Assembly (NCBI GenBank): GCA_963971425.1
Contig: OZ020526.1
Span: 2,942,180-3,006,179 of the forward strand
Direction of reading: 5' to 3'
DNA from: Bryoerythrophyllum caledonicum
Taxonomy: Eukaryota; Streptophyta; Bryopsida; Pottiales; Pottiaceae
DNA: 64,000 nucleotides
Below are positions 1-64,000 of this stretch, piece after piece (the stretch's first letter is position 1; every line of letters begins with the position of its first letter). Below the pieces are notes generated by a model. It was not told where the DNA came from, did no database searches, and worked only from the letters and a program-made list of their open reading frames with translations. The translations under genes and the position numbers were made by a program.

Positions 1-42
1 AGGAGAAAGGTGCTCCGAGAAATGATAAATAGGTTGAATCAC

Positions 43-452
43 CTGTCGAAGCGAGCAGATTTGCTCCGGAACTTGTCGTAGGAGGCCTGGTTGGTGGCGG
101 CTGCAACGTGATTCTCGACTTTGGGTTCAGACGACGTCTGTAACCTGCTTCCGAACAGCCCCGAGTACCTCGCGGCGGCCTGCGAGCTGAACCAGCTGAA
201 CCGACGCCCGGAGCTCGATGGCTTGTCGTCGTCGTCCCCACTCGCGTGTGCAGTTTGTGGGGTGAGCAGGTAGGGCGGCCGGTGCTCCGACTTGGACTTG
301 AAGCTCCTGTCAGAGTTCGTGATTTGGATGTGCACCTCCGGAACTGAACCGGTGCGATTCCATGGGCAGGTCTCGGAGGAGCTGGTGGCAGGAACTTGGC
401 GCGACCCATCATCTAACGTAGAAGTCCTGGAATCTCTCTGAGTCGTCATCAT
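43..452 (-). CDS. N-terminal coding exon of an unrecognised gene, cut by the window edge
   Basis: The exon opens with tandem ATGs at 450-452 and 447-449 and encodes about 136 residues. It is rich in Ser, Arg and Asp, with an Asp run (DDDD) near the middle followed by a Ser/Arg-rich stretch (SSSGRRFSWFSS). A TGA lies at 39-41, but a good splice donor (CAG|GTGATT) sits just before it at 42/43, so I read this as an exon continuing off the left edge. Upstream, TTTGCAG at 473-479 looks like a splice acceptor that would leave a short 5' UTR piece ending at 472. I see no signal peptide, membrane segment or known domain. Low complexity makes the function unreadable. Confidence 0.4.
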
Positions 453-472
453 CGATTCCTACGGTACAGAAA

Positions 473-3071
473 CCTGCAAATAATATCGGAGAAGTGAGAA
501 GATTTATTTTGAACTGAAAGGTACAAAGGTTTGGAGTACGCTGGTTCAAATGGGGCTGTTTTAGACACTCAAAACTCGACACTTCTACAACATTATTCAC
601 AAGGTTTTTCACCACTTGAGGAAAATGTGTCGTGCCCTAAACCCAGTAATGTGAGTCCCAACACTTCGCTCGCACTGGCACTAATTCGCTGGCCGCGAGT
701 TCACAGTTCTAGAACAGGAGATCAGCGAACAATCCAATGGACTCTGAACCACAAGCCCAGCGACATTCCAACATGTCCACAAGCGTCCACAGAAACAGTT
801 CTCTTCAATGCATCATTGCGCAAACAAAGGCAACGGAGCTGAATCTGAAACTTCTCCAGACCTCCAATCAACGAGAAAGTACATACCTTTTAAAACAAAC
901 GCACGCAGCCTAGCTAGCTTCCAAGTCACAAGCTACTAGCGCAACGAATTATTCATTGTCCAAGACTGAGGAAACAACTTGGCTAGAGCATGTGAGCGTA
1001 TGGACTGCAAACATCTGGATGATCGAACAAGTCAAGGCGCTAGCTGATCTCGGTGACTCCGATCATACCAGTCGATCGAATGATGCCTCATCACTCAACC
1101 GAGACTTGTAAATATAGAGAATTGTATGCGCGTCCCGACACTCAAATCCATCAACTCCGTTTCGTGCACACCACTACAACACTCGAACTGTCGATACCAG
1201 ATTGGTACCATGTCCATAGCTCCAGACACAACGTCGCCCTGGCCTGTACCTACATGTGTCAGTCTCTAGATTCCAAAATGCTGGACACGCTCTGATCTGA
1301 TCGTCTCCGCCCTCCGAGCTGGGTCTCTCTCTCGCTCCATTCCACTCTGAAATAACCAAGCAAATCGCGGCCATGACGTGAAAAAGGACGGACGCAACTT
1401 CACACGGGAATCGCAAATTACACCGAAAACCAGTGACGGCGCCGGATGGATCGGGAACTAGAAACCACCACGGGACCCGAAAACCGTTTTCGTAGACATT
1501 GTACGTATCCCCCAGCGGTAGATCACACGGTTTAATGGCTGAGAACTCTACTGCTAGGCAAAACACTGCAGAAATCTACAAAAATCATTAATTTTGTAGA
1601 TAACGTGGTTACTGGTGTTCTGATGACTTCTGATCACGTCAAATAACATAGTCTACTCCAGGGCTACATTCCGCTCATAAAGTCAGTGATTCTGGTAGAT
1701 AACACGGGTCTGGTCCCACTGGTTAACCTAATCCGCACGATCTACACATTTGGTACATTCCTGTTCGGAATTCTACTAAAGTACTCCACGTCTACTGAGC
1801 AGGACGTCTATAGAGTTGTGATGGGATCTCTATACTTTGGTGGCACGAGCTTCAGGCCCTTGTCTTAATGGCACCCTCTCATTTTTCTGGCCCTCTCGTT
1901 TTTGGGGGTCCAGAGGCTTTTTTAGAATTTTGTTTGGAAAAATTAGTGCTTACATCCCGGAAGCTGTATTCGAGGCCCCCACTTCCAAAATAGAGCCACC
2001 TTCCAAAATTAAAATTGGGGTCAGGTTTTACCGCACCCCTCTCTCCAGAAGCTCGTACCACCAAATCATAGAGATCCGTTATGATGTGCTTTTGTCCAGC
2101 TGGGATTGAAGTAGTGCTGACGTGGAGAGCCCGACATTCCAAATAACTTGGCCGCGAATTTTGGTTGATGGCGGCGTGTCGACACGTGGCTTGTACCAGC
2201 TGGAATTGGGACGAGCGGGTGCCAGGTGGCGGAAGGGGGGTAGGTTGCTAAAAATGAGAGGGGTCAGGTTTTTTACGGGGTTGCTCATTGGCTGAATTTT
2301 GGTGGTTGAAGCAATTTTCAAAGTGACTCCCCAAATTATGTAGTTATTCACCATGGAAGTGCCAAACTTGGGATTCACCTGCAGTTATATTGAAACTTCT
2401 ATGGAGGAGGTGAATTGAAGAATGATTGGAAGAAGAAAGTTTAATCAAGAGTAATTTATATGCATACATGAGATTGTTTATCCTTCAAAAATCTACTTTC
2501 ATGCAAAAGATCACAAATCATACCTCCTGTTCTTTCTTTGATACCATACACTAAAACAAGATTACAATTAACATGAGCAAAACTAAATCTTACAATTTTC
2601 TGCGTAGGATTTAGTGTTTACTTAGTGGGGAGAGAATGCACTTGTATCTTGTAAATCCACGAGTTACCACAATCAAACTTACACCAGCTTTACTGTTTTC
2701 AGAGAGATTTTGGAAGTTCCAAGCTGCATCACAAATTGATTTTCTACCAACACTACATTTAGAATAATTTCAACCAACACTATATAACCTACTTCAGATC
2801 GAAGCCTGATGGTCTTCCAATTGTATTCTTGTGGACCTCCACTAGGTACGAAATGAACTAACCTTTCCATCTGAATGCCGTTTGGTTGGTTGTGCTTTCC
2901 GCAACTAATTCAGATACGTTCATGCGTTGAAAGTCTCTGTAACGGGCAAGGTCTTAACGATGCATAATTAGCTTAGTACTGAATTGTGCGAAAAGCACAA
3001 TGCTATATCTAAGTATAAAATGTGACCAGAAAGCAGGCAGGATGGTGGATATACAGCATACCGGTAATCAG
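473..3071. other. Intergenic region between the left gene and the CTF18 3' end
   Basis: No convincing coding exon was found; open frames are short and lack splice context. It should hold the promoter of the leftward gene (about 500-1,300) and the 3' UTR of CTF18 (below 3,072). The only internal structure noted is an imperfect inverted repeat near 1,872 and 2,251. Confidence 0.5.
1869..2270. repeat. Possible small inverted-repeat element (MITE-like)
   Basis: ACCCTCTCATTTTT at about 1,872-1,886 is mirrored by AAAAATGAGAGGGGT at about 2,251-2,266. A related phrase (GGGGTCAGGTTTT) occurs at about 2,018 and again at about 2,262. The spacing of roughly 400 bp suits a MITE, but I could not identify a target-site duplication. 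Confidence 0.2.
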
Positions 3072-6000
3072 CTACAAAAAGTCTCGGATAAGCATAGGTC
3101 GCTTAACAGCATTTGTGAAGCCCTGCAATGGCCACAACATAAACTCTGTTAGAAAACGCTTCAGGCAGCTGTAAGGACACATTTCAAGAGATGCATGTTA
3201 TTTTCTACAGTGATGGAATTGAAGACTTCATACTTCATGGTATCTATACAGAATAGGGCGAGAGTCTCGCTGCAGGGTAGCCAATCTCTCCTTGGCTTTC
3301 ACATCCGCAGTAACATCAGTCTGGGCCGACTTTTTGAACCTGTAGAAAAAGAAGGTGAACGTCACACATCGATTCTTGTAAACAAACGGTTGCGAGGGTG
3401 ATAGTAATACTACCGATTTCCGAATTAATAACCGTGCGATTGTGTCAAAAGATTCTATGAAAGAAATGACTGGTTGCTAACCTTTCAAAAAAGTTTGTAG
3501 GCCGGCGAGGCTGGGGTTTCACTTCTGGTAAAGGTGTGAATTTCGATATTGAGACATCGTTCTTTTTATCAGCGACGCCAGTTTCTTCCTTGCCAAGCTG
3601 CGATGAAGCCTCTATGGGTTTAAGAGGCGTCTTAGCTCGCTCGTCATCTTTCCTAACAGAAGCATCTACATTGGGCTGCACCGAAAATGTGTTCAGCAAC
3701 ATTTCCATTTGAATGGTAACAAGTTTTTTCAATCTCTAACATGTAACAGATCGTGTTCAACTATCTCATATGGTGATGACGTCCTGACTGGACTATGAAA
3801 CGTACACTACAGACCAAGTCACGAAGAACGACTAGAAGCAACCTGTAGCAGTCTATTGGTTAGCAGAGAAGTGGAAAGTTTCAGGGGTAAATTATCCAAC
3901 TTGGTAAAGTATGATGCATCTAGGTGCTCACCTTTGGTGTGGGATTAACTGCTCCCATCTTACTTTCACGCATAGCTCCGTCCCGCCGGATACGTTCAAT
4001 ATCAACCTTCAAAAGAAAAATGACTGAGGAGATTAGTGAAGAGGACTGAACCAGTATTTTCTGTCAAATAGAAATAGATCACTTATTGAACTGACGCAAC
4101 TGTTTCATAGCGTAGGCCATGAAAAGGAAACGAATAAAATGTCATGATGTCAACTTATGGTGAGCAAGTCTGGAAATTGCAGAAGAAAGAAAAACCTCAT
4201 GAGCCAACATTTGGCAAAGGGTGCTTGATAGCTGATGATAACTCGGGGTGCAATCCTGCGTAAGAGGCAATTGATCATTAACGTTGACCTTGAACAGTTT
4301 GAATCAACTTTACACTTCAAGCGAAAAAAGGAAATTACCTTGAATCTGACCAAGGTATCAATGGGAGGGTCTAAAGAAAGCGCACTTTGCCCCTCCATGA
4401 CATAGCTAGCTTTATGCGTACTCTGCTTCGGATGCCGGTACGAAATCCCAAACCCCAGCATCGTATCCACCAGCTGCGCTACTTCGTCCTTCTCTTTTGG
4501 AGTCAGCAACTGAGCAGCGACCTGAAATGATTCATTTTTTACACAAGTTTCTCAATTCTTAGAAAACATGAGACGAATCAGTTTCACCAAATATAGCATC
4601 TCATATTTAGAGGAGAATTACAAGTCGAAGGGAATGGGAGTGGCTTACAGGACGAATAGTTGGGGGTGTAATGATCGAAAGCAGTGCAGTGACCATGTCA
4701 AGTCCAAGACAAAGAGGTGATAACCAGCGTGATACTGAGGCTGTCATGGTTCCAAGCCAAGAACTCAGCATCTCCTTCTTAACCGCTTGCTCAGTTCTGG
4801 AATTCTGATGTAGTCTTGGCCATTTAATATCAGGTCGTTCTTGTTGGGCAACAAGTCCTCGGATTGCAATCAATGGCAAGGGCTGATATGCTGTTCCCAC
4901 AAAAGATAAATATTTCTGTTAAGCATAGAAAATTCACATGCGTTGCATGCAATTTCACGCCAGAGATTGAAATAGAAACGAGAAGAAAAGCCGAGAATAT
5001 AGCACTTAACATGAACTGCATTGTCCGGTAAAAATCATGCACAATTACTTGAGCATATTAAACGTACTGATATTTCTAGTGTTATAAGCCTATTAGTTGC
5101 ATAACAAAACCAGGGTTGTGATGATCACCAATATTCATGATTTAGAATTCACAAAATAAGAAAAAATGCAAATATTAGACTGCCTTATTATCCCACAGCA
5201 AAATTGATGATGCATCAAGAAAAATCTAAGCACACTTCTGATTGGAATTTACCCATGAGATGGAACTGTTGCTTGGCCATGATATGAAAACTGAAAATTT
5301 CGGAGTCTCCCATCCATTCAAGCGCTTCGACCTGTGTTCATCCCTTTCTATGAGTAGAACTACTTCAAAATTGAAACTGAGATCACAAGTGGATAACCAC
5401 ATGCTCCTATAAAAGTTAGAACCGAGTCAATTCGGATGAAAGAGAATTTCCTGTAATCTTACAGTTTTATGTAGAGAAGGGTCAAGATAACGCATGTACA
5501 GAATATTTTCATGAACTCCACTCATTGTAAGATCATAATCGCCACTGCAAGCAGTTGAAACGAGAGCCAATTAGTAATCACGAATCCTACCAGCAACAGG
5601 ACAACGGAAAAATTCACAACTTTTCAGTTGAAGAAAAATAAAAATAAATTCCTTACTGATTTGCAAATAATCCGTAACGACGCACAAAATCTTTATGGTC
5701 TTGGTTGCCAGTTTCTGGCATCTCAACCATGCCCCGCATGCCCGTTCCTGCTCGCCCTTTTCGTTTGTGAAAAATCTGTCCAGCAGTTCTTGTAAGAGAC
5801 AGAAACCTTCATTACTGCCCTACGATAAATGGACAAAATGAACGACAGTTTCACGCTCACCTCTCCCCAGATGTCAAATATGCTGCTGGTCATATCTTTA
5901 CGCCCTATAACCTGAGAACCTACATCCATCTGGAACGCCAAAAAAGTTTAGGTTATGAAAGAATACACCATCCATCAATGCTTAGTGCAGCGAAGCTGAT

Positions 6001-9000
6001 GGAGAATATCTTTAGGCACTAAATAGTCAACATCATGCTACTGAAAATTTCAGAAGAAATTACCGTCTTCAAGTTCTGCTTTTTCCGGTTAAGGAACTGC
6101 AAAGTGTTCAGACATGATCGAATATCGCACTCTGCATAACCACCACGCAGCTAACAATGAGGTTCACTGAGCTAGTCATGTGTACGAGCTTGCTGTATCG
6201 AGGGAACACTACGTGCACCAAAATTGCTATATTTATGTGACAATTGAATAGAGACGTAAAGGCCGTGCATGTAATCAAGCGCAAGAAGTACAGTGTACAG
6301 TACTGCTAGCTGGACAATACAACATGCATGCAAATGTGATCTTCGGCGAACAAACTAACTAGACACATGCAAGCTCAGGCGAAGTACAACCTGTGTGAGA
6401 TGCTAGGGCGGAGAGAGCCCGCGCGTTTGCTTTGTAACCCTCCCTGCTACAGATATACTTGAGTCTGTAAGAAACACCGCCAGAAGTCAGGGCTTGCGAT
6501 GTCACATGAATGTCTACGGAATCGTGCCTTGGAAACAAACATTGCTGTATAAACTACACTATTATATGAAACAAGTTCAAATCTGAAGACAATAACAGTA
6601 AATGAAAGAATAAGCAAGAGAAACAGAGTTTTCGGCACAAACCTGGACACAACTCGGCTGATGCTTGGTTGCACAAAGACGTGTACTCTGCGGTTCCAAT
6701 GGTGGAATTTTGATGAACAATTTTCTAGAGGAAAGGTGTTGCTTTGATCAAAGAAAAAAATTGAAAAAACCAACAAGAGGAAGCAGACAAACGCGCAAAT
6801 CTGCTTGGTCTTGTCACGTACATTTGAATATAGACTTCTCACATGCACCATAGAAATACAGCCTTTCGTGACTACATTACACTGGTCAGAATCATGAACT
6901 CCTGAACTCAGACCCATACCTGGCCACTTGTCGAAGAGTTCTCAAGGCAGGAGCATAGAGATCATTACATATGCATATGACCTGAACACACATTGTTGAT
7001 TACATGAGCCTGTCGTTTACAAATGAAAACATGTGATTGAGTATCAAGAACTACAATTGTTAGCCTCATGAAGAACGCAATGATCATATTCCAAGGGTTT
7101 AATGAGAAGACGATCGAACATACTGGTCTTGACAAGCGACGCACTGGAGCTCCTTTCTTTTTGGAGTTTTTTCTGACGAAACCCTCGTCCGTTTCATTCT
7201 CTTTTCCTAACGACAGTTTCTTCTCTGCATTGATCTGAAAAAGAATTCCCATAAACATCAAAACGGTTTGCACGCAAATAGGTTATTCAGAAAACATGAC
7301 TTCGACAGAAAGACTTAAGAATATTTCTCTTCGATCAAGGCCATCTCTCTGATGCCAATCTACAAACAATTACGAATAACTATGAGAACATTATTAATTG
7401 TTTGTTTTGCATTGCACAGAAGGCTTTAAAGAGATTCTAGGCTTACTATTTCTAGAAGAGCATCAATCGCTCCTTTCCCTTCTGCACCACTCAGTGCTCC
7501 ATCAATCTCATCAATAACCTGCCATGGGTTAACACGAGCACCTATTAGTAAACTTCCCTACAACAGTAAAAGCACATACGGCGAGAAGACGACGTACAAT
7601 ATCCAGGGTTCAATCACATTCTTCTCACAGCTGAGCATCAAATGGTGTCAAGACATAAACCACCTAACTTGATATTAAACAGTTACACCTCCAGACAACA
7701 CGATGAACTGATGACGGCAGACATGTTGCCACATATAACTTTGTCCTTAACGTTCTTAATACCATCCGTAGTTCATAAAGGTTCAGGATGTAACGCCTAA
7801 AAGTGTATCAGATGGAGCGCAATCCAAAATATTTCATTTAATTTTCATCAGAACTAAATTTTGGAGCACAATCATTAAGCTAACTCCTGAGAACGTTCCC
7901 AATTCTTGCAAGAATGAATCCCTTTGTCATCTACCCACCAGACAATTTGGTCGGTTGTCACCCGTTACTGACTTCATCTGTATAGCATCCAGAATCTTTG
8001 CTTGGAGTGTTGTTGCCACTCGATCGTCACTAGCATTAATCTGCGGAATTAGATAAAATCAGAACCAGGAAAAATGGCTTATACACGTGCATGTGTCTGG
8101 GATCTAGAAGGATGAAAACTCGGATGCGCCTCCAATCTAAAAGGTGCGAATTAGCTTTGAAGGTAAGGCCAGTTAATGGAAGCGTATGTTACATCAAGGC
8201 CAAAGGTTTGTCGTAATGGTGAGTGTCTTCTTGTTTAGGTACTAAAATCTACTCACGACAAAATTGAGCATACATATAAACCAAGTAACGGGTGCTAAAC
8301 GACAGTTTACCTCCACAACTCGATATCCACAATGCCTGGCGGCAACATGTGCCAAGGTAGTCTTTCCCAAACCTGGGGGACCGCAAAGCAGCAAAACCTG
8401 CGCTCACATGTTTTCAGTTTCATTACAGGATTTACGCACAAAGATAAGATTATTAACACCCAGGAAAACCTCTAAACACATAGCAGGTGTAGGACAAGAA
8501 CTCAGGAATTTTTGTGTCAAAACGGATGATGTTGACAGATGAATATAGAAACCTTTTCATCAGGTCGATCCAGAGTGGACTTCTCTTCAGTTGTTGAACT
8601 CTTGGTAGAATCACTATTGAACCTATCACTACGAAATGAAGCGTTCATGTTCACAGTGTTGTTGAAAGATCCCCTTCCTCCCATTCTTCCATTTCCATGA
8701 GCCTGAGTCGCTTGACGCCGCAGGGAAAGTAGAACTTCCTCGGAGGTGGAATGTCTCTTAGCTCCAAACACACAGGGGTCCCATTGCTTCAGCCATCTAA
8801 GTACCTACATACCATTGAATGAAAGGTAAGAGCAAACTCACCTGCTATAACCATGCAGGCATACACCTTAATGTATCATAAGTGCGAGTATTCGAAAAAT
8901 TGACTTCAGACAAACAAATTTCCAACAGTTGAACATATACAAAGCCCTCTTATGATTCTAGAGCACATGGTGACGCTGTAACCTAGGACCAGATCGAAAT

Positions 9001-11005
9001 TACCTCTCGGTTGGTTTGTTCGTCGCTAAGGAGTTCCGTAAATGACCGAGGTGCATACTTATCAACCCACAGATCTTCATGCTCTGTGGAAGGAGCTGTC
9101 CAATTCGTATCACCTTCTAAGATTTTCTTATCACTTGCTGCAATAACCTATTCTCATAGCCAAGTTAGTAATCAATGGACCATCAAATTGTCATGAGGCT
9201 GCCTTCATGGTGTTACATCTCTTACAAAGCATACTTTGTCTACATGCAAGGGCAGAAATCTAAGGACAGGACAAAGTGTAACGTATGATAGAACTTCCAC
9301 GTTATCGCTAAAAAGAAGAGATAATAGCCAGTAACCTGCTCAAATGCTTCCCGCTCAAGCCTCTCGATCATTTTTGCTATCGGTTCTCCCAGCAGATCTG
9401 CACCTCATAGAACCACTAAGCTGTTAAGGGTAGCCCTAGATTGGGATAAGAAAATCGCATAAATTGATCAAATGTGATGAGCTCGGTAGTCATGATTGCT
9501 GAACCTCGTACATGTAATGCTGCACTAACTCCTTTTTAGCATGCCAGGCTAACATACCAGTATGCATGAACAAAATCGTGAATCCCAAGATGCTCACCAC
9601 TGAACGACGAAAATGTCTGAAAGTTTTCACCTAGTTGCAGCTCACAATCTATATCAAACATGAGCAGCTGTTAACAGTAACACAATATACCTTTGCTACG
9701 AGCGGCACTCGCATTGTAATTTGCTTTCACAAGTTCCGTTTTAGCAGCATATACTCGTTCACCATCAATACCAGTAATTGAGAAATATTCGCCATCTATA
9801 TCTGCCGCACGTCGATAAGGCAATCTGCAGGGCAGCGACACTTCCGCATCTTTAATGATTTCCACTACTTCTTCGTCTCTAGATGGGGACATCGGTCGGG
9901 CTTCCTCTCCTAAAGAGGGCAATGGTAGTAAACTCGGCTCCTCCACAAGTGTTGAAGACTGATTTCCATTATGAACATGTTTCTCCTTCGAAATTACAGC
10001 TGGGGATGAAGGGTGGAGAACTGATTTCTGTGTCGAGGTAGCTGCAGTCATACCAGGAATAAACAGTGGTCTTTTTGATGATGTCACCAGTGGATCCGAC
10101 TGTAAACCCCGGGACTTTTTTGCAGCTCCTGGACAGAAGGTTCAATTCAATATGCAGAAACAGAGGTCATGAAATTTGAAAAGGAAGATAATTGATGGCT
10201 CTGAATCCACCGTTCTAAACCGGATACCACAATGAATGACACCTCGTTAATGAACAGCTAGAAATCATCAAGGTTACCTCCACTAAAACAAACTCAGTAA
10301 ACAAGTCTCAACAGTACAATCTAATTCCCTGCGACTAATACCTTCCTCATAAGGTCGTTGTACCTGAATTTCCAGATGAATCCTGGCTGACTAAATCCTC
10401 GCCAATCCAAAGCCTCTTCCGAGAGCTATCATCGTTCAGAGCTCCAACATCAATCACTGTGAAAAACAAAAGGCAAGCACAATTCCGATACTGAGATTGT
10501 GATTGACGACGCAAATTCCCGTCTCTACATAAACTCTTCCTAGTCAAAGGCAGCATTCTTTATTCATATTAGACATTCAAATTCATACTGTCAAATTCAT
10601 ACTAAGAACTGGACATGTCCAATGCAAGACACATAAAACCTAATTTCACTAGGAATTTAGCCACTGATTCAATAGCGAATGCCACTACAGGAATTCCACT
10701 GCATTTTCGAAAGAAAAAAACGTCTACCGTTTCAAATTAATCGCCGATGAGCTAAACTCGCACTCTTCCTAATCTCTAACACAGGAAGACAAGAAATTAC
10801 ATTCTACACTTCCAAAATGCGACACAGACAACACTAAACCGCAGTACGCAATCGAAGTGTTTCCAAAATAGCGCGTACCAGGACGAGGAGGATCATCAGA
10901 CGGCGGAGGTACATCATCATAGCCGTCGTACAAATCTTCGTCTTCCTCTGGCGGAAACTGCTGGCACGCCATCCATTCCAGCTCGTCCAAATCAGCCTCC
11001 TCCAT
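3072..11005 (-). CDS. CTF18: CTF18: clamp-loader subunit for sister-chromatid cohesion (24 exons, about 978 aa)
   Basis: CTF18 is the large AAA+ subunit of the alternative replication factor C (CTF18-RFC), which loads or unloads PCNA in the nucleus and supports cohesion and the replication checkpoint. I placed 24 coding exons with GT-AG borders and consistent phase: 10879-11005, 10364-10456, 9691-10128, 9336-9397, 9004-9147, 8553-8804, 8311-8397, 7939-8040, 7447-7518, 7124-7234, 6920-6981, 6643-6687, 6391-6464, 6064-6131, 5861-5929, 5657-5775, 5463-5544, 5253-5331, 4649-4890, 4339-4521, 3932-4006, 3482-3675, 3234-3339, 3072-3122. Motifs in order: acidic N-terminus, [15 protein letters not shown], Walker A (GPPGLGKTT), NASDDR, Walker B (VIDEIDGA), [37 protein letters not shown], and the CTF18-specific tail NAVKRP near the stop. 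The start is the first ATG before the acidic stretch. Total length is close to plant CTF18, and no internal stop was seen. Confidence 0.93.
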
Positions 11006-11752
11006 GGCTCTTCTCACAGTAAGCTCAAACCAATTGCAAAAAACTCCCGAACAACAAGAAACTAATCCTATTCTCTAATTAAAAACCGCAACGGCTTCCT
11101 CCATTCTTCTCCCTCGCCGCTCAAACTGATCTCGAATCAAAGCAGAGACATGAATCCAAACGCATAGGCCGAGGGTTCCTCCATTGTGCGCAGACGAAAC
11201 TCTGACTCTAGGAAGGAGAGCACGAACAAGCGACGACACACACGGATTCCGCCATAGCTCCGCTGAGACAGGAATCGAAGCTAAGTTTCAAAGCAAATGA
11301 AGAAGAAGATGAGAATAAGTAGAGCAAAAGGGCACAACATTGGAAGCGCGGGAAGGGGCGATGGTTTCATTGGTTGTGACCAGGGTTATCCACGTCGGAT
11401 TCCACGTCACCGAATTTCTGACGTGGAATGTCCACGGTGGATTGGCGGTGGAACGGAAAATCTCCGACCATTGGTTTCAATGTTTAGTGTAATGGTGGCC
11501 CGTTTATTTTGGGAAAGTCTGGTTGAATTAGGAAAGTGGAGGATGTGAAACCGGGGATTTTTAAAGAAAAAGAATTCTAACCGACAACCATTTTAAGGAG
11601 GAGGATTTTTAATTGGGTAGAATGTGGATTTCATCCGGTTGGACTAAACTGTGGATAGATATCATGCGATACAATTGAGGGCATGGAGGATTTCAACAAA
11701 TAAAAAATTATGGTTTATGAAAGTTAGGTTGTTGGGCAGCTGTAGCTACTAT
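11006..11752 (-). promoter_or_regulatory. Upstream region of CTF18
   Basis: This is a gene-free stretch between the CTF18 start codon and the first LTR-like repeat. A cluster of ACGT-core sites lies at about 11,388-11,445 (CCACGTCGG, CCACGTCAC, GACGTGGAA), of the type bound by plant bZIP factors. No TATA box could be assigned with confidence. The role is inferred from position. Confidence 0.35.
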
Positions 11753-12214
11753 TGTGAAAAGAAAAATCGATAACCACAATAGATCAAGAGCCCTAACGAA
11801 CATCAAATAAACGAAAAACATACACCAAAACAAGTATACGTAGTACACCCTCAAGAGAATAAGTATGAAATCACTCACGTAGTCAAGCGTCTCGCACTCA
11901 ACGAAGAGAGAATCAACGAGTTCAAATAGTATAGGAGAATGCGGAGCCTTCTCTAATGGTAAACAATCATTTACAATCAAAGGTAATCACTAAATACTCT
12001 CTAACTCACTCACAGAGCTTGACCTGACAAAGACGTCAAGTCAAGGACGTGTGTGGTGCTATACGTACATACACACAACCCTAAATGGATGGAAAACATC
12101 CACGGATGAATGTCGTGTGCCGCCGTTCGTCCCTAAACACCTGTATATTAGTAACAAACTAATCTACGCTAAAACTACGGTACGAAGAGGCCCTCGACGC
12201 CACGTCCCGCGATA
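11753..12214 (-). repeat. LTR-like repeat, copy A
   Basis: About 460 bp, starting TGTGAAAAG and ending near CACGTCCCGCGATA. It is clearly homologous to copies at 22,627-23,104 (inverted) and 23,548-23,906 (same orientation). Shared blocks include GTCAAGCGTCTCGC, GACAAAG(A)NNTCAAGTCAAGG, and GAGGCCCT(C/T)GA(C/T)GCCACGTC close to the end. It lies downstream of integrase, where a 3' LTR of the minus-strand element would be. Confidence 0.65.
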
Positions 12215-12219
12215 GTTGT

Positions 12220-12321
12220 TGTGTAAAAAAGATTGATAACCACAAGAGATCGAGAGTCCTAACTAACATCAAATAAACAAAAAACATACACTAAAACAAG
12301 TACACGTAATATACCCTCAAG
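12220..12321 (-). repeat. Truncated second LTR start abutting copy A
   Basis: Immediately after copy A the first 100 bp of the same repeat recur (TGTGTAAAAAAGATTGATAACC up to ACCCTCAAGG), then stop. This suggests tandem LTR duplication or nested insertion followed by deletion. Confidence 0.55.
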
Positions 12322-12643
12322 GACCCCCCTAGCGGATAAAGAGACCTTTAATGCACCTAGGACCAAACAACACTAACAAGATTAAACGCCACGGTGATGT
12401 TGCTGCAATAGTTATAGGCATTTAGTCAAACATGTCGCTTGTCGCCGAATCAATAAGCATATGAAGAAGTAAGAAAGAGAGGGTAGGTCGGGCGCAATGT
12501 GAGCACCATCTTTAATCGCCTTCGACAACTTTGTTGCCCATCCCTTAGTCAATTCTCACCTTGCTCAATGCCTATCCATGAATCAAAACTATGAACTCCA
12601 ACTGGATTGCAATGCACTACACAATGACAATTCCACGAGGAAT

Positions 12644-12970
12644 TCAAGCCGTTTCATTAGGTAAAACGTGGCTCGAAGACGGCCGACAACGAGGGCAAGT
12701 CCAATCCCCGAGCGGTAGAGTAGAAAGAGGCGGCGTCAAGCAAGCCATATGCCAACCACGCTGGCAATGGTCACAAAACAACATGATAGCCGTGCCCTTC
12801 CTCTCACCACACACGAAACACGGAAGGTTGTCCGGCACAACCGCCAACACCAGATAAACGGAGCCATTAATAGGTAAATGGTAGGGATCACAATTCTTAG
12901 AGTGCTCCCGACACTCCCGGCCATCCTTGCCTTCCAACAACAAGATAGCACTCGGCAACACATCCTTCAC
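12644..12970 (-). pseudogene. C-terminal PHD finger of the gypsy polyprotein
   Basis: The reading contains a C4HC3 PHD-finger signature: CFVCGERKG, then [14 protein letters not shown], then WTCPRC. PHD fingers bind histone H3 tails, typically H3K4 in its methylated or unmodified state. It lies downstream of the integrase in a shifted frame and ends about 50 residues after the first Cys pair. A chromatin-reading domain behind integrase is analogous to the chromodomain of chromoviruses and may steer integration; that role is inferred. It could also be read as an independent short ORF, but its position favours a fused C-terminus. Confidence 0.7.
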
Positions 12971-12974
12971 GCAA

Positions 12975-14010
12975 AGAATGGTATCCCAACCTTGACGTCC
13001 AACGTCGTGGGTGCCTCACGTTGTAGATAAACGTAATCCCCCGTGGAAAAACGTCGCAGCTGAGGTTGGTAAGCACCACTACGAATACGAGCCTATCGTA
13101 AGGTGTCATGGTGTTGAGCGATGGACAAGTTCTCCATAGCCATGGGCATAGCCCGCTTGAAAAACTGCGCTTGATCCCGTAGACATTGGGCCCACACCTC
13201 AAGATTGTCCAAATCTACAACCGGAGCCAACTTTTCACATACGGAACTCGGTAAAATTGGCTCCCGCCCGTACAACAACTGCTACGGACTGAAAGCAACC
13301 AATGAAGTCTGCCGGCTAATCCGGAACTCCATGGCAATCCATGGTATCATCATATCCCAATCACAGTGGCCACTCTGAAGTAATCCATATTTCCGTAGGC
13401 CCCGCTACACGATCTGAACCACGCGCTCCGCCAAACTGTCCGCTTCCAAGTGATCTCGAGAAGTTGTACGATGGTCAATCAAAGCCTTCGTACGCAAAGC
13501 TTTAAAAGCCCCAAAGAACTCACGCCCCTAGTCTGTCAAAACCTCAACTGGGGCTCCAAAACAAGCCAACACCTGGTCAAGGATTGCCATGGCCGCCAAC
13601 TCTAAAGAATTTTGCGGAAGGACCACAAGCTCAATCCACTTGCTGAAATGCTCCACCATTACCAAGTCATACTTGGCTCTGCGTAGATTCATGACAAGTG
13701 GACCAATAAAGTCCAAAGACCACCGATATCCTAGCCCCATAATGGGCAAAGGCTGCAACCAGGTTAAAATGTGTTGAAGTTGGATCAAACTTGATCACAT
13801 ACTTTGCACCGAGAAACATACGTGGCGACCTATTGATACATGTCGGTCCACCAATACTGGTTGCGCAACATCTAATGAGTCCGTTGCACACCAAAATGTC
13901 CTAGATCTTCGTGTCCTTGCCGTACAAACAAAGCCCTATGATCTCGCCTTGTAACTATGCACCTATCTCCATCTGGCCACATCCAAAATAGAAGGCCGTT
14001 TTCTCAACGG
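12975..14010 (-). pseudogene. Ty3/gypsy integrase, broken by stops and frameshifts
   Basis: Recognisable parts in order: an HHCC zinc module near 13,950-13,800 (HEDLGHF, then CKVC); the catalytic core with the first Asp in WSLDFIGPL (about 13,720), the second in VEVLTD next to a stop at about 13,528, and the Glu in LEADSLAERVV; then a YGREPILPS phrase typical of the end of the core. DDE integrases join retroelement cDNA to host DNA. At least four in-frame stops and two frame changes make it inactive. The PHD finger follows directly. Confidence 0.75.
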
Positions 14011-14021
14011 AACCTTGTTAT

Positions 14022-15600
14022 TCAATGGCCAACTCTATTACGTTCCATAGCAAAAAGAGCTGGACGAAGTGTCCCATGTTGTAGCTTGTACAAGACTGGA
14101 CCGTCTTCCCACACATTGCTAACAACTTGGGCCCTATCTAGTTCATCATCCATTGCCAAATCAAGCAAGGTGGATGCGGAGCCAGACATCAACGTGAGGT
14201 AAGCCGCTACATGCCACCCCGAGACGGACTCCCTGCCACAATGCCCATGCCACCTGACACCAGTCAAATCCTCCTCCAAAGGACTTGGATTGCAAGATAG
14301 ACCATCCGCATCCAAGTTCGTAATGCCGGCCCGGTGTACAACCTCAAAGTCATATTCCTGACGCAACAAAGCCCACCTGGCGAGCTTGCCAGTAAGCTTA
14401 TTAGATTCCATGAGCCATTTCAAAGGCTGATGGTCGGTCACCAACGTAAAACATTTCCCATACAAATAGGGCCTGAAATGGGCTATGGCCCAAACCGCGG
14501 CCAAGGCCTCCCCCTCATAGGACGAACAATTGGACTCCGCGTTGTTGTTGCTCCTAGAAGCAAACGCCACAACAAACTCTTGTCCCTCATCATCCTTCTG
14601 AGTCAACACAACCCCCAATCCCACAGCACTCCAGTCTGCGTGCAATTGAAAGGATCGTGTAGCATCTGAACGCCGCAGCACAGGCGTTGAACCGAGCTTC
14701 AGCTTCAAAGTAGCCAACGCTTGTTGTTGTTCCTGTTCCCAAGTCCATAGTTGATCCTTTCCCGTGAGAATAGCCAATGGCTTAGCAATCAAGCTAAAGT
14801 TCTGGATAAATCGACAATAATAATTTGTCAAGCCGAGAAAAGCTCAAAGCCGTGACACGTCGGATAGCGCATAAATCTTCTGCAATGCATCCACCTTGGC
14901 CTGCTACACGCCAAGCACCCTTGGAACAATCATATGTCCCAAGTATGGCAACCGGTCGTAGAAGTACTTGCACTTGCCATTGTGCAAGCGCAATCTCCAC
15001 TGCCGTAACTTCTCAAACACCGCGTGACGATGCCTCACATGCTCTTGTGGGCTGCTATTAAAAATGATAACATCATCAATGTAGCATTGGGTAAACGGTA
15101 AACCGGTCAACACCCGGTCCATCATCCTCTGAAACTTAGTAGGTGCGTTCTTGAGGCCAAATGGAAGAAACTTCCAATGATAGAGTTGATTTCTTTCATT
15201 CTAATCAACTCTCCAAAATGCAGTCTTCACCCGGTCGTCCACCATCAATGATAACTCAAGGTCACCAGACAACAAATCTAGAGTACTAAATACTCTAGCG
15301 TAGCCCACCGCATCAAAGAACTCCTTTGGCGTCGGCATGGGATACCGGTCTAACTTGGTCTTGCGATTGACCGGCCTATAATCTCCACACATCCGCTTCT
15401 CTTTCCAGTTGCCAAAGATATCCTTCTTTGATGGCTTAACCGTGGCACAAGCATACTCGCCGTTAGAGAGCTCAATCAAGCTGGCAGCCAACAACTCTTG
15501 ACAACGAGTCTAAATCCCAACTTTCTCAGAGAGAATGAGCTTGTACGGTCGTCGGAAGATCGGGTGGTCGTCTTCCAACTAGATGTATATCAGTTTGCCT
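14022..15600 (-). pseudogene. Ty3/gypsy reverse transcriptase and RNase H
   Basis: RT motifs: RMCGDYRPVNRKTKLDRYPMP, FSTLDLLSGDLELSL, and the catalytic YIDD at about 15,075-15,083. RT is followed by the connection YCRFIQNFSLIAKPL and RNase H with QLHADWSAVGLG, SYEGEALAAVWA and TDHQPLKWLM. The protein copies element RNA into cDNA. RT and RNase H lie in one frame continuous with the methyltransferase upstream. Stops at about 15,198, 14,901 and elsewhere, mostly TAG or TGA, interrupt it. Confidence 0.85.
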
Positions 15601-15947
15601 CTGTAGCCCTACAAATCATGGAGACTAAAGGCAAAACAACTACAATACGAACGTATAAACACTCGTACCCTCCATGCCTCGGCACCGATAAGATGTGGCT
15701 CAAATCCAGAGGCCAATCATCAAACTTCTTGGTCTCCTTCTCCACCGTAGAAGACTCACTGCATACCAACACGGCCAGTGATTGCTACTTGATAGTAGAG
15801 AACGCATTAATGCCCTTAGACTCTTCACTCACGGGATCCACAAAAATTCCTGTGTCATAATGATAAAATCGGGAAAAGACATTCCAGGCATCTTCTCAAC
15901 AAAAATCCTCAGTTAAGGCTGCAAAGACACGCTGAGCACAAAGCTTC

Positions 15948-17165
15948 TCAGCTGCATGCCTCTTCAAATGGAAAATACAACTCCGCTTCCTCGATCTCTG
16001 TGAGATGTGGCATTGTTGTCCCCTGACCATCAAAGTCTACCCCCAACACACGTGGATGGTCACTGAAATGGCGCTGAAAGGCAAAACACATGCCACAAAT
16101 CCAAACGAGGGCGTTGAGGTCAATTGCTTGATCCAACAAATGACGACGCTAGCCCTCAGAGAGATCCAGTGCGACGGTGGTGCCTATTATAAAGCCCATC
16201 GCCCGTTCCCTCTTATTGGCAGAAGGCTCCTTGTAAGTTTGAAAAGAAGAATCCCAAACCATGCCCGGACTACGTGTCCTAAAGACAAAGGACCCTCAAT
16301 AACACATCAACGTGGGAAATGCCCCCCGAGTGATACCAACGCGGTTTATCACCGCCAATTATAGCTCATCATCGTAGGTAACCTCTAAGGAAACATGTTG
16401 GTCGTCCAAGATGTCATCCACCTCACGGCGCACGGGCCGTTGCACTTGAGCAAGTACAGAGGTGGGCGTTGCCGATGATGCCATGTTGGTCCAAATTCAA
16501 CGTGGCCGATGGGCGTAAGAGCCCAATGCCGCGGCATCAACAAATGTGGGGGGACCAAGAAGGTGATGGATGTATGCCCCATCTTCACGCTCCTTTGTCC
16601 GTATATCCCTTCGTGGAGGTACATTCTCAAAAATGTACCCCAATGGCGTCGATTGGTGGGTAATGCACCAGTGGATAAGCCTCAATAAATCCGCAAAGAG
16701 ACCCAACCGTGGATCATCTAAGCCACGTCCACTACCCGCCCGTAAATGGCTTTGGCAAGGCCATCCGGCAATCACCAAGTCCACGTGACCTAATCGACGA
16801 AGATCATCGTCACTGATCAATGTCACATCACGTGGCAAGTTACCAAAACACCATCGAATCGTCAAAGGTGGTAACTGCTATGGATACAATGCTAGAAGAT
16901 GTTGAATGTCATGGTGAGCAGCACAGTTGGCTGCAAAGTCATTATCCACGCGGATATACCATTGTACCTTGAGCCCAGATTCTAACACAGCCGCGAGCCC
17001 CATACTGATACCACAAAATAGCTCCACGAGGATAATACCTTCACCTCGTGGTCGCCACTGAATAGTGCAAGCCAACAACGGAGTAAATGAGTCCACTAAA
17101 TGTTGTGGATCATCAAGAGGGTCGACAATCTCCCGATTGCGACATGTAAGCTCCAACTGAGTCAC
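15948..17165 (-). pseudogene. C5 cytosine DNA methyltransferase embedded in gypsy pol
   Basis: This domain lies in frame between protease and RT. Motifs in order: motif I ELFCGISMGLAAVLESG (about 17,020), which binds SAM; motif IV AGWPCQ with the catalytic Cys (about 16,757); motif VI FENVP (about 16,628); an IWTN block (about 16,490) as in DNMT3/DRM-type enzymes; motif IX-like KRERAMGF; motif X with AIDLNALVWI (about 16,120). The complete catalytic order is kept, so it was a full enzyme that methylates cytosine in DNA. At least three stops are visible: TGA at 17,166, TAG at 16,878 and TGA at 16,497. Retrotransposon-borne DNMTs have been reported in dinoflagellates and charophyte algae. Subfamily assignment needs a tree. 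Confidence 0.85.
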
Positions 17166-17466
17166 TCATGGAGGAAGTGGATCCTTGCAATGACGTGCAT
17201 GGATCTCCACTAGTCTATGTTCATGTAATTCCCCTACCTCCGACATAAAAGCATATGTCTCCTCCAAAAGCGTAGAACCACATGGCAAATCAGATGCCAA
17301 TGCACTGCACTCAAACATAGCATCCGCCGTAGAAGTCACCACGCTAGCTGTAAACTGGAATGAGGTCCTTTTTGCCATCACCGGCAGACCACCCAGGCCT
17401 AATTCAGGCCTCCTCCGTCCAATTATCCACCCCAAAATCGAGGGGATAAAGCGCCTGTTGACTCAC

Positions 17467-17935
17467 CTAAATATCGTAGCTGGTGGCGCCGGTTATAGCG
17501 CATAGAAGAGATATGTGGGAGAACAAAGGACCAAATCCCACGCCAAACATCAACAATAACGGATGTAGGGTATAGCCCATGGCCTTCTCCGTGCCCCTCA
17601 CTAATGTAGCAATCGTATATGGGCAAGGCTCAAGGTCCGAAGCACCTAGACCCAAATCCTGGGCTAGCTGCTTGCATATCATCATTGGTTGAGCTCCGGA
17701 GTCTAACATAACACAAAGGGAGGTAGCGCGGGTGGGGTTGTCGTCCGTACGACCAACCACCATGACTCCGTCATTGTTTACCAAGCGTACCACCCCTCGA
17801 TGCACAATGTGTCGCTCATGTGCCGACCGGCTATAATGTCATACTAATAAGCCACTCTAGAGATCCAGGACTGATCCTCGGAGGACTGCTCCATAAATGT
17901 GTGTGAGAGTCTGAAACTTACACTTGGTTGCCCCT
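17467..17935 (-). pseudogene. Retropepsin-type aspartic protease of the gypsy element
   Basis: The Asp protease signature LDSGAQPMMI lies at about 17,703 with a hydrophobic stretch downstream. The reading continues towards a TSYDI phrase (probably the flap or second-lobe end) and, in another frame, QQALYPLDFGVDNWTEEA. Such proteases mature the Gag-Pol polyprotein. The start has been lost to the adjoining insertion at about 17,935, and a frameshift separates it from the methyltransferase frame. Confidence 0.7.
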
Positions 17936-20060
17936 ACCAAAAAAATTAGTTAAATTGTGATTTTTAGTCTTAGATTACTAGCAAAATAGTTAGTATTACG
18001 TAAAAGTAGGTTGTATAATAATTAGTGAAAGTTGATGAATGCTTAACCAATTAATTAGTGTTAAAGTGGTGATAAAACTGGGCCTTAAAACTACCAAGGT
18101 TGTGTCTGGAAAAACCTAGAAAGAAAGTCTTCCGGTAGACTCTATTTAGACCTTGTGTGTCCTAGAATTGTAAATTCTTCTTACTAGTGCGTATGTTCTT
18201 TGTCCGTGTTCTCCCTTTTCATTGTCCCGCCCTTGTGGCAAGTCATCTTTTGTTCTCCATATTCCTTCCCTCTCCCTAGTCTTGTCTAAATTTTCTGTCA
18301 TTTTCCTCGTCTCTCCGGCACTCCGCTCTCCCCGATAACTATCTACAAAATAAACCCTTGCTTGCCTAGCATAGAGTCATCTCCTCGCTTGAGTAGTAAA
18401 TTGCTATTTTGTTTTGTTTAGTTGTGTTCTAGATATGTGAGATGCCTACATCCACATTAATCTAAAAAACGTTCTGGAGAAGTGCACCAGTTGCCTGGTA
18501 TACGGGCCGGACCAGAATTTGTAACAAGTTTAGTAGAGTGATTGGTGTAAATATAGGCACATCACAAAGCTAGTACAATTCCGGATGACATAGATATACC
18601 GGTAACACTGACACTTTCAAGATTGATCCGAACAAGTGGGAGGGGACTGCAAAAGGGGAACAGTTTGAGGAAGGTGGTTGAGTTTTTAAACACAATCTTC
18701 CGGTTGATCCTTCCATGGATCTGCCGGAAGCTAATTCTACTCTTCCGGAGGGATCTTTTGGATGAGCCTATATTATGTGCTATTGTGGACTTATCGTATT
18801 AGTTGATAGGATGTTACTAGGTGTGGTAGATTAAGGCTAGAGTGAGAGTAGTGATGTTGATGGGGCCCCATTGTGCGGCTGGTCACTACCACTTGAGTGA
18901 ATTCTCCGATTATTTAATATTGTTAAGTATGTTTATCGGTCTCAGACCGAGAGTCTTCCGGTTTATCGGTCTAACTAAAAATCCGCCGGAGACTAGACAA
19001 CCCTCAATTCTAGGAGCTGGATGTCGTTTCCCACCTTTTAAGGATCTAGTTTTTGAGGGTAGCTAGTGACCTTTGTATACTTAAAGAGCCTTGGGCTCTT
19101 GGTTTAAGTACTCTTCTCTTTGTTTCTTTGCTTGTGTCTTGCCTTCATTGCTTCTGTTTAGAGTCTTTGTTGAGCTTGTGTGAGTAGAGAGGGAGAGGGT
19201 TGAGTCCTCCTAGTGGGTCTTTGCTAGGATGTGCAAGGTTGTGGCTTGTTGAATGTTATGTGGATAAATGTGAATTGAGGCTTCCACCAGGAGTAGGATA
19301 TCCAAGCTAGATGGTGGAGTAAGATCCGGGATCTACTCCAAACCCTTGCCCGGTTGGACCGGGTAGAGTTGCTTTCTGGATGAGATTCGGGAAGCCCACG
19401 GCCATTTATGATAATCTTTCTTAAGTGGAAAGTGTTTGGATTGGTGGGGAGGAGGGTGACAACTTTCCTCTTGGTACACCGGGAGAGATCCCGACTAAGC
19501 TTGAGTCCGAAGTATTCCGAGGTTTCTACCCTTACACTGGATGAGGTCCGTTGATCCGCGTGGAAGGTTGTATTGCTTATATGATTTGCTTAGCATTAGA
19601 CTGTTGTGATATTTGAATCTTCCTTGTTGATTCATTGGGTGTGGTTGTAGTGGAACCCGACTTTGCGTGACCGGTTTCCTAAGACTATTTTCCGGTAGAT
19701 TGTTAAAGCCGGTAAACTAGTTGCAACATTTTAACTCTTTGAAGGTGTAGAATTAGATTGAGGATATTGTGGCCTCTAGACTGAGAGAATGGAGGACAGT
19801 GACTTTTTGGGCACTATAAAAACTTACCGGAAAACTACTTTGACGTTCAACAGAGTTCAAACTAAACATTTGTGGTTACTTGTTACCAATCACTAAGGTA
19901 CCGGGGAAGCCATCCTCCGGGATGTGCTGAGGTATTGAGTGTGAGTTGTCCTTAGATTTAGAGAGTTTTGGCACACGATAAAATCCCTGGAAATAATCTG
20001 GTTAGGCGGGCTCGCTTAAGTTCGATTTTGGTTAACTTTGAGAAATACGAATTACTAGAC
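17936..20060. mobile_element. 2.1 kb non-coding insertion between gag and protease
   Basis: Gag coding ends at about 20,060 and protease-side coding resumes at about 17,935. The DNA between has no supported ORF and a different texture, with many CCGGT and ACCGG phrases (for example CTTCCGGT at 18,130 and 18,700). It could be an LTR or non-autonomous retroelement, since T-rich LTR-like text runs through 18,180-18,430. I could not identify target-site duplications or terminal repeats. Confidence 0.4.
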
Positions 20061-21700
20061 TACAACAGTGTAGAAGTGGCATTAGCCTCAAACGCAGAAA
20101 TAGCCTCCGCCACCAATTTTGCAGGTATTGCCATTTAATCCTCCTTGGTGAGTGGAGCCGTCACTGCCTTCGATACCTTGAACAATGGCATGGGCATCTT
20201 GCCCTCCAACATACTACCCGCCAAGTGGAATACACCGGATGGTTGAAAATCCTGTGTCAGAAAGTCCACACCGGCAAACAACGGCAACTGCAACACCTTA
20301 GACGCCAAGGTGTGTACGGCATCTCCACGATTAGAAGACATCGGTGGGTCCGCGGTCGAAGTCAGAGCGCCAGTACAACGAGGTAACTAGGATGGATCAA
20401 CTTGGTCTGGCAAACCTATGTGGCGTGGACGGTCACTTTCCTCTAGCACAGAGAGGGAAGGTGCCACTGCCAGTGCGGTAGTCTGAGCACGAGTGGCAGC
20501 TGTTGCCACCACCTCCTCTGAAGCGCCATTCAAATAGCAATCTAAGGCTGAAGGTGAGCCTTGACCCCTCACCGTAGGTTGTGTTCCGCCACTTGCCCCG
20601 AAGAAGCCATCGCGCTCATCTGCTTCCTCAGCTCCGCCATTTCTGTGTGAAGTTTCTTTACAACCTCTAATTCAGCAGCCGAAGACCCTAGGCGCTTCTC
20701 CGGGTGAAGAGCAAAACAATTTTCATTTCTGTGGCCGGTCTTGCCATAGTGAGATCATGTCAGAGCCTTCTTCCCCTTGCTTCAGTCTTCTCTGCAGTCT
20801 TGGCCGCCTCGGTCTTGGGCTTGGCCTTTTTGGTGCATGCCCCTTCTTCTTGGAGCACTTGGAGTCCCCTTTGGTGTGACCCGCCTCCCAACAAGCCCAA
20901 CAATGTACAACCTTTTGTGGTTGTGCCTCCACCAAGCTATCGGTCGCGGTGGCAAGCTTCTTCACCTTACGAGCGTCCATCAACGTCTTGACCAAATCCG
21001 TGGCCTAGCTCCATGCCCAACGCTCTATCAAGCGCTTACACCTCGGCAAACACTTGTGCCAAAGTGGCGTTCTCGTGATACCGAAAAAGAAGATGTGCAC
21101 TAATCAACTCCACCATCCGCTTATTCAGCTTGGAAATGAAGATCTTCACAAGCTGGCGCTTCGTGAATACATCACCGGCCTCCGCTGACAACCGCGCCAG
21201 CCGAGTATATAGCGCAAAGGGTATCGTCCTTATCCCCACGGAAATTCTAGATGCGCTGCATCTAATCACGCTAGAACCCTCTGTACTCTAACTCTAAATA
21301 CGCCATGAATTGTGCCAAAGGATCGATGGGTGGTGGATCGTCAACCGCCATCAATGCCGCACGTGTAGCCACGGCCAAACGTGACATGGCCTCCATGCGA
21401 GTCCGTTTGGCCACAACGGCAATGCCCTTGCCCTGGAGTCCTCACTGAGAAAGTCATCTTCCACCTTGGGCTCCTCGGTGGAAATCGAGAGTTGGACAAC
21501 TGCACTCTCCTGGAGCGCAATTATCAACTCCTCACGTAGGCGTCAATATTCCTCAACAAGGTGCAACTATGCATCCTGCAATGTGGTCCACCTCCCATAT
21601 GACTGAAGGGCCTCTAACTCCAAATGTTGAGGCAAGAGCTCGAACGCATACGAGTCGTTAAACAACGACGTTTGTTGACGCTTCTCATTCATCCAAGTTT
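20061..21700 (-). pseudogene. Gypsy gag (capsid and nucleocapsid) remnant
   Basis: Capsid-like text (about 21,350-21,036) includes DPLAQFMAYLELEYRGF, followed by LARLSAEAGDVFTKRQLVKIF, as in retrotransposon gag domains. A zinc-knuckle-like motif CWACWEAGH...C (CX2CX4HX6C, spacing slightly off canonical) lies at about 20,900-20,855, next to a basic Lys/Arg-Pro stretch that could bind RNA. The C-terminal part runs to about 20,061 (PLFAGVDFL, PMPLFKVS). Several stops break it, and the N-terminus could not be placed. Confidence 0.6.
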
Positions 21701-22626
21701 GGAATCAGAGCCGTCAATCGGGCAGGGAGGTGCCCCGGCCCGTCTTAAGAAATTATCTTGTACTACATGGCAGAGATTGTCCTCCATGTCGTTAAACGTG
21801 CCCACGCCCAAGATCCGAAGCCTACGGTCAGTATCCATTGCCAAAACAAGCTCAAAAGCCTCGTCGGTATTTAACCCTGGCCCAAAGTCTATGGTAGAAG
21901 CACTCTCCGGGTGGTTTGGTGAGGAGAGCGGTTGTACCGACTCTCTGTACCCACCATAAACAACAACTACCTCGGGACCTATCTACGTACACTATCTAAA
22001 GAGTAAGGATACAAACGGGCAACATGCACCTACAAATCCACCAAACTTTGTGGTTCACTGGTCATCACCTCTGGCTAGCAGAGGTCCAACCACAACCCCT
22101 CACATAGAAAGGTCATGCCGGCCATAAACCCGACTTCATCCATGCGGTACCCTATCACAATCTAGTAGAACGAGAAATGGGGGCACCGGGATTCAGCGGC
22201 AACAAGCCAGCAACAGGGGATGGTACGGCACAAGAATCTGAAAATCAAAACCGGACCCTCTCCCCCAATACCATAATAGCAGGAAAGACAAGAGGTCAGA
22301 GCCACTGGCACACGCCTACAGTAGATGGCCTGAGTCACAAACCTACAATACAAAGAGAAAACACTCGAAAGTGTTTTTCCCTCGATGTCTTAAAGTAAGG
22401 GAGTAGTGGAGATTGACCGTGGTGTTTAAAAACACTAACCCTCCAATGAAATAACATACATTGGTGGATAATGACAACAAACACCTAACTAACATTAAAA
22501 TTAGGTCAAATGGCGGGAACCCTAACTATAAGCATAAATGTCACTCACATTCGAGTAACAATGGCCTTGAAATCTATTTTCAAAATTTAGCACCACTTTT
22601 TTTTTAAAGATCACATAAACATGACC

Positions 22627-23104
22627 TGTCACAGGACGCCATGGACGTGGCGTCGAGGGCCTCTTTGTATCGTAGTTTTAGCATAGATTAGTTTGTTACT
22701 AATCTACAAGTATTTAAGGACAAACGGTGGCACACCGCATTCATCCGTGGATGTTTTTCATCCACTTAGGATTGTGTGTGTATGCATATAACACCGCACA
22801 CGTCCTTGACTTGACATCTTTGTCAAGTCAAGCTTTGTGAGTGAGTTAAAAAGTGTTTAGTGATTACCTTTTCTTGTAAGTGATTGTTTATTGCTAGTGA
22901 AGGCTTTGCATTCTCCTATACTACTTGCACTCGTTGATTCTCCCTTTGTGGAGTGCGCGACGCTTGACTACATGAGTAATTTCATACTTGTTTTCTTGAG
23001 GGTCACTGTACTATGTATACTTGTTTTAGAATATGTTTTTTGTTTATGCAGTGTCGGTTAGAACTCTTGATCTGTAGTGGTTATCAATCTCTCTATACAT
23101 GACA
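22627..23104 (+). repeat. LTR-like repeat, copy B, inverted relative to A and C
   Basis: 478 bp beginning TGTCACAGG and ending ATACATGACA. It is the reverse complement of the copy A family along its length (for example the GAGGGCCTCTTTGTATCGTAG block near the start). Terminal TG...CA dinucleotides are present. Its inverted orientation is unexpected for one simple LTR element. Confidence 0.65.
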
Positions 23105-23547
23105 GAGCACCCTATTTTTATCCTGATTTTTTATCACGGGCAGCAGTGTCCTTCAAGTCACGGTCAATGCCTGGTGCAAGGTCACGTTCAAATGATTTCT
23201 CGCACCGACTCCTATTTGATTTCTTCATTGCCACTGCTTGTCTCTAAAATTGGGGGATGAATTTGATGACAATTAACTTCTCCACTCCCGAATGAAACTT
23301 TGTCTAATTTTGGATGAAAAATTGGAGCATCTTTCTCTCAAGCAGTAAACGTCATCTTTACCAAAACATCAAGATGAGTTTTATGATTTTATCACACCCT
23401 CATTACCTCAAGTACGACTAAGATTACTACCAACAAAACGTTTGATTTGTAACCTACTCTTCCTCTATTCTTTCAATTTTCTACAAATTTTTCAATTGTA
23501 AAAATAGTAAAAATATAAGAGTTATATGAGAGGGTCTTTGTCAAGCG
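23105..23547. other. Spacer between inverted LTR-like copies B and C
   Basis: About 440 bp without a coding signal. No feature is recognised. Confidence 0.5.
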
Positions 23548-23906
23548 AGTAACTAGTAAATCACTAGGACAGTCAAGCGTCTCGCATTTCACAAAGGTAG
23601 GATCAACAAGTGCAAGTAGTATAAGAGAATGCAGAGCCTTTACTAATGATAATCTATTAGTTACAAGCAAAGATAATCATAGAACACGCTCTAACTTATT
23701 CACAAAGTTTGACTTGACAAAGATATCAAGTCAAGGACGTGTGCGGCACTATACGCACACGCACACACAACCCTAAGTGGATGGAAAACATCTACGGATG
23801 AATGTTTAGTGTTGCCGTACGTCCCTAAACCCGTAGATTAGTATTAAACCAATCTACGCTAAAACACTACGATGCAAAGAGGCCCTTGATGCCACGTCTC
23901 GTGACA
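23548..23906 (-). repeat. LTR-like repeat, copy C (5'-truncated)
   Basis: Aligns with copy A from the AATCACT...GTCAAGCGTCTCGC block to the end GCCACGTCTCGTGACA, in the same orientation as A. About 100 bp at its start are missing. As the outermost right copy it is a candidate partner of copy A for the gypsy element. Confidence 0.6.
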
Positions 23907-26290
23907 CTACGTTGGTTCACTATTGGAATGGCAATCCGTTTAGAATTAGGGTTTGAAGTCGAGGTGGCGGCTCCTCACCCAAGTCACGGCTCGACGGCTT
24001 CACCCTCTCTCCTCGACTCTCTTAGCAATGTTGTTGCAGTGGTGCACAATGCACAAAACTCCCCGAATCCCTCTCCGTTGTGGTCGCCTCGTTCCCTCTA
24101 TTTGACTCCTCATCTTGTTTGGACTTCGTTGCACTCAACATGTAATATGGTATATTATGTTATTCTTTTATCATGTTGTGGCCTCAAATTTTATGTGAGA
24201 TTTTGAGATGAAGATATGAAAGAAGAGTAAATCCATGGCCGTCAACCAATTGATGAATTAGTTCAGGTTTTGCTCGTCTTGTGGATAAATTGATGATCAA
24301 TGTTGTTGTTTGTTGTAGGTGATAAATTATTGATCATTGTTGTTGTATGTTGTATGTTGTTTGTTGATATCACATTGGTTCATTGGAATAAATGGCTTTC
24401 TTATGAATGATCAAATTTTTGGCTGGTTGTAATTACAATGAAGAAGAAATTAGCCGGCCATTGGTAAAAAAAACGGATAATGGCCGGTCAAAATTAAGGG
24501 CAACAAGTTGAAACCGGTGAATTAAGCCATGGCCGGTTGAAGCTATCAAGTGGCTAATCATGGCTGGTTGAGCTCATATTCACCCGGAATTGTTATTAGT
24601 TCACTATAGAAACAATATGATATTTCTATGAAGTATATATTTTTGTAGATTCATACGGATGATAAATACTTCCATTAAAAAGTAAACCATATTATTATAA
24701 AGTAAACCATATAAAATCAATATCTTCTCAATCCCTCTCTAGCTCATATTGTAAAAACACTAAATGAAAATTGTATGCAATATTTTTCAACATAATAATT
24801 ACATATATAATATTTTAAAATTAGAAGCTAACGGTAACATATTGTAATTATATGTCTTAGAAAAGCGATATACATATTGATCTAAGGTTTCCGTATAAGT
24901 GTAATATTATATAATATTATATATAGAATTAATAATCTACTTGAATGATTTTGTATATAAAAATCATTAAAAATAATAATGAAATTTATATAAAAATAAA
25001 GTATTTATATATTATATCCTTATAAATGTATCATATTATGTCATATTGATGTTTTAACCCTTAAAGTCTCAAGGAATTTTCACACCAAAAACACTTCAAA
25101 ACTGCTTGGTATAGTGCAATGAGGAAGGAAAGGAACAAAAAACTTGTATTTTTACATTTAATTGTAGGATCTCAATTAAGACTTATGAAGTAATGTACTT
25201 ACAGAATTTCATAAACTTTGACCGCATGGATTCAAATCTAATAGTTTTTGAAGTAGAGAAAACAATTCATTTTTTTCTATGTTGATTGGATCAATAGACT
25301 TTGACTTCACTTGTTGTCAAATTTTTGCAATAAATAAGGTCAAAATCCATTACCACCATGTGCAGCATGATGTTAATCACTTTTACACCTATTTTAGACA
25401 TATAAAAGAGGTGTAGCATATTCAAAAAAATTGTGCAAAGAGTGGAGATTCAAAAAAATTCAATTCACGTTTTATTTTTTTGTGAACAAAATACATCTCA
25501 GAATGAAAATTCAAACAATCAATAAGAAATTTACACAACTTGTTACAGTTGGAAAACCTAAACTTCAAGAATATAAAGATTTCTAAATTTTTATGTAAAA
25601 AAAAAGAAGTATTTTGGTACCTTGCCTAACAATATGTGACAATGTGAGACAATCTATGAGTTGGATATATTTGCAATTCTCAACAAATACAAGAATTAAC
25701 TTTGACTGTAAGAAAGGGAAATAATATTTATTTGCTAATATTAAAAATCTCACATTTGATAGAGTGTCTTAGCAAAAGCTTTTAGACTTGCCTGACCTCC
25801 GGCTCTCGATCATTTTTCTTTAAGATGGCATAACTTTTCCTTTAAATGTTGGATCTAGGAAAAAATTATAATTACATTAATATTTTACTAATTTCCATCT
25901 ACAGTAAAAATTCAAAAAAAATGTTATTGAATTAAACCATAGGAACTTGCCCAAACCTTCAACAATTCCGTAGGGGGATTTTTAGAAAATTAGAATTAAA
26001 CCTTTTCCATTATTTCAACCTCTCTATTTTTTTCCACCACCTTTCTATATGATTTAATTGATTTTTTTCATCTCTCCCCATATAAAATTAATGGAATTTA
26101 AACTATAATCATATCATGATGTAAGTTATTTAATTTATTATAACTGTAAAATAGTGAAATAAATCCTTTGACATTTAAATTGATTAAAATTATTAAAATT
26201 TAAATAATAGTTTCTCATTTCTATATACAAAAGATATCGTCTCTTGGTTAAGGATTCAAAGTTCTCAACCAACTCATTGATTGCATTTAA
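23907..26290. other. AT-rich gene-free region left of the piggyBac element
   Basis: No supported gene. TTGTTGT-type simple repeats lie at about 24,298-24,365 and several GGCCGGTTGA-like phrases at 24,427-24,560. At 25,054 the text TTAACCCTTAAAG resembles a piggyBac-type end (TTAA plus CCC). TTAA at 26,287-26,290 is the left target-site copy of the piggyBac element. Confidence 0.45.
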
Positions 26291-26315
26291 CCCCTAAACA
26301 TCCGTGATGTCGAAA
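26291..26315 (+). repeat. Left terminal inverted repeat of the piggyBac element
   Basis: Starts CCCCTAAACATCCGTG directly after TTAA and reaches GTCGAAA. It overlaps a perfect hairpin ATGTCG-AAAAA-CGACAT at 26,308-26,324. Confidence 0.8.
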
Positions 26316-26959
26316 AACGACATTCTGCATGAGCTCCGGGAAGTTCAAATGGCTGCCATTTTTTCATCTGAAGTCCGTTTCATTCGTTTGTTTTTGGAAG
26401 TTACTGTAGACCGGGTGTTGTTTACTATGGAGTTATTTCCTTTACCCCAAGCGTTACTGTGATTTTTGTAGGGAGGTTTTAGATGGAGGAGGTTTTTGTT
26501 TTGAAGCAAGTTTTGCAATTTTTGGTGAAAATTTTGGGTGCCATTTTGAGTTGGGGCAGTAGGAATTAGTGCAAAGATGAGGAAAGAAATTATGCTGCCC
26601 TGGGTGGTTCAGTTCAAGAAAAGTGTGTATTTAGAAAGATAAGTAATTAGAGCTCCTAATTACTATGACAGGGTGATTGGACAACCACCAAAATGGGCTC
26701 CCTCATCAAGAAGAAGAAGAACGCCAGTCTCCGAAGGAGCCGGCGTGAATAAAGTGTCTATTCGTTCCACTACTAAGACCATGCCCAGTGGACAAGGAAT
26801 TAGTAAACTGGAACTACTTCCCCCTCTTGAGGGTAGACACTATGTAACATGTGACCGAATACCAACCAAGCACACAAACAATCAACGTAACAACTAACTA
26901 AGCAAGTCGCCAAAACCACAAAAACGAACAAGTCAGGATAAGTCTGGGCGGAGAAGCAT

Positions 26960-27688
26960 TTAAGGGGGGTCTTGTATATCGGGGAGGGCTTGGTTGTTTT
27001 CAATTTTACGTTTATGTATCAAAATGGACATGGCATATTGAATAGCGATGGTGTTATTGTTTTTAAAGGTGGTTTTGGTTGTTTCAATGGGTATTTTGAA
27101 GGTATCTTCAAGAGTTTTCATAGATGGGATAAAGGTGGTGGCACGAGCGCCGGATGTGATAACAATAAGGGGGTCCACCTTCCATCCAATGGCAATGATG
27201 TCGTCAATGAGGGGTTGATATTTGTCTATTTTGTTTTGGATTGTTTCCGGAGAAAATCTATCATTGCAATATGTGAATTCAATGAATCGAATGGTGTAGT
27301 CTTGGTTAATGTGGTCGGGTGGCGGATCATTGTATGGTAAACCTCTAACACATAGGATGTCCGGTTTGAGCCTAGCATTGCAATGACATCTTTGGGTCAC
27401 ACATGAGCATGGGAGTAGCCAAGGGGGGACCGTATTTTCTTGTGGGTTGTTATTAAAAGTGTCGGCGTTCATTAGTATAAAACATCTCGATTTATTGTAG
27501 GAGGTGATTAGTTTTCGGACTTCCCATACCGCTTTTTTATGTCTTTTAACAATTAGAGAGTGAATGTGGTGGTTTTGGCATTTGAGTAGAACACGGAGCC
27601 ATGTGTCTTGGTCCGTTGAGGGGCAGGCTCCCTCATCAAATAGGGCAGATCTCAAGACAAGGAGGGGGAAGGACAAAGTGGCATTCAA
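26960..27688 (-). pseudogene. C-terminal LINE fragment with a restriction-like (PD-(D/E)XK) nuclease pattern
   Basis: An open frame of 242 codons. In order: an uncharged N-terminal third with WLRVLLKCQNHHIH, a Cys cluster (CSCVTQRCHC), then LKPDILCVRG and, about 25 residues on, IRFIEFTYCND followed by KIDKYQPLIDDI. PD plus ExT and a downstream Lys is the arrangement of PD-(D/E)XK nucleases such as the restriction-like endonuclease at the C-terminus of R2-, CRE- or Dualen-type non-LTR elements. No reverse transcriptase lies beside it, so it is a fragment inside the piggyBac element. It could instead be a captured host or element gene. The family assignment is by motif only. Confidence 0.45.
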
Positions 27689-27975
27689 AATTCAAATGTG
27701 CACACAAACTACCTTCTTGTGCATTCAAAAAAACAAGACATACAATACATTTCAACATTATTGAGCCACCATTTCAACATCTTAGCAACCAAATTGCAAG
27801 ATTCAAATCACAACCAACACCATCCCACCACCATCACGTAATAAATGCACATGGATTTCAAAATTCAAAATTCAAAACTCATGTACATGCTACATCAAAT
27901 TCTAGAGGATTCCATTTACAACTTGGGCTCAAATCAATTTGCCTACCAACATTCTACATCTTCACATACCTTACC

Positions 27976-29328
27976 ATGGATCTACTTGAGAGAGCTTCTA
28001 GGGAGATTGAGAGGTGGGATAAGATTGAGAAAGGTCTAGGAGATGGTGAGGTCAAATTCATGCAAGCTCTATTGGATAGAGATTACCTTCTTGGATTACC
28101 ATGCTCCAAGAAGGTTTATAAACAAGATACACCTAGTGGACTAAGACACTTATTCTACCACCATGTGGCTAGCATTTTAGGTTGGCGAGAAAGAATACCT
28201 GAGGGTGACAAGAGTGGAATTAGCCCACTCTTGTATACATTGATAAGAGAGATTTGGCCTAGTCAGGAAGATGGTGACCACAAGAAGCATGAATTCAGTA
28301 GAAACAGGGGTGATGGGAGAGAGTTGTCTGCAGGTGAACACGGTGGAAGATTCTGTCGATCAAGTAGGAATCGATACAACGACAGGTACCGGAGAGTCGC
28401 CCAACAGTCAAGGCGAGGACGATCCAGGGCTGATCCAATTGCCGACAGCACCAAGGACTTGGCGCACGCATTCTCTGATGGCTCCAACGTTGTCGTCGTT
28501 GGCGAGGACTCGTGTGCTGAGAGGAACATCGACAGTGCAACTCCGAAGCCGATCGAAGGCAGTATCAACGCCAATGGCACCAGCCAACTGCAACCAAGCA
28601 TCAACATCACAACAACAACAAACAAACCATCGCCCATGTACGATCTGCCAGGGTCATCAACCGAATGCTGGTTCGCATCTGTAGGTGCCGGAGTCAATGT
28701 CGAGAGGAGGACTTTGGCAGAAGGGGTCCAGATTAACACCGGCAGCGTGATCACCGGGGGTGAGCACATCACCGACACATGGTCGATTAGGGTCGATGGC
28801 CTCGTCATTGGAGGGGTTGAGAAGAGGTCCAACAAGCCCTCGGTCAACGAGGTTGACATCCAGAAGTCATGGATCTGGGGCGGGTCTGCTTGCGACAGTA
28901 CCAACAACCTGCAAATTAGGCAAGAGATCGACTACGCGATCTGGCCAAGGGTCGTTGGCGAGAACTATCCCCACGACTTGCACATCACTAGAGGGATCGA
29001 TGGTACAATCTGGCCATGGGTTGATGCCAAGAACGACCGCAAGAAGACATGGATCGATACGGGAGGGGTCGTTGCTGGCAAAGTCATTGCCGACAGGACC
29101 TACATCATTGGCCGAAAGCGGACCGTCGAAGGCTGGATCGTGGCAAGGCCGAAAGGCAATGGTGTCTGCTCCTCCAACGACGTCGCTGCCCCGGCGCACG
29201 ACACCGATTCACACCACCGTGACAGCTCGGAAGGCGACCCTCACCACCGTGACACGTCAAGCATCAAAGATATCGACACGCAATCCATTGTCATCCGCAG
29301 CGCCCTCGAAGATGCTTCGTCCAGGTGA
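27976..29328 (+). CDS. Unrecognised ORF upstream of the piggyBac transposase
   Basis: The open frame starts at ATG 27,976 (MDLLERASREIERWDK), with a conserved-looking first 100 residues (LGLPCSKKVYKQ, LYTLIREIWPSQ), then a GC-rich low-complexity part. From 28,760 the translation contains degenerate repeats of about 23 residues (IDYAIWPRVVGEN / IDGTIWPWVDAKN). All three plus-strand frames are open over 28,270-28,680, so the reading frame after about 28,260 is uncertain. Another frame starts MVTTRSMN there. It may be an N-terminal accessory or first exon of the transposase gene. No known domain. Confidence 0.35.
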   Translation: MDLLERASREIERWDKIEKGLGDGEVKFMQALLDRDYLLGLPCSKKVYKQDTPSGLRHLFYHHVASILGWRERIPEGDKSGISPLLYTLIREIWPSQEDGDHKKHEFSRNRGDGRELSAGEHGGRFCRSSRNRYNDRYRRVAQQSRRGRSRADPIADSTKDLAHAFSDGSNVVVVGEDSCAERNIDSATPKPIEGSINANGTSQLQPSINITTTTNKPSPMYDLPGSSTECWFASVGAGVNVERRTLAEGVQINTGSVITGGEHITDTWSIRVDGLVIGGVEKRSNKPSVNEVDIQKSWIWGGSACDSTNNLQIRQEIDYAIWPRVVGENYPHDLHITRGIDGTIWPWVDAKNDRKKTWIDTGGVVAGKVIADRTYIIGRKRTVEGWIVARPKGNGVCSSNDVAAPAHDTDSHHRDSSEGDPHHRDTSSIKDIDTQSIVIRSALEDASSR

Positions 29329-29546
29329 AATCCCTCAAACGATTTATGTGCAAGGTGGATCTCAGTCTATAAGGGCAAGGTTTATTGAACAAAGATCTAA
29401 GTATATACCTCTGTCTACAAATATAATAGAACCTTTGCATGTGAGAGTGCTCAGACATGGATTAGTAGGCTCAGAAGAACAAGAGGATTCCATAGATCAG
29501 GAGTGGCATCGCAGTTAGTAGCTATGTCTGTCCAGATTCCTCAAGG

Positions 29547-32201
29547 TTGATTTATGTAGTTGAAGTAGATGGGGAGGTAATAAATGTTCCTTTTGGTGAA
29601 ATTGAGACTATAAACGCACACACACAACAAATCAAAGAAGAAAGTGGAGAAAATCATGATTATGAAGATTTGAATTTAGGGTTCTCTAGTGACGATATTG
29701 GAGAATCGAGCGATGATGAATTAGAAGTTGACTTACTTCTTCTTAAGGACAATGTCGGAGAAATTGTCGCACGCCATCTCCACTCTAAGCACAAAGACGT
29801 GCACTTGCGTGAGGTCATGACATCTCCGTCACAGCTGCAATCCAGATACACCTCCATGCACACAAACCCTATCTTCGCACAAGACACTGGATGCTCAGCA
29901 CCAGAGCAAAGTGTACGTCAATCCACACGATCTCCATCCTCCATACGTCCACAATTGTCGCAAAGCCGCTCCAAGAGCTCACAGAGTCGCCAGATTCGAC
30001 TACAGAGCGACAACGATCCACAAAATTTGGTAAACATGGCGCAAGCGAGTTTGAGTGGATGCAAGGAAAGCGCGCAAGTCGGCGCGACTGGTGAGGTTGA
30101 GCCCGAAGATGCTCTGTGCAAGGCGGGAGGCACCAGAGCCGAAGGGCGGGAGCTTGTTGCGATGCAGCAGATGGAAGATGTAGGACGGGAGGGCAACAGG
30201 CTGGAACGCGCCAGGCGGGAGCTCATCGCTGGCAACGACATTTCTGCGATCGATGGCAGTGAAGGCCCTGACGAGCAGCTCGGCATGGACGACTAGAGAA
30301 GAGAGCACGACATCGACGATCGCAAAGGTGTCAGCGGCCCACGAAGCATGCACGCTCGGCGAGGCGGACGGACAACTGGGCAACGCCAAGCAAATGCCTC
30401 CAACGTGGGAGGATCGCATACGATCGACCGTATGCTTGGACAACAAGCTTCATTACAAAACACTCCAGGGAGTTCAGGGGAGAATGGGGAGAGCAACTCC
30501 AGTGAGGATGGGTCGCCTCCTGTTCAAGGTATGAGGGGAGATGGATTTACCCGTGGGGTCCGGGGTCGTGGAAGGGGGAGGGGAAGAGCTCCAGTAAATT
30601 GGGATGTTGGAAGAACATTCAAAGAATGCTACGATGATGTGTATTGGGGCCAAAGTCGATCAACATATACCCATGATGATGTTGAATTCCTTAGACCTTT
30701 GAGTGGTCCCTCTTATATATTTAGGGAGGTTACCCCGGTCAAGGATTTATTTCACAAGTTTTTCAATAGGAGAACATTGAGAAAGATTTGTAGAGAGTCA
30801 AATAGATATGCGGGATCAATTGACCCACACACTGGTTCTACTAGGGGTCCAAATGATTGGTGGAGGCTAACCATACCGGAATTGGAAGCATGGTTTGGCA
30901 TTGCGATGCTCATGGGCCTAAAAATTCTACCTCACAAAAGGGCCTAGTGGGAGAGAGATGAGTCCTTTATTTATTGTCCTAGGATAGCTAGTATGATGGG
31001 TAGAAAGCGATTTGAGGCTATAGGCCATTGTCTTCACATCCAAGATGACTCTAGGGCACCTACGGACCGCATGGACTCCGCTTATGATAAATTGGCTAAG
31101 CTTAGGTGGCTCTTGGAGGAAGTTAGAGCATGTTGTTTAGCAAATTGGAATCTAGGACAATACATAACCGTGGATGAGCTTATGGTGCGGTACAAGGGGG
31201 TTTATGGGCATGGTATGAAGCAATACATGCCCAATAAACCCGTCAAATTCGGCTTCAAGGTGTGGGCGGCGGCAGATTCTGAATCAAAATACTTATACAT
31301 CTTCCAAGTATACACCGGGGCGGACGTGCAGTGGAATTTACAAGCGGCGAGACCGGGTGAGGCCAAAACCGGGTACGATGTTGTTATGGCTTTGATGGAG
31401 GGATTGCATGATATTGGTCATGTGGTAGTAACGGACAACTTTTTCACCTCTCCTAAGTTGTTAGTTGATCTTTATAAATTGGGCACTTTTGGCACCGGTA
31501 CCGTCCGTACAAACCGCATAGGCTTGCCTAGCTTTTTTACGGACAAAAAACGGTGGGCCTGAGAACCTCAAGGTACCATGGGGTGGAGAATGCATTTCAC
31601 GGGAGGTTTGTGTTGCTTAGTTTGGGTTGACAAGAAGCCCGTGCTTCTTTTGTCAACCCATGCGGTGCCGCTTCCGCCCAACCCAGATGTCCCCCTCACG
31701 GTCCCAAGATTTTCACATGGGAGGTTGGTAGATGTGCCCACTTCTCCAATTCACTTGGAGTATACCCGGCAAGTGCGCGGGGTCTACGTAAGCGACCAAT
31801 TACGGGGTGTCTACACCACCTTGACAAAGTCGCAGAAGTGGTGGCATAGACTCTTTCTCTTTTTGATTGACTTGTCTATCACCAACTCATGGGTTTTACA
31901 CAAGCGGGAGAGCGAAGTTCTTGGTGAGAAGCCGAAGACACATTTGGGGTTTGTGAAAATCCTTGCCTTCTCACTCATGGTGGATTGGAAGTCGGAGCGC
32001 GGTGGAGTGGTATCCTTCACTAACTCTTACCCCAGGACACACTCTCTTTACAAAATTGCAAAGGCCCGACATATTTGCAATTATTGTAATGCTAAAAAAT
32101 CACTTACAAGTTTTGTGTGTAAGGATTGTGGGAATGTTTGGGCTGTTTGGCTACACCACGGAGATTGCCATCGTAACTCACACTTTTCACAATGGAAATA
32201 G
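29547..32201 (+). pseudogene. PiggyBac transposase (DDE_Tnp_1_7 type) with three in-frame stops
   Basis: One frame runs from about 29,547 to the stop at 32,199-32,201, broken by TAG 30,294, TAG 30,945 and TGA 31,560. The N-terminal part is acidic and Ser-rich (GFSSDDIGESSDDELE). The catalytic domain starts near 30,600. The three Asp of piggyBac enzymes are visible: TVDELMVRYKG (about 31,170), VVTDNFFTSP (about 31,430) and VSDQLRGVY (about 31,790), the last followed by KWWHRLF. A C-terminal zinc-binding tail CNYCNAKKS...CKDCGNVW is the usual Cys-rich domain that recognises the transposon ends. It would have performed TTAA-specific cut-and-paste transposition. Stops render it inactive unless rescued in trans. 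Confidence 0.88.
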
Positions 32202-32935
32202 GGATTTTTTTCCCAAGTAAGTAGAAATTCTTACATTTATTTCTTATTCCTACTTTTCATCTTATTTTCTGTTGAATACTTCTCATGTTCACTTGAATTT
32301 TCCTTGAATTTATAGTATGATTTTTGGACTTCAGGGTCTGGTTTGGGGTGATTCTAGGGACTGAGAGCAAACTTGCTTTTTGTTCTGGACTCCACGGCCT
32401 CATTTTTGTTTGTGACTGTAGGGCCTTATTTTTTTTTGTGACTCCAGGGAGGGAGCTCTTGTCCCAGCAGAATCTGAAGCATTCGGAAGGACAGGGTTTA
32501 CCTGGCCACAGTCGTTGTCGAGCATGAGTATGGAGTCATTTTGGGCGGTCGTTGCTGAAGACGGGTATGGAATTTCCTTAGGCGGAATCAAGTGTGCGCC
32601 GAGTATACAGGTGTGCGCCTTGGTGGGCACACCGCTAAGGAGGAAGGCGAAACATACATATGGCAGGGTCGATGCCTTCGTTGACAGTTTCAATTGCAAG
32701 GGCCTGTAGCAATAGTCGGGTTGGCCAGGTCGGCGTTCCAGGGATAAAGGCTGTCATGCCATCACCTTTGCCATTTTTTTGTTTTTATATTCAAAAAAAT
32801 TCAGCATGGGGAGGGAATTTATAACACCCTCCTCCCATATTCCTCATTTTCTAAGAAGCTCATTGTAAGGACTTAGGCTATTTATTAGCTAAATACAAGG
32901 ACTGCTATCTCATATTTGTGGTGGTTGTCATAACC
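32076..32935 (+). repeat. Transposase 3' flank, copy 1 of a direct duplication
   Basis: Starts within the zinc-binding tail and extends through non-coding DNA to TGGTTGTCATAA. A homologous copy in the same orientation lies at 36,112-36,868 (shared GGGATTTTTTTCCCAAGTA, GTAGCAATAGTCGGGTTGG, GGGATAAAGG, GGAATTTATAACACCCT). Confidence 0.75.
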
Positions 32936-34210
32936 CCTACAAATCTAAGCATTTTTGGGACCTCCAAAACTAAAAGTTGCCATTTTCTACCACCTTGTAG
33001 AATTTGAGGTAAGGTCAAATATGTTTGAATGTTGCTGTAGTTATGTTTCTTGCAGAGCTATTCATGGCTCAATGTCCCAATATATTATTGAATTTTTACC
33101 TAATCATGGTACGAAGTGTGATTTTAGAAAGTATAATCCTTGTATAAAAAAGTTTAGATGAAGGTTAAAAAACTCAAATGAGTTTCTAAAATTTTGCATG
33201 TACATAGTCAACTTAGTCTCCTACAAAGAAAAAAATATGAGAAAAAATTTAGGGGCAACAGTGATCAAGTCCACCTTCGTACCATCTAGACATTGCCTCT
33301 TGGGCAAAGGGAAAAAGAAGTTTTGATTCAACTTTGAACGTTATGATTTTACAAATGAAAAACTTCCAACAATTGAAATTTGAATCAGTTCTTCTAAACC
33401 GGGTTGCATATTGAATTCCATACTATGCCCCATCCGCACTAATTGGGACCCCAACAACAATAATTAGGGTCCCCAACAACAACTAAAGGGGCCTCAAGAA
33501 CAGTGGCTGGGGCCCCAGCAATAGCTCATGGGGCCCCAGCAACCGTCGCTGGGGTCCACAGCAATAGCTGCTGGGGCCCCAACAACAGTCGCTGGGGCCC
33601 CCAACAATAGTTGTTGGGGTCTCAACAACAGCTGATGGGGCTCCTACAACAGCTGCTCGGGCTCCTACAACAATGTCTTCGTCTTTTTGTCTTTGTCTTT
33701 TTGTCTTTCTGCTTTTGTCTTTTGATTTCAACACGAAATTGAACATACTTTTACATTTTAATAATTTTAGAAAAAAATATATATTTTTATAAATTCAAAC
33801 TGATACTTACATTGTAAATTTATTATTATAGCAAAAAAGTGAAAGCTTGTAGAAGTTAGCTGTAAATACTATTTATAAAAAAAATATTGTTATTATATAG
33901 AGTAAACACATATAATTATCAAAATATATCGAGATATTTATTGCCTTATATTCTGAAGTTGGCTGAGCTTGTGTAGCCGAGTGCAAAAAAACCTAGAGTA
34001 GGACAAGCTATTGCTCTAAATTTTATAGAAGATTAGCAAATCCTGGAGTTGGTATACGATTCAAAGAGTAGAGGTTGTAAAAGTGTAGGGCACACCAAGA
34101 AAGCATTTGCCTGATTATATGACATACCTTATAGAAAAATCCTAACATGGCCGTATTTCAAAAATATATTTACCAATCCTTCATCTAGGATAGACATAAC
34201 CATAACAAAA
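32936..34210. other. Non-coding stretch between the duplicated flank and the dioxygenase relic
   Basis: AT-rich and gene-free apart from the GC-rich minisatellite listed separately. A phrase near 32,950 (GACCTCC...CATTTTCTACCACC) recurs in degenerate form at about 35,720 and 35,910. Confidence 0.4.
33445..33680. repeat. Minisatellite, unit about 27 bp, with GGGGCCCC boxes
   Basis: About eight degenerate units of the form (A/T)GGGGCCCCAACAACAGTCGCT, ending in simpler CTCCTACAACA units. It is strikingly GC-rich inside AT-rich flanks and followed by a TCTTTTTGTC-type pyrimidine tract (33,670-33,725). The open frame across it is a by-product of the repeat. Confidence 0.7.
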
Positions 34211-34312
34211 CAATAGATTTACGTTCATTATTGCCACAAACTATGTCATGATTGTGCGCAAAAATCTTTACGTTGCTCTATACGTGAACCGACACTAGAT
34301 CCTGATTTTGCA

Positions 34313-35434
34313 ATGCATACAAGATTTATTTTTGATACGTCTACTACCAAAGACATCGAAATAACTAGTCTCGAAGACTTCCATCAAATTTTTTACTGGT
34401 TGGAGAAAGTTTTAAAAGAAAAAAGTGAAGAAAAGAAAAAGAAAAAGAAACATGTTTCATACAAAATTTTCCAATGTTCACTGGTGAGAAAAGGATTGTT
34501 GGAACTATCCATTCTCGAGGCATTGAACATAAATATAGATATGCAAGTAATCATTAGCTACACGAACATTCCAGCTGATATCACAAATGAAGAAGAGCCA
34601 TACTAGGAGAATAAAATGTTTGAGAAACGTTGGGAAAGTGTATATGAAAATAATCATTTGCAACCAATAACGTCAACTGTTGTATTATTGTTGGATGGAA
34701 ATACTATAATCAACAATAAAATATTGGATCCAAAAAATATATCACTGAAAGAGGTTTTATTTATTTATATCCCAAAAATATGGGAAAACGATGTTGAATA
34801 TCAAAGAACATTAGAGGCCCCAGATATATATTATCATACCGCTCCGTTTGCAGGAAAATTTAATAAAAAAGACCCAAAACGAGGTGTTTATAAGTCTGTA
34901 GGCCACGATTATGTTGTCCATACAGGAGAAAAGTCAAAAGGAGATATCGTTCAGTATGATTGTAAAAACATGACTAAAGACACAAAACGTTCCTTGAGGA
35001 GGACAGAAAATTCTATTGCAACGGTAATGTGAAAAACGATAGATTTATTTAGAGCTCCTGTAAAAGAGTTTTTTGCTCATCAATTTCAACATATGAATTG
35101 TATCACAATTGGGTTGAAAGCATATCCAACAAAAGTGCACCAATTGCACTTGTCAAAGAATTCTTTTATAAAACCACATATTGATAAAAACGACTTGGAT
35201 TGTTCATTTATATGCTGGTTTTCAGAAGGACATCCGCAAGGAGGCGAATTCGGAATCTTTCAACACTGCATGAAACTTCAAAATAATAATAGAGCAGGTA
35301 TATTTGTATTTAGCAAATATGTCAGCCACGGAACGCTACGGTTCGATTTCAATTCACTATCAACTAATAATTTCAAAATGGGCGTAGTCCTTATGAACAA
35401 ACTTGTAATTCGTGAAAGGCTATCAAATCAATAA
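34313..35434 (+). pseudogene. 2-oxoglutarate/Fe(II) dioxygenase-like gene, TET/JBP-like, two in-frame stops
   Basis: One frame of about 373 codons with TAG at 34,604 and TGA at 35,030. The C-terminal third has the iron-binding pattern of double-stranded beta-helix dioxygenases: LHLSKNSFIKPHIDKNDLD (H-x-D), then GGEFGIF, then FVFSKYVSHGTLRFD, with the distal His followed by an Arg that could hold 2-oxoglutarate. The H-x-D...GG-F...HGT order resembles TET/JBP-type oxygenases, which oxidise methylated or modified bases. Prolyl hydroxylase-like enzymes share the fold, so subfamily is uncertain. Upstream, in the same frame but before the first ATG, is a Cys/His cluster (YCHKLCHDC...C, about 34,230-34,270). 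Codon use is strongly AT-biased. It lies in the piggyBac between the two duplicated flanks. Confidence 0.55.
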
Positions 35435-35559
35435 ACAAGTGGAACACCTATCAGTTGGATAGATTATATTCATCACCTAGATAGTGAAAGTCAACAGGAA
35501 AAATGAGTAATTGATCTGGAAAGTGCAATTTTTGACCTCCATGCATGGATACATGCATG

Positions 35560-36110
35560 AATCAGACTCTTTACAATTTTTAAGCTTTCAAGCATAGGAT
35601 CTTTTATCTAAATCTATCTAGAAGTATTATTGTAAATTTCATTTATAGGATGTGCATCATTTTTGAGATTATAACATTTGAAAATTGTCCTCAAGAATTC
35701 ATTGTGCTTTTAGAAGCTTGAAATTACAAAACTACAATTTTCTACCACTATATGTACATTGAAGCATGGATCATATATTTTTTGTTTTTTGTAATTTGAA
35801 CTATATAATCTCAAAGATGATTATAACAATAAAATATTGATTCAAATTTCAACCCTAAGATGTACACCAGATTTGAGATTATAACCCAGAAAAATCCTCA
35901 ATGTCTTGGAGCTTCAAACCTCAAAATTACCATCTTCTGCCTCTATGCACTCCTAAGGGTATAGACCAATTTTTTATTATTTTCAGACTTCCAACTATAA
36001 GTTTTTGTACCAAACTTTATTTAGAAGAATTGTTCAAAATTTCACTTGTTGGATCTTCTCTATTTGTGAGATCAGAACATTCAAAAATACTGTAATTTTT
36101 TTGTGTTCAT
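35560..36110. repeat. Degenerate AT-rich repeats downstream of the dioxygenase relic
   Basis: The block 'GATGTGCATCATTTTTGAG...ATAACATT...CTTGAAATTACAAAACTACAATTTTCTACC' recurs in altered form at about 35,860-35,945 and partly at 36,055-36,095. Spacing is about 200 bp. No gene is seen. Confidence 0.45.
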
Positions 36111-36111
36111 A

Positions 36112-36868
36112 TTTGCAATTACTGTAAGTCTAAAAAACCACTTACAATATTTGTATAAGAGTTGGGGGAATATTTGGCTACCCCGCGGAGATTGCCATCG
36201 TAACTCACACTTTTCACAACGGAGATAGGGATTTTTTTCCCAAGTAGAAATTCTTACATTTATTTCTTATTCCTACTTTTCATCTTATTTTCTGTTGAAT
36301 ACTTCTCATGTTCATTTGAATTTTCCTTGAATTTTATGGTATGATTTTTGGACTCCAGGGTCTGATTTTGGGTGATTTCACGGAATGTGAGCTAACTCTA
36401 AGGCCTGTTTTTTGTTCAGGATTCCAGTGCCTCATTTTCGTTTTTGACTCCAAAGAGGAAGTCCTTGTCCTAGCAGAATTCGAAGTAGTCGTGAGGACGG
36501 ATATAGGTTCACCTTGGGCGGGATCGGGTGGCCGCCGGATATACGAGTGTGCGCCTTGGCGGATATATTACCGTAGAGGAAGGCGCAACACACATTTGGC
36601 ACGGTCGATGTTTTCGATGGCGGTTTCAAGGGCAGGAACTTGTAGCAATAGTCGGGTTGGCTAAGCTGGCCTTTCAAGGGATAAAGGTTGTCATGTCGTC
36701 ACCGTTGCCATTTTTTTGTTTTTATAATGAGGAGAAGCCAACATAAGGAGGGAATTTATAACACCCTATCATATATTTCCCATTTTCTTGGAAGCTCATT
36801 ATAAGGACTCAGACTATTTATTAGCTAAGTACAAGGACCGTTTTCTTATATTTATGGTGATTGTCATA
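36112..36868 (+). repeat. Transposase 3' flank, copy 2 of a direct duplication
   Basis: Begins with a decayed coding remnant of the transposase zinc tail (ending as GDCHRNSHFSQ) and continues colinear with copy 1, about 4.0 kb away. Small indels throughout show that the duplication is old. It probably comes from a second, 5'-truncated piggyBac copy or an unequal exchange. Confidence 0.75.
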
Positions 36869-37370
36869 AGATCATGGCCTTGCACATGCCAATCTCTAAC
36901 AAAATTTTCGTCTTTTCCTTAGTGAAGGTGCCCATGTTTCTTTTTGTCAAACAGCCTACCCAGAGTTGGAAGGGCAGCCTCAAAATAGTAGGAGAAAATA
37001 TGACATGTGTGTATTGCAAGGCGGATTGTGAACACATGAAACCTCCAAATATATATCTGTTTTTGGAATTATCTTCCAAACCGACAGTCACATTTCTGTA
37101 GTTGACCATTTTTTGAAGTGGATTTTCAATAAAGGTGTATTTTCTCAAAAATTCCAAAAAGTAGGGTCTGCCCGACTAATTTCAGCCCCCAAATGTAGCA
37201 TTTTTTGGAGTGGATAGAGGCCCAAATCATGTCCAAAGTACACAAGAATTGACTCACTTATTATTTGGCTATGTTTGAAGAGGATCTTATGGTTACTTTT
37301 TTAATATTTTTCTCCCATTGAGCTCTACACGGAATTTAATTTTCAAGGAATTTTTTACTCTATTTCAGCA

Positions 37371-37397
37371 TTTCGACCCCCCAAGGACGTTTAGGGG
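37371..37397 (-). repeat. Right terminal inverted repeat of the piggyBac element
   Basis: Reverse complement starts CCCCTAAACGTCCTTG and includes GTCGAAA, matching the left end with two substitutions and a 2-base length difference. It is followed by TTAA. Confidence 0.8.
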
Positions 37398-37401
37398 TTA
37401 A

Positions 37402-40400
37402 AAATTTATATGCAGTTTGATTGAAATATTTTAAATTTGTATGAATAATGATTATATATTGAATGTGGCATAGAGTGGTCTTGTAGCATCACAAGAATAA
37501 GACTTGTCGTGCTAATGTAAACAAAGTCTTAAAATTTGCTTGCATTTAGTCATAAAAATCACTCTTGTTAAAGATATTATAATGCTCCCCGTTTAGTATC
37601 TTATTCATTTTGGCATCTTCTACATTAGTTGAAATTAATATCATTTTATATTTTTTAACAATAATCCAGTTTTAATATTGTAATTGAAAATTAAATATTT
37701 ATATTTTATTTTAAGGTAGCTTATACCAAATGAATGTTTTGGAGTGTATAAAGAACTGTAGTATTTTTTCTTGCTTCTACGAATCAACTAAATATATATT
37801 TTTTTCATTTATAATTATATTATAAAATATGGAATTCTATAATTTTATATAAAACAAGCAATGAATAAGTCAAGCAACAAAAGTAAGTAATTCAAGTAAA
37901 AAAGAATGATCAAGTACTTAATACTTTGTCTATTAGGCAATTTAATTTAAATTTGATTTTGAATCAAACTTCTATGTAACATTATGACGAGTTGAAAGGT
38001 AATAAATTGTGAGGTCTAAGTTCTATGTAAAAATCTTCGAAATTGCTTTTCAAAAAAATGCATATACATGAATGCTAGTATTATAAAATATATACAATAA
38101 TAGAATTTAGACGATCTGCTACATTTAGCCTTGAAATGCGTACTGAAATATTTACAAAATATTTAAGAATATTATCAAGTTATCAGTAGATAATGAACAT
38201 TAGATTTTTGAATTATTTTTCTAATTTATTTTTCAAAGCTAAGAACAAACCGATAGCCTAAAAAAATAACTCATCAAATTATAGAGGGAATCATGATTTA
38301 TTTTCTACATAGTCCATTGAGTCATTTTTGTGTATATGAGACCTACTACTATCAGAATTATTAGCTTTATGTGTCTATATCTATATAGCGTTTAACTCCA
38401 ATCTTGCATTGCAATTCTCCTAATATATACTGACGGGATGAAAGAGCTGGAATCGTATTTGTCATAGAATTATCCTTAGGATTCAAACAGTACATTCATG
38501 ACAAGCTCTTCACTTCAAACAATCTACGATGGATCTCGGCATTCCATCTTTTGCACACAGAGCGCAATCGGTAGACCTCTGAAAGCTTTGAACAACTGCG
38601 ATAGTGCCTTATACAAATCGTTGACAATATAGTCATCAACGACGTCTCTGACTGCATAAAAATATAATAAATTATTAAAAAAATCATATATAAGTAAAAA
38701 TTTGTACACAATAATACAAAATACTAACCCAACAAATATAGAATTTACTTACATCGTCTCTTCAGAGCGGTCTTTACGTTGAAGCCATTATCATCATAGT
38801 TTTATTAAATCTCGTAAATCTCCTGCATTCTCCTCAAACGCATTTGACAAATGAGTTTTAATAATACTGAACTTGCTTCTGCTGAGCTGCAATAAAGTCG
38901 CGCTGAAAATGACGAAATAGTTCAAACCATTAAATTACACGGAACCAAAAAATACTGGAACTGTGGAATGATATTGTGCAGGACCAAAAAAATTTAATTT
39001 ATATCCTAAATATTAGATTCACAAATGCTTCGAAGATTACATGGAAGCATTTCTTTGTGCCTTTATATAACCACAAACAACGCTAACATCATAACCATTC
39101 TCGTTCATCAGGCTTTCAAGATGTCATAATTCAATAATTCAAAGTTTTGAATTTTTTTATCCCATACGCTATGTGATAAGTAATGTGGTTTGATTTATTT
39201 AACCAAATAAAATTAAAACACATGATTACTAGTAGAATATGTACAAATATACTAAGAATAAGTAATTAATGATAAATATTACTAAATATAAATTAAAGAA
39301 TACATTTTTTAAATAACATAAGTTGCTTGTTGTACTTAGTGGTCGCTTTGAGAAGAATATGATGATTTTTCAATGTCATGACAACAATCATTCTTCTGAC
39401 CATTTGGTCGGGTGCATTTTGGAAATCACCTCATTTAATGCAAAATGACAATGATTTTTATCCCGGATAAATAAATATTTATTGAAGAATGCGCCGTATT
39501 CCTATTGGGTCTTCAACATCTCCTTAAACAATTTATCTTCCTCTTGCTAAACCTCGGAGCATTATGGTCAACGATGGCCGCCATATCTAGCCGTGCCCAT
39601 AACACTTCCGCCGCGTTTGTCCACGGTTGAAGTTTTTTCAAACTCCTTCTGTTGTTTGTTGAACGGCTTTGTTAAAAATTTTGCATTCATACAACAAGAG
39701 TTGATGTTGCAAAGTTGTTCTACTTTCCGTGGGCAGCAAGTGTTTGCGCCGTGAGCTCCATGCAAATGCGATGGCAAAGGTGATTATTCAAGTGTCGCCG
39801 ATTTTTCCACGGACCCAAGCTACAATTCTCAACCTCGCAATGCAATTGCTTCTCCGCATGAGGGACTTTCTTGTAGTCTCGGTCGAGAACGACAAGTGGT
39901 AAGCTAGATAATTCCATTCTGCCAAATGGAAAAAACTACACATAAGCAAGAATGAAATAAGAACCTTACATCTTCAAACCTCTGTAAGCAATACAAGACC
40001 TAATCACAACGCTAAGAAGAATGAAAGAGAGTATCCTCAAATATCAATTTCAGTTATGATTTTAAAACACACCAAATACAACAATATGAAATGGAATAAT
40101 TGAAATAATACTTGTTGGGACCTTAATAAAAGCATAAATTTGTGCCACAAAAACTCTAAGTCACACTAAATGAAATGATTGAAATATGTCTCATACCCTA
40201 AACTATAATCAATCACTTATCGAAGAAACTAATGTATCACTCAAGAAACTTGAAAACATAAAACTCTAACCCTAGTTCTCAATAACAACATATCTGAGCA
40301 CAAAAGATGAGCTCGAAGTTTCAATCTATGCTGAATGGAAATCATGAAAGAAAATAATATATTCAAATATTAGTATCAAATGGACACAAAGGATAGCACT

Positions 40401-41050
40401 AGAAAACACTAGGGGAGGTACAAAAATGAACCCTACACACATAAGCTTCGCAAGAAGCAATACCCGTCACGGATATTTTATAGAGAAATGTGTGACGGCA
40501 ACACCAATCACGGGTAGTTAGTAGAGAAATGTGTCACCGTTGGCGAGAGGAGTGCATAGGTTAGGGCACATGCGCGGAGGGGGGAGGATTTGTATGTCAG
40601 CCGGCTGGGATTTTACACCTGGCTAGCTAGTAGGGATGATTCATCCCATCGGCAATTGCCCCCTGCATCCCACGAGGGGGAACGAGGGGTTAGTTCGGCC
40701 TGGGCCTCTAGAGCCTCCTACCACAATTACCTTCCACATCAGATCGACGCATATGGAATGCAAATGGGTTATCTTGGAGCCCAACCCGTTCTTCTCACAC
40801 CTACGTTTGCACCCCAGTAAGCCTAATGTGCGAGCCCCCACATCTCATCCGATTTGCACCCTCGTCCATCCGGAACGGGTAAACCAGCCTATAATTTTCA
40901 CTTTTGGTAAGTTCCCCTGGAACTCTATCCACACTATCCACAGCTTTTTACCTTTCCACCTTCACCCTCATCTCTCTTTCTCTACCTCCTTCACCGTACT
41001 TTTGTTTTCTCCCTCGCTGTCTCCTCTCTCTCATTTAGGTTTTCGCAGAT
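37402..41050. other. AT-rich intergenic region
   Basis: No supported complete gene. A possible F-box-like relic is listed separately (38,496-38,711). Short open frames near 39,570-39,920 (minus) carry a few Cys/His residues but no recognisable domain. GC content rises after 40,550 towards the Myb/SANT-like gene, whose promoter should lie at about 40,600-41,050. Confidence 0.4.
38496..38711 (-). pseudogene. Possible F-box-type relic
   Basis: The minus-strand text VYRLRSVCKRWNAEIHRRLFE matches the end of an F-box (typically ...LRxVCKRW...). Only about 20 residues are convincing, and the preceding helix region needs a frameshift. F-box proteins are SCF ubiquitin-ligase adaptors. Too short for a firm call. 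Confidence 0.25.
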
Positions 41051-41979
41051 ATGGCTCCTCCTGTTGGTGGCCTTTTAGATTTGTTGCTTGAGGACCCTCC
41101 TTCACAACTCTCTCAAGAGGTGCCAATGCCAATGCCAGATCAGAGTTTTGTAAAGAAGAAAGTGAGAGACTGGTCTTATGACAGTTGAACTACTTCTTAA
41201 ATTTGTTGTCTGAGAAGTATTGGGAGGTAAACCGGAAACAATTTAGAAAGAAGAACTGGCTTGATTTTGTGGGCAAGATCAATGATGCTTTTCCCATACT
41301 GTCACCGGAGGAACCTCGCACTTGGAAGCAATACAGAGACAAGTGGACACGCTTGCAGGTTACTAATAAATCAGAGAAGGTCAAGCAAGAGTCTACAAGT
41401 GTTGCACCCTCCCAATGGACATGGTTTGAAATTATGGATAATATGCTTGGTGGTACAACCAAAATTTGAGGTAATTTCTTCTTTACCTTCTTAAATGTAT
41501 CATATTTGAATTGTTTTGATGAATCTTCACTAATCTCCTTCATTTGTTGCATAGGAGTTCCCCACGGCGTGGATTAGAGGACGCACTTGCTACATTTCGA
41601 GACTATTCATCTCTCTGATGAAGAAGCCGAATTTGCCTAAAACGACACGCCACCTGCAAAGACGCCGAGTACCCAACTTGTAGCAACGCCTAGCACCCTG
41701 CTCTCCCCTCGATCTCGTGCTGTGAAGCAACTCCAAGTTGGCAGCCACATCAATAAAAGTACAGAGAAGCGGCAGAAAAGAATCACCGCGGGTGATGACG
41801 TAATTGCCACCGCCATTGGTAAGTTCTTTGAGGGGATAATTGAAATTGAAAAAATGAAAGTTTCCATGGCAAAAGAGATTTTAGATAGTGAAAATTGGGG
41901 TAGAGATCTTTTATTGCAGGGGCAATTGCAAATGGCGACATTGTTTGTGGAGGCCCTAAAGGGCAAAGCCCCACCGTGA
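41051..41979 (+). pseudogene. Myb/SANT-like DNA-binding protein gene with a frameshift and stops
   Basis: Starts ATG 41,051 (MAPPVGGLLDLLLEDPP) with basic FVKKKVRDWSYD, then a frameshift at about 41,185 into LLSEKYWEVNRKQFRKKNWLD and TWKQYRDKWTRL. Spaced tryptophans and a basic third helix are typical of Myb/SANT-like (trihelix-like) domains. A likely intron at about 41,470-41,554 (ATTTGAG|GTAATT ... TTGCATAG) leads to a second part with HLSDEEAEFA and a charged helical C-terminus (AIGKFFEGIIEIEKMKVS). Stops occur in that second part too. Such genes are often transposon partners (PIF/Harbinger Myb-like protein) or transcription factors; no partner transposase is adjacent. Confidence 0.5.
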
Positions 41980-43254
41980 TCTTCTTTGTCATGTCAGCAT
42001 ATTCAGTAGAATGTTATAGTCTAGATATAGCATTGTATTTACGCAAACATTCTTTATGTCTGGATATGAATTCGATTTAAGGTGAAAGACTCTTTCAATT
42101 TTTAATATTCTACATTTTGTATTTTTTAATTTGGTTTCGTTTGATTTTTGGTTTGATTTGATTTATTTTATCTTTGGATTTCATTATATAATGTGAATTT
42201 AGTTACATTGTCATTAGGAGCAAAACGATGTCTGAGAGCAGCTGAGAGCTCTGTTTTTTCTGGTTAGGTGCACAAAGAAGTTAGTCTCTGGGAAGAGGTG
42301 TGAGCGCAACAAAGGTGGCTGGATCCGTTGCATACCCTGCTCATAGCTTAGATCGGAGGCAATAGTGGGCTTTGAGACTGGCGTTGTGTTGGGAAGGGGT
42401 AGTGAAGGTTAGATCTAACTCTGGCATACAAATTTTGAGCGATCTGAAGGGAGATCGGACTGTGGGCTGACCTGAAAGCACTGGGACCATGTGTTGGAAT
42501 TTGATCTAACTTCTTAGAACTCAAATTCGATACACAGATGCAGATCTAGCTTGTGTTGGTTGTAACACCCTAAGCCCACTTAGACCTCTTGATTGTTGCC
42601 CCGATCCAGAAACCACCACACATACGATGTGAAGTTCACACATAGACCCGTGACAGTAGTAGTTCACACAGATGACCGCTTACTAGAACAAACGCGAGAT
42701 CAACACAGTGCACACAGCCACGAGCGAACACAAGATCATGAGAGAGCAGCCAACCAATAGAGAGATCGAGATCGCAAGTCAACACGAGCACAAGAGAGTG
42801 TCATCAAGATCACGAAATCAAGCAGCCAGCACTCCACCTCTGGAGTGCCCAGGTTCGATCTAACCTTATCCCATTTCATTTTATTTTTTGCTTGCTTATT
42901 AGTGTTTGATTTGTTTGCAAATTACAGTAGATTAGTGTTATAAAGAGATCTGCACAACACTTACACATTAGTAGATACCTTGGACATCTCACATATCACC
43001 ACGTACACGCACATTAGATGTAGAACGCCACAAACTCACTATAAGAACACGTACATAGAGCTCCACACTAGAATTCTAACAGAAAATCCTATCAAGTCCG
43101 TGTGTGTAGATCGCATGCGGAAGCGCTGGAATTTTTTTCCAGATTTGGACATACACCCCCGCACACATCCACTCGTGATCTGCACCACCATTGCAACCTC
43201 ACACATCAACATCAGCGCTAAGAGATCTGGAAGAGAGCAGCGAAAAGAGACCAG
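41980..43254. other. Gene-free stretch before the LINE-like region
   Basis: No coding region supported. The phrase GATCTAACTT(C/T)TTAGAACTCAAATTCGATACACAGA at about 42,503-42,537 and the CACA/GAGA-rich text from 42,600 onward look like retroelement leader or LTR sequence, but no pair was found. Confidence 0.35.
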
Positions 43255-43848
43255 TTGATCAGCAGCAACACGACATCAGCAAGTACCTCAAGAACGCACA
43301 AGACAAAGATCAAGAACAAAACAGAAGGTAAGTACCCTTGCCCTGCCTTCAATTCTCACTGTAAACCCCCTTCTATACTCCCACAGACCTCTCCCCTCAC
43401 AGTTCTCCCCCACAAACTCCACACCCCTCCAGACCACCCCCACTTTTCTCCTCCCTGTCTACCCTCCCTCGGACCACCCTGTCCCTCCCATAGCCCCTCA
43501 CCCTCCCAGCTCACCCTCTCCCTCTCCCCCCCTGCCCACCCAATCCCTCCTCCAGTCACTCACTCAAGACGAATAACCCCCCCTCTCCCCCCACAACCCC
43601 CCTCTTCCTTCCCCAGCCCCTCCCCTACGCTTAAACACACCTCCCTTCCTCACAGTCTCCCCTCTCCTTCACACAGTTACACCCCTTCCCCGCCCTAGAG
43701 GAACCTCAGATCTAGAAAACTCAAAACCAATACCTACAATACCCCCCAAACCCTACACCCGGAGCTCACATACTTATGTTACCCCCCGTGTGCACCCCAA
43801 AACGTATACCTCCCTGAGAACGCTCTCCTCACTACGAGAGAGTGGAAG
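43255..43848 (+). other. C-rich leader upstream of the LINE-like ORFs
   Basis: A consensus splice donor (AGAAG|GTAAGT) lies at 43,326/43,327, followed by about 350 bp of strongly pyrimidine-rich, C-rich plus strand (CCCTCCC, CCTCTCCC). The frame that stays open across it is Pro/Ser/His low complexity and probably not protein. It may be a 5' UTR or promoter of the downstream element. Confidence 0.4.
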
Positions 43849-43877
43849 GTGAAACCACCTGGGAGTACGCTAATCGT

Positions 43878-44480
43878 GAGTCTCCCTGCGCAAGCAAGAC
43901 CCAAATACCAAATTGTTAGTTCTAGAAGCATGAACCTCCTGGAGAACACTCAGAACCAATACCCTGCGAGCACCCAAACAAAGAGCCTCGCTGAGCGAGT
44001 GAAGAAAGTGATAACACCTGAGCGGGAGCGAAGCGCGAGCCCCTACGCGAGCCTCCCTGCGCAAGCAAGAACCAAGATACACAATATTAGTACCCGAAAC
44101 AGGAACCTCCCAGAGAACACCCAAAGCCCAAACCCTACAAGCACCAAAACCAAGAGCCTCACTGCGTGTGTAAAGACGGTGACACCACCTGAGCGGGCAC
44201 GAAGCGCGAGCCTCCACACGAGCCTCCCTGCGCAAGCAAGAACCAAGATACACATTGTTAGTACCCGAAACGTGAACCACCCGGAGAACACACAAAACCC
44301 AAACCCTGCAAGCACCCAAGCAGAGAGACTTACTGCGCGAGTAAAGTCGGTGATACCACCTGAGCAGGCACAAAGCGCGAGCCTCCGTGCAAGCCTCCTT
44401 GCTCAAAAGAGAACCAAGAGACACGCTACTAGTATCCGATACACGATCCTCACAGTGCGGAACATAGTTCAATCAGTGAG
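43878..44480 (+). repeat. 171-bp tandem array (four copies)
   Basis: Units start at 43,878, 44,049, 44,220 and 44,391, each with GAGCCTCCCTGCGCAAGCAA or a variant: exact spacing of 171 bp. Because 171 is 57 codons, the frame 43,849-44,562 stays open and encodes 57-residue repeats (SLPAQARTK...PENTQNPNP...PERARSAS). The fourth copy is divergent. The opposite strand is open for the same reason. Confidence 0.85.
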
Positions 44481-44902
44481 CTCCCTAGGGCAGAGAAGAG
44501 ACCTGAGACCACGTACAAAAAACCCACGACCTCGAAGCAGTAGAGAAGACCTGCGACCCTGAAGTATCGGCCTCCCTCCCTACCTACCTAGTAGAGAGAC
44601 CTACCCTCACAGTTACCACACACGAGTAACGACCCCCCTAACCCACGATCCAAGCCCAACAACCAAAGACCATATTCTCTCCCCCTGCGACCTAGTAAAA
44701 TCTAGTAGCGACCCCTCACTTTCCCTCTACGACCTTCCCTTTTCCAACAGCGACCTCCTCTATAGTAATAGAGACCTTTCCAACCCCATTAGAGACCCCC
44801 CCCCTTTTCGAAAAAGGCCTTCCTAGTATAGTTCGTAACCTCCTCTTTTTTGACGGAGACCCTCCCAGCTTAATTAGAGACCTCCCCTATACTAACAAAG
44901 AC

Positions 44903-46447
44903 ATGGGCAACATCAAAAGATTCTTTAACTTCAAGGAGAAGGTGGACGAGGACATAATGGTAATTGAAAAGTTACCATGGCAAACGGAAGAAACCCATAG
45001 CACAAGCAAGAAGTTGAAGAATGCCGTGATTGAAGACAACCCACCGCAGATCACTCAACCGGTAAGCGTGAATTTTAAGTTTTGGTTGGGATATCCTACC
45101 ATAGAGGCTCTTGCAATTGAAGAGGGACTTCAAGAGCTTTATAGTGGACAAACCGCCGAAGACATGATGACAAGAGGATTGAAGGAGGAAGAAGCGGAGG
45201 AGGCAAGTGTAGCAAAGGTGGCTTTTCCTCACATCCCGCAACTACTCTATCCTAGCACAAGAAACGGAGTGGAGGGACAACACTACAACATCACCCAACT
45301 CCCCTTTGACATCACCATCAACACTTCCACACGATTGGCTCTTGATTTCCACATTGCAATTCACTTCGAACCCCCTTCCTCCCAACTCATGCATGATGAA
45401 ATCAAGATAATGGTCATAAAAAGACTAGAAGTAATGGGTATTGAACTTGGCAATAATCTCATAGACCCCATTTCAATCCAATGCTTGAGTGTAAAAAATG
45501 CGGAAAAGAAGGGTGTATGGGCAGGGATAATCAAACTACACTCACTAAAACCCGAAATTGATGGTATCATGATGCTTAAGGGGCTTAGACTCTTCATCCT
45601 TAAACTAGATGGTCATAACATCATTGGAAAGGTTTGCAAGAGTTACCAAAGCATTTCTAGACATTCTAACCTCTCTGTCAAAGTGAAGAGTGATAACTTG
45701 AAGGGGATTTCGGCCAACACTCTCTTCAAGGATGTTCTCTTAAATAGCTTTTGAAGGGGGCAAGAGTTTGAGATTATCGGAGTCTAGAAGAGCATTGACG
45801 ACACCCATGCATTCATCATAACCACCACACACTACGAGGTCATGCAAGCCAAGCACATCACCGGAGGGAAGATATCACAAGAAACTAAGGCAAAAAAGGA
45901 TGCCTTAATCCTAACCATCTCTCCTCTATCCATTCTCATGAGTGTTTATGATACAAGTGACACCATTCGTAAGATTATTGGTGATGCTAACACTAGATCA
46001 ATTTGGTTCCACAAAGAATGTGGAACTAGACATAATGGAAGTACTAACGTACATTGTGCTAACCCAATTGTTTACAAGCAATTTGTAAACAAAACCTTTG
46101 CCATGGAAGGATAACTTGTAGAGTTTGCACCACACCGGAGGAGTCTAGAAGGAACGGAACCCCCCTCCGAAGCACAAGTGAAGGCATTCAGGTTTGATGA
46201 CGTCAACGCCGCCATGGTCAACACGGTGGAGACCTACAAGATACAAGAACCTTCACCCAACATCTCCAAGCAAGATGTGTTGGAGATCGTGGAGTCGGTC
46301 ATAGAAGAAAGCAACAAGAAAACGAGGAAGGAGACAAGAGAGTATGCCGATCAAAAACATGAAGAGTTGAAGAATCAAATGATGAACATCCAACAAGCAA
46401 TGAGCACTGGACACTTGCCTCAATGCAAGCCATCACGGGAAGTATGA
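44903..46447 (+). pseudogene. ORF1-like protein upstream of the 2A LINE, broken by stops
   Basis: Begins ATG 44,903 (MGNIKRFFNFKEKVDED) and is open to 45,752 (283 aa). Colinear open stretches follow in 45,842-46,114 and 46,178-46,447. The last part is a charged helix likely to form a coiled coil (EIVESVIEESNKKTRKETREYADQ is the region). No known domain is recognised. Position just before the LINE ORF2 suggests an ORF1-type nucleic-acid-binding partner, but that is inference from order. It could also be a separate element gene. Confidence 0.4.
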
Positions 46448-46592
46448 CTACACCTATGATTGAAGACAAGCCGCCAAACTTGTAGACCTCAAAGACTACA
46501 AGGTAACTACCATTGACCGTACAATATACCGAATACATACATCAAAGTCTAGTATAAGCTACGAATACTATACTAATATATTATATGTAGTA

Positions 46593-47772
46593 GTGTACAA
46601 ACATACACCCGTATATGGGGCATATAAATACTGTATTAGTCCTTATACTCAATACAAATACATTACTCTATACACAGGAGAATACATACACACATACTCA
46701 AATACATATACTAATACAATTACCAAAATACATACACCCATATATGGGACGTATAAATATTGTATTAGACTTTATACTCAATACAAATACACTATTCTAT
46801 ACAAAGGAGAATACATATACACATACTCAAATACATATACCAATACAAATGCCAAAGTACATACAAATACAAAACCTCAAAAAATACATATAAATACATA
46901 TACATACACAAATAAAAATAATATCTACAATACACACACACACATAAACACAACACCCACCACATACAAAAAAAGATGCAAAAATACAAGTAAATATCTA
47001 CACATTAAGACAAACACAAACCAAAGTACAAAAACAAACACCAAACTAATTAACAAAAACAACATACAAAACAATAAACCAAAACAAAACAACAAACCTA
47101 AGAAAACCGATCCAAGGGAAAATCACTCAAAAGAAAGAAAACATAATATGAATATCCTTCAATACAAGGATAAAATAAACAAAACAAAAAAATATACTAG
47201 AAAAACAAAAAAACATACAACTATTAAACAAAATAACAAACCACCACATTATAAACTACTACTAATACTTGGAGGAGACATAGAAACCAACCCAGGACCT
47301 ATGCCAAACGTACTAAAAAGACATCCAATACAACACAAAAAAATGCCAAAATATATTTTATACCAAACACAATAAAATTACAACCGGAATATATACATAT
47401 TGCTCGATCATTTGCACCTATACTAAAATCCACACATACACTACACCTATCATACGCCAACACACATCCACACATTATCCAATATATACAACAACAAAAC
47501 AAACACCCCTCACCACATATCCTATACGCCATAGTAACTACAATCCACCCACACATAGACGAATGCAACCTCCTATTAAATCAACAAAACCCAAACATAA
47601 CTCAATGGACTAATAAACTACTAAACTCCCTTGCTAACCTACAAAACCCTCCTGAAAGACACATTAACACCCCACATCCTTATATATCATTCATTGAAAA
47701 TAACCAAAATATTATAAACCATAAAACATCAATACATAAAGAACTATATGATTTCATTCACAATCATCATAT
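46593..47772 (+). pseudogene. N-terminal part of a LINE ORF2 with a 2A ribosome-skipping motif
   Basis: An open frame of 260 codons (46,593-47,375), Lys/Asn/Thr/Tyr-rich and A-rich. At codons 222-236 (47,256-47,300) it reads LLLILGGDIETNPGP, which is the full 2A consensus D-(V/I)-E-x-N-P-G-P with its hydrophobic lead-in. 2A peptides make the ribosome skip a bond between Gly and Pro, releasing the upstream product. A +1-type shift at about 47,375 moves the reading to another frame (EYIHIARSFAPIL) ending at 47,770-47,772. The first 150 codons hold tandem-like YTQYKY phrases and may be partly non-coding. Confidence 0.6.
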
Positions 47773-47779
47773 ATGATAT

Positions 47780-48210
47780 ACCACCATCACAAGAAACTAT
47801 AAAACAAAAATTTCCATACCTTCCCAACAATCTAATTATTGAAACACTAAAATGCCTCGACCAAATACCAGAATATACCCACCCACCCCCCCCCTTACCT
47901 ACGCCCACAAAACCAAAACAATAATCCAAATCAAGAAAATGCATATATAATCACATGGAATGCCTCCTCTCTAAACACCGCCCTCCCTAGCTTACAAACT
48001 TTGGTCACACATACAAACACACCACAAGCCATTATAGTTATACAAGAAACAAAATTATCCGCCACGAAATCCACAAAATATATACAAAAATTATTTCAAG
48101 ACTATAAACTCATTTTTAACAATACACATGCACTTACAAGATGTATCCAACAACGGAGACCATACACACCGGGGCGCGGTGGTCTCCTTACACTAATAAC
48201 ACGCAATTAA
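47780..48210 (+). pseudogene. Truncated AP-endonuclease domain of the LINE
   Basis: A Pro-rich linker leads into IITWNASSLNTALPSLQTL, then AIIVIQETKLSA, then YTPGRGGLLTLITRN. The W-N-x-x-S-L start, the catalytic Glu in QETK and the GRGG strand match the N-terminal third of APE-type non-LTR endonucleases, which nick the target DNA. The domain stops at 48,208-48,210; the rest of APE and the whole RT are absent. So this is the 5' part of a LINE, unusual because LINEs normally lose their 5' end. Confidence 0.7.
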
Positions 48211-48762
48211 GTAATTATGCACTTAGCCAAGTGCACTGGTTGCTGGTAGAAAGCCGCAAGTTGTTTGCTCATAACTTTTAAAAAAATCAAAATTTGGCAA
48301 AAGTTTAGTATGTTTTTTGTCACAAAATTTTGGTGTTTGTCGTATCAAACATTGGCATCTTAATGTTCATATCAGTAATACATTTTTTACATTCGCTACT
48401 TTTTTTTAGAAAATATATGATTTCTAATCTACTTTGCAAATCCTGCTACAAAATTATAATCATGTGCCCAAAGAGATTATAAATGTGTTTTGAGTTATTA
48501 TAGGATTTTAGAACACTGCACTACAAATACAATGTGTAAGAGATACAAAAATATATATGCAATTTCCCAAGACAGTATAAAGTACCTCACTGTATTTTAT
48601 AATGCAAAAACATACATAATCAAGCAATTCCACACTAATGTTGTATTTAACTATTTCTGGACTTTGCAAAGTCCAGAAATAAGGAAGAAGGATTTTAGTC
48701 TCGTAAAATAGTCGCACCAAAGAATATGAAAGGGATACCCAGTTAATTTATTTTAATCATTC
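48211..48762. other. Spacer between the LINE fragment and the palindrome-rich segment
   Basis: No gene. Contains a perfect 30-bp palindrome at 48,652-48,681. Confidence 0.5.
48652..48681. repeat. Perfect 30-bp palindrome
   Basis: TATTTCTGGACTTTG is followed directly by its exact reverse complement with no loop. It lies about 80 bp before the first CCGG...CCGG palindrome variant and may mark an element boundary. Confidence 0.8.
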
Positions 48763-50513
48763 AGCCGGATATCTCCGGATGGTTTCAGTGATACAATACG
48801 AATCGAATATAGTGATAAAACAAGCGTGAAATTTCGTTCGTCGTGATCGACAAAATGATAACAACTTTCAAGCTAACACATTTATAAAACTACCATGTAA
48901 TATGGTGTACTGTACATTTCTGTGGTAATATCGTGTAGAAGATGAGTACAGTGCATTTCAGAGCTTGAAGCATTGACATGTAAGGAATGCCGTTCAGACA
49001 TTCGGAGATATCCGGTCGAAAGCAAAGTACTAAAAAAATAATTGCTCGGCTGTTCAAAAACGACAATGCTACTCTGGAATGAAGTCTCTTTACAAAAGCG
49101 TTTGATACAAGACCAAATGTAGGAAAAAATAGTGACTGGTCTCAGCAAAATTCGTGGATCTAACAACAAATTCTATCCTTGCACTACCTCTCTGAAGAGC
49201 TCTAAAGATCCTTCCAATGAGCCGGTGCGTACATGTCCGAATCGACATCAGACCCTGTGTCACACCCAGTTTGAAATGGGCTGCAGCCGCCATCCGAAGA
49301 AGATTCCTCCTCGTCTTCATAACAAGGATCGTCCTCCTCCTCTTCTTCAATCGAAGCAGCTCCATTAAGGGTCTCTTCCACATCGGAGTCGATCTGCTTC
49401 TCGTCCTCCGCATCACAGTCGATGCCGTAGTCCTCCTCTTGAACAAACTTGCTCTCAGCGTCATCCTCCAATTCGTCCAGAACACGCCGATCGGACCAGA
49501 TCGCCCTTCTGTACTCGCCTTATAAGAAAAGCAGTCTTCCCTTCTCCAAACCCTGAGCCTCGCTCACCATCCTTCCTGAAACTCTCCTGTCTACCGAATC
49601 AGAGACTTCCCTCTCCCTCTTTCTACTTCCGAAAGCCATCTCCTCTCTCTCCACCGTGGCTATGGCCTAACAAGACTTATGGTTGAAAGACAAAACATAT
49701 GGATTGCTGCAGTCCTGAACCCTCTCTTATACAATCCTCCCCACCCACCCACTAATTACACTTCTCGAGCGTAGGTACATTGATTTAAGTCGCCATAACA
49801 CCGAGACTGATGGACTTAATGGCAGATGCCAAATTCATGAACGAACAACATGGTAGGCCACGCGTCAAACGTCCTGTCGTAATGAGATGTGAGAAGTACA
49901 ATCTCTGCCGCCAACCATCAGCATCATTTCAATCAAAAGAAGGAACTCGGATGACTGATATTAACTGTGTAATTGACCGCCCACTTTCATTTTAGCAGTG
50001 GCATGTCATAAATCAAAGAAGGAACCAGCCAAGAGAATGCCAAAAAGGTCTGTGTTATTTTGAAACAAGTTCCATTGTTAGAGAAATTGCAGTATCGTAG
50101 TCACAGAAGATCTCCGGATATGATTCAATACTATTCAGAACACCTAGGGAAGCTCAAAATTGGGAAATGTGGACCCCATTGTTAAGAATAGTAGATGTGA
50201 ATCTCGTATCCGGAGATCTCCGGATCGATCTCATCCACTTGAACAAGGCAATACATGAACATTCGTCCGACCATGAAATTTGTCTTCCATACCCGGAGAT
50301 CTCCGGTAAGCTTTCTATGAGATATGCGGGTCTGATAATATTCCGGTGGCATAAACCAGTCAATAACAATTGTGTCACTACTCAATGTATCCTAATAACA
50401 GTGAATGGAAGAGCACAAACCCGGTTCTCTTCACGAAAAGTGGCGAGAGCTAAAAGGAGGGATGTCGAACTCGGGACCAGAAAATAATCGTCTTCACAGC
50501 CGGAGATCTCCGG
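48763..50513. repeat. Palindrome cluster 1 (left flank of the minus-strand genes)
   Basis: Exact CCGGAGATCTCCGG at 50,210-50,223, 50,293-50,306 and 50,500-50,513. Variants at 48,763 (CCGGATATCTCCGG), 49,003 (TCGGAGATATCCGG) and 50,107 (partial). All lie outside coding sequence, downstream of the DUF7869-type gene and around the acidic ORF. Confidence 0.85.
49202..49639 (-). pseudogene. Small acidic protein of the palindrome segment, one in-frame TAA
   Basis: Starts ATG 49,639 (MAFGSRKREREVSDS), reads through basic then mixed sequence to a TAA at 49,520-49,522, and continues in the same frame through a highly acidic C-terminal half (EEEEEDD, DEEESSSD) ending HWKDL at 49,202. About 145 codons. 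No known domain. Acidic low-complexity tails occur in chromatin-associated proteins, but no function is claimed. It lies in the same orientation as the DUF7869-type gene. Confidence 0.4.
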
Positions 50514-50702
50514 TGCTCCTCCGTGAGGACGAAGAGACTCGACGAGGTTTTTTCAGAAACAGAATTTCATACAACAGAATTTAAGGTATTGGGACTCATC
50601 ACCGTATCAGGGATCAACGGCATTCGCTTTCTCTAAGTTCATAAGCGCTGCTTCCTTCATTTTACATGGAATGGATCACGTCAGTTGGTTAACTTTGCTT
50701 GA

Positions 50703-53700
50703 TCAAGTCGCAAACAAAACAGAACTCACATGACACCATACAGGCTTCTCTTGGTCCGGAACCCAAGTGGCTTCTCAACAGTCCTGGTACTTTCGCTTCA
50801 GATTCTTCTACTTGTTATCAGGCTCCCAATACTTAACGAGGAATTTTCCGTGGTTGACATTACCCTCATCCCTGACGACGTTCAAAACTGCTCTACCCTA
50901 CCAGACAGGATAGATGTCTGGATCACTAGGTCTAACTAAAATCCAGGACCCGAGACGAGGATTAAATGTGGACTTTGGGGCTTCATTGGCGGGTCGACAG
51001 TAAGGCTCAAGAACCTCATCTTCGGGGGTGACATCCAATGGTTGTGGAAGCGATCCTAGCGGATTTTCACCTCCCTCATGAGGGCCTCTCCAATCATGGG
51101 TAGGCCACAATCCCTCTTCGAGCTCGGAGGGCGTCTGTGGAAGTGGCTTGTCAAGCTCGTCGATGACGTCCCTCCAGTACTGCAGGTATGGGCGGATGGA
51201 GTCTGCGTACCCTGCGCACTTTGACATTCCGGACGCCCAATAGTCCACGTACTTCCGAAGCCCCGTCTTCATGAAGTTTTTGTTCTCCGTCGCTTTTCTG
51301 GCCTTGTCTCTGGCAACATCTTGGTTTCCGACCGGGTTCTGCTCCTCACTACCCCATATGGGCTTGAAAGGGACGCGCTTCGGAGAGCCTGTTGGAAGCA
51401 TGGGACGTCCGCTGTCATCTACCTTCCAGAGTTTTATCGGCTCTCTGTTCATCGGCAACCACTCTACGTCAACGGCAGATTTCTTGAACTTCATGACCGG
51501 AACACCATCATTGTCAACGTAGAACTTGAAAAGATGCATATCACTTAGTCCCACCAGACGTGCCGCCCCACTGCATAAGAAGCCATCGACGTAAGATTTA
51601 AAGTCGGCCACCTCTTGGATAACTTCCGGCATGATGGCTAGTTTCTGTGACTTCATGAATGCCTTCATCAGATCCGATAGAATATATGTACTGCTTTTCT
51701 TGAGTTCTTTCGATAAATGACTGAAGTAAGCATCAATATCTTCATGCGTATGTCCCACCACCAGGAAGCCAACCTGTATCTCCTTGAAAACACATCGAGC
51801 TATTAGCAGTGATAAGAATGCCATCAAGTACTGGTTCTTGTTGTCCTTCGCTGAGTTGTCGAGCTGTAGAAACAATTTCGGTGGCAACGGTTTCGGTCCC
51901 TTAAAAGCACTGGGCTCCACGGGCTTTAAAGCGTCGACACACCTGCTCTTTCCCCTCATGAGCGCCGCGAACATCGAGTTTGGAGGAGGGTGCTCGAAGA
52001 GCGCGCGCATCTCATGTAATGGTGCTCCCTCAAGCCGCCTAAATAGTTTTGCTAGAGAGGATATGGTGGCGTTCGAATCTCCCGGCCATAAAGCAGGAGC
52101 ATAGTGAGCATACGCTCCGTCGACATGACCGTGAGCCACCATTCCGGTGACATTCATGGGAAGCTGTCCGAGACCAGATGTCGCCTTAGTAGTCCTCCAC
52201 ATGCGTGGAAGGGCTGTCTTCGCAGTGTCCATCTTGTCGTGAATGACACAAAGAAAGGTCAGCGGCTTCGCCTTCGACTCCTCTCTCCATGTCGCATAAA
52301 GCTTCCGGCATGATTGTTGGTGATTCAAGTGAGCCTGCCTGTTGCTATAGAAGAGCTCGTATGCGGGCGTTCCCTTTGGAGTTGTCAGTAAGAACTGATT
52401 GAACTCATCGCAAGTACTGCATTTTGCGAAGGTGCTTCCAGATGGCTTAATAGCAACATTCCCGAAGAATTCCTTCCTTACCCTACTAACTGTGGACTGA
52501 CTTACAGGAGGGAGACCGTAGGAGTCGTTTGTCTGCAAAATGAAAAATTAACCTAGTGAGAGGAAAAATTTTGAAGTACAATCCAACAGATGGTGCGAAG
52601 TACTAAGTTAATCAATTGAAGGTCAATGCAGGTCAACGATGACCGAGCCGGAGATCTCCGGTTAAGATACTTGGACATCGATCGACGGAGCAACGAGAGT
52701 ACAAATCCATTGCAATATGCGGAGACTAATAACGTACATCGTTGACGCTCGCTCGAATTTGCTTCCAGTTGTTTCCCGCAGGAAGATACTTGAGAGCGTC
52801 AATCCGACCATTCTCGACACTTTGCATTTGGTGAGGCATTTGATCCGCGTTGTCATTAATAATCGACATCATTGAGCCCATCGCCTGTATAGTGGCAAGT
52901 CGTGGGCGCTTGATGCCCTTGTTACCGTGAGTTGCATTAATGATTCCTCTACTGAAATGTGCGATGTACGTGTGAAACGTGGACTTCTGAATTCCATGGA
53001 TTGTGTACCATGCAACGGAGCAGACCTCCGTTCCCAAGAGCGTGACGTACTTTCTCTTCCAGTCCCCATCAATGGAGTGGAACTGCCCGCCTACCGAGAT
53101 CGCATACTCCTTTCTATCTTCAAAGGATTTGTCATAGAATTTCTATCTAACAGAAAGAGTCTGGGATTGTTGAAAATATTGGCAGCATCGTTTGGGACAG
53201 CACCTTTCCGAGCTGACTTTGCGAATTTCGTCGCCGGTAGTCCTCTTGGTGTACAAGGATTCCTTCTTGTTAAGGTCTTGATGTCGGGTAATAAAGCGGT
53301 ATGGCTTCTTCGCACGACCCCCCGAATGAGCACCAAGATCAGGTTGTAAAGGCAGGGATGCAAAATGATCAATTGTGCTTTTCAAAGATCGACCGGAAGG
53401 AAAACAACATTCAAGAATGGGCCACGACTCATCACTCATAATTCTCTCCGTGTCTTCCACAAAAACATCAAGGACAGTTACACCAATATTATCTTCTCCC
53501 AAACATCCACTTCGGAAATGATCCGCTGGGAAAGCAGCCATGATTCTCCCAGAGCAGTGCACCAACCCATCTCCGTCCAATCGTTGTACTTCAAGTCCAA
53601 CCCATCGCTCTCGTGGTACGAATGGGGACTCGTCGGACCGGAGATCTCCAGTTGGAATCATGACATCCGTCCTTCTCCATAAAACGGTCCGCCGGAGTGT

Positions 53701-54117
53701 GTGAACAAGTGAATCGTATCTGCGTTGCAAAGGAATGAGTGGTAATTCTTCCGCCGCGGGGCATATGGTCGTTGGTCTAAGTAATACAAACTCACTGGAT
53801 CCGACTGGTATGTCAACTCCAAGCCATTGACCCATGGGGTGAACCTCAACAATGGACGCTTCTCCAATTTCGCCTGAACCTGGCCTCATAAGGTTCACGG
53901 ACATTCCTGACCACAGGACCTCCGATCTTCCAGTAGACTCCTGGGATGAATCATCTTCTTCGGTGAAATTCACATGTCCAGAATCGGAGCACTGAGCTGC
54001 GACCATGGCAAGGTCTTCCGAGTCACTCTCCCACCAATCTAAGTCAGACATAGTCCCGTGCTGCATCGGTGGATTCTCGGTTGGTGGCTGATGTCCTGAA
54101 TGAGAAATTGTGTGCAT
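50703..54117 (-). pseudogene. DUF7869-type (putative DDE-like) protein with several in-frame stops
   Basis: Exon 1 runs from 54,117 to about 52,738 (donor GAT|GTACGT), exon 2 from about 52,532 (acceptor TTTGCAG) to 50,703. The N-terminus is acidic (ESDSEDLAM). Mid-protein is the family's CC-x3-CC segment (ERCCPKRCCQYF). Exon 2 holds CSTCDEF, LQLDNSAKDNKNQYLMAF and FLVVGHTHEDIDAYF, the D-N...G-H-T-H-E-D core of DUF7869 proteins, and a tail that rebuilds as GKFLVKYWEPDNK...KRKYQDC. The conserved Asp/His residues suggest metal-dependent catalysis, possibly transposition; this is unproven. In-frame stops: TAG 53,143, TAG 50,898, TAG 50,808, TGA 50,775, with the frame otherwise kept. The intron carries one exact palindrome. 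Confidence 0.7.
52648..53651. repeat. Palindrome copies inside the DUF7869-type gene
   Basis: An exact copy at 52,648-52,661 lies in the intron. A copy with one mismatch (CCGGAGATCTCCAG, 53,638-53,651) lies in exon 1, where it is read as part of TGDLRSDE. Confidence 0.85.
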
Positions 54118-54163
54118 GTAGAGTCAATTTGGATGACCAACCTCAATATCGTCGGCAGGGATA

Positions 54164-54466
54164 GCCGGAGATCACCAGCAGAGTAGAGAATGATCAACAA
54201 CGACGACTTCTTGTTTGATTAAGCGAGAGAAAGGTGGAGCTAAAAGTTCCAGTCGTATTTAATTGGAGATCTCCGGATAATCCAAACTAGGCTGGCGAGG
54301 AGACTTTCAATGAACATTTTACACAAAATTGAAGTAGCCGGAGATCTCCGGAAATCCTGCTTACGAAGATTCTGACAGCCACTGGAATCAAGGGGTGAAA
54401 CCGTGGTTACCGGGCGAGATTGGCAGAATCTAGAATAGCACGGCATGAACAGCCGGAGATCTCCGG
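54164..54466. repeat. Palindrome cluster 2 (5' side of the DUF7869-type gene)
   Basis: Exact copies at 54,338-54,351 and 54,453-54,466. Variants at 54,164 (CCGGAGATCACCAG) and 54,263 (TTGGAGATCTCCGG). They sit within 50-350 bp upstream of the presumed start codon, where operator-like sites would be expected. Confidence 0.85.
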
Positions 54467-55525
54467 TTGAATTTTTTGGTCTTGATCGAATCAATAGCCG
54501 TACGGAATATTCGCGAGTATGGCGGTGTGATACAGTTGCAAAACCCGGTTAACAGTTTGGATTCACACGCCAAGCAATTACGTCATCTATATACTCGAGT
54601 CGAATTAAATTACTGCTTCAGGGCTATGACTGTATCTTCGGAGATGAATTAGTTATAAAATCTCTATACGAGAGCTCCCGATCGACTCAAAGGACAAAAT
54701 GCAACACAATCTTCACCAATCCTCACAGATAGACAGCGAATACGGAATTATACGAGGGAACATACTTAACATTCCTGGAATAATGTCGATTCGTTTCCCT
54801 ACAGTTATCTAGCACGATGTCGCGCACGCGAACACTGTCACTGACTTGTTCAGCTCCCATAGTATCTCAAACATCCAGAGCAAAAAAGGATGAGAGCTGA
54901 GTTGAAGGATACTCTTATCCACCTTTCCATCACCTCGTGGAGGGAAAATTCAGGCGCTCAAATTTGAAACGAATCTTGGGCATGCATGTTCCTTCAAACT
55001 AACTGCTGTACACCATCATGATTGTGCGCATTCTTCGACGTGCCCACGACCGAGGCCACATTCCACTCATGATAATGAAAGGCTCGTACTCTTGGGATGA
55101 CCGTATTGTAAGGATACCATCTAGTTCCCAGAGTGCTGCAAATTTGAAAACGGATGATGAAGTCTGCCTCATGATGTATCTTTGAATATACTAGGGCCGT
55201 ATCACGTCTTAGACTAAATCACAGTAAAATGTAATCATACAAGACTTCTCGTACTCACCTTTGTTAATTAAATTATACCCTACCCAAGGAAAGGAGACGG
55301 CCCTCTGCTGCCTACTAGTATTGTTCATCAGGCAATACAAGACTCAAGTAGAACATCGGCGTTCGTTACCAATTAAAATAATCTCCGATATTTCCTAGTT
55401 CGACAGAAGTTATATGGAGGCTTGAGAAAAAACGTGCACAAATAACTAAGCAGATGCTTTTAGAAGTACAGCAACCCCGTCCTATGAATTCGGGTACAGC
55501 TTCCGTGTTCAGGCTGGATTGTGCA

Positions 55526-55745
55526 TTAGGGTTTTAGGGTTTAGGGTTTAGGGTTTTAGGGTTAAGGGTTAAGGGTTTAGGGTTTAATGTGTATGGTTTA
55601 GGTTTAGGTTTAGGCTTAGGGTTTAGGGTTCATGGTTCACGGTGTAGGGTTTAGGGTTCACGGTTCCTAGTTCACGGTTTTAGGGTTTAGGGTTAAGGAT
55701 TCAGGGTTCACGGTTCACCGTGGAGGGGTCTGAGTTCATGAAGGT
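55526..55745. repeat. Interstitial telomere-type repeats (TTTAGGG)
   Basis: Degenerate array of TTTAGGG, TTTTAGGG and TTAAGGG, grading into GGTTCACGGTT variants. TTTAGGG is the plant telomere unit. Internal position and degeneration show it is interstitial, not a chromosome end. Confidence 0.9.
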
Positions 55746-56339
55746 TTAGGGCTTATATCACCTATAAATGTATAAATTAAAAATATTTTATAACTATGAA
55801 CTATAACCTTAAGTTTATCGATAACCATAACTTTTAAAAAAAACCTAGATACTATAGAGTGTAAGGAAATTTAGCGAGAATTGAACAATAACTATTTATT
55901 TTGATACATTATAATTTAGTTAGAGAGAGATTAAAGAAGAGAAGGAGGGTAATGGATTTAATTTTAGAGTAGACTAGCTGTTGGCGCTTGCTTTGCAATG
56001 CATTAGCCCAACCATTTTTATGTATTTATAATATTAAAAAGTATTAAAAAGTAAAAGGTGGAATGGTTCACTATATTGTTGACAACGCAGTTGATTGTAG
56101 TGTTTTTGTAGTTCACTGCATGGTTGACTACGCGATAGTTCACTCCGTCGTTTACTGCGCAAATTATGATTTTAGTAGTATGACTAGGAGTTGGCGCTTG
56201 GTTTGCAACGCATTAAATCAACCATTTTCATGTAGTTTTTATATCACAAAGTATTTAAGAAAAAAGGTAACAACAATCTACATAAAATATGAATATATCT
56301 TTGAAACCTATGCATTAATTTGAATAATGTAATAGAATG

Positions 56340-57600
56340 GGATAGAAAAAAAAATACTATTACAATAGTTCAATATTATTAACTAAGGATGGAGATTGAG
56401 AAGGAGGGGAGAGTAAAACTAAAATAAATAAATAAACAAGTATGAGGGAGAGTTAGGGAGGGAGAGTAAGAGAGGGAGAGACTTGAGGGATTTATTTTTA
56501 GAGTATTTTACATTTTTAGAATATGTAATAAGAGGAATCTAAAAATAAAATCAAATGTAAAAAAGAGATGGAGAGGGAGAGTAAGGGATAGGGAGAGTAA
56601 GGGATACTAGGAAGAGTAAGCGAGGAAGAGTGCGGGATTGTTTTAAAGAGTAGTTAATTATTTTTAGAATGTGAATTTATTGAAATAAGGAGAAATCCAA
56701 AAATTTTTAAAAATTCAAAAGTAAAATAGAGATGGAGATGGAGAAGGAGGGGAGAGTAGAACTAAAATAAGTAAAAAACAAGTAGGAGGGAGAGTAAAGA
56801 AGGGACATAAAGGAGAGTAAGAGAGAGAGAGACTTGAGGGATTTATTTTTAGAGTAGTTTATATTTTTAGAATATGTAATAAGGGGAATCTAAAAAGAAA
56901 ATCAAATGTAAAAAAGAGATGGGGAGGGAGAGTAAGGGAGAGGAAGAGTAAGGGAGAGGAAGAGTAAAATAGGGAGAGTAAGGGATTCTTTTAGAGTAGT
57001 AAGTTAATTATAGAATGTGTAAGTATTGAAATCACGAGGAGTCTAAAAAATATTAGAATCAAGATTAAAAAAGAGATGGAGATGGAGAAGGAGGGGAGAG
57101 TAAAACAAAAATAAGAAAAACAAGTGAGGGAAAGAATAGGATAGTAAAAAAATACTATTACAATAGTTCAATATTATTAACTAAGGATGGAGATTGAGAA
57201 GGAGGGGAGAGTAAAACTAAAATAAATAAATAAACAAGTAGGAGGGAGAGTAAGGGAGGGAGAGTAAGAGAGGAAGAGACTTGAGGGATTTACTTTTAGA
57301 GTAGTTTATATTTTTAGAATATGTAATAAGGAGAATCTAAAAATAAAATCAAATGTAAAAAAGAGATGGGGAGGGAGAGCAAGGGAGAGGAAGAGTAAGA
57401 GAGGGAGAGTAAGGGATTTTTTTAGAGTAGTAAGTTAATTTAAGAATGTGTAATTATTGAAATCACGGGGAGTCTAAAAAATATTAGAATCAAGATTAAA
57501 AAAGAGATGGAGATGGAGAAGGAGGGGAGAGTAGAAAAAAAATAAGAAAAACAAGTGAGGGAAAGAAGGGAGGGAGAGTAACGGAAAGGGAGATTAAGCT
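56340..57600. repeat. Purine-rich satellite with about 800-bp higher-order period
   Basis: The block AATACTATTACAATAGTTCA occurs at 56,353 and 57,151 (about 798 bp apart). Within it GGGAGAGTAAGGG and 'CTTGAGGGATTTA(T/C)TTTTAGAGTA' recur at about 56,488, 56,832 and 57,281. The plus strand is heavily A/G-biased. Confidence 0.8.
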
Positions 57601-59267
57601 TTTCCACTAATGTCGTTTTAAATTCAAGTATAATAATTACTCTAATACCCGGTGAACCCGAATATCTATTATAGTCATATCTAATACCCATGAAACCGGG
57701 TATCAATACGTCTTCTCACGCATGCTCACGACATTGACAATGTCATGATTGTGAAATGGACACGTTGTACATGTACATCATTTCAGCTGATTTTTAACTT
57801 CACCCACTGTCATCATGAGCCGTCACACCTTTGAGCCGTCCAGCTTGTCCTCTTTGGGTTTTGGGAACTCCAAGAATGAACCATTTCTTGTTTTTTTTGG
57901 CTTTTGTCTTCGTAATGTCGAAGGTAGTGAGCGGAAGTGGCGGGAGGGGTTTTCTTTCTTGGTTTGCGGAGTCGGCGTCGACGCATTAGGTTAGTTTCGT
58001 ATGCGCTGTGAGAGGCCGTTGGTGTGCGAGGTGAGTGTTGATTTATGTGAGGGACATTGAGCGTGCCGTGGAGAGGTTGTTAACTGGATATGGACTGAAG
58101 GTCAGAGAGTAGGACTGAAAGAGAGCGAATGCATTAGGAAGAAATTTGAAGAGCGCCTAGGTTCAGTAGCCAAGAGTGAACGACGCTGCGGTTTAGGGTG
58201 GCGTCAACACGAACGACCACGACGTACGGGTGCGCCGATTCGGCAAGTGAAGAGGTATGTAAAGTCTCAAAAATGGCTTTCAGTGAAATTTCAGTTGAAT
58301 TTGCAGAGGACTTCATAGAATCGTCACTGGAGCAGGTGTAGGGTTCGGTAAGCTTCATTAGGGTTCGAGAGAGTCGAATAGTACTGATGTTGTTAATCGT
58401 TTGAGCGTAATAGAAGGGTTTAGGGTTTAGGGTTCTAGTGTTCTGTGCATTCAGTTTCGAAGGGCCGTAATTGAGCAATTTATGCAGTGTTGAAATATAT
58501 TCCGCCGAATTCTTGTCAGTCAGAACTGGACCTTACATTCTAGGGCATTTGAGAGATTGTATAGTGTGTCGTTCTGAGTTGTTGAATGCTTATGTACTGT
58601 AGAGCTGTGTATATACTTTAATCCAGAGCAGTTACTGGAGGAGATTGCGAAATGGCGACTACAGTAGGGACGTTGAGTGAGACTGCGTGGGATGGAAACC
58701 GGTAAGTCTACATAATTGAACTGTTTATGCTCAGTCCGGGTGACCAAGTGGGGTTCCTTTTTTTGAGTGAGTTCTGAATTAGTTCTATTATTACGGAGTG
58801 GATGAACACTTGAATGGTTTTGAAAAACCTCAAAAATTGCGTACTAGAATTCAGATGTCTGTTTGGCTATAGTCGATTGGTTTTTTGTTGTCCCGTGAAC
58901 ATATTTGTATATCTATTCATGAATATGCAAATGATTTTGGAATTCCAAGAATGTTTGAATGTGTTTTTCCTCACTGAGTCTGTCGAGTCTGGTTCGATTC
59001 AATGTATATAGTTTAATCCATGTAGAGTCGTCAAATTTGGCGTTCCATCGAAACATTAGCAGATTATTCTTCTTGTGTGTAAGGTCGAGTTATAACAGAA
59101 TTGTGTGAGCTCTTTTTATACATATATTTATGTTCTCAATTATGTAACTTGTTATTTAAGTATGTCAAACTTCAAGAGTTATACGTCAAACCTCTCTGTA
59201 AATGAATGTAAATATTCGAGTGATGATATGATCCGATTAGTGCTATGAAGAGCCGTACGTGCTTTAG

Positions 59268-59542
59268 CCGGAGATCTCCGGCTGTAAATACGGAGTTTCA
59301 GTAATCAGCCGGAGATCTCTGGATGATGTAGCGATCAGATGAATATGTAAACCCTATACAAGCGTTTGTTATTCTCGAAAGCAGCCGGAGATCTCCGGAC
59401 GTATCGAAACAGTGGAGGTTCGCGTTGAGGGGTCATTAACCGGAGATCTCCGGTTTAGGTCAGAAATAGATCCGTCAAAGCAGCCAGGATTCATTCCTTG
59501 TTGGATGCACTCGACTTCCCCAAATCAGTCGAAGATCTCCGG
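59268..59542. repeat. Palindrome cluster 3 (intron 1 of the ParB-like gene)
   Basis: Five copies in 275 bp: exact at 59,268-59,281, 59,385-59,398 and 59,440-59,453; variants at 59,309 (CCGGAGATCTCTGG) and 59,529 (partial, GAAGATCTCCGGG). Spacings are 41, 76, 55 and 89 bp. Confidence 0.88.
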
Positions 59543-61108
59543 GTACTGTCCCCTGCTGGCACTGTGATACAGATTTGGAAGCACGATTCATGGTTTCAAC
59601 ATCTAGGAACTTGTCAGGTGATTTAGTTTCGGATTCCCGTTATTGACCAGACAATTGCATCGATTCTAAACTGCCTGCAAGTTCTTTCAAAATGATCTTG
59701 CAGGGATTTGTGGACAACCACACTTCCGACTGAATGTCGACCCGGGAAACTTGCGGCATTTGTAGAGTATTGGCTCCCTGAGTTTGTCTATAGAGGGATA
59801 CACAATGTCGGCTACGTATACAATTGCCGAAAGAGCATAACCCAGTGGGGCATCAAGCTCATTAAAACCCCTGATGGTGCCTGGGAATTCGTCCCTCAGC
59901 TTCGGATTGGCAAACGGGGTCACCCCGACATTGGTCTCCAGGTTCTCGAGTTGTAGGGTCTTGATGACGAGGTCAGTCTCGTTATCGTCTTGGAGAACGT
60001 GGACTCCTCCACCGAGCCATTCATATACGGCTTGATCCTAGAATCATCTAAGATTTCGGATGAGATGGTGGAGACCTGCCAGAAGGAGAACTTTTTATTT
60101 GCCCCTCCAACAGGTGATACGTGGTATCCGGAGTACATGAATGAGCAGTGGAAGTGGATGGCTAAAGTACAAGAGAAGTCCCGAATGCCCGTTCCTGACG
60201 CAACTCCCAATCTGTCTCTGACACCAGCATCGACCTTGGCAAGAAAATGCAAGACCACCTTGAAGACTTCGACCCCAGGTTCCTCATCGCGGGCGGAGAA
60301 GGGGAAGAAAGCGAAGGCCGATGAGCCTGGCCTTGCAATCAAAAGGTGCCTGAACTTCACACAGGCTGACCTCACCAAAATGAAGCGGACTGAAGTGGAA
60401 GCAATTGGCAAGGTACTCGACGACGCATTCAAAAACGTTTACATACACAATAATAAGCCTTTGACAGTAGAAGACCCTGACACGAAGAAGGATGTCGTGA
60501 AGCTCGTTCATTTCGATAAGCTGCATCGAGCCCCCCCTGGAGGATTAGTATACAGGGGCATCCAGAAAGAACGGCTTGAAGGAATTATCAACACAGTTCG
60601 CGCGTCTTTGAAGGCCACGGCACCTGAGATTCACATTCGAGTCTTGCCACTGAAGAAGAAACCTGAAGGAAGTAAAGTAGAGTTTTTCGCGACCAAGCTG
60701 ACGAAGGAGGATTGCCTGAGGGACTCGACACACTTTTACATTATCGGAGGTCAGCATACTGTGGCGGCGCACAAGGTTTTGTCACACAAATTGCCAGCAA
60801 CGTGGACGCTCGAAGAGATCTCCCACTTCTCTATCATCCCGGTTTGGACAAAACCGGACCCCAAAGACATGACCCTGCTACAGCTCTCGCGCGCTCTTAA
60901 CCAAGATCTGACGGGTCTGCGGAAGGAGCAGAGTTTCACTGAGCAGCTGCAGACGTGTAGAGTGAAGTGGTTTGAGTTCGGTAAACCAGCCCCCCAACTG
61001 TATGGTCGTCCTCAATCTGACGCATTCTCGGTAAATATACATTCTTAACATGAATAGATTTTTTATTCGGTGGATGTGCTCTATCCTCACAGCAACCAAA
61101 CCAATCAT

Positions 61109-61122
61109 CCGGAGATCTCCGG
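61109..61122. repeat. Palindrome in intron 2 of the ParB-like gene
   Basis: Exact CCGGAGATCTCCGG, 33 bp before the acceptor of a 124-bp intron. Confidence 0.88.
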
Positions 61123-62860
61123 CTGCTTACACCCTGTTATTGTTTTCATTGCAGACGTTCCAACGGCAAGTGGTGCCAACGGTTTTCACATACCTCGGTA
61201 AAACATACCCCAAAGATGCGAAGGTCCCACTTCTATTCGAGATGGATGATGCGGTGGTCCAGAAGTGGATCCGAATCGACAGGTTGTTCGTCGCTGGAGT
61301 CTTACCAGACTCCAACGGGAAGACGGGGGACCCAGCTAAGCTGAAGCGGAAACCTCTGGTACAGAACGACTTCAAGCCTCTTTACAAAATGCGCGCTGAA
61401 GACCTAGACTACCTCACGGACTTAGTGCTTGAGAAGAAGGTCTGTGTGAAGTCCTCCAAAGCGGCAAACCAAGGTACTATGAAAGGGCAGGCGGAGACTC
61501 TCGAAAACGCGGCGAACAGAGAGAAGAGAGTCCGTGCAATGAAGAATGAACTGATGCTTAAATACAAGTCGCACCCCCTTCCCTCGAAGTCTGCTGACTT
61601 CGTCCCATACACGAAGGAGCAGTGGAACGCATTTGCCGAAGAGAGGAATATTTGAAGGGTCCAGCTCGAGTCCTGGGTCGACGCCCCTAATCACTCTGCC
61701 AAGGGTAAAGCTTGGCTTGAGGGTCGACTGAAGGCGATAAACAAGGATACCGACCCCACTCCAGACTTCCTCGTGTCCATTTGGAGTCAACACATCATTG
61801 AAGATGCTGCCGAGGCCACACCCATGAATGATACGTCCCTGTTCGACTCCAAGTACACCTGCAGGGTAATGCCTGACAGAGGGGCCGAGATCGCCGAAGT
61901 ACTTATCATGCCGGACATTCAACAGTGGCATAACGTCACTGACCCTCACTTTTACTTCTTTTTCCTTTACCGCGTTAAAGACGACATATGCCGTACACAG
62001 GTGCTGGATGTGTTTGGCTTCAGAACCATTTTTGACCATCTCGAAGTGGACATGAAGGACGGGCGGACGAGGGTCAGATCACCGTCGGTTCTTATCACTG
62101 ACGTCACAGGATTCGTTGAATTAAAGAGGTACATCAGTCTTCGGCAGAGAGAGTCCAGAGGCAAGGTAAAATTGTGGGCAACGCATGTCGTCTACTACTT
62201 CCCCCACCCTGGTGATGGGTTTCCGGTTCTAGTAATTGGGGTCGAGGAGACAATATACTGCGTATTTCTGTATGAATACGATTCAAGCGAGACGCCTGCT
62301 CAGTCATTCAAGAGGCTCTTCAAAGGCCACCCCGAAAAAATGCCGGCCTTCTTTTCAGCCGCTCAACATAAAGAAACCATCCAGCGCTGGAAGCAAACCG
62401 GTGTCCCACAGCTGAGGATCTCGGTCCTCGATTCGCTGTTCATGGGATACATCAGAGAGGATATGGTGGTCGTCAATGTTCATGGAGGACCACATATTAC
62501 ATACCTCGGCTTGGTAAGCAAGACATCCTTCCCAAGCAATCCAATGTCTAAGATTTCCAGTCCGCATACAGTTATATGAATTGGATATCGCCGTCCTAAG
62601 TTTTTTTTGGTTTGCAGACTCACGACGCACGGGTCCTCGAGATTGTGAACAGCGAAGATGCCAAAGTAAATGCCGAATCATGCGCAGAACAAATATTCAA
62701 ATTCCACTTGAATATCTTAGCTGACTTTACCGACGCCGATCCCGAGGAGGCAGTGGAGACTGACATCACTGGGTCGATCCAAGGCGTTGGGGTTCAAACA
62801 CGGGCTATGTCGAGGATGAATTACACCGGCGAGGTATAACGCCTACGGATACTACCTGAC

Positions 62861-63396
62861 CCGGAGATCTCCGGCTATTCATTCGATTCGGATGCCCTCC
62901 ATTCTTCAGGACTCGTCTTTATCATTGCCATGTTCATTTTTAGTTCCCCCGGTAGACTCGGACAACTTTGAACCGGAGATCTCCGAGTGTATGATACTGT
63001 TTTATTTTGTATTGTGTCTTAATGTTTTCCACACTGACTTCGTCAATGTGACGCAGACGATTGATGCCACGATGCTTGATGTTGATGTGCGGAATGAACC
63101 AAGTGATTAGCGGTTTCCAATTTTAGACTCGAGTCCTTGGCTACAGCCGCTCGGATCATCGGTGCGGGCACCCCAATCGACCCATTGTAGGTAAACGATG
63201 ATGAACCACATCTTCCTTTCAGACGTGCCTCGCCTAGTTCGACAAGCGACTCTACTCTGGACGGCATCCCTCTCAAATGGAAACCAGTTCGCATTCCGAC
63301 AGGCAACGTTCTCCTCCGCCAGATCTGGACGATGGCACGGCAATGTCCGATCGCCTGGAGTTCGACCACATCCACAGAGCACCCGGAGATCTCCCG
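62861..63396. repeat. Palindrome cluster 4 (intron 4 and downstream ORF)
   Basis: Exact at 62,861-62,874 and a one-mismatch copy at 62,973 (CCGGAGATCTCCGA), both in intron 4. A one-mismatch copy at 63,383 (CCGGAGATCTCCCG) falls in the next ORF, read as PGDLPL. Confidence 0.85.
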
Positions 63397-63881
63397 CTGG
63401 ACAACCCTTTGACGACGCGTCCTAAAGTAGAAGTTGTGTCCAAGAGTGCCGAGGACCTGACTTTGCGTGCATTGATCACATGATGGATGAGGCATCGGCG
63501 CAACAAACATTGCATGAATTACAGGTTATAAGCCCTCCGCGCAGCCCTCCGCGCAGCCGCGGGCAGTTGGCTCAAAAAGAGAAGAAGAAGGCAATCGCGA
63601 AGAATCCTATGCCGAAAGTTCCTCCTCCTCCGCCTACAGTTCGGACAAGGGCCCAAAAAGATAAGGTGAACAGTCACTTGTCCATCAAACCTTCTTGATT
63701 GTTCTCAAGACAGTGCACTCTCTACAGACCGTGTTCTTACCACTCCATTACTGGTATTCAGGTGTCGGCAGGATCAACACAGTCGAAGGATGTCGGTGGC
63801 AGAAACCTCGCACAGACTGCTGAAGTCGCTGGTTTAGCTCAGACTTCTAGGGATACTACACCTACTGTCCCAAGTGCCTAA
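63277..63881 (+). CDS. Unrecognised plus-strand ORF at the right edge
   Basis: A frame from ATG 63,277 (METSSHSDRQRSPPPDLDD) runs 68 codons to a TGA at 63,481. A second open frame from 63,480 (MMDEASAQQTLHELQ) reads a basic, Pro-rich stretch (KEKKKAIAKNPMPKVPPPPP) and, after a stop at 63,696, continues to TAA 63,879 (GIQVSAGSTQSKDV). The pieces are probably exons of one gene (a possible donor CAG|GTTATA lies at 63,524), but I could not fix the splicing. It lies in the same orientation as, and just downstream of, the ParB-like gene. No known domain. Confidence 0.3.
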
Positions 63882-64000
63882 TATGGACATTCATACTTAC
63901 GTGCCATCATCTATATAGTGCTCATTATTTCATCGAGCATTTCTGGATTGTGAGTGCGGAACACTTTTATATGTATCTTTGCAATTTCTGTAAGCTGTAC

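Follow-up and report, generated by a model that had tools for sequence, protein, structure and literature searches.

What kind of DNA carries the 14-bp palindrome CCGGAGATCTCCGG, repeated throughout one segment of the 64,000-nucleotide stretch analysed here (the window), and what would recognize it? The preliminary description had counted 11 exact and about 10 near copies, with none in the other 48 kb. These counts were reproduced. The 11 exact copies span positions 50210 to 62874, the tolerance of two mismatches gives 21 places (48765–63396) and hence 10 near copies, and neither class was found elsewhere in the window. By comparison, 100 dinucleotide shuffles contained no exact match and a mean of 0.06 matches with up to two mismatches. 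The palindromes are dispersed and form no tandem array. Together with the shuffles, this rules out a chance or satellite origin.

The element, its ends, and its genes

The segment belongs to an element of 17,406 bp, here named family F1, which extends from 48638 to 66043 in window numbering and thus runs past the window end at 64000. The same element was found as copies A, B, and C, and in part as copy D. Aligned pieces of at least 150 bp are 73–99% identical to the window copy (W), the long ones mostly 88–98%, and the sequence immediately outside the ends differs between copies. The left end is a 26-bp terminal inverted repeat (TIR) on the forward strand (48638–48663; ATGCTGTATTTAACTATTTCTGGACT, beginning with ATGTTG in W), which in W, A, and B matches the reverse complement of the right end (to 66043); the right end, reversed, reads ATGCCnnATTCAACTATTTCTGGACT, with one additional substitution in W. 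Three of the five copies examined possess both ends, flanked by 4-bp target-site duplications (TSDs): ACTA in W (48634–48637 and again directly after 66043), CCTA in A, and TTGT in B. The right end is missing from copy C, while copy D breaks off where intron 1 of the GGQHT gene (described below) would lie.

TIRs of about 26 bp in W, A, and B and a TSD of fixed length are as expected for cut-and-paste transposition by a DDE/D transposase. The segment therefore very probably represents most of a cut-and-paste-type DNA transposon of a moss-like plant. Of the two possibilities raised initially, a mobile element or a chromosomal domain, the ends, the TSDs, and the other copies retain only the first. 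A 33-bp left-end pattern, allowing three mismatches, has 206 plus 212 matches in the genome and none for the control, so that the element exists in a few hundred copies or remnants. That the window is eukaryotic is indicated by the introns of its genes, by its TTTAGGG-type repeats, and by the DUF7869 protein, whose named relatives among the best 120 of 202 belong to Ceratodon, a moss, and Riccia, a liverwort.

Two divergent genes occupy the element. The first, on the reverse strand (50606–54860), encodes a protein matching DUF7869 (PF25273, E 2.2e-46), and no MULE domain was found by Pfam in the scanned reading frames of the segment. Splice signals delimit exon 2 (54095–52738) and exon 3 (52532 to about 50606); a small first exon near 54860–54771 is uncertain. 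Modeling suggests an RNase H-type fold with acidic residues, and the protein is likely a DDE/D transposase. In the genome, 3,608 first-look DUF7869 candidates were obtained; all 150 that were scored matched, many with open frames of about 1,075 amino acids. The one DUF7869-only element that was inspected, over 9 kb (26% identity), has no GGQHT gene and, apart from simple TA repeats, no palindrome array.

The second gene lies on the forward strand at 58652–63110. Its five exons (58652–58701, 59704–61030, 61155–62513, 62618–62833, and 63057–63110) are joined by consensus splice sites in one continuous frame, with an uncertain 3′ end. It encodes a protein of about 1,000 amino acids, named GGQHT after a motif, followed by an NIF-like phosphatase domain. 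A homology search with exon 2 returned six relatives with 31–50% identity. The full-length protein found none among 7,941 candidates, perhaps because the databases hold exon-wise predictions. Its predicted fold (pLDDT 38) is too low in confidence for use. Genomic GGQHT exon candidates were scored for 99 of 1,212 and 92 of 1,423, and no fourth family was found among the latter 92. Between the two genes lie degenerate TTTAGGG telomere-like repeats (55526–55718, forward strand), which together with GA-rich repeats occupy 55526–57600; the telomere-like repeats are likewise found in families F2 and F3 described below.

The window copy is decayed: two in-frame stops interrupt its GGQHT gene, and its DUF7869 gene has several. 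Relatives that look intact exist: among 79 scored genomic matches to DUF7869 exon 3 (W included; 4,305 candidates), 40 are free of stops within the match. Mutations in the palindromes of W include CCGG to CCAG or TCGG, and look like methylcytosine decay.

Sequences resembling other mobile elements also lie in the window. Directly left of the transposon, LINE-like reading frames (46464–48207, forward strand) contain the peptide GDIETNPGP, which we take to be 2A-like. Fragments of a piggyBac-type transposase (DDE_Tnp_1_7, E 3.9e-40) lie at 30297–32198 on the forward strand, and a retroelement-like block at 12647–16877 on the reverse strand has, in close proximity to one another, a PHD finger, RNase H, and a fragment of a C5 cytosine methyltransferase.

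Distribution and conservation of the palindrome

Beyond the window end the element contains one further exact site and two variant sites. The five copies together define 25 site positions, spaced by 18 to 4,815 bp, the minimum involving a position (59547) at which only copy C has a palindrome. All but one of the 25 lie outside an exon model that covers 40% of the element (P 5e-5), a share that may be higher, given possible additional exons near 63.2–63.9 and 65.1–65.5 kb. Clusters occur at three places: four sites in DUF7869 intron 1 (54165, 54263, 54338, and 54453; 54165–54466), five in GGQHT intron 1 (59268, 59309, 59385, 59440, and 59529; 59268–59542), and four 3′ of the DUF7869 gene (50104–50513). 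Single sites occupy DUF7869 intron 2 (52648–52661) and GGQHT intron 2 (61109–61122), two lie in GGQHT intron 4 (62861–62986), and one, CCGGAGATCTCCCG, 3′ of the GGQHT exons (63383–63396). The 4.8 kb from 54453 to 59268, including both start regions, is free of palindromes. The exonic site (53638–53651) lies in DUF7869 exon 2 at codons for TGDLR; it has one mismatch in W and is exact in A, B, C, D, and F2. Two subterminal variants with a GATATC center (48765–49015) have counterparts near the other end (65637 and 65809). Among the examined copies this center is fixed wherever the site exists, in five of five copies at 48765 and 49002 and in four of four at 65637 and 65809.

The 437-Mb genome (894 contigs) contains 2,718 exact sites, versus 3 for the reversed motif. 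Each of the first 50 sites listed belongs to one of four clusters on contig C1 (16, 16, 7, and 11 sites), and every cluster is a further copy of the element in the window. When the motif is extended to a 16-mer, 131 matches are forward and 109 reverse; 88 of the 100 listed are on C1, and 66 of these 88 are no farther than 20 kb from a listed end of the element or GGQHT exon, where 4.4% would be expected by coverage (100 of 418 end matches and the scored exon candidates, 99 of 1,212 and 92 of 1,423, were used). Of the remaining 22, 2 adjoin a DUF7869 match. Palindromes track the element among the exact sites listed first and for most of the listed 16-mers on C1. Viral contigs contain the 14-mer in at least 120 stretches. 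Among the 80 listed there was no cluster, each having one palindromic place counted on both strands; alignment found no DUF7869 relative among 57 pattern matches in viral contigs.

The sites are conserved beyond their surroundings. In the alignment of W, A, B, and C, 300 of 321 palindrome columns are invariant, as against 984 of 1,284 in the 30-bp flanks, 1,477 of 2,060 in introns, 6,736 of 7,828 in other non-exon DNA, and 5,481 of 6,274 in exons. Random sets of non-exon windows, 10,000 in number, averaged 84%, and not one attained the 93% of the palindromes, a value somewhat biased toward conservation by the choice of sites with at least one copy within two mismatches. CpG retention was counted likewise: 36 of 45 for palindromes, versus 31 of 83 for flanks, 40 of 132 for introns, 182 of 379 for the other non-exon DNA, and 234 of 448 for exons. 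A second subfamily, F2 (C15:5821000–5838999, compared beyond its first 1.5 kb), gives the same picture, with 285 of 294 letters matching F1 in palindromes, 900 of 1,243 in flanks, 1,463 of 2,132 in introns, and 5,566 of 6,268 in exons. Introns thus differ by about 31% between the two subfamilies, and the palindromes are better conserved than the exons. F2 has 19 exact sites, 18 of them at compared window positions; the 19th, in GGQHT intron 1, may be the counterpart of the site that only copy C has.

A sister family with a different palindrome

A distant sister family, F3, was read at one locus on contig C836. Its GGQHT protein is 34–36% identical to that of the window and is also accompanied by an NIF-like domain. 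At the contig edge, part of DUF7869 exon 2 is preserved (34% identity over 173 residues, E 4e-27), and one end has a TIR with 3 mismatches in 26 relative to F1. Blastn between F1 and F3, over the 19 kb around the GGQHT gene, detected no similarity beyond TTTAGGG repeats. The core GRGATCYC is present at 27 sites in F3, and 22 of these conform fully to TCGnGRGATCYCnCGA; this palindrome differs from CCGGAGATCTCCGG of F1 and F2 and has a core in common with it.

The F3 sites occupy corresponding places. Seven precede the DUF7869 exon by a short distance, at the place of the F1 intron-1 cluster, eight are upstream of GGQHT exon 2, matching the other intron-1 cluster, and two just after that exon, where F1 has its intron-2 site. 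One falls within the DUF7869 exon at codons homologous to those of the F1 exonic site (SGDPPM vs. TGDLR). Nine more lie further 3′, including four within a coding repeat; these four are in a reversed open reading frame (15537–16850 of locus L169) with SGDPT-like tandem repeats spaced by 108 bp. No core site was found in a Gypsy element inserted in F3, and positions 1–48000 of the window contain two GRGATCYC-type cores. The two half-sites of the F3 palindromes vary independently: their mirrored identity is 183, versus 181 for shuffled pairs, and 34% of shuffles score as high. Such separate reading of half-sites points to double-stranded DNA bound by a dimeric protein.

The exact F3 16-mer, TCGTGAGATCTCACGA, occurs 41 times in the genome (control 0), on the 15 contigs C200, C245, C259, C281, C317, C379, C439, C522, C553, C577, C651, C679, C722, C813, and C836, and not on C1–C15. 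As all 41 are on contigs numbered C200 or higher, F3 may stem from an unplaced compartment or a contaminant.

Reading of the palindrome

Since a related element has a different palindrome at the same places, the palindrome is probably a docking site for a protein of the element itself. The conservation of the sites likewise supports a role in binding a protein. On balance, and by a modest degree, we favor a joint reading in which the DUF7869 protein, as a DDE/D transposase, would act at the TIRs of about 26 bp, while the palindrome, present 20–25 times per element, would be a family-specific site for a dimeric protein coded by the element and sustaining its transcription. Two narrower parts, that the element is a transposon and that the palindrome is a DNA site for a dimer, we hold with greater confidence. 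The candidate reader would most likely be the large GGQHT protein, which is followed by a phosphatase domain of NIF type; it would occupy the palindromes in the 5′ introns and in the DNA flanking the two genes. By analogy with VANC in VANDAL elements, it would most likely keep the element transcribed, either by counteracting silencing or by autoactivation.

The closest analogue is the VANDAL/VANC anti-silencing system of Arabidopsis. According to two reports, the short noncoding motifs that are targeted within the protein's own elements differ between VANC21 and VANC6, and both proteins cause loss of DNA methylation (PMC5735166, PMC10398659). Both systems concern multigene plant DNA transposons with a short motif enriched in noncoding parts and differing between related families, as between F1/F2 and F3. 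VANDAL motifs are tandem repeats of 8–9 bp, whereas the motif here is a mostly dispersed palindrome of 14–16 bp; VANDAL TIRs are degenerate, whereas here they are well preserved, with a 4-bp TSD. The accessory protein here is of GGQHT/NIF-like type and is likened to VANC by its proposed role. We take the transposase of the element to be of DUF7869 type and not, as in VANDALs, of MULE type. For this difference, in agreement with the Pfam results, membership of the VANDAL group was rejected. Among transposons with a 4-bp TSD, which include Sola, Ginger, Chapaev, and piggyBac, the element shares the target duplication, but its Pfam match is to DUF7869 and not to a piggyBac domain.

Among other readings, the one that survives best, although we judge it unlikely, makes the palindromes internal or subterminal sites of the transposase or a helper, serving end pairing and cutting as for TnpA of En/Spm or in Ac. 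In En/Spm (CACTA) elements, repeated short sites are recognized by an element protein; they are subterminal and non-palindromic, and the elements have CACTA ends and a 3-bp TSD. The element shares the repeated short sites, but these extend through introns, and its ATGC ends and 4-bp TSD exclude it from the CACTA group. The variant palindromes lying 0.13–0.4 kb from both ends, fixed in all examined copies that have them, suit such a role, but the majority of sites lie in the interior of the element, within introns of both genes and up to several kilobases from the ends. The TIR is moreover nearly unchanged between F1 and F3 while the palindrome changes, so that the part of the transposase that binds the ends is probably not what reads the palindrome.

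A partition-like system, in which the GGQHT protein would load at the palindromes as ParB does at parS, spread, and cluster or anchor the element DNA in the nucleus, appears improbable. Scattered palindromes together with a GGQHT protein whose IIGGQHTxxA...LNQ motif presumably resembles those of the ParB superfamily recall bacterial parS/ParB, and a DUF6551 profile matches over this motif below threshold (E 0.029). Against this, no ParB-type match was found among Pfam, PHROG, or PDB profiles, nor any match to P0122 among plasmids. The element also differs from bacterial partition loci in being integrated in a eukaryotic genome and in its downstream phosphatase domain, and partition has no obvious use for an integrated element.

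We give similarly little credence to targets of a host factor, such as a repressor or silencing protein, or to RNA hairpins in transcripts. The mostly intronic or flanking position of the sites is compatible with both, and the perfect 14-mer could form a stem of 5 bp closed by a loop of 4 bases. Sites of a host repressor would be expected to decay, yet the palindromes are conserved above exons. A hairpin is unlikely, since the F3 half-sites are uncompensated and no Rfam match at gathering scores was found in 48001–64000. Finally, a neutral passenger, abundant through the abundance of the element alone, is almost certainly to be dismissed: common ancestry of the copies favors it, but it would require the sites to diverge as much as introns, and it is contradicted by sites more conserved than exons, by their retained CpGs, and by F3, which has another palindrome in the corresponding places.

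The joint reading leads to a more tentative proposal, for which we place the balance just short of even: each family of these giant bryophyte transposons would have a private palindromic address, present many times over its introns and flanks and read by its own GGQHT/NIF-phosphatase protein against silencing, and address and reader would change together while the transposase ends remain fixed. The literature searched on DUF7869 and on bryophyte, ParB, and Sola transposons, including a portion of PMC7466625, yielded no description of such an element. A large transposon group, abundant in this genome, is now described, and DUF7869, a domain of unknown function, gains a likely role as a transposase. 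Two families with the same layout, nearly the same ends, and different palindromes even in homologous codons offer a natural test of the coevolution of motif and reader. If the proposal is true, the element would represent a second system of self-recognition (anti-silencing), evolved independently of VANDAL/VANC, and if the reader is an anti-silencer, such systems would have arisen more than once in plants.
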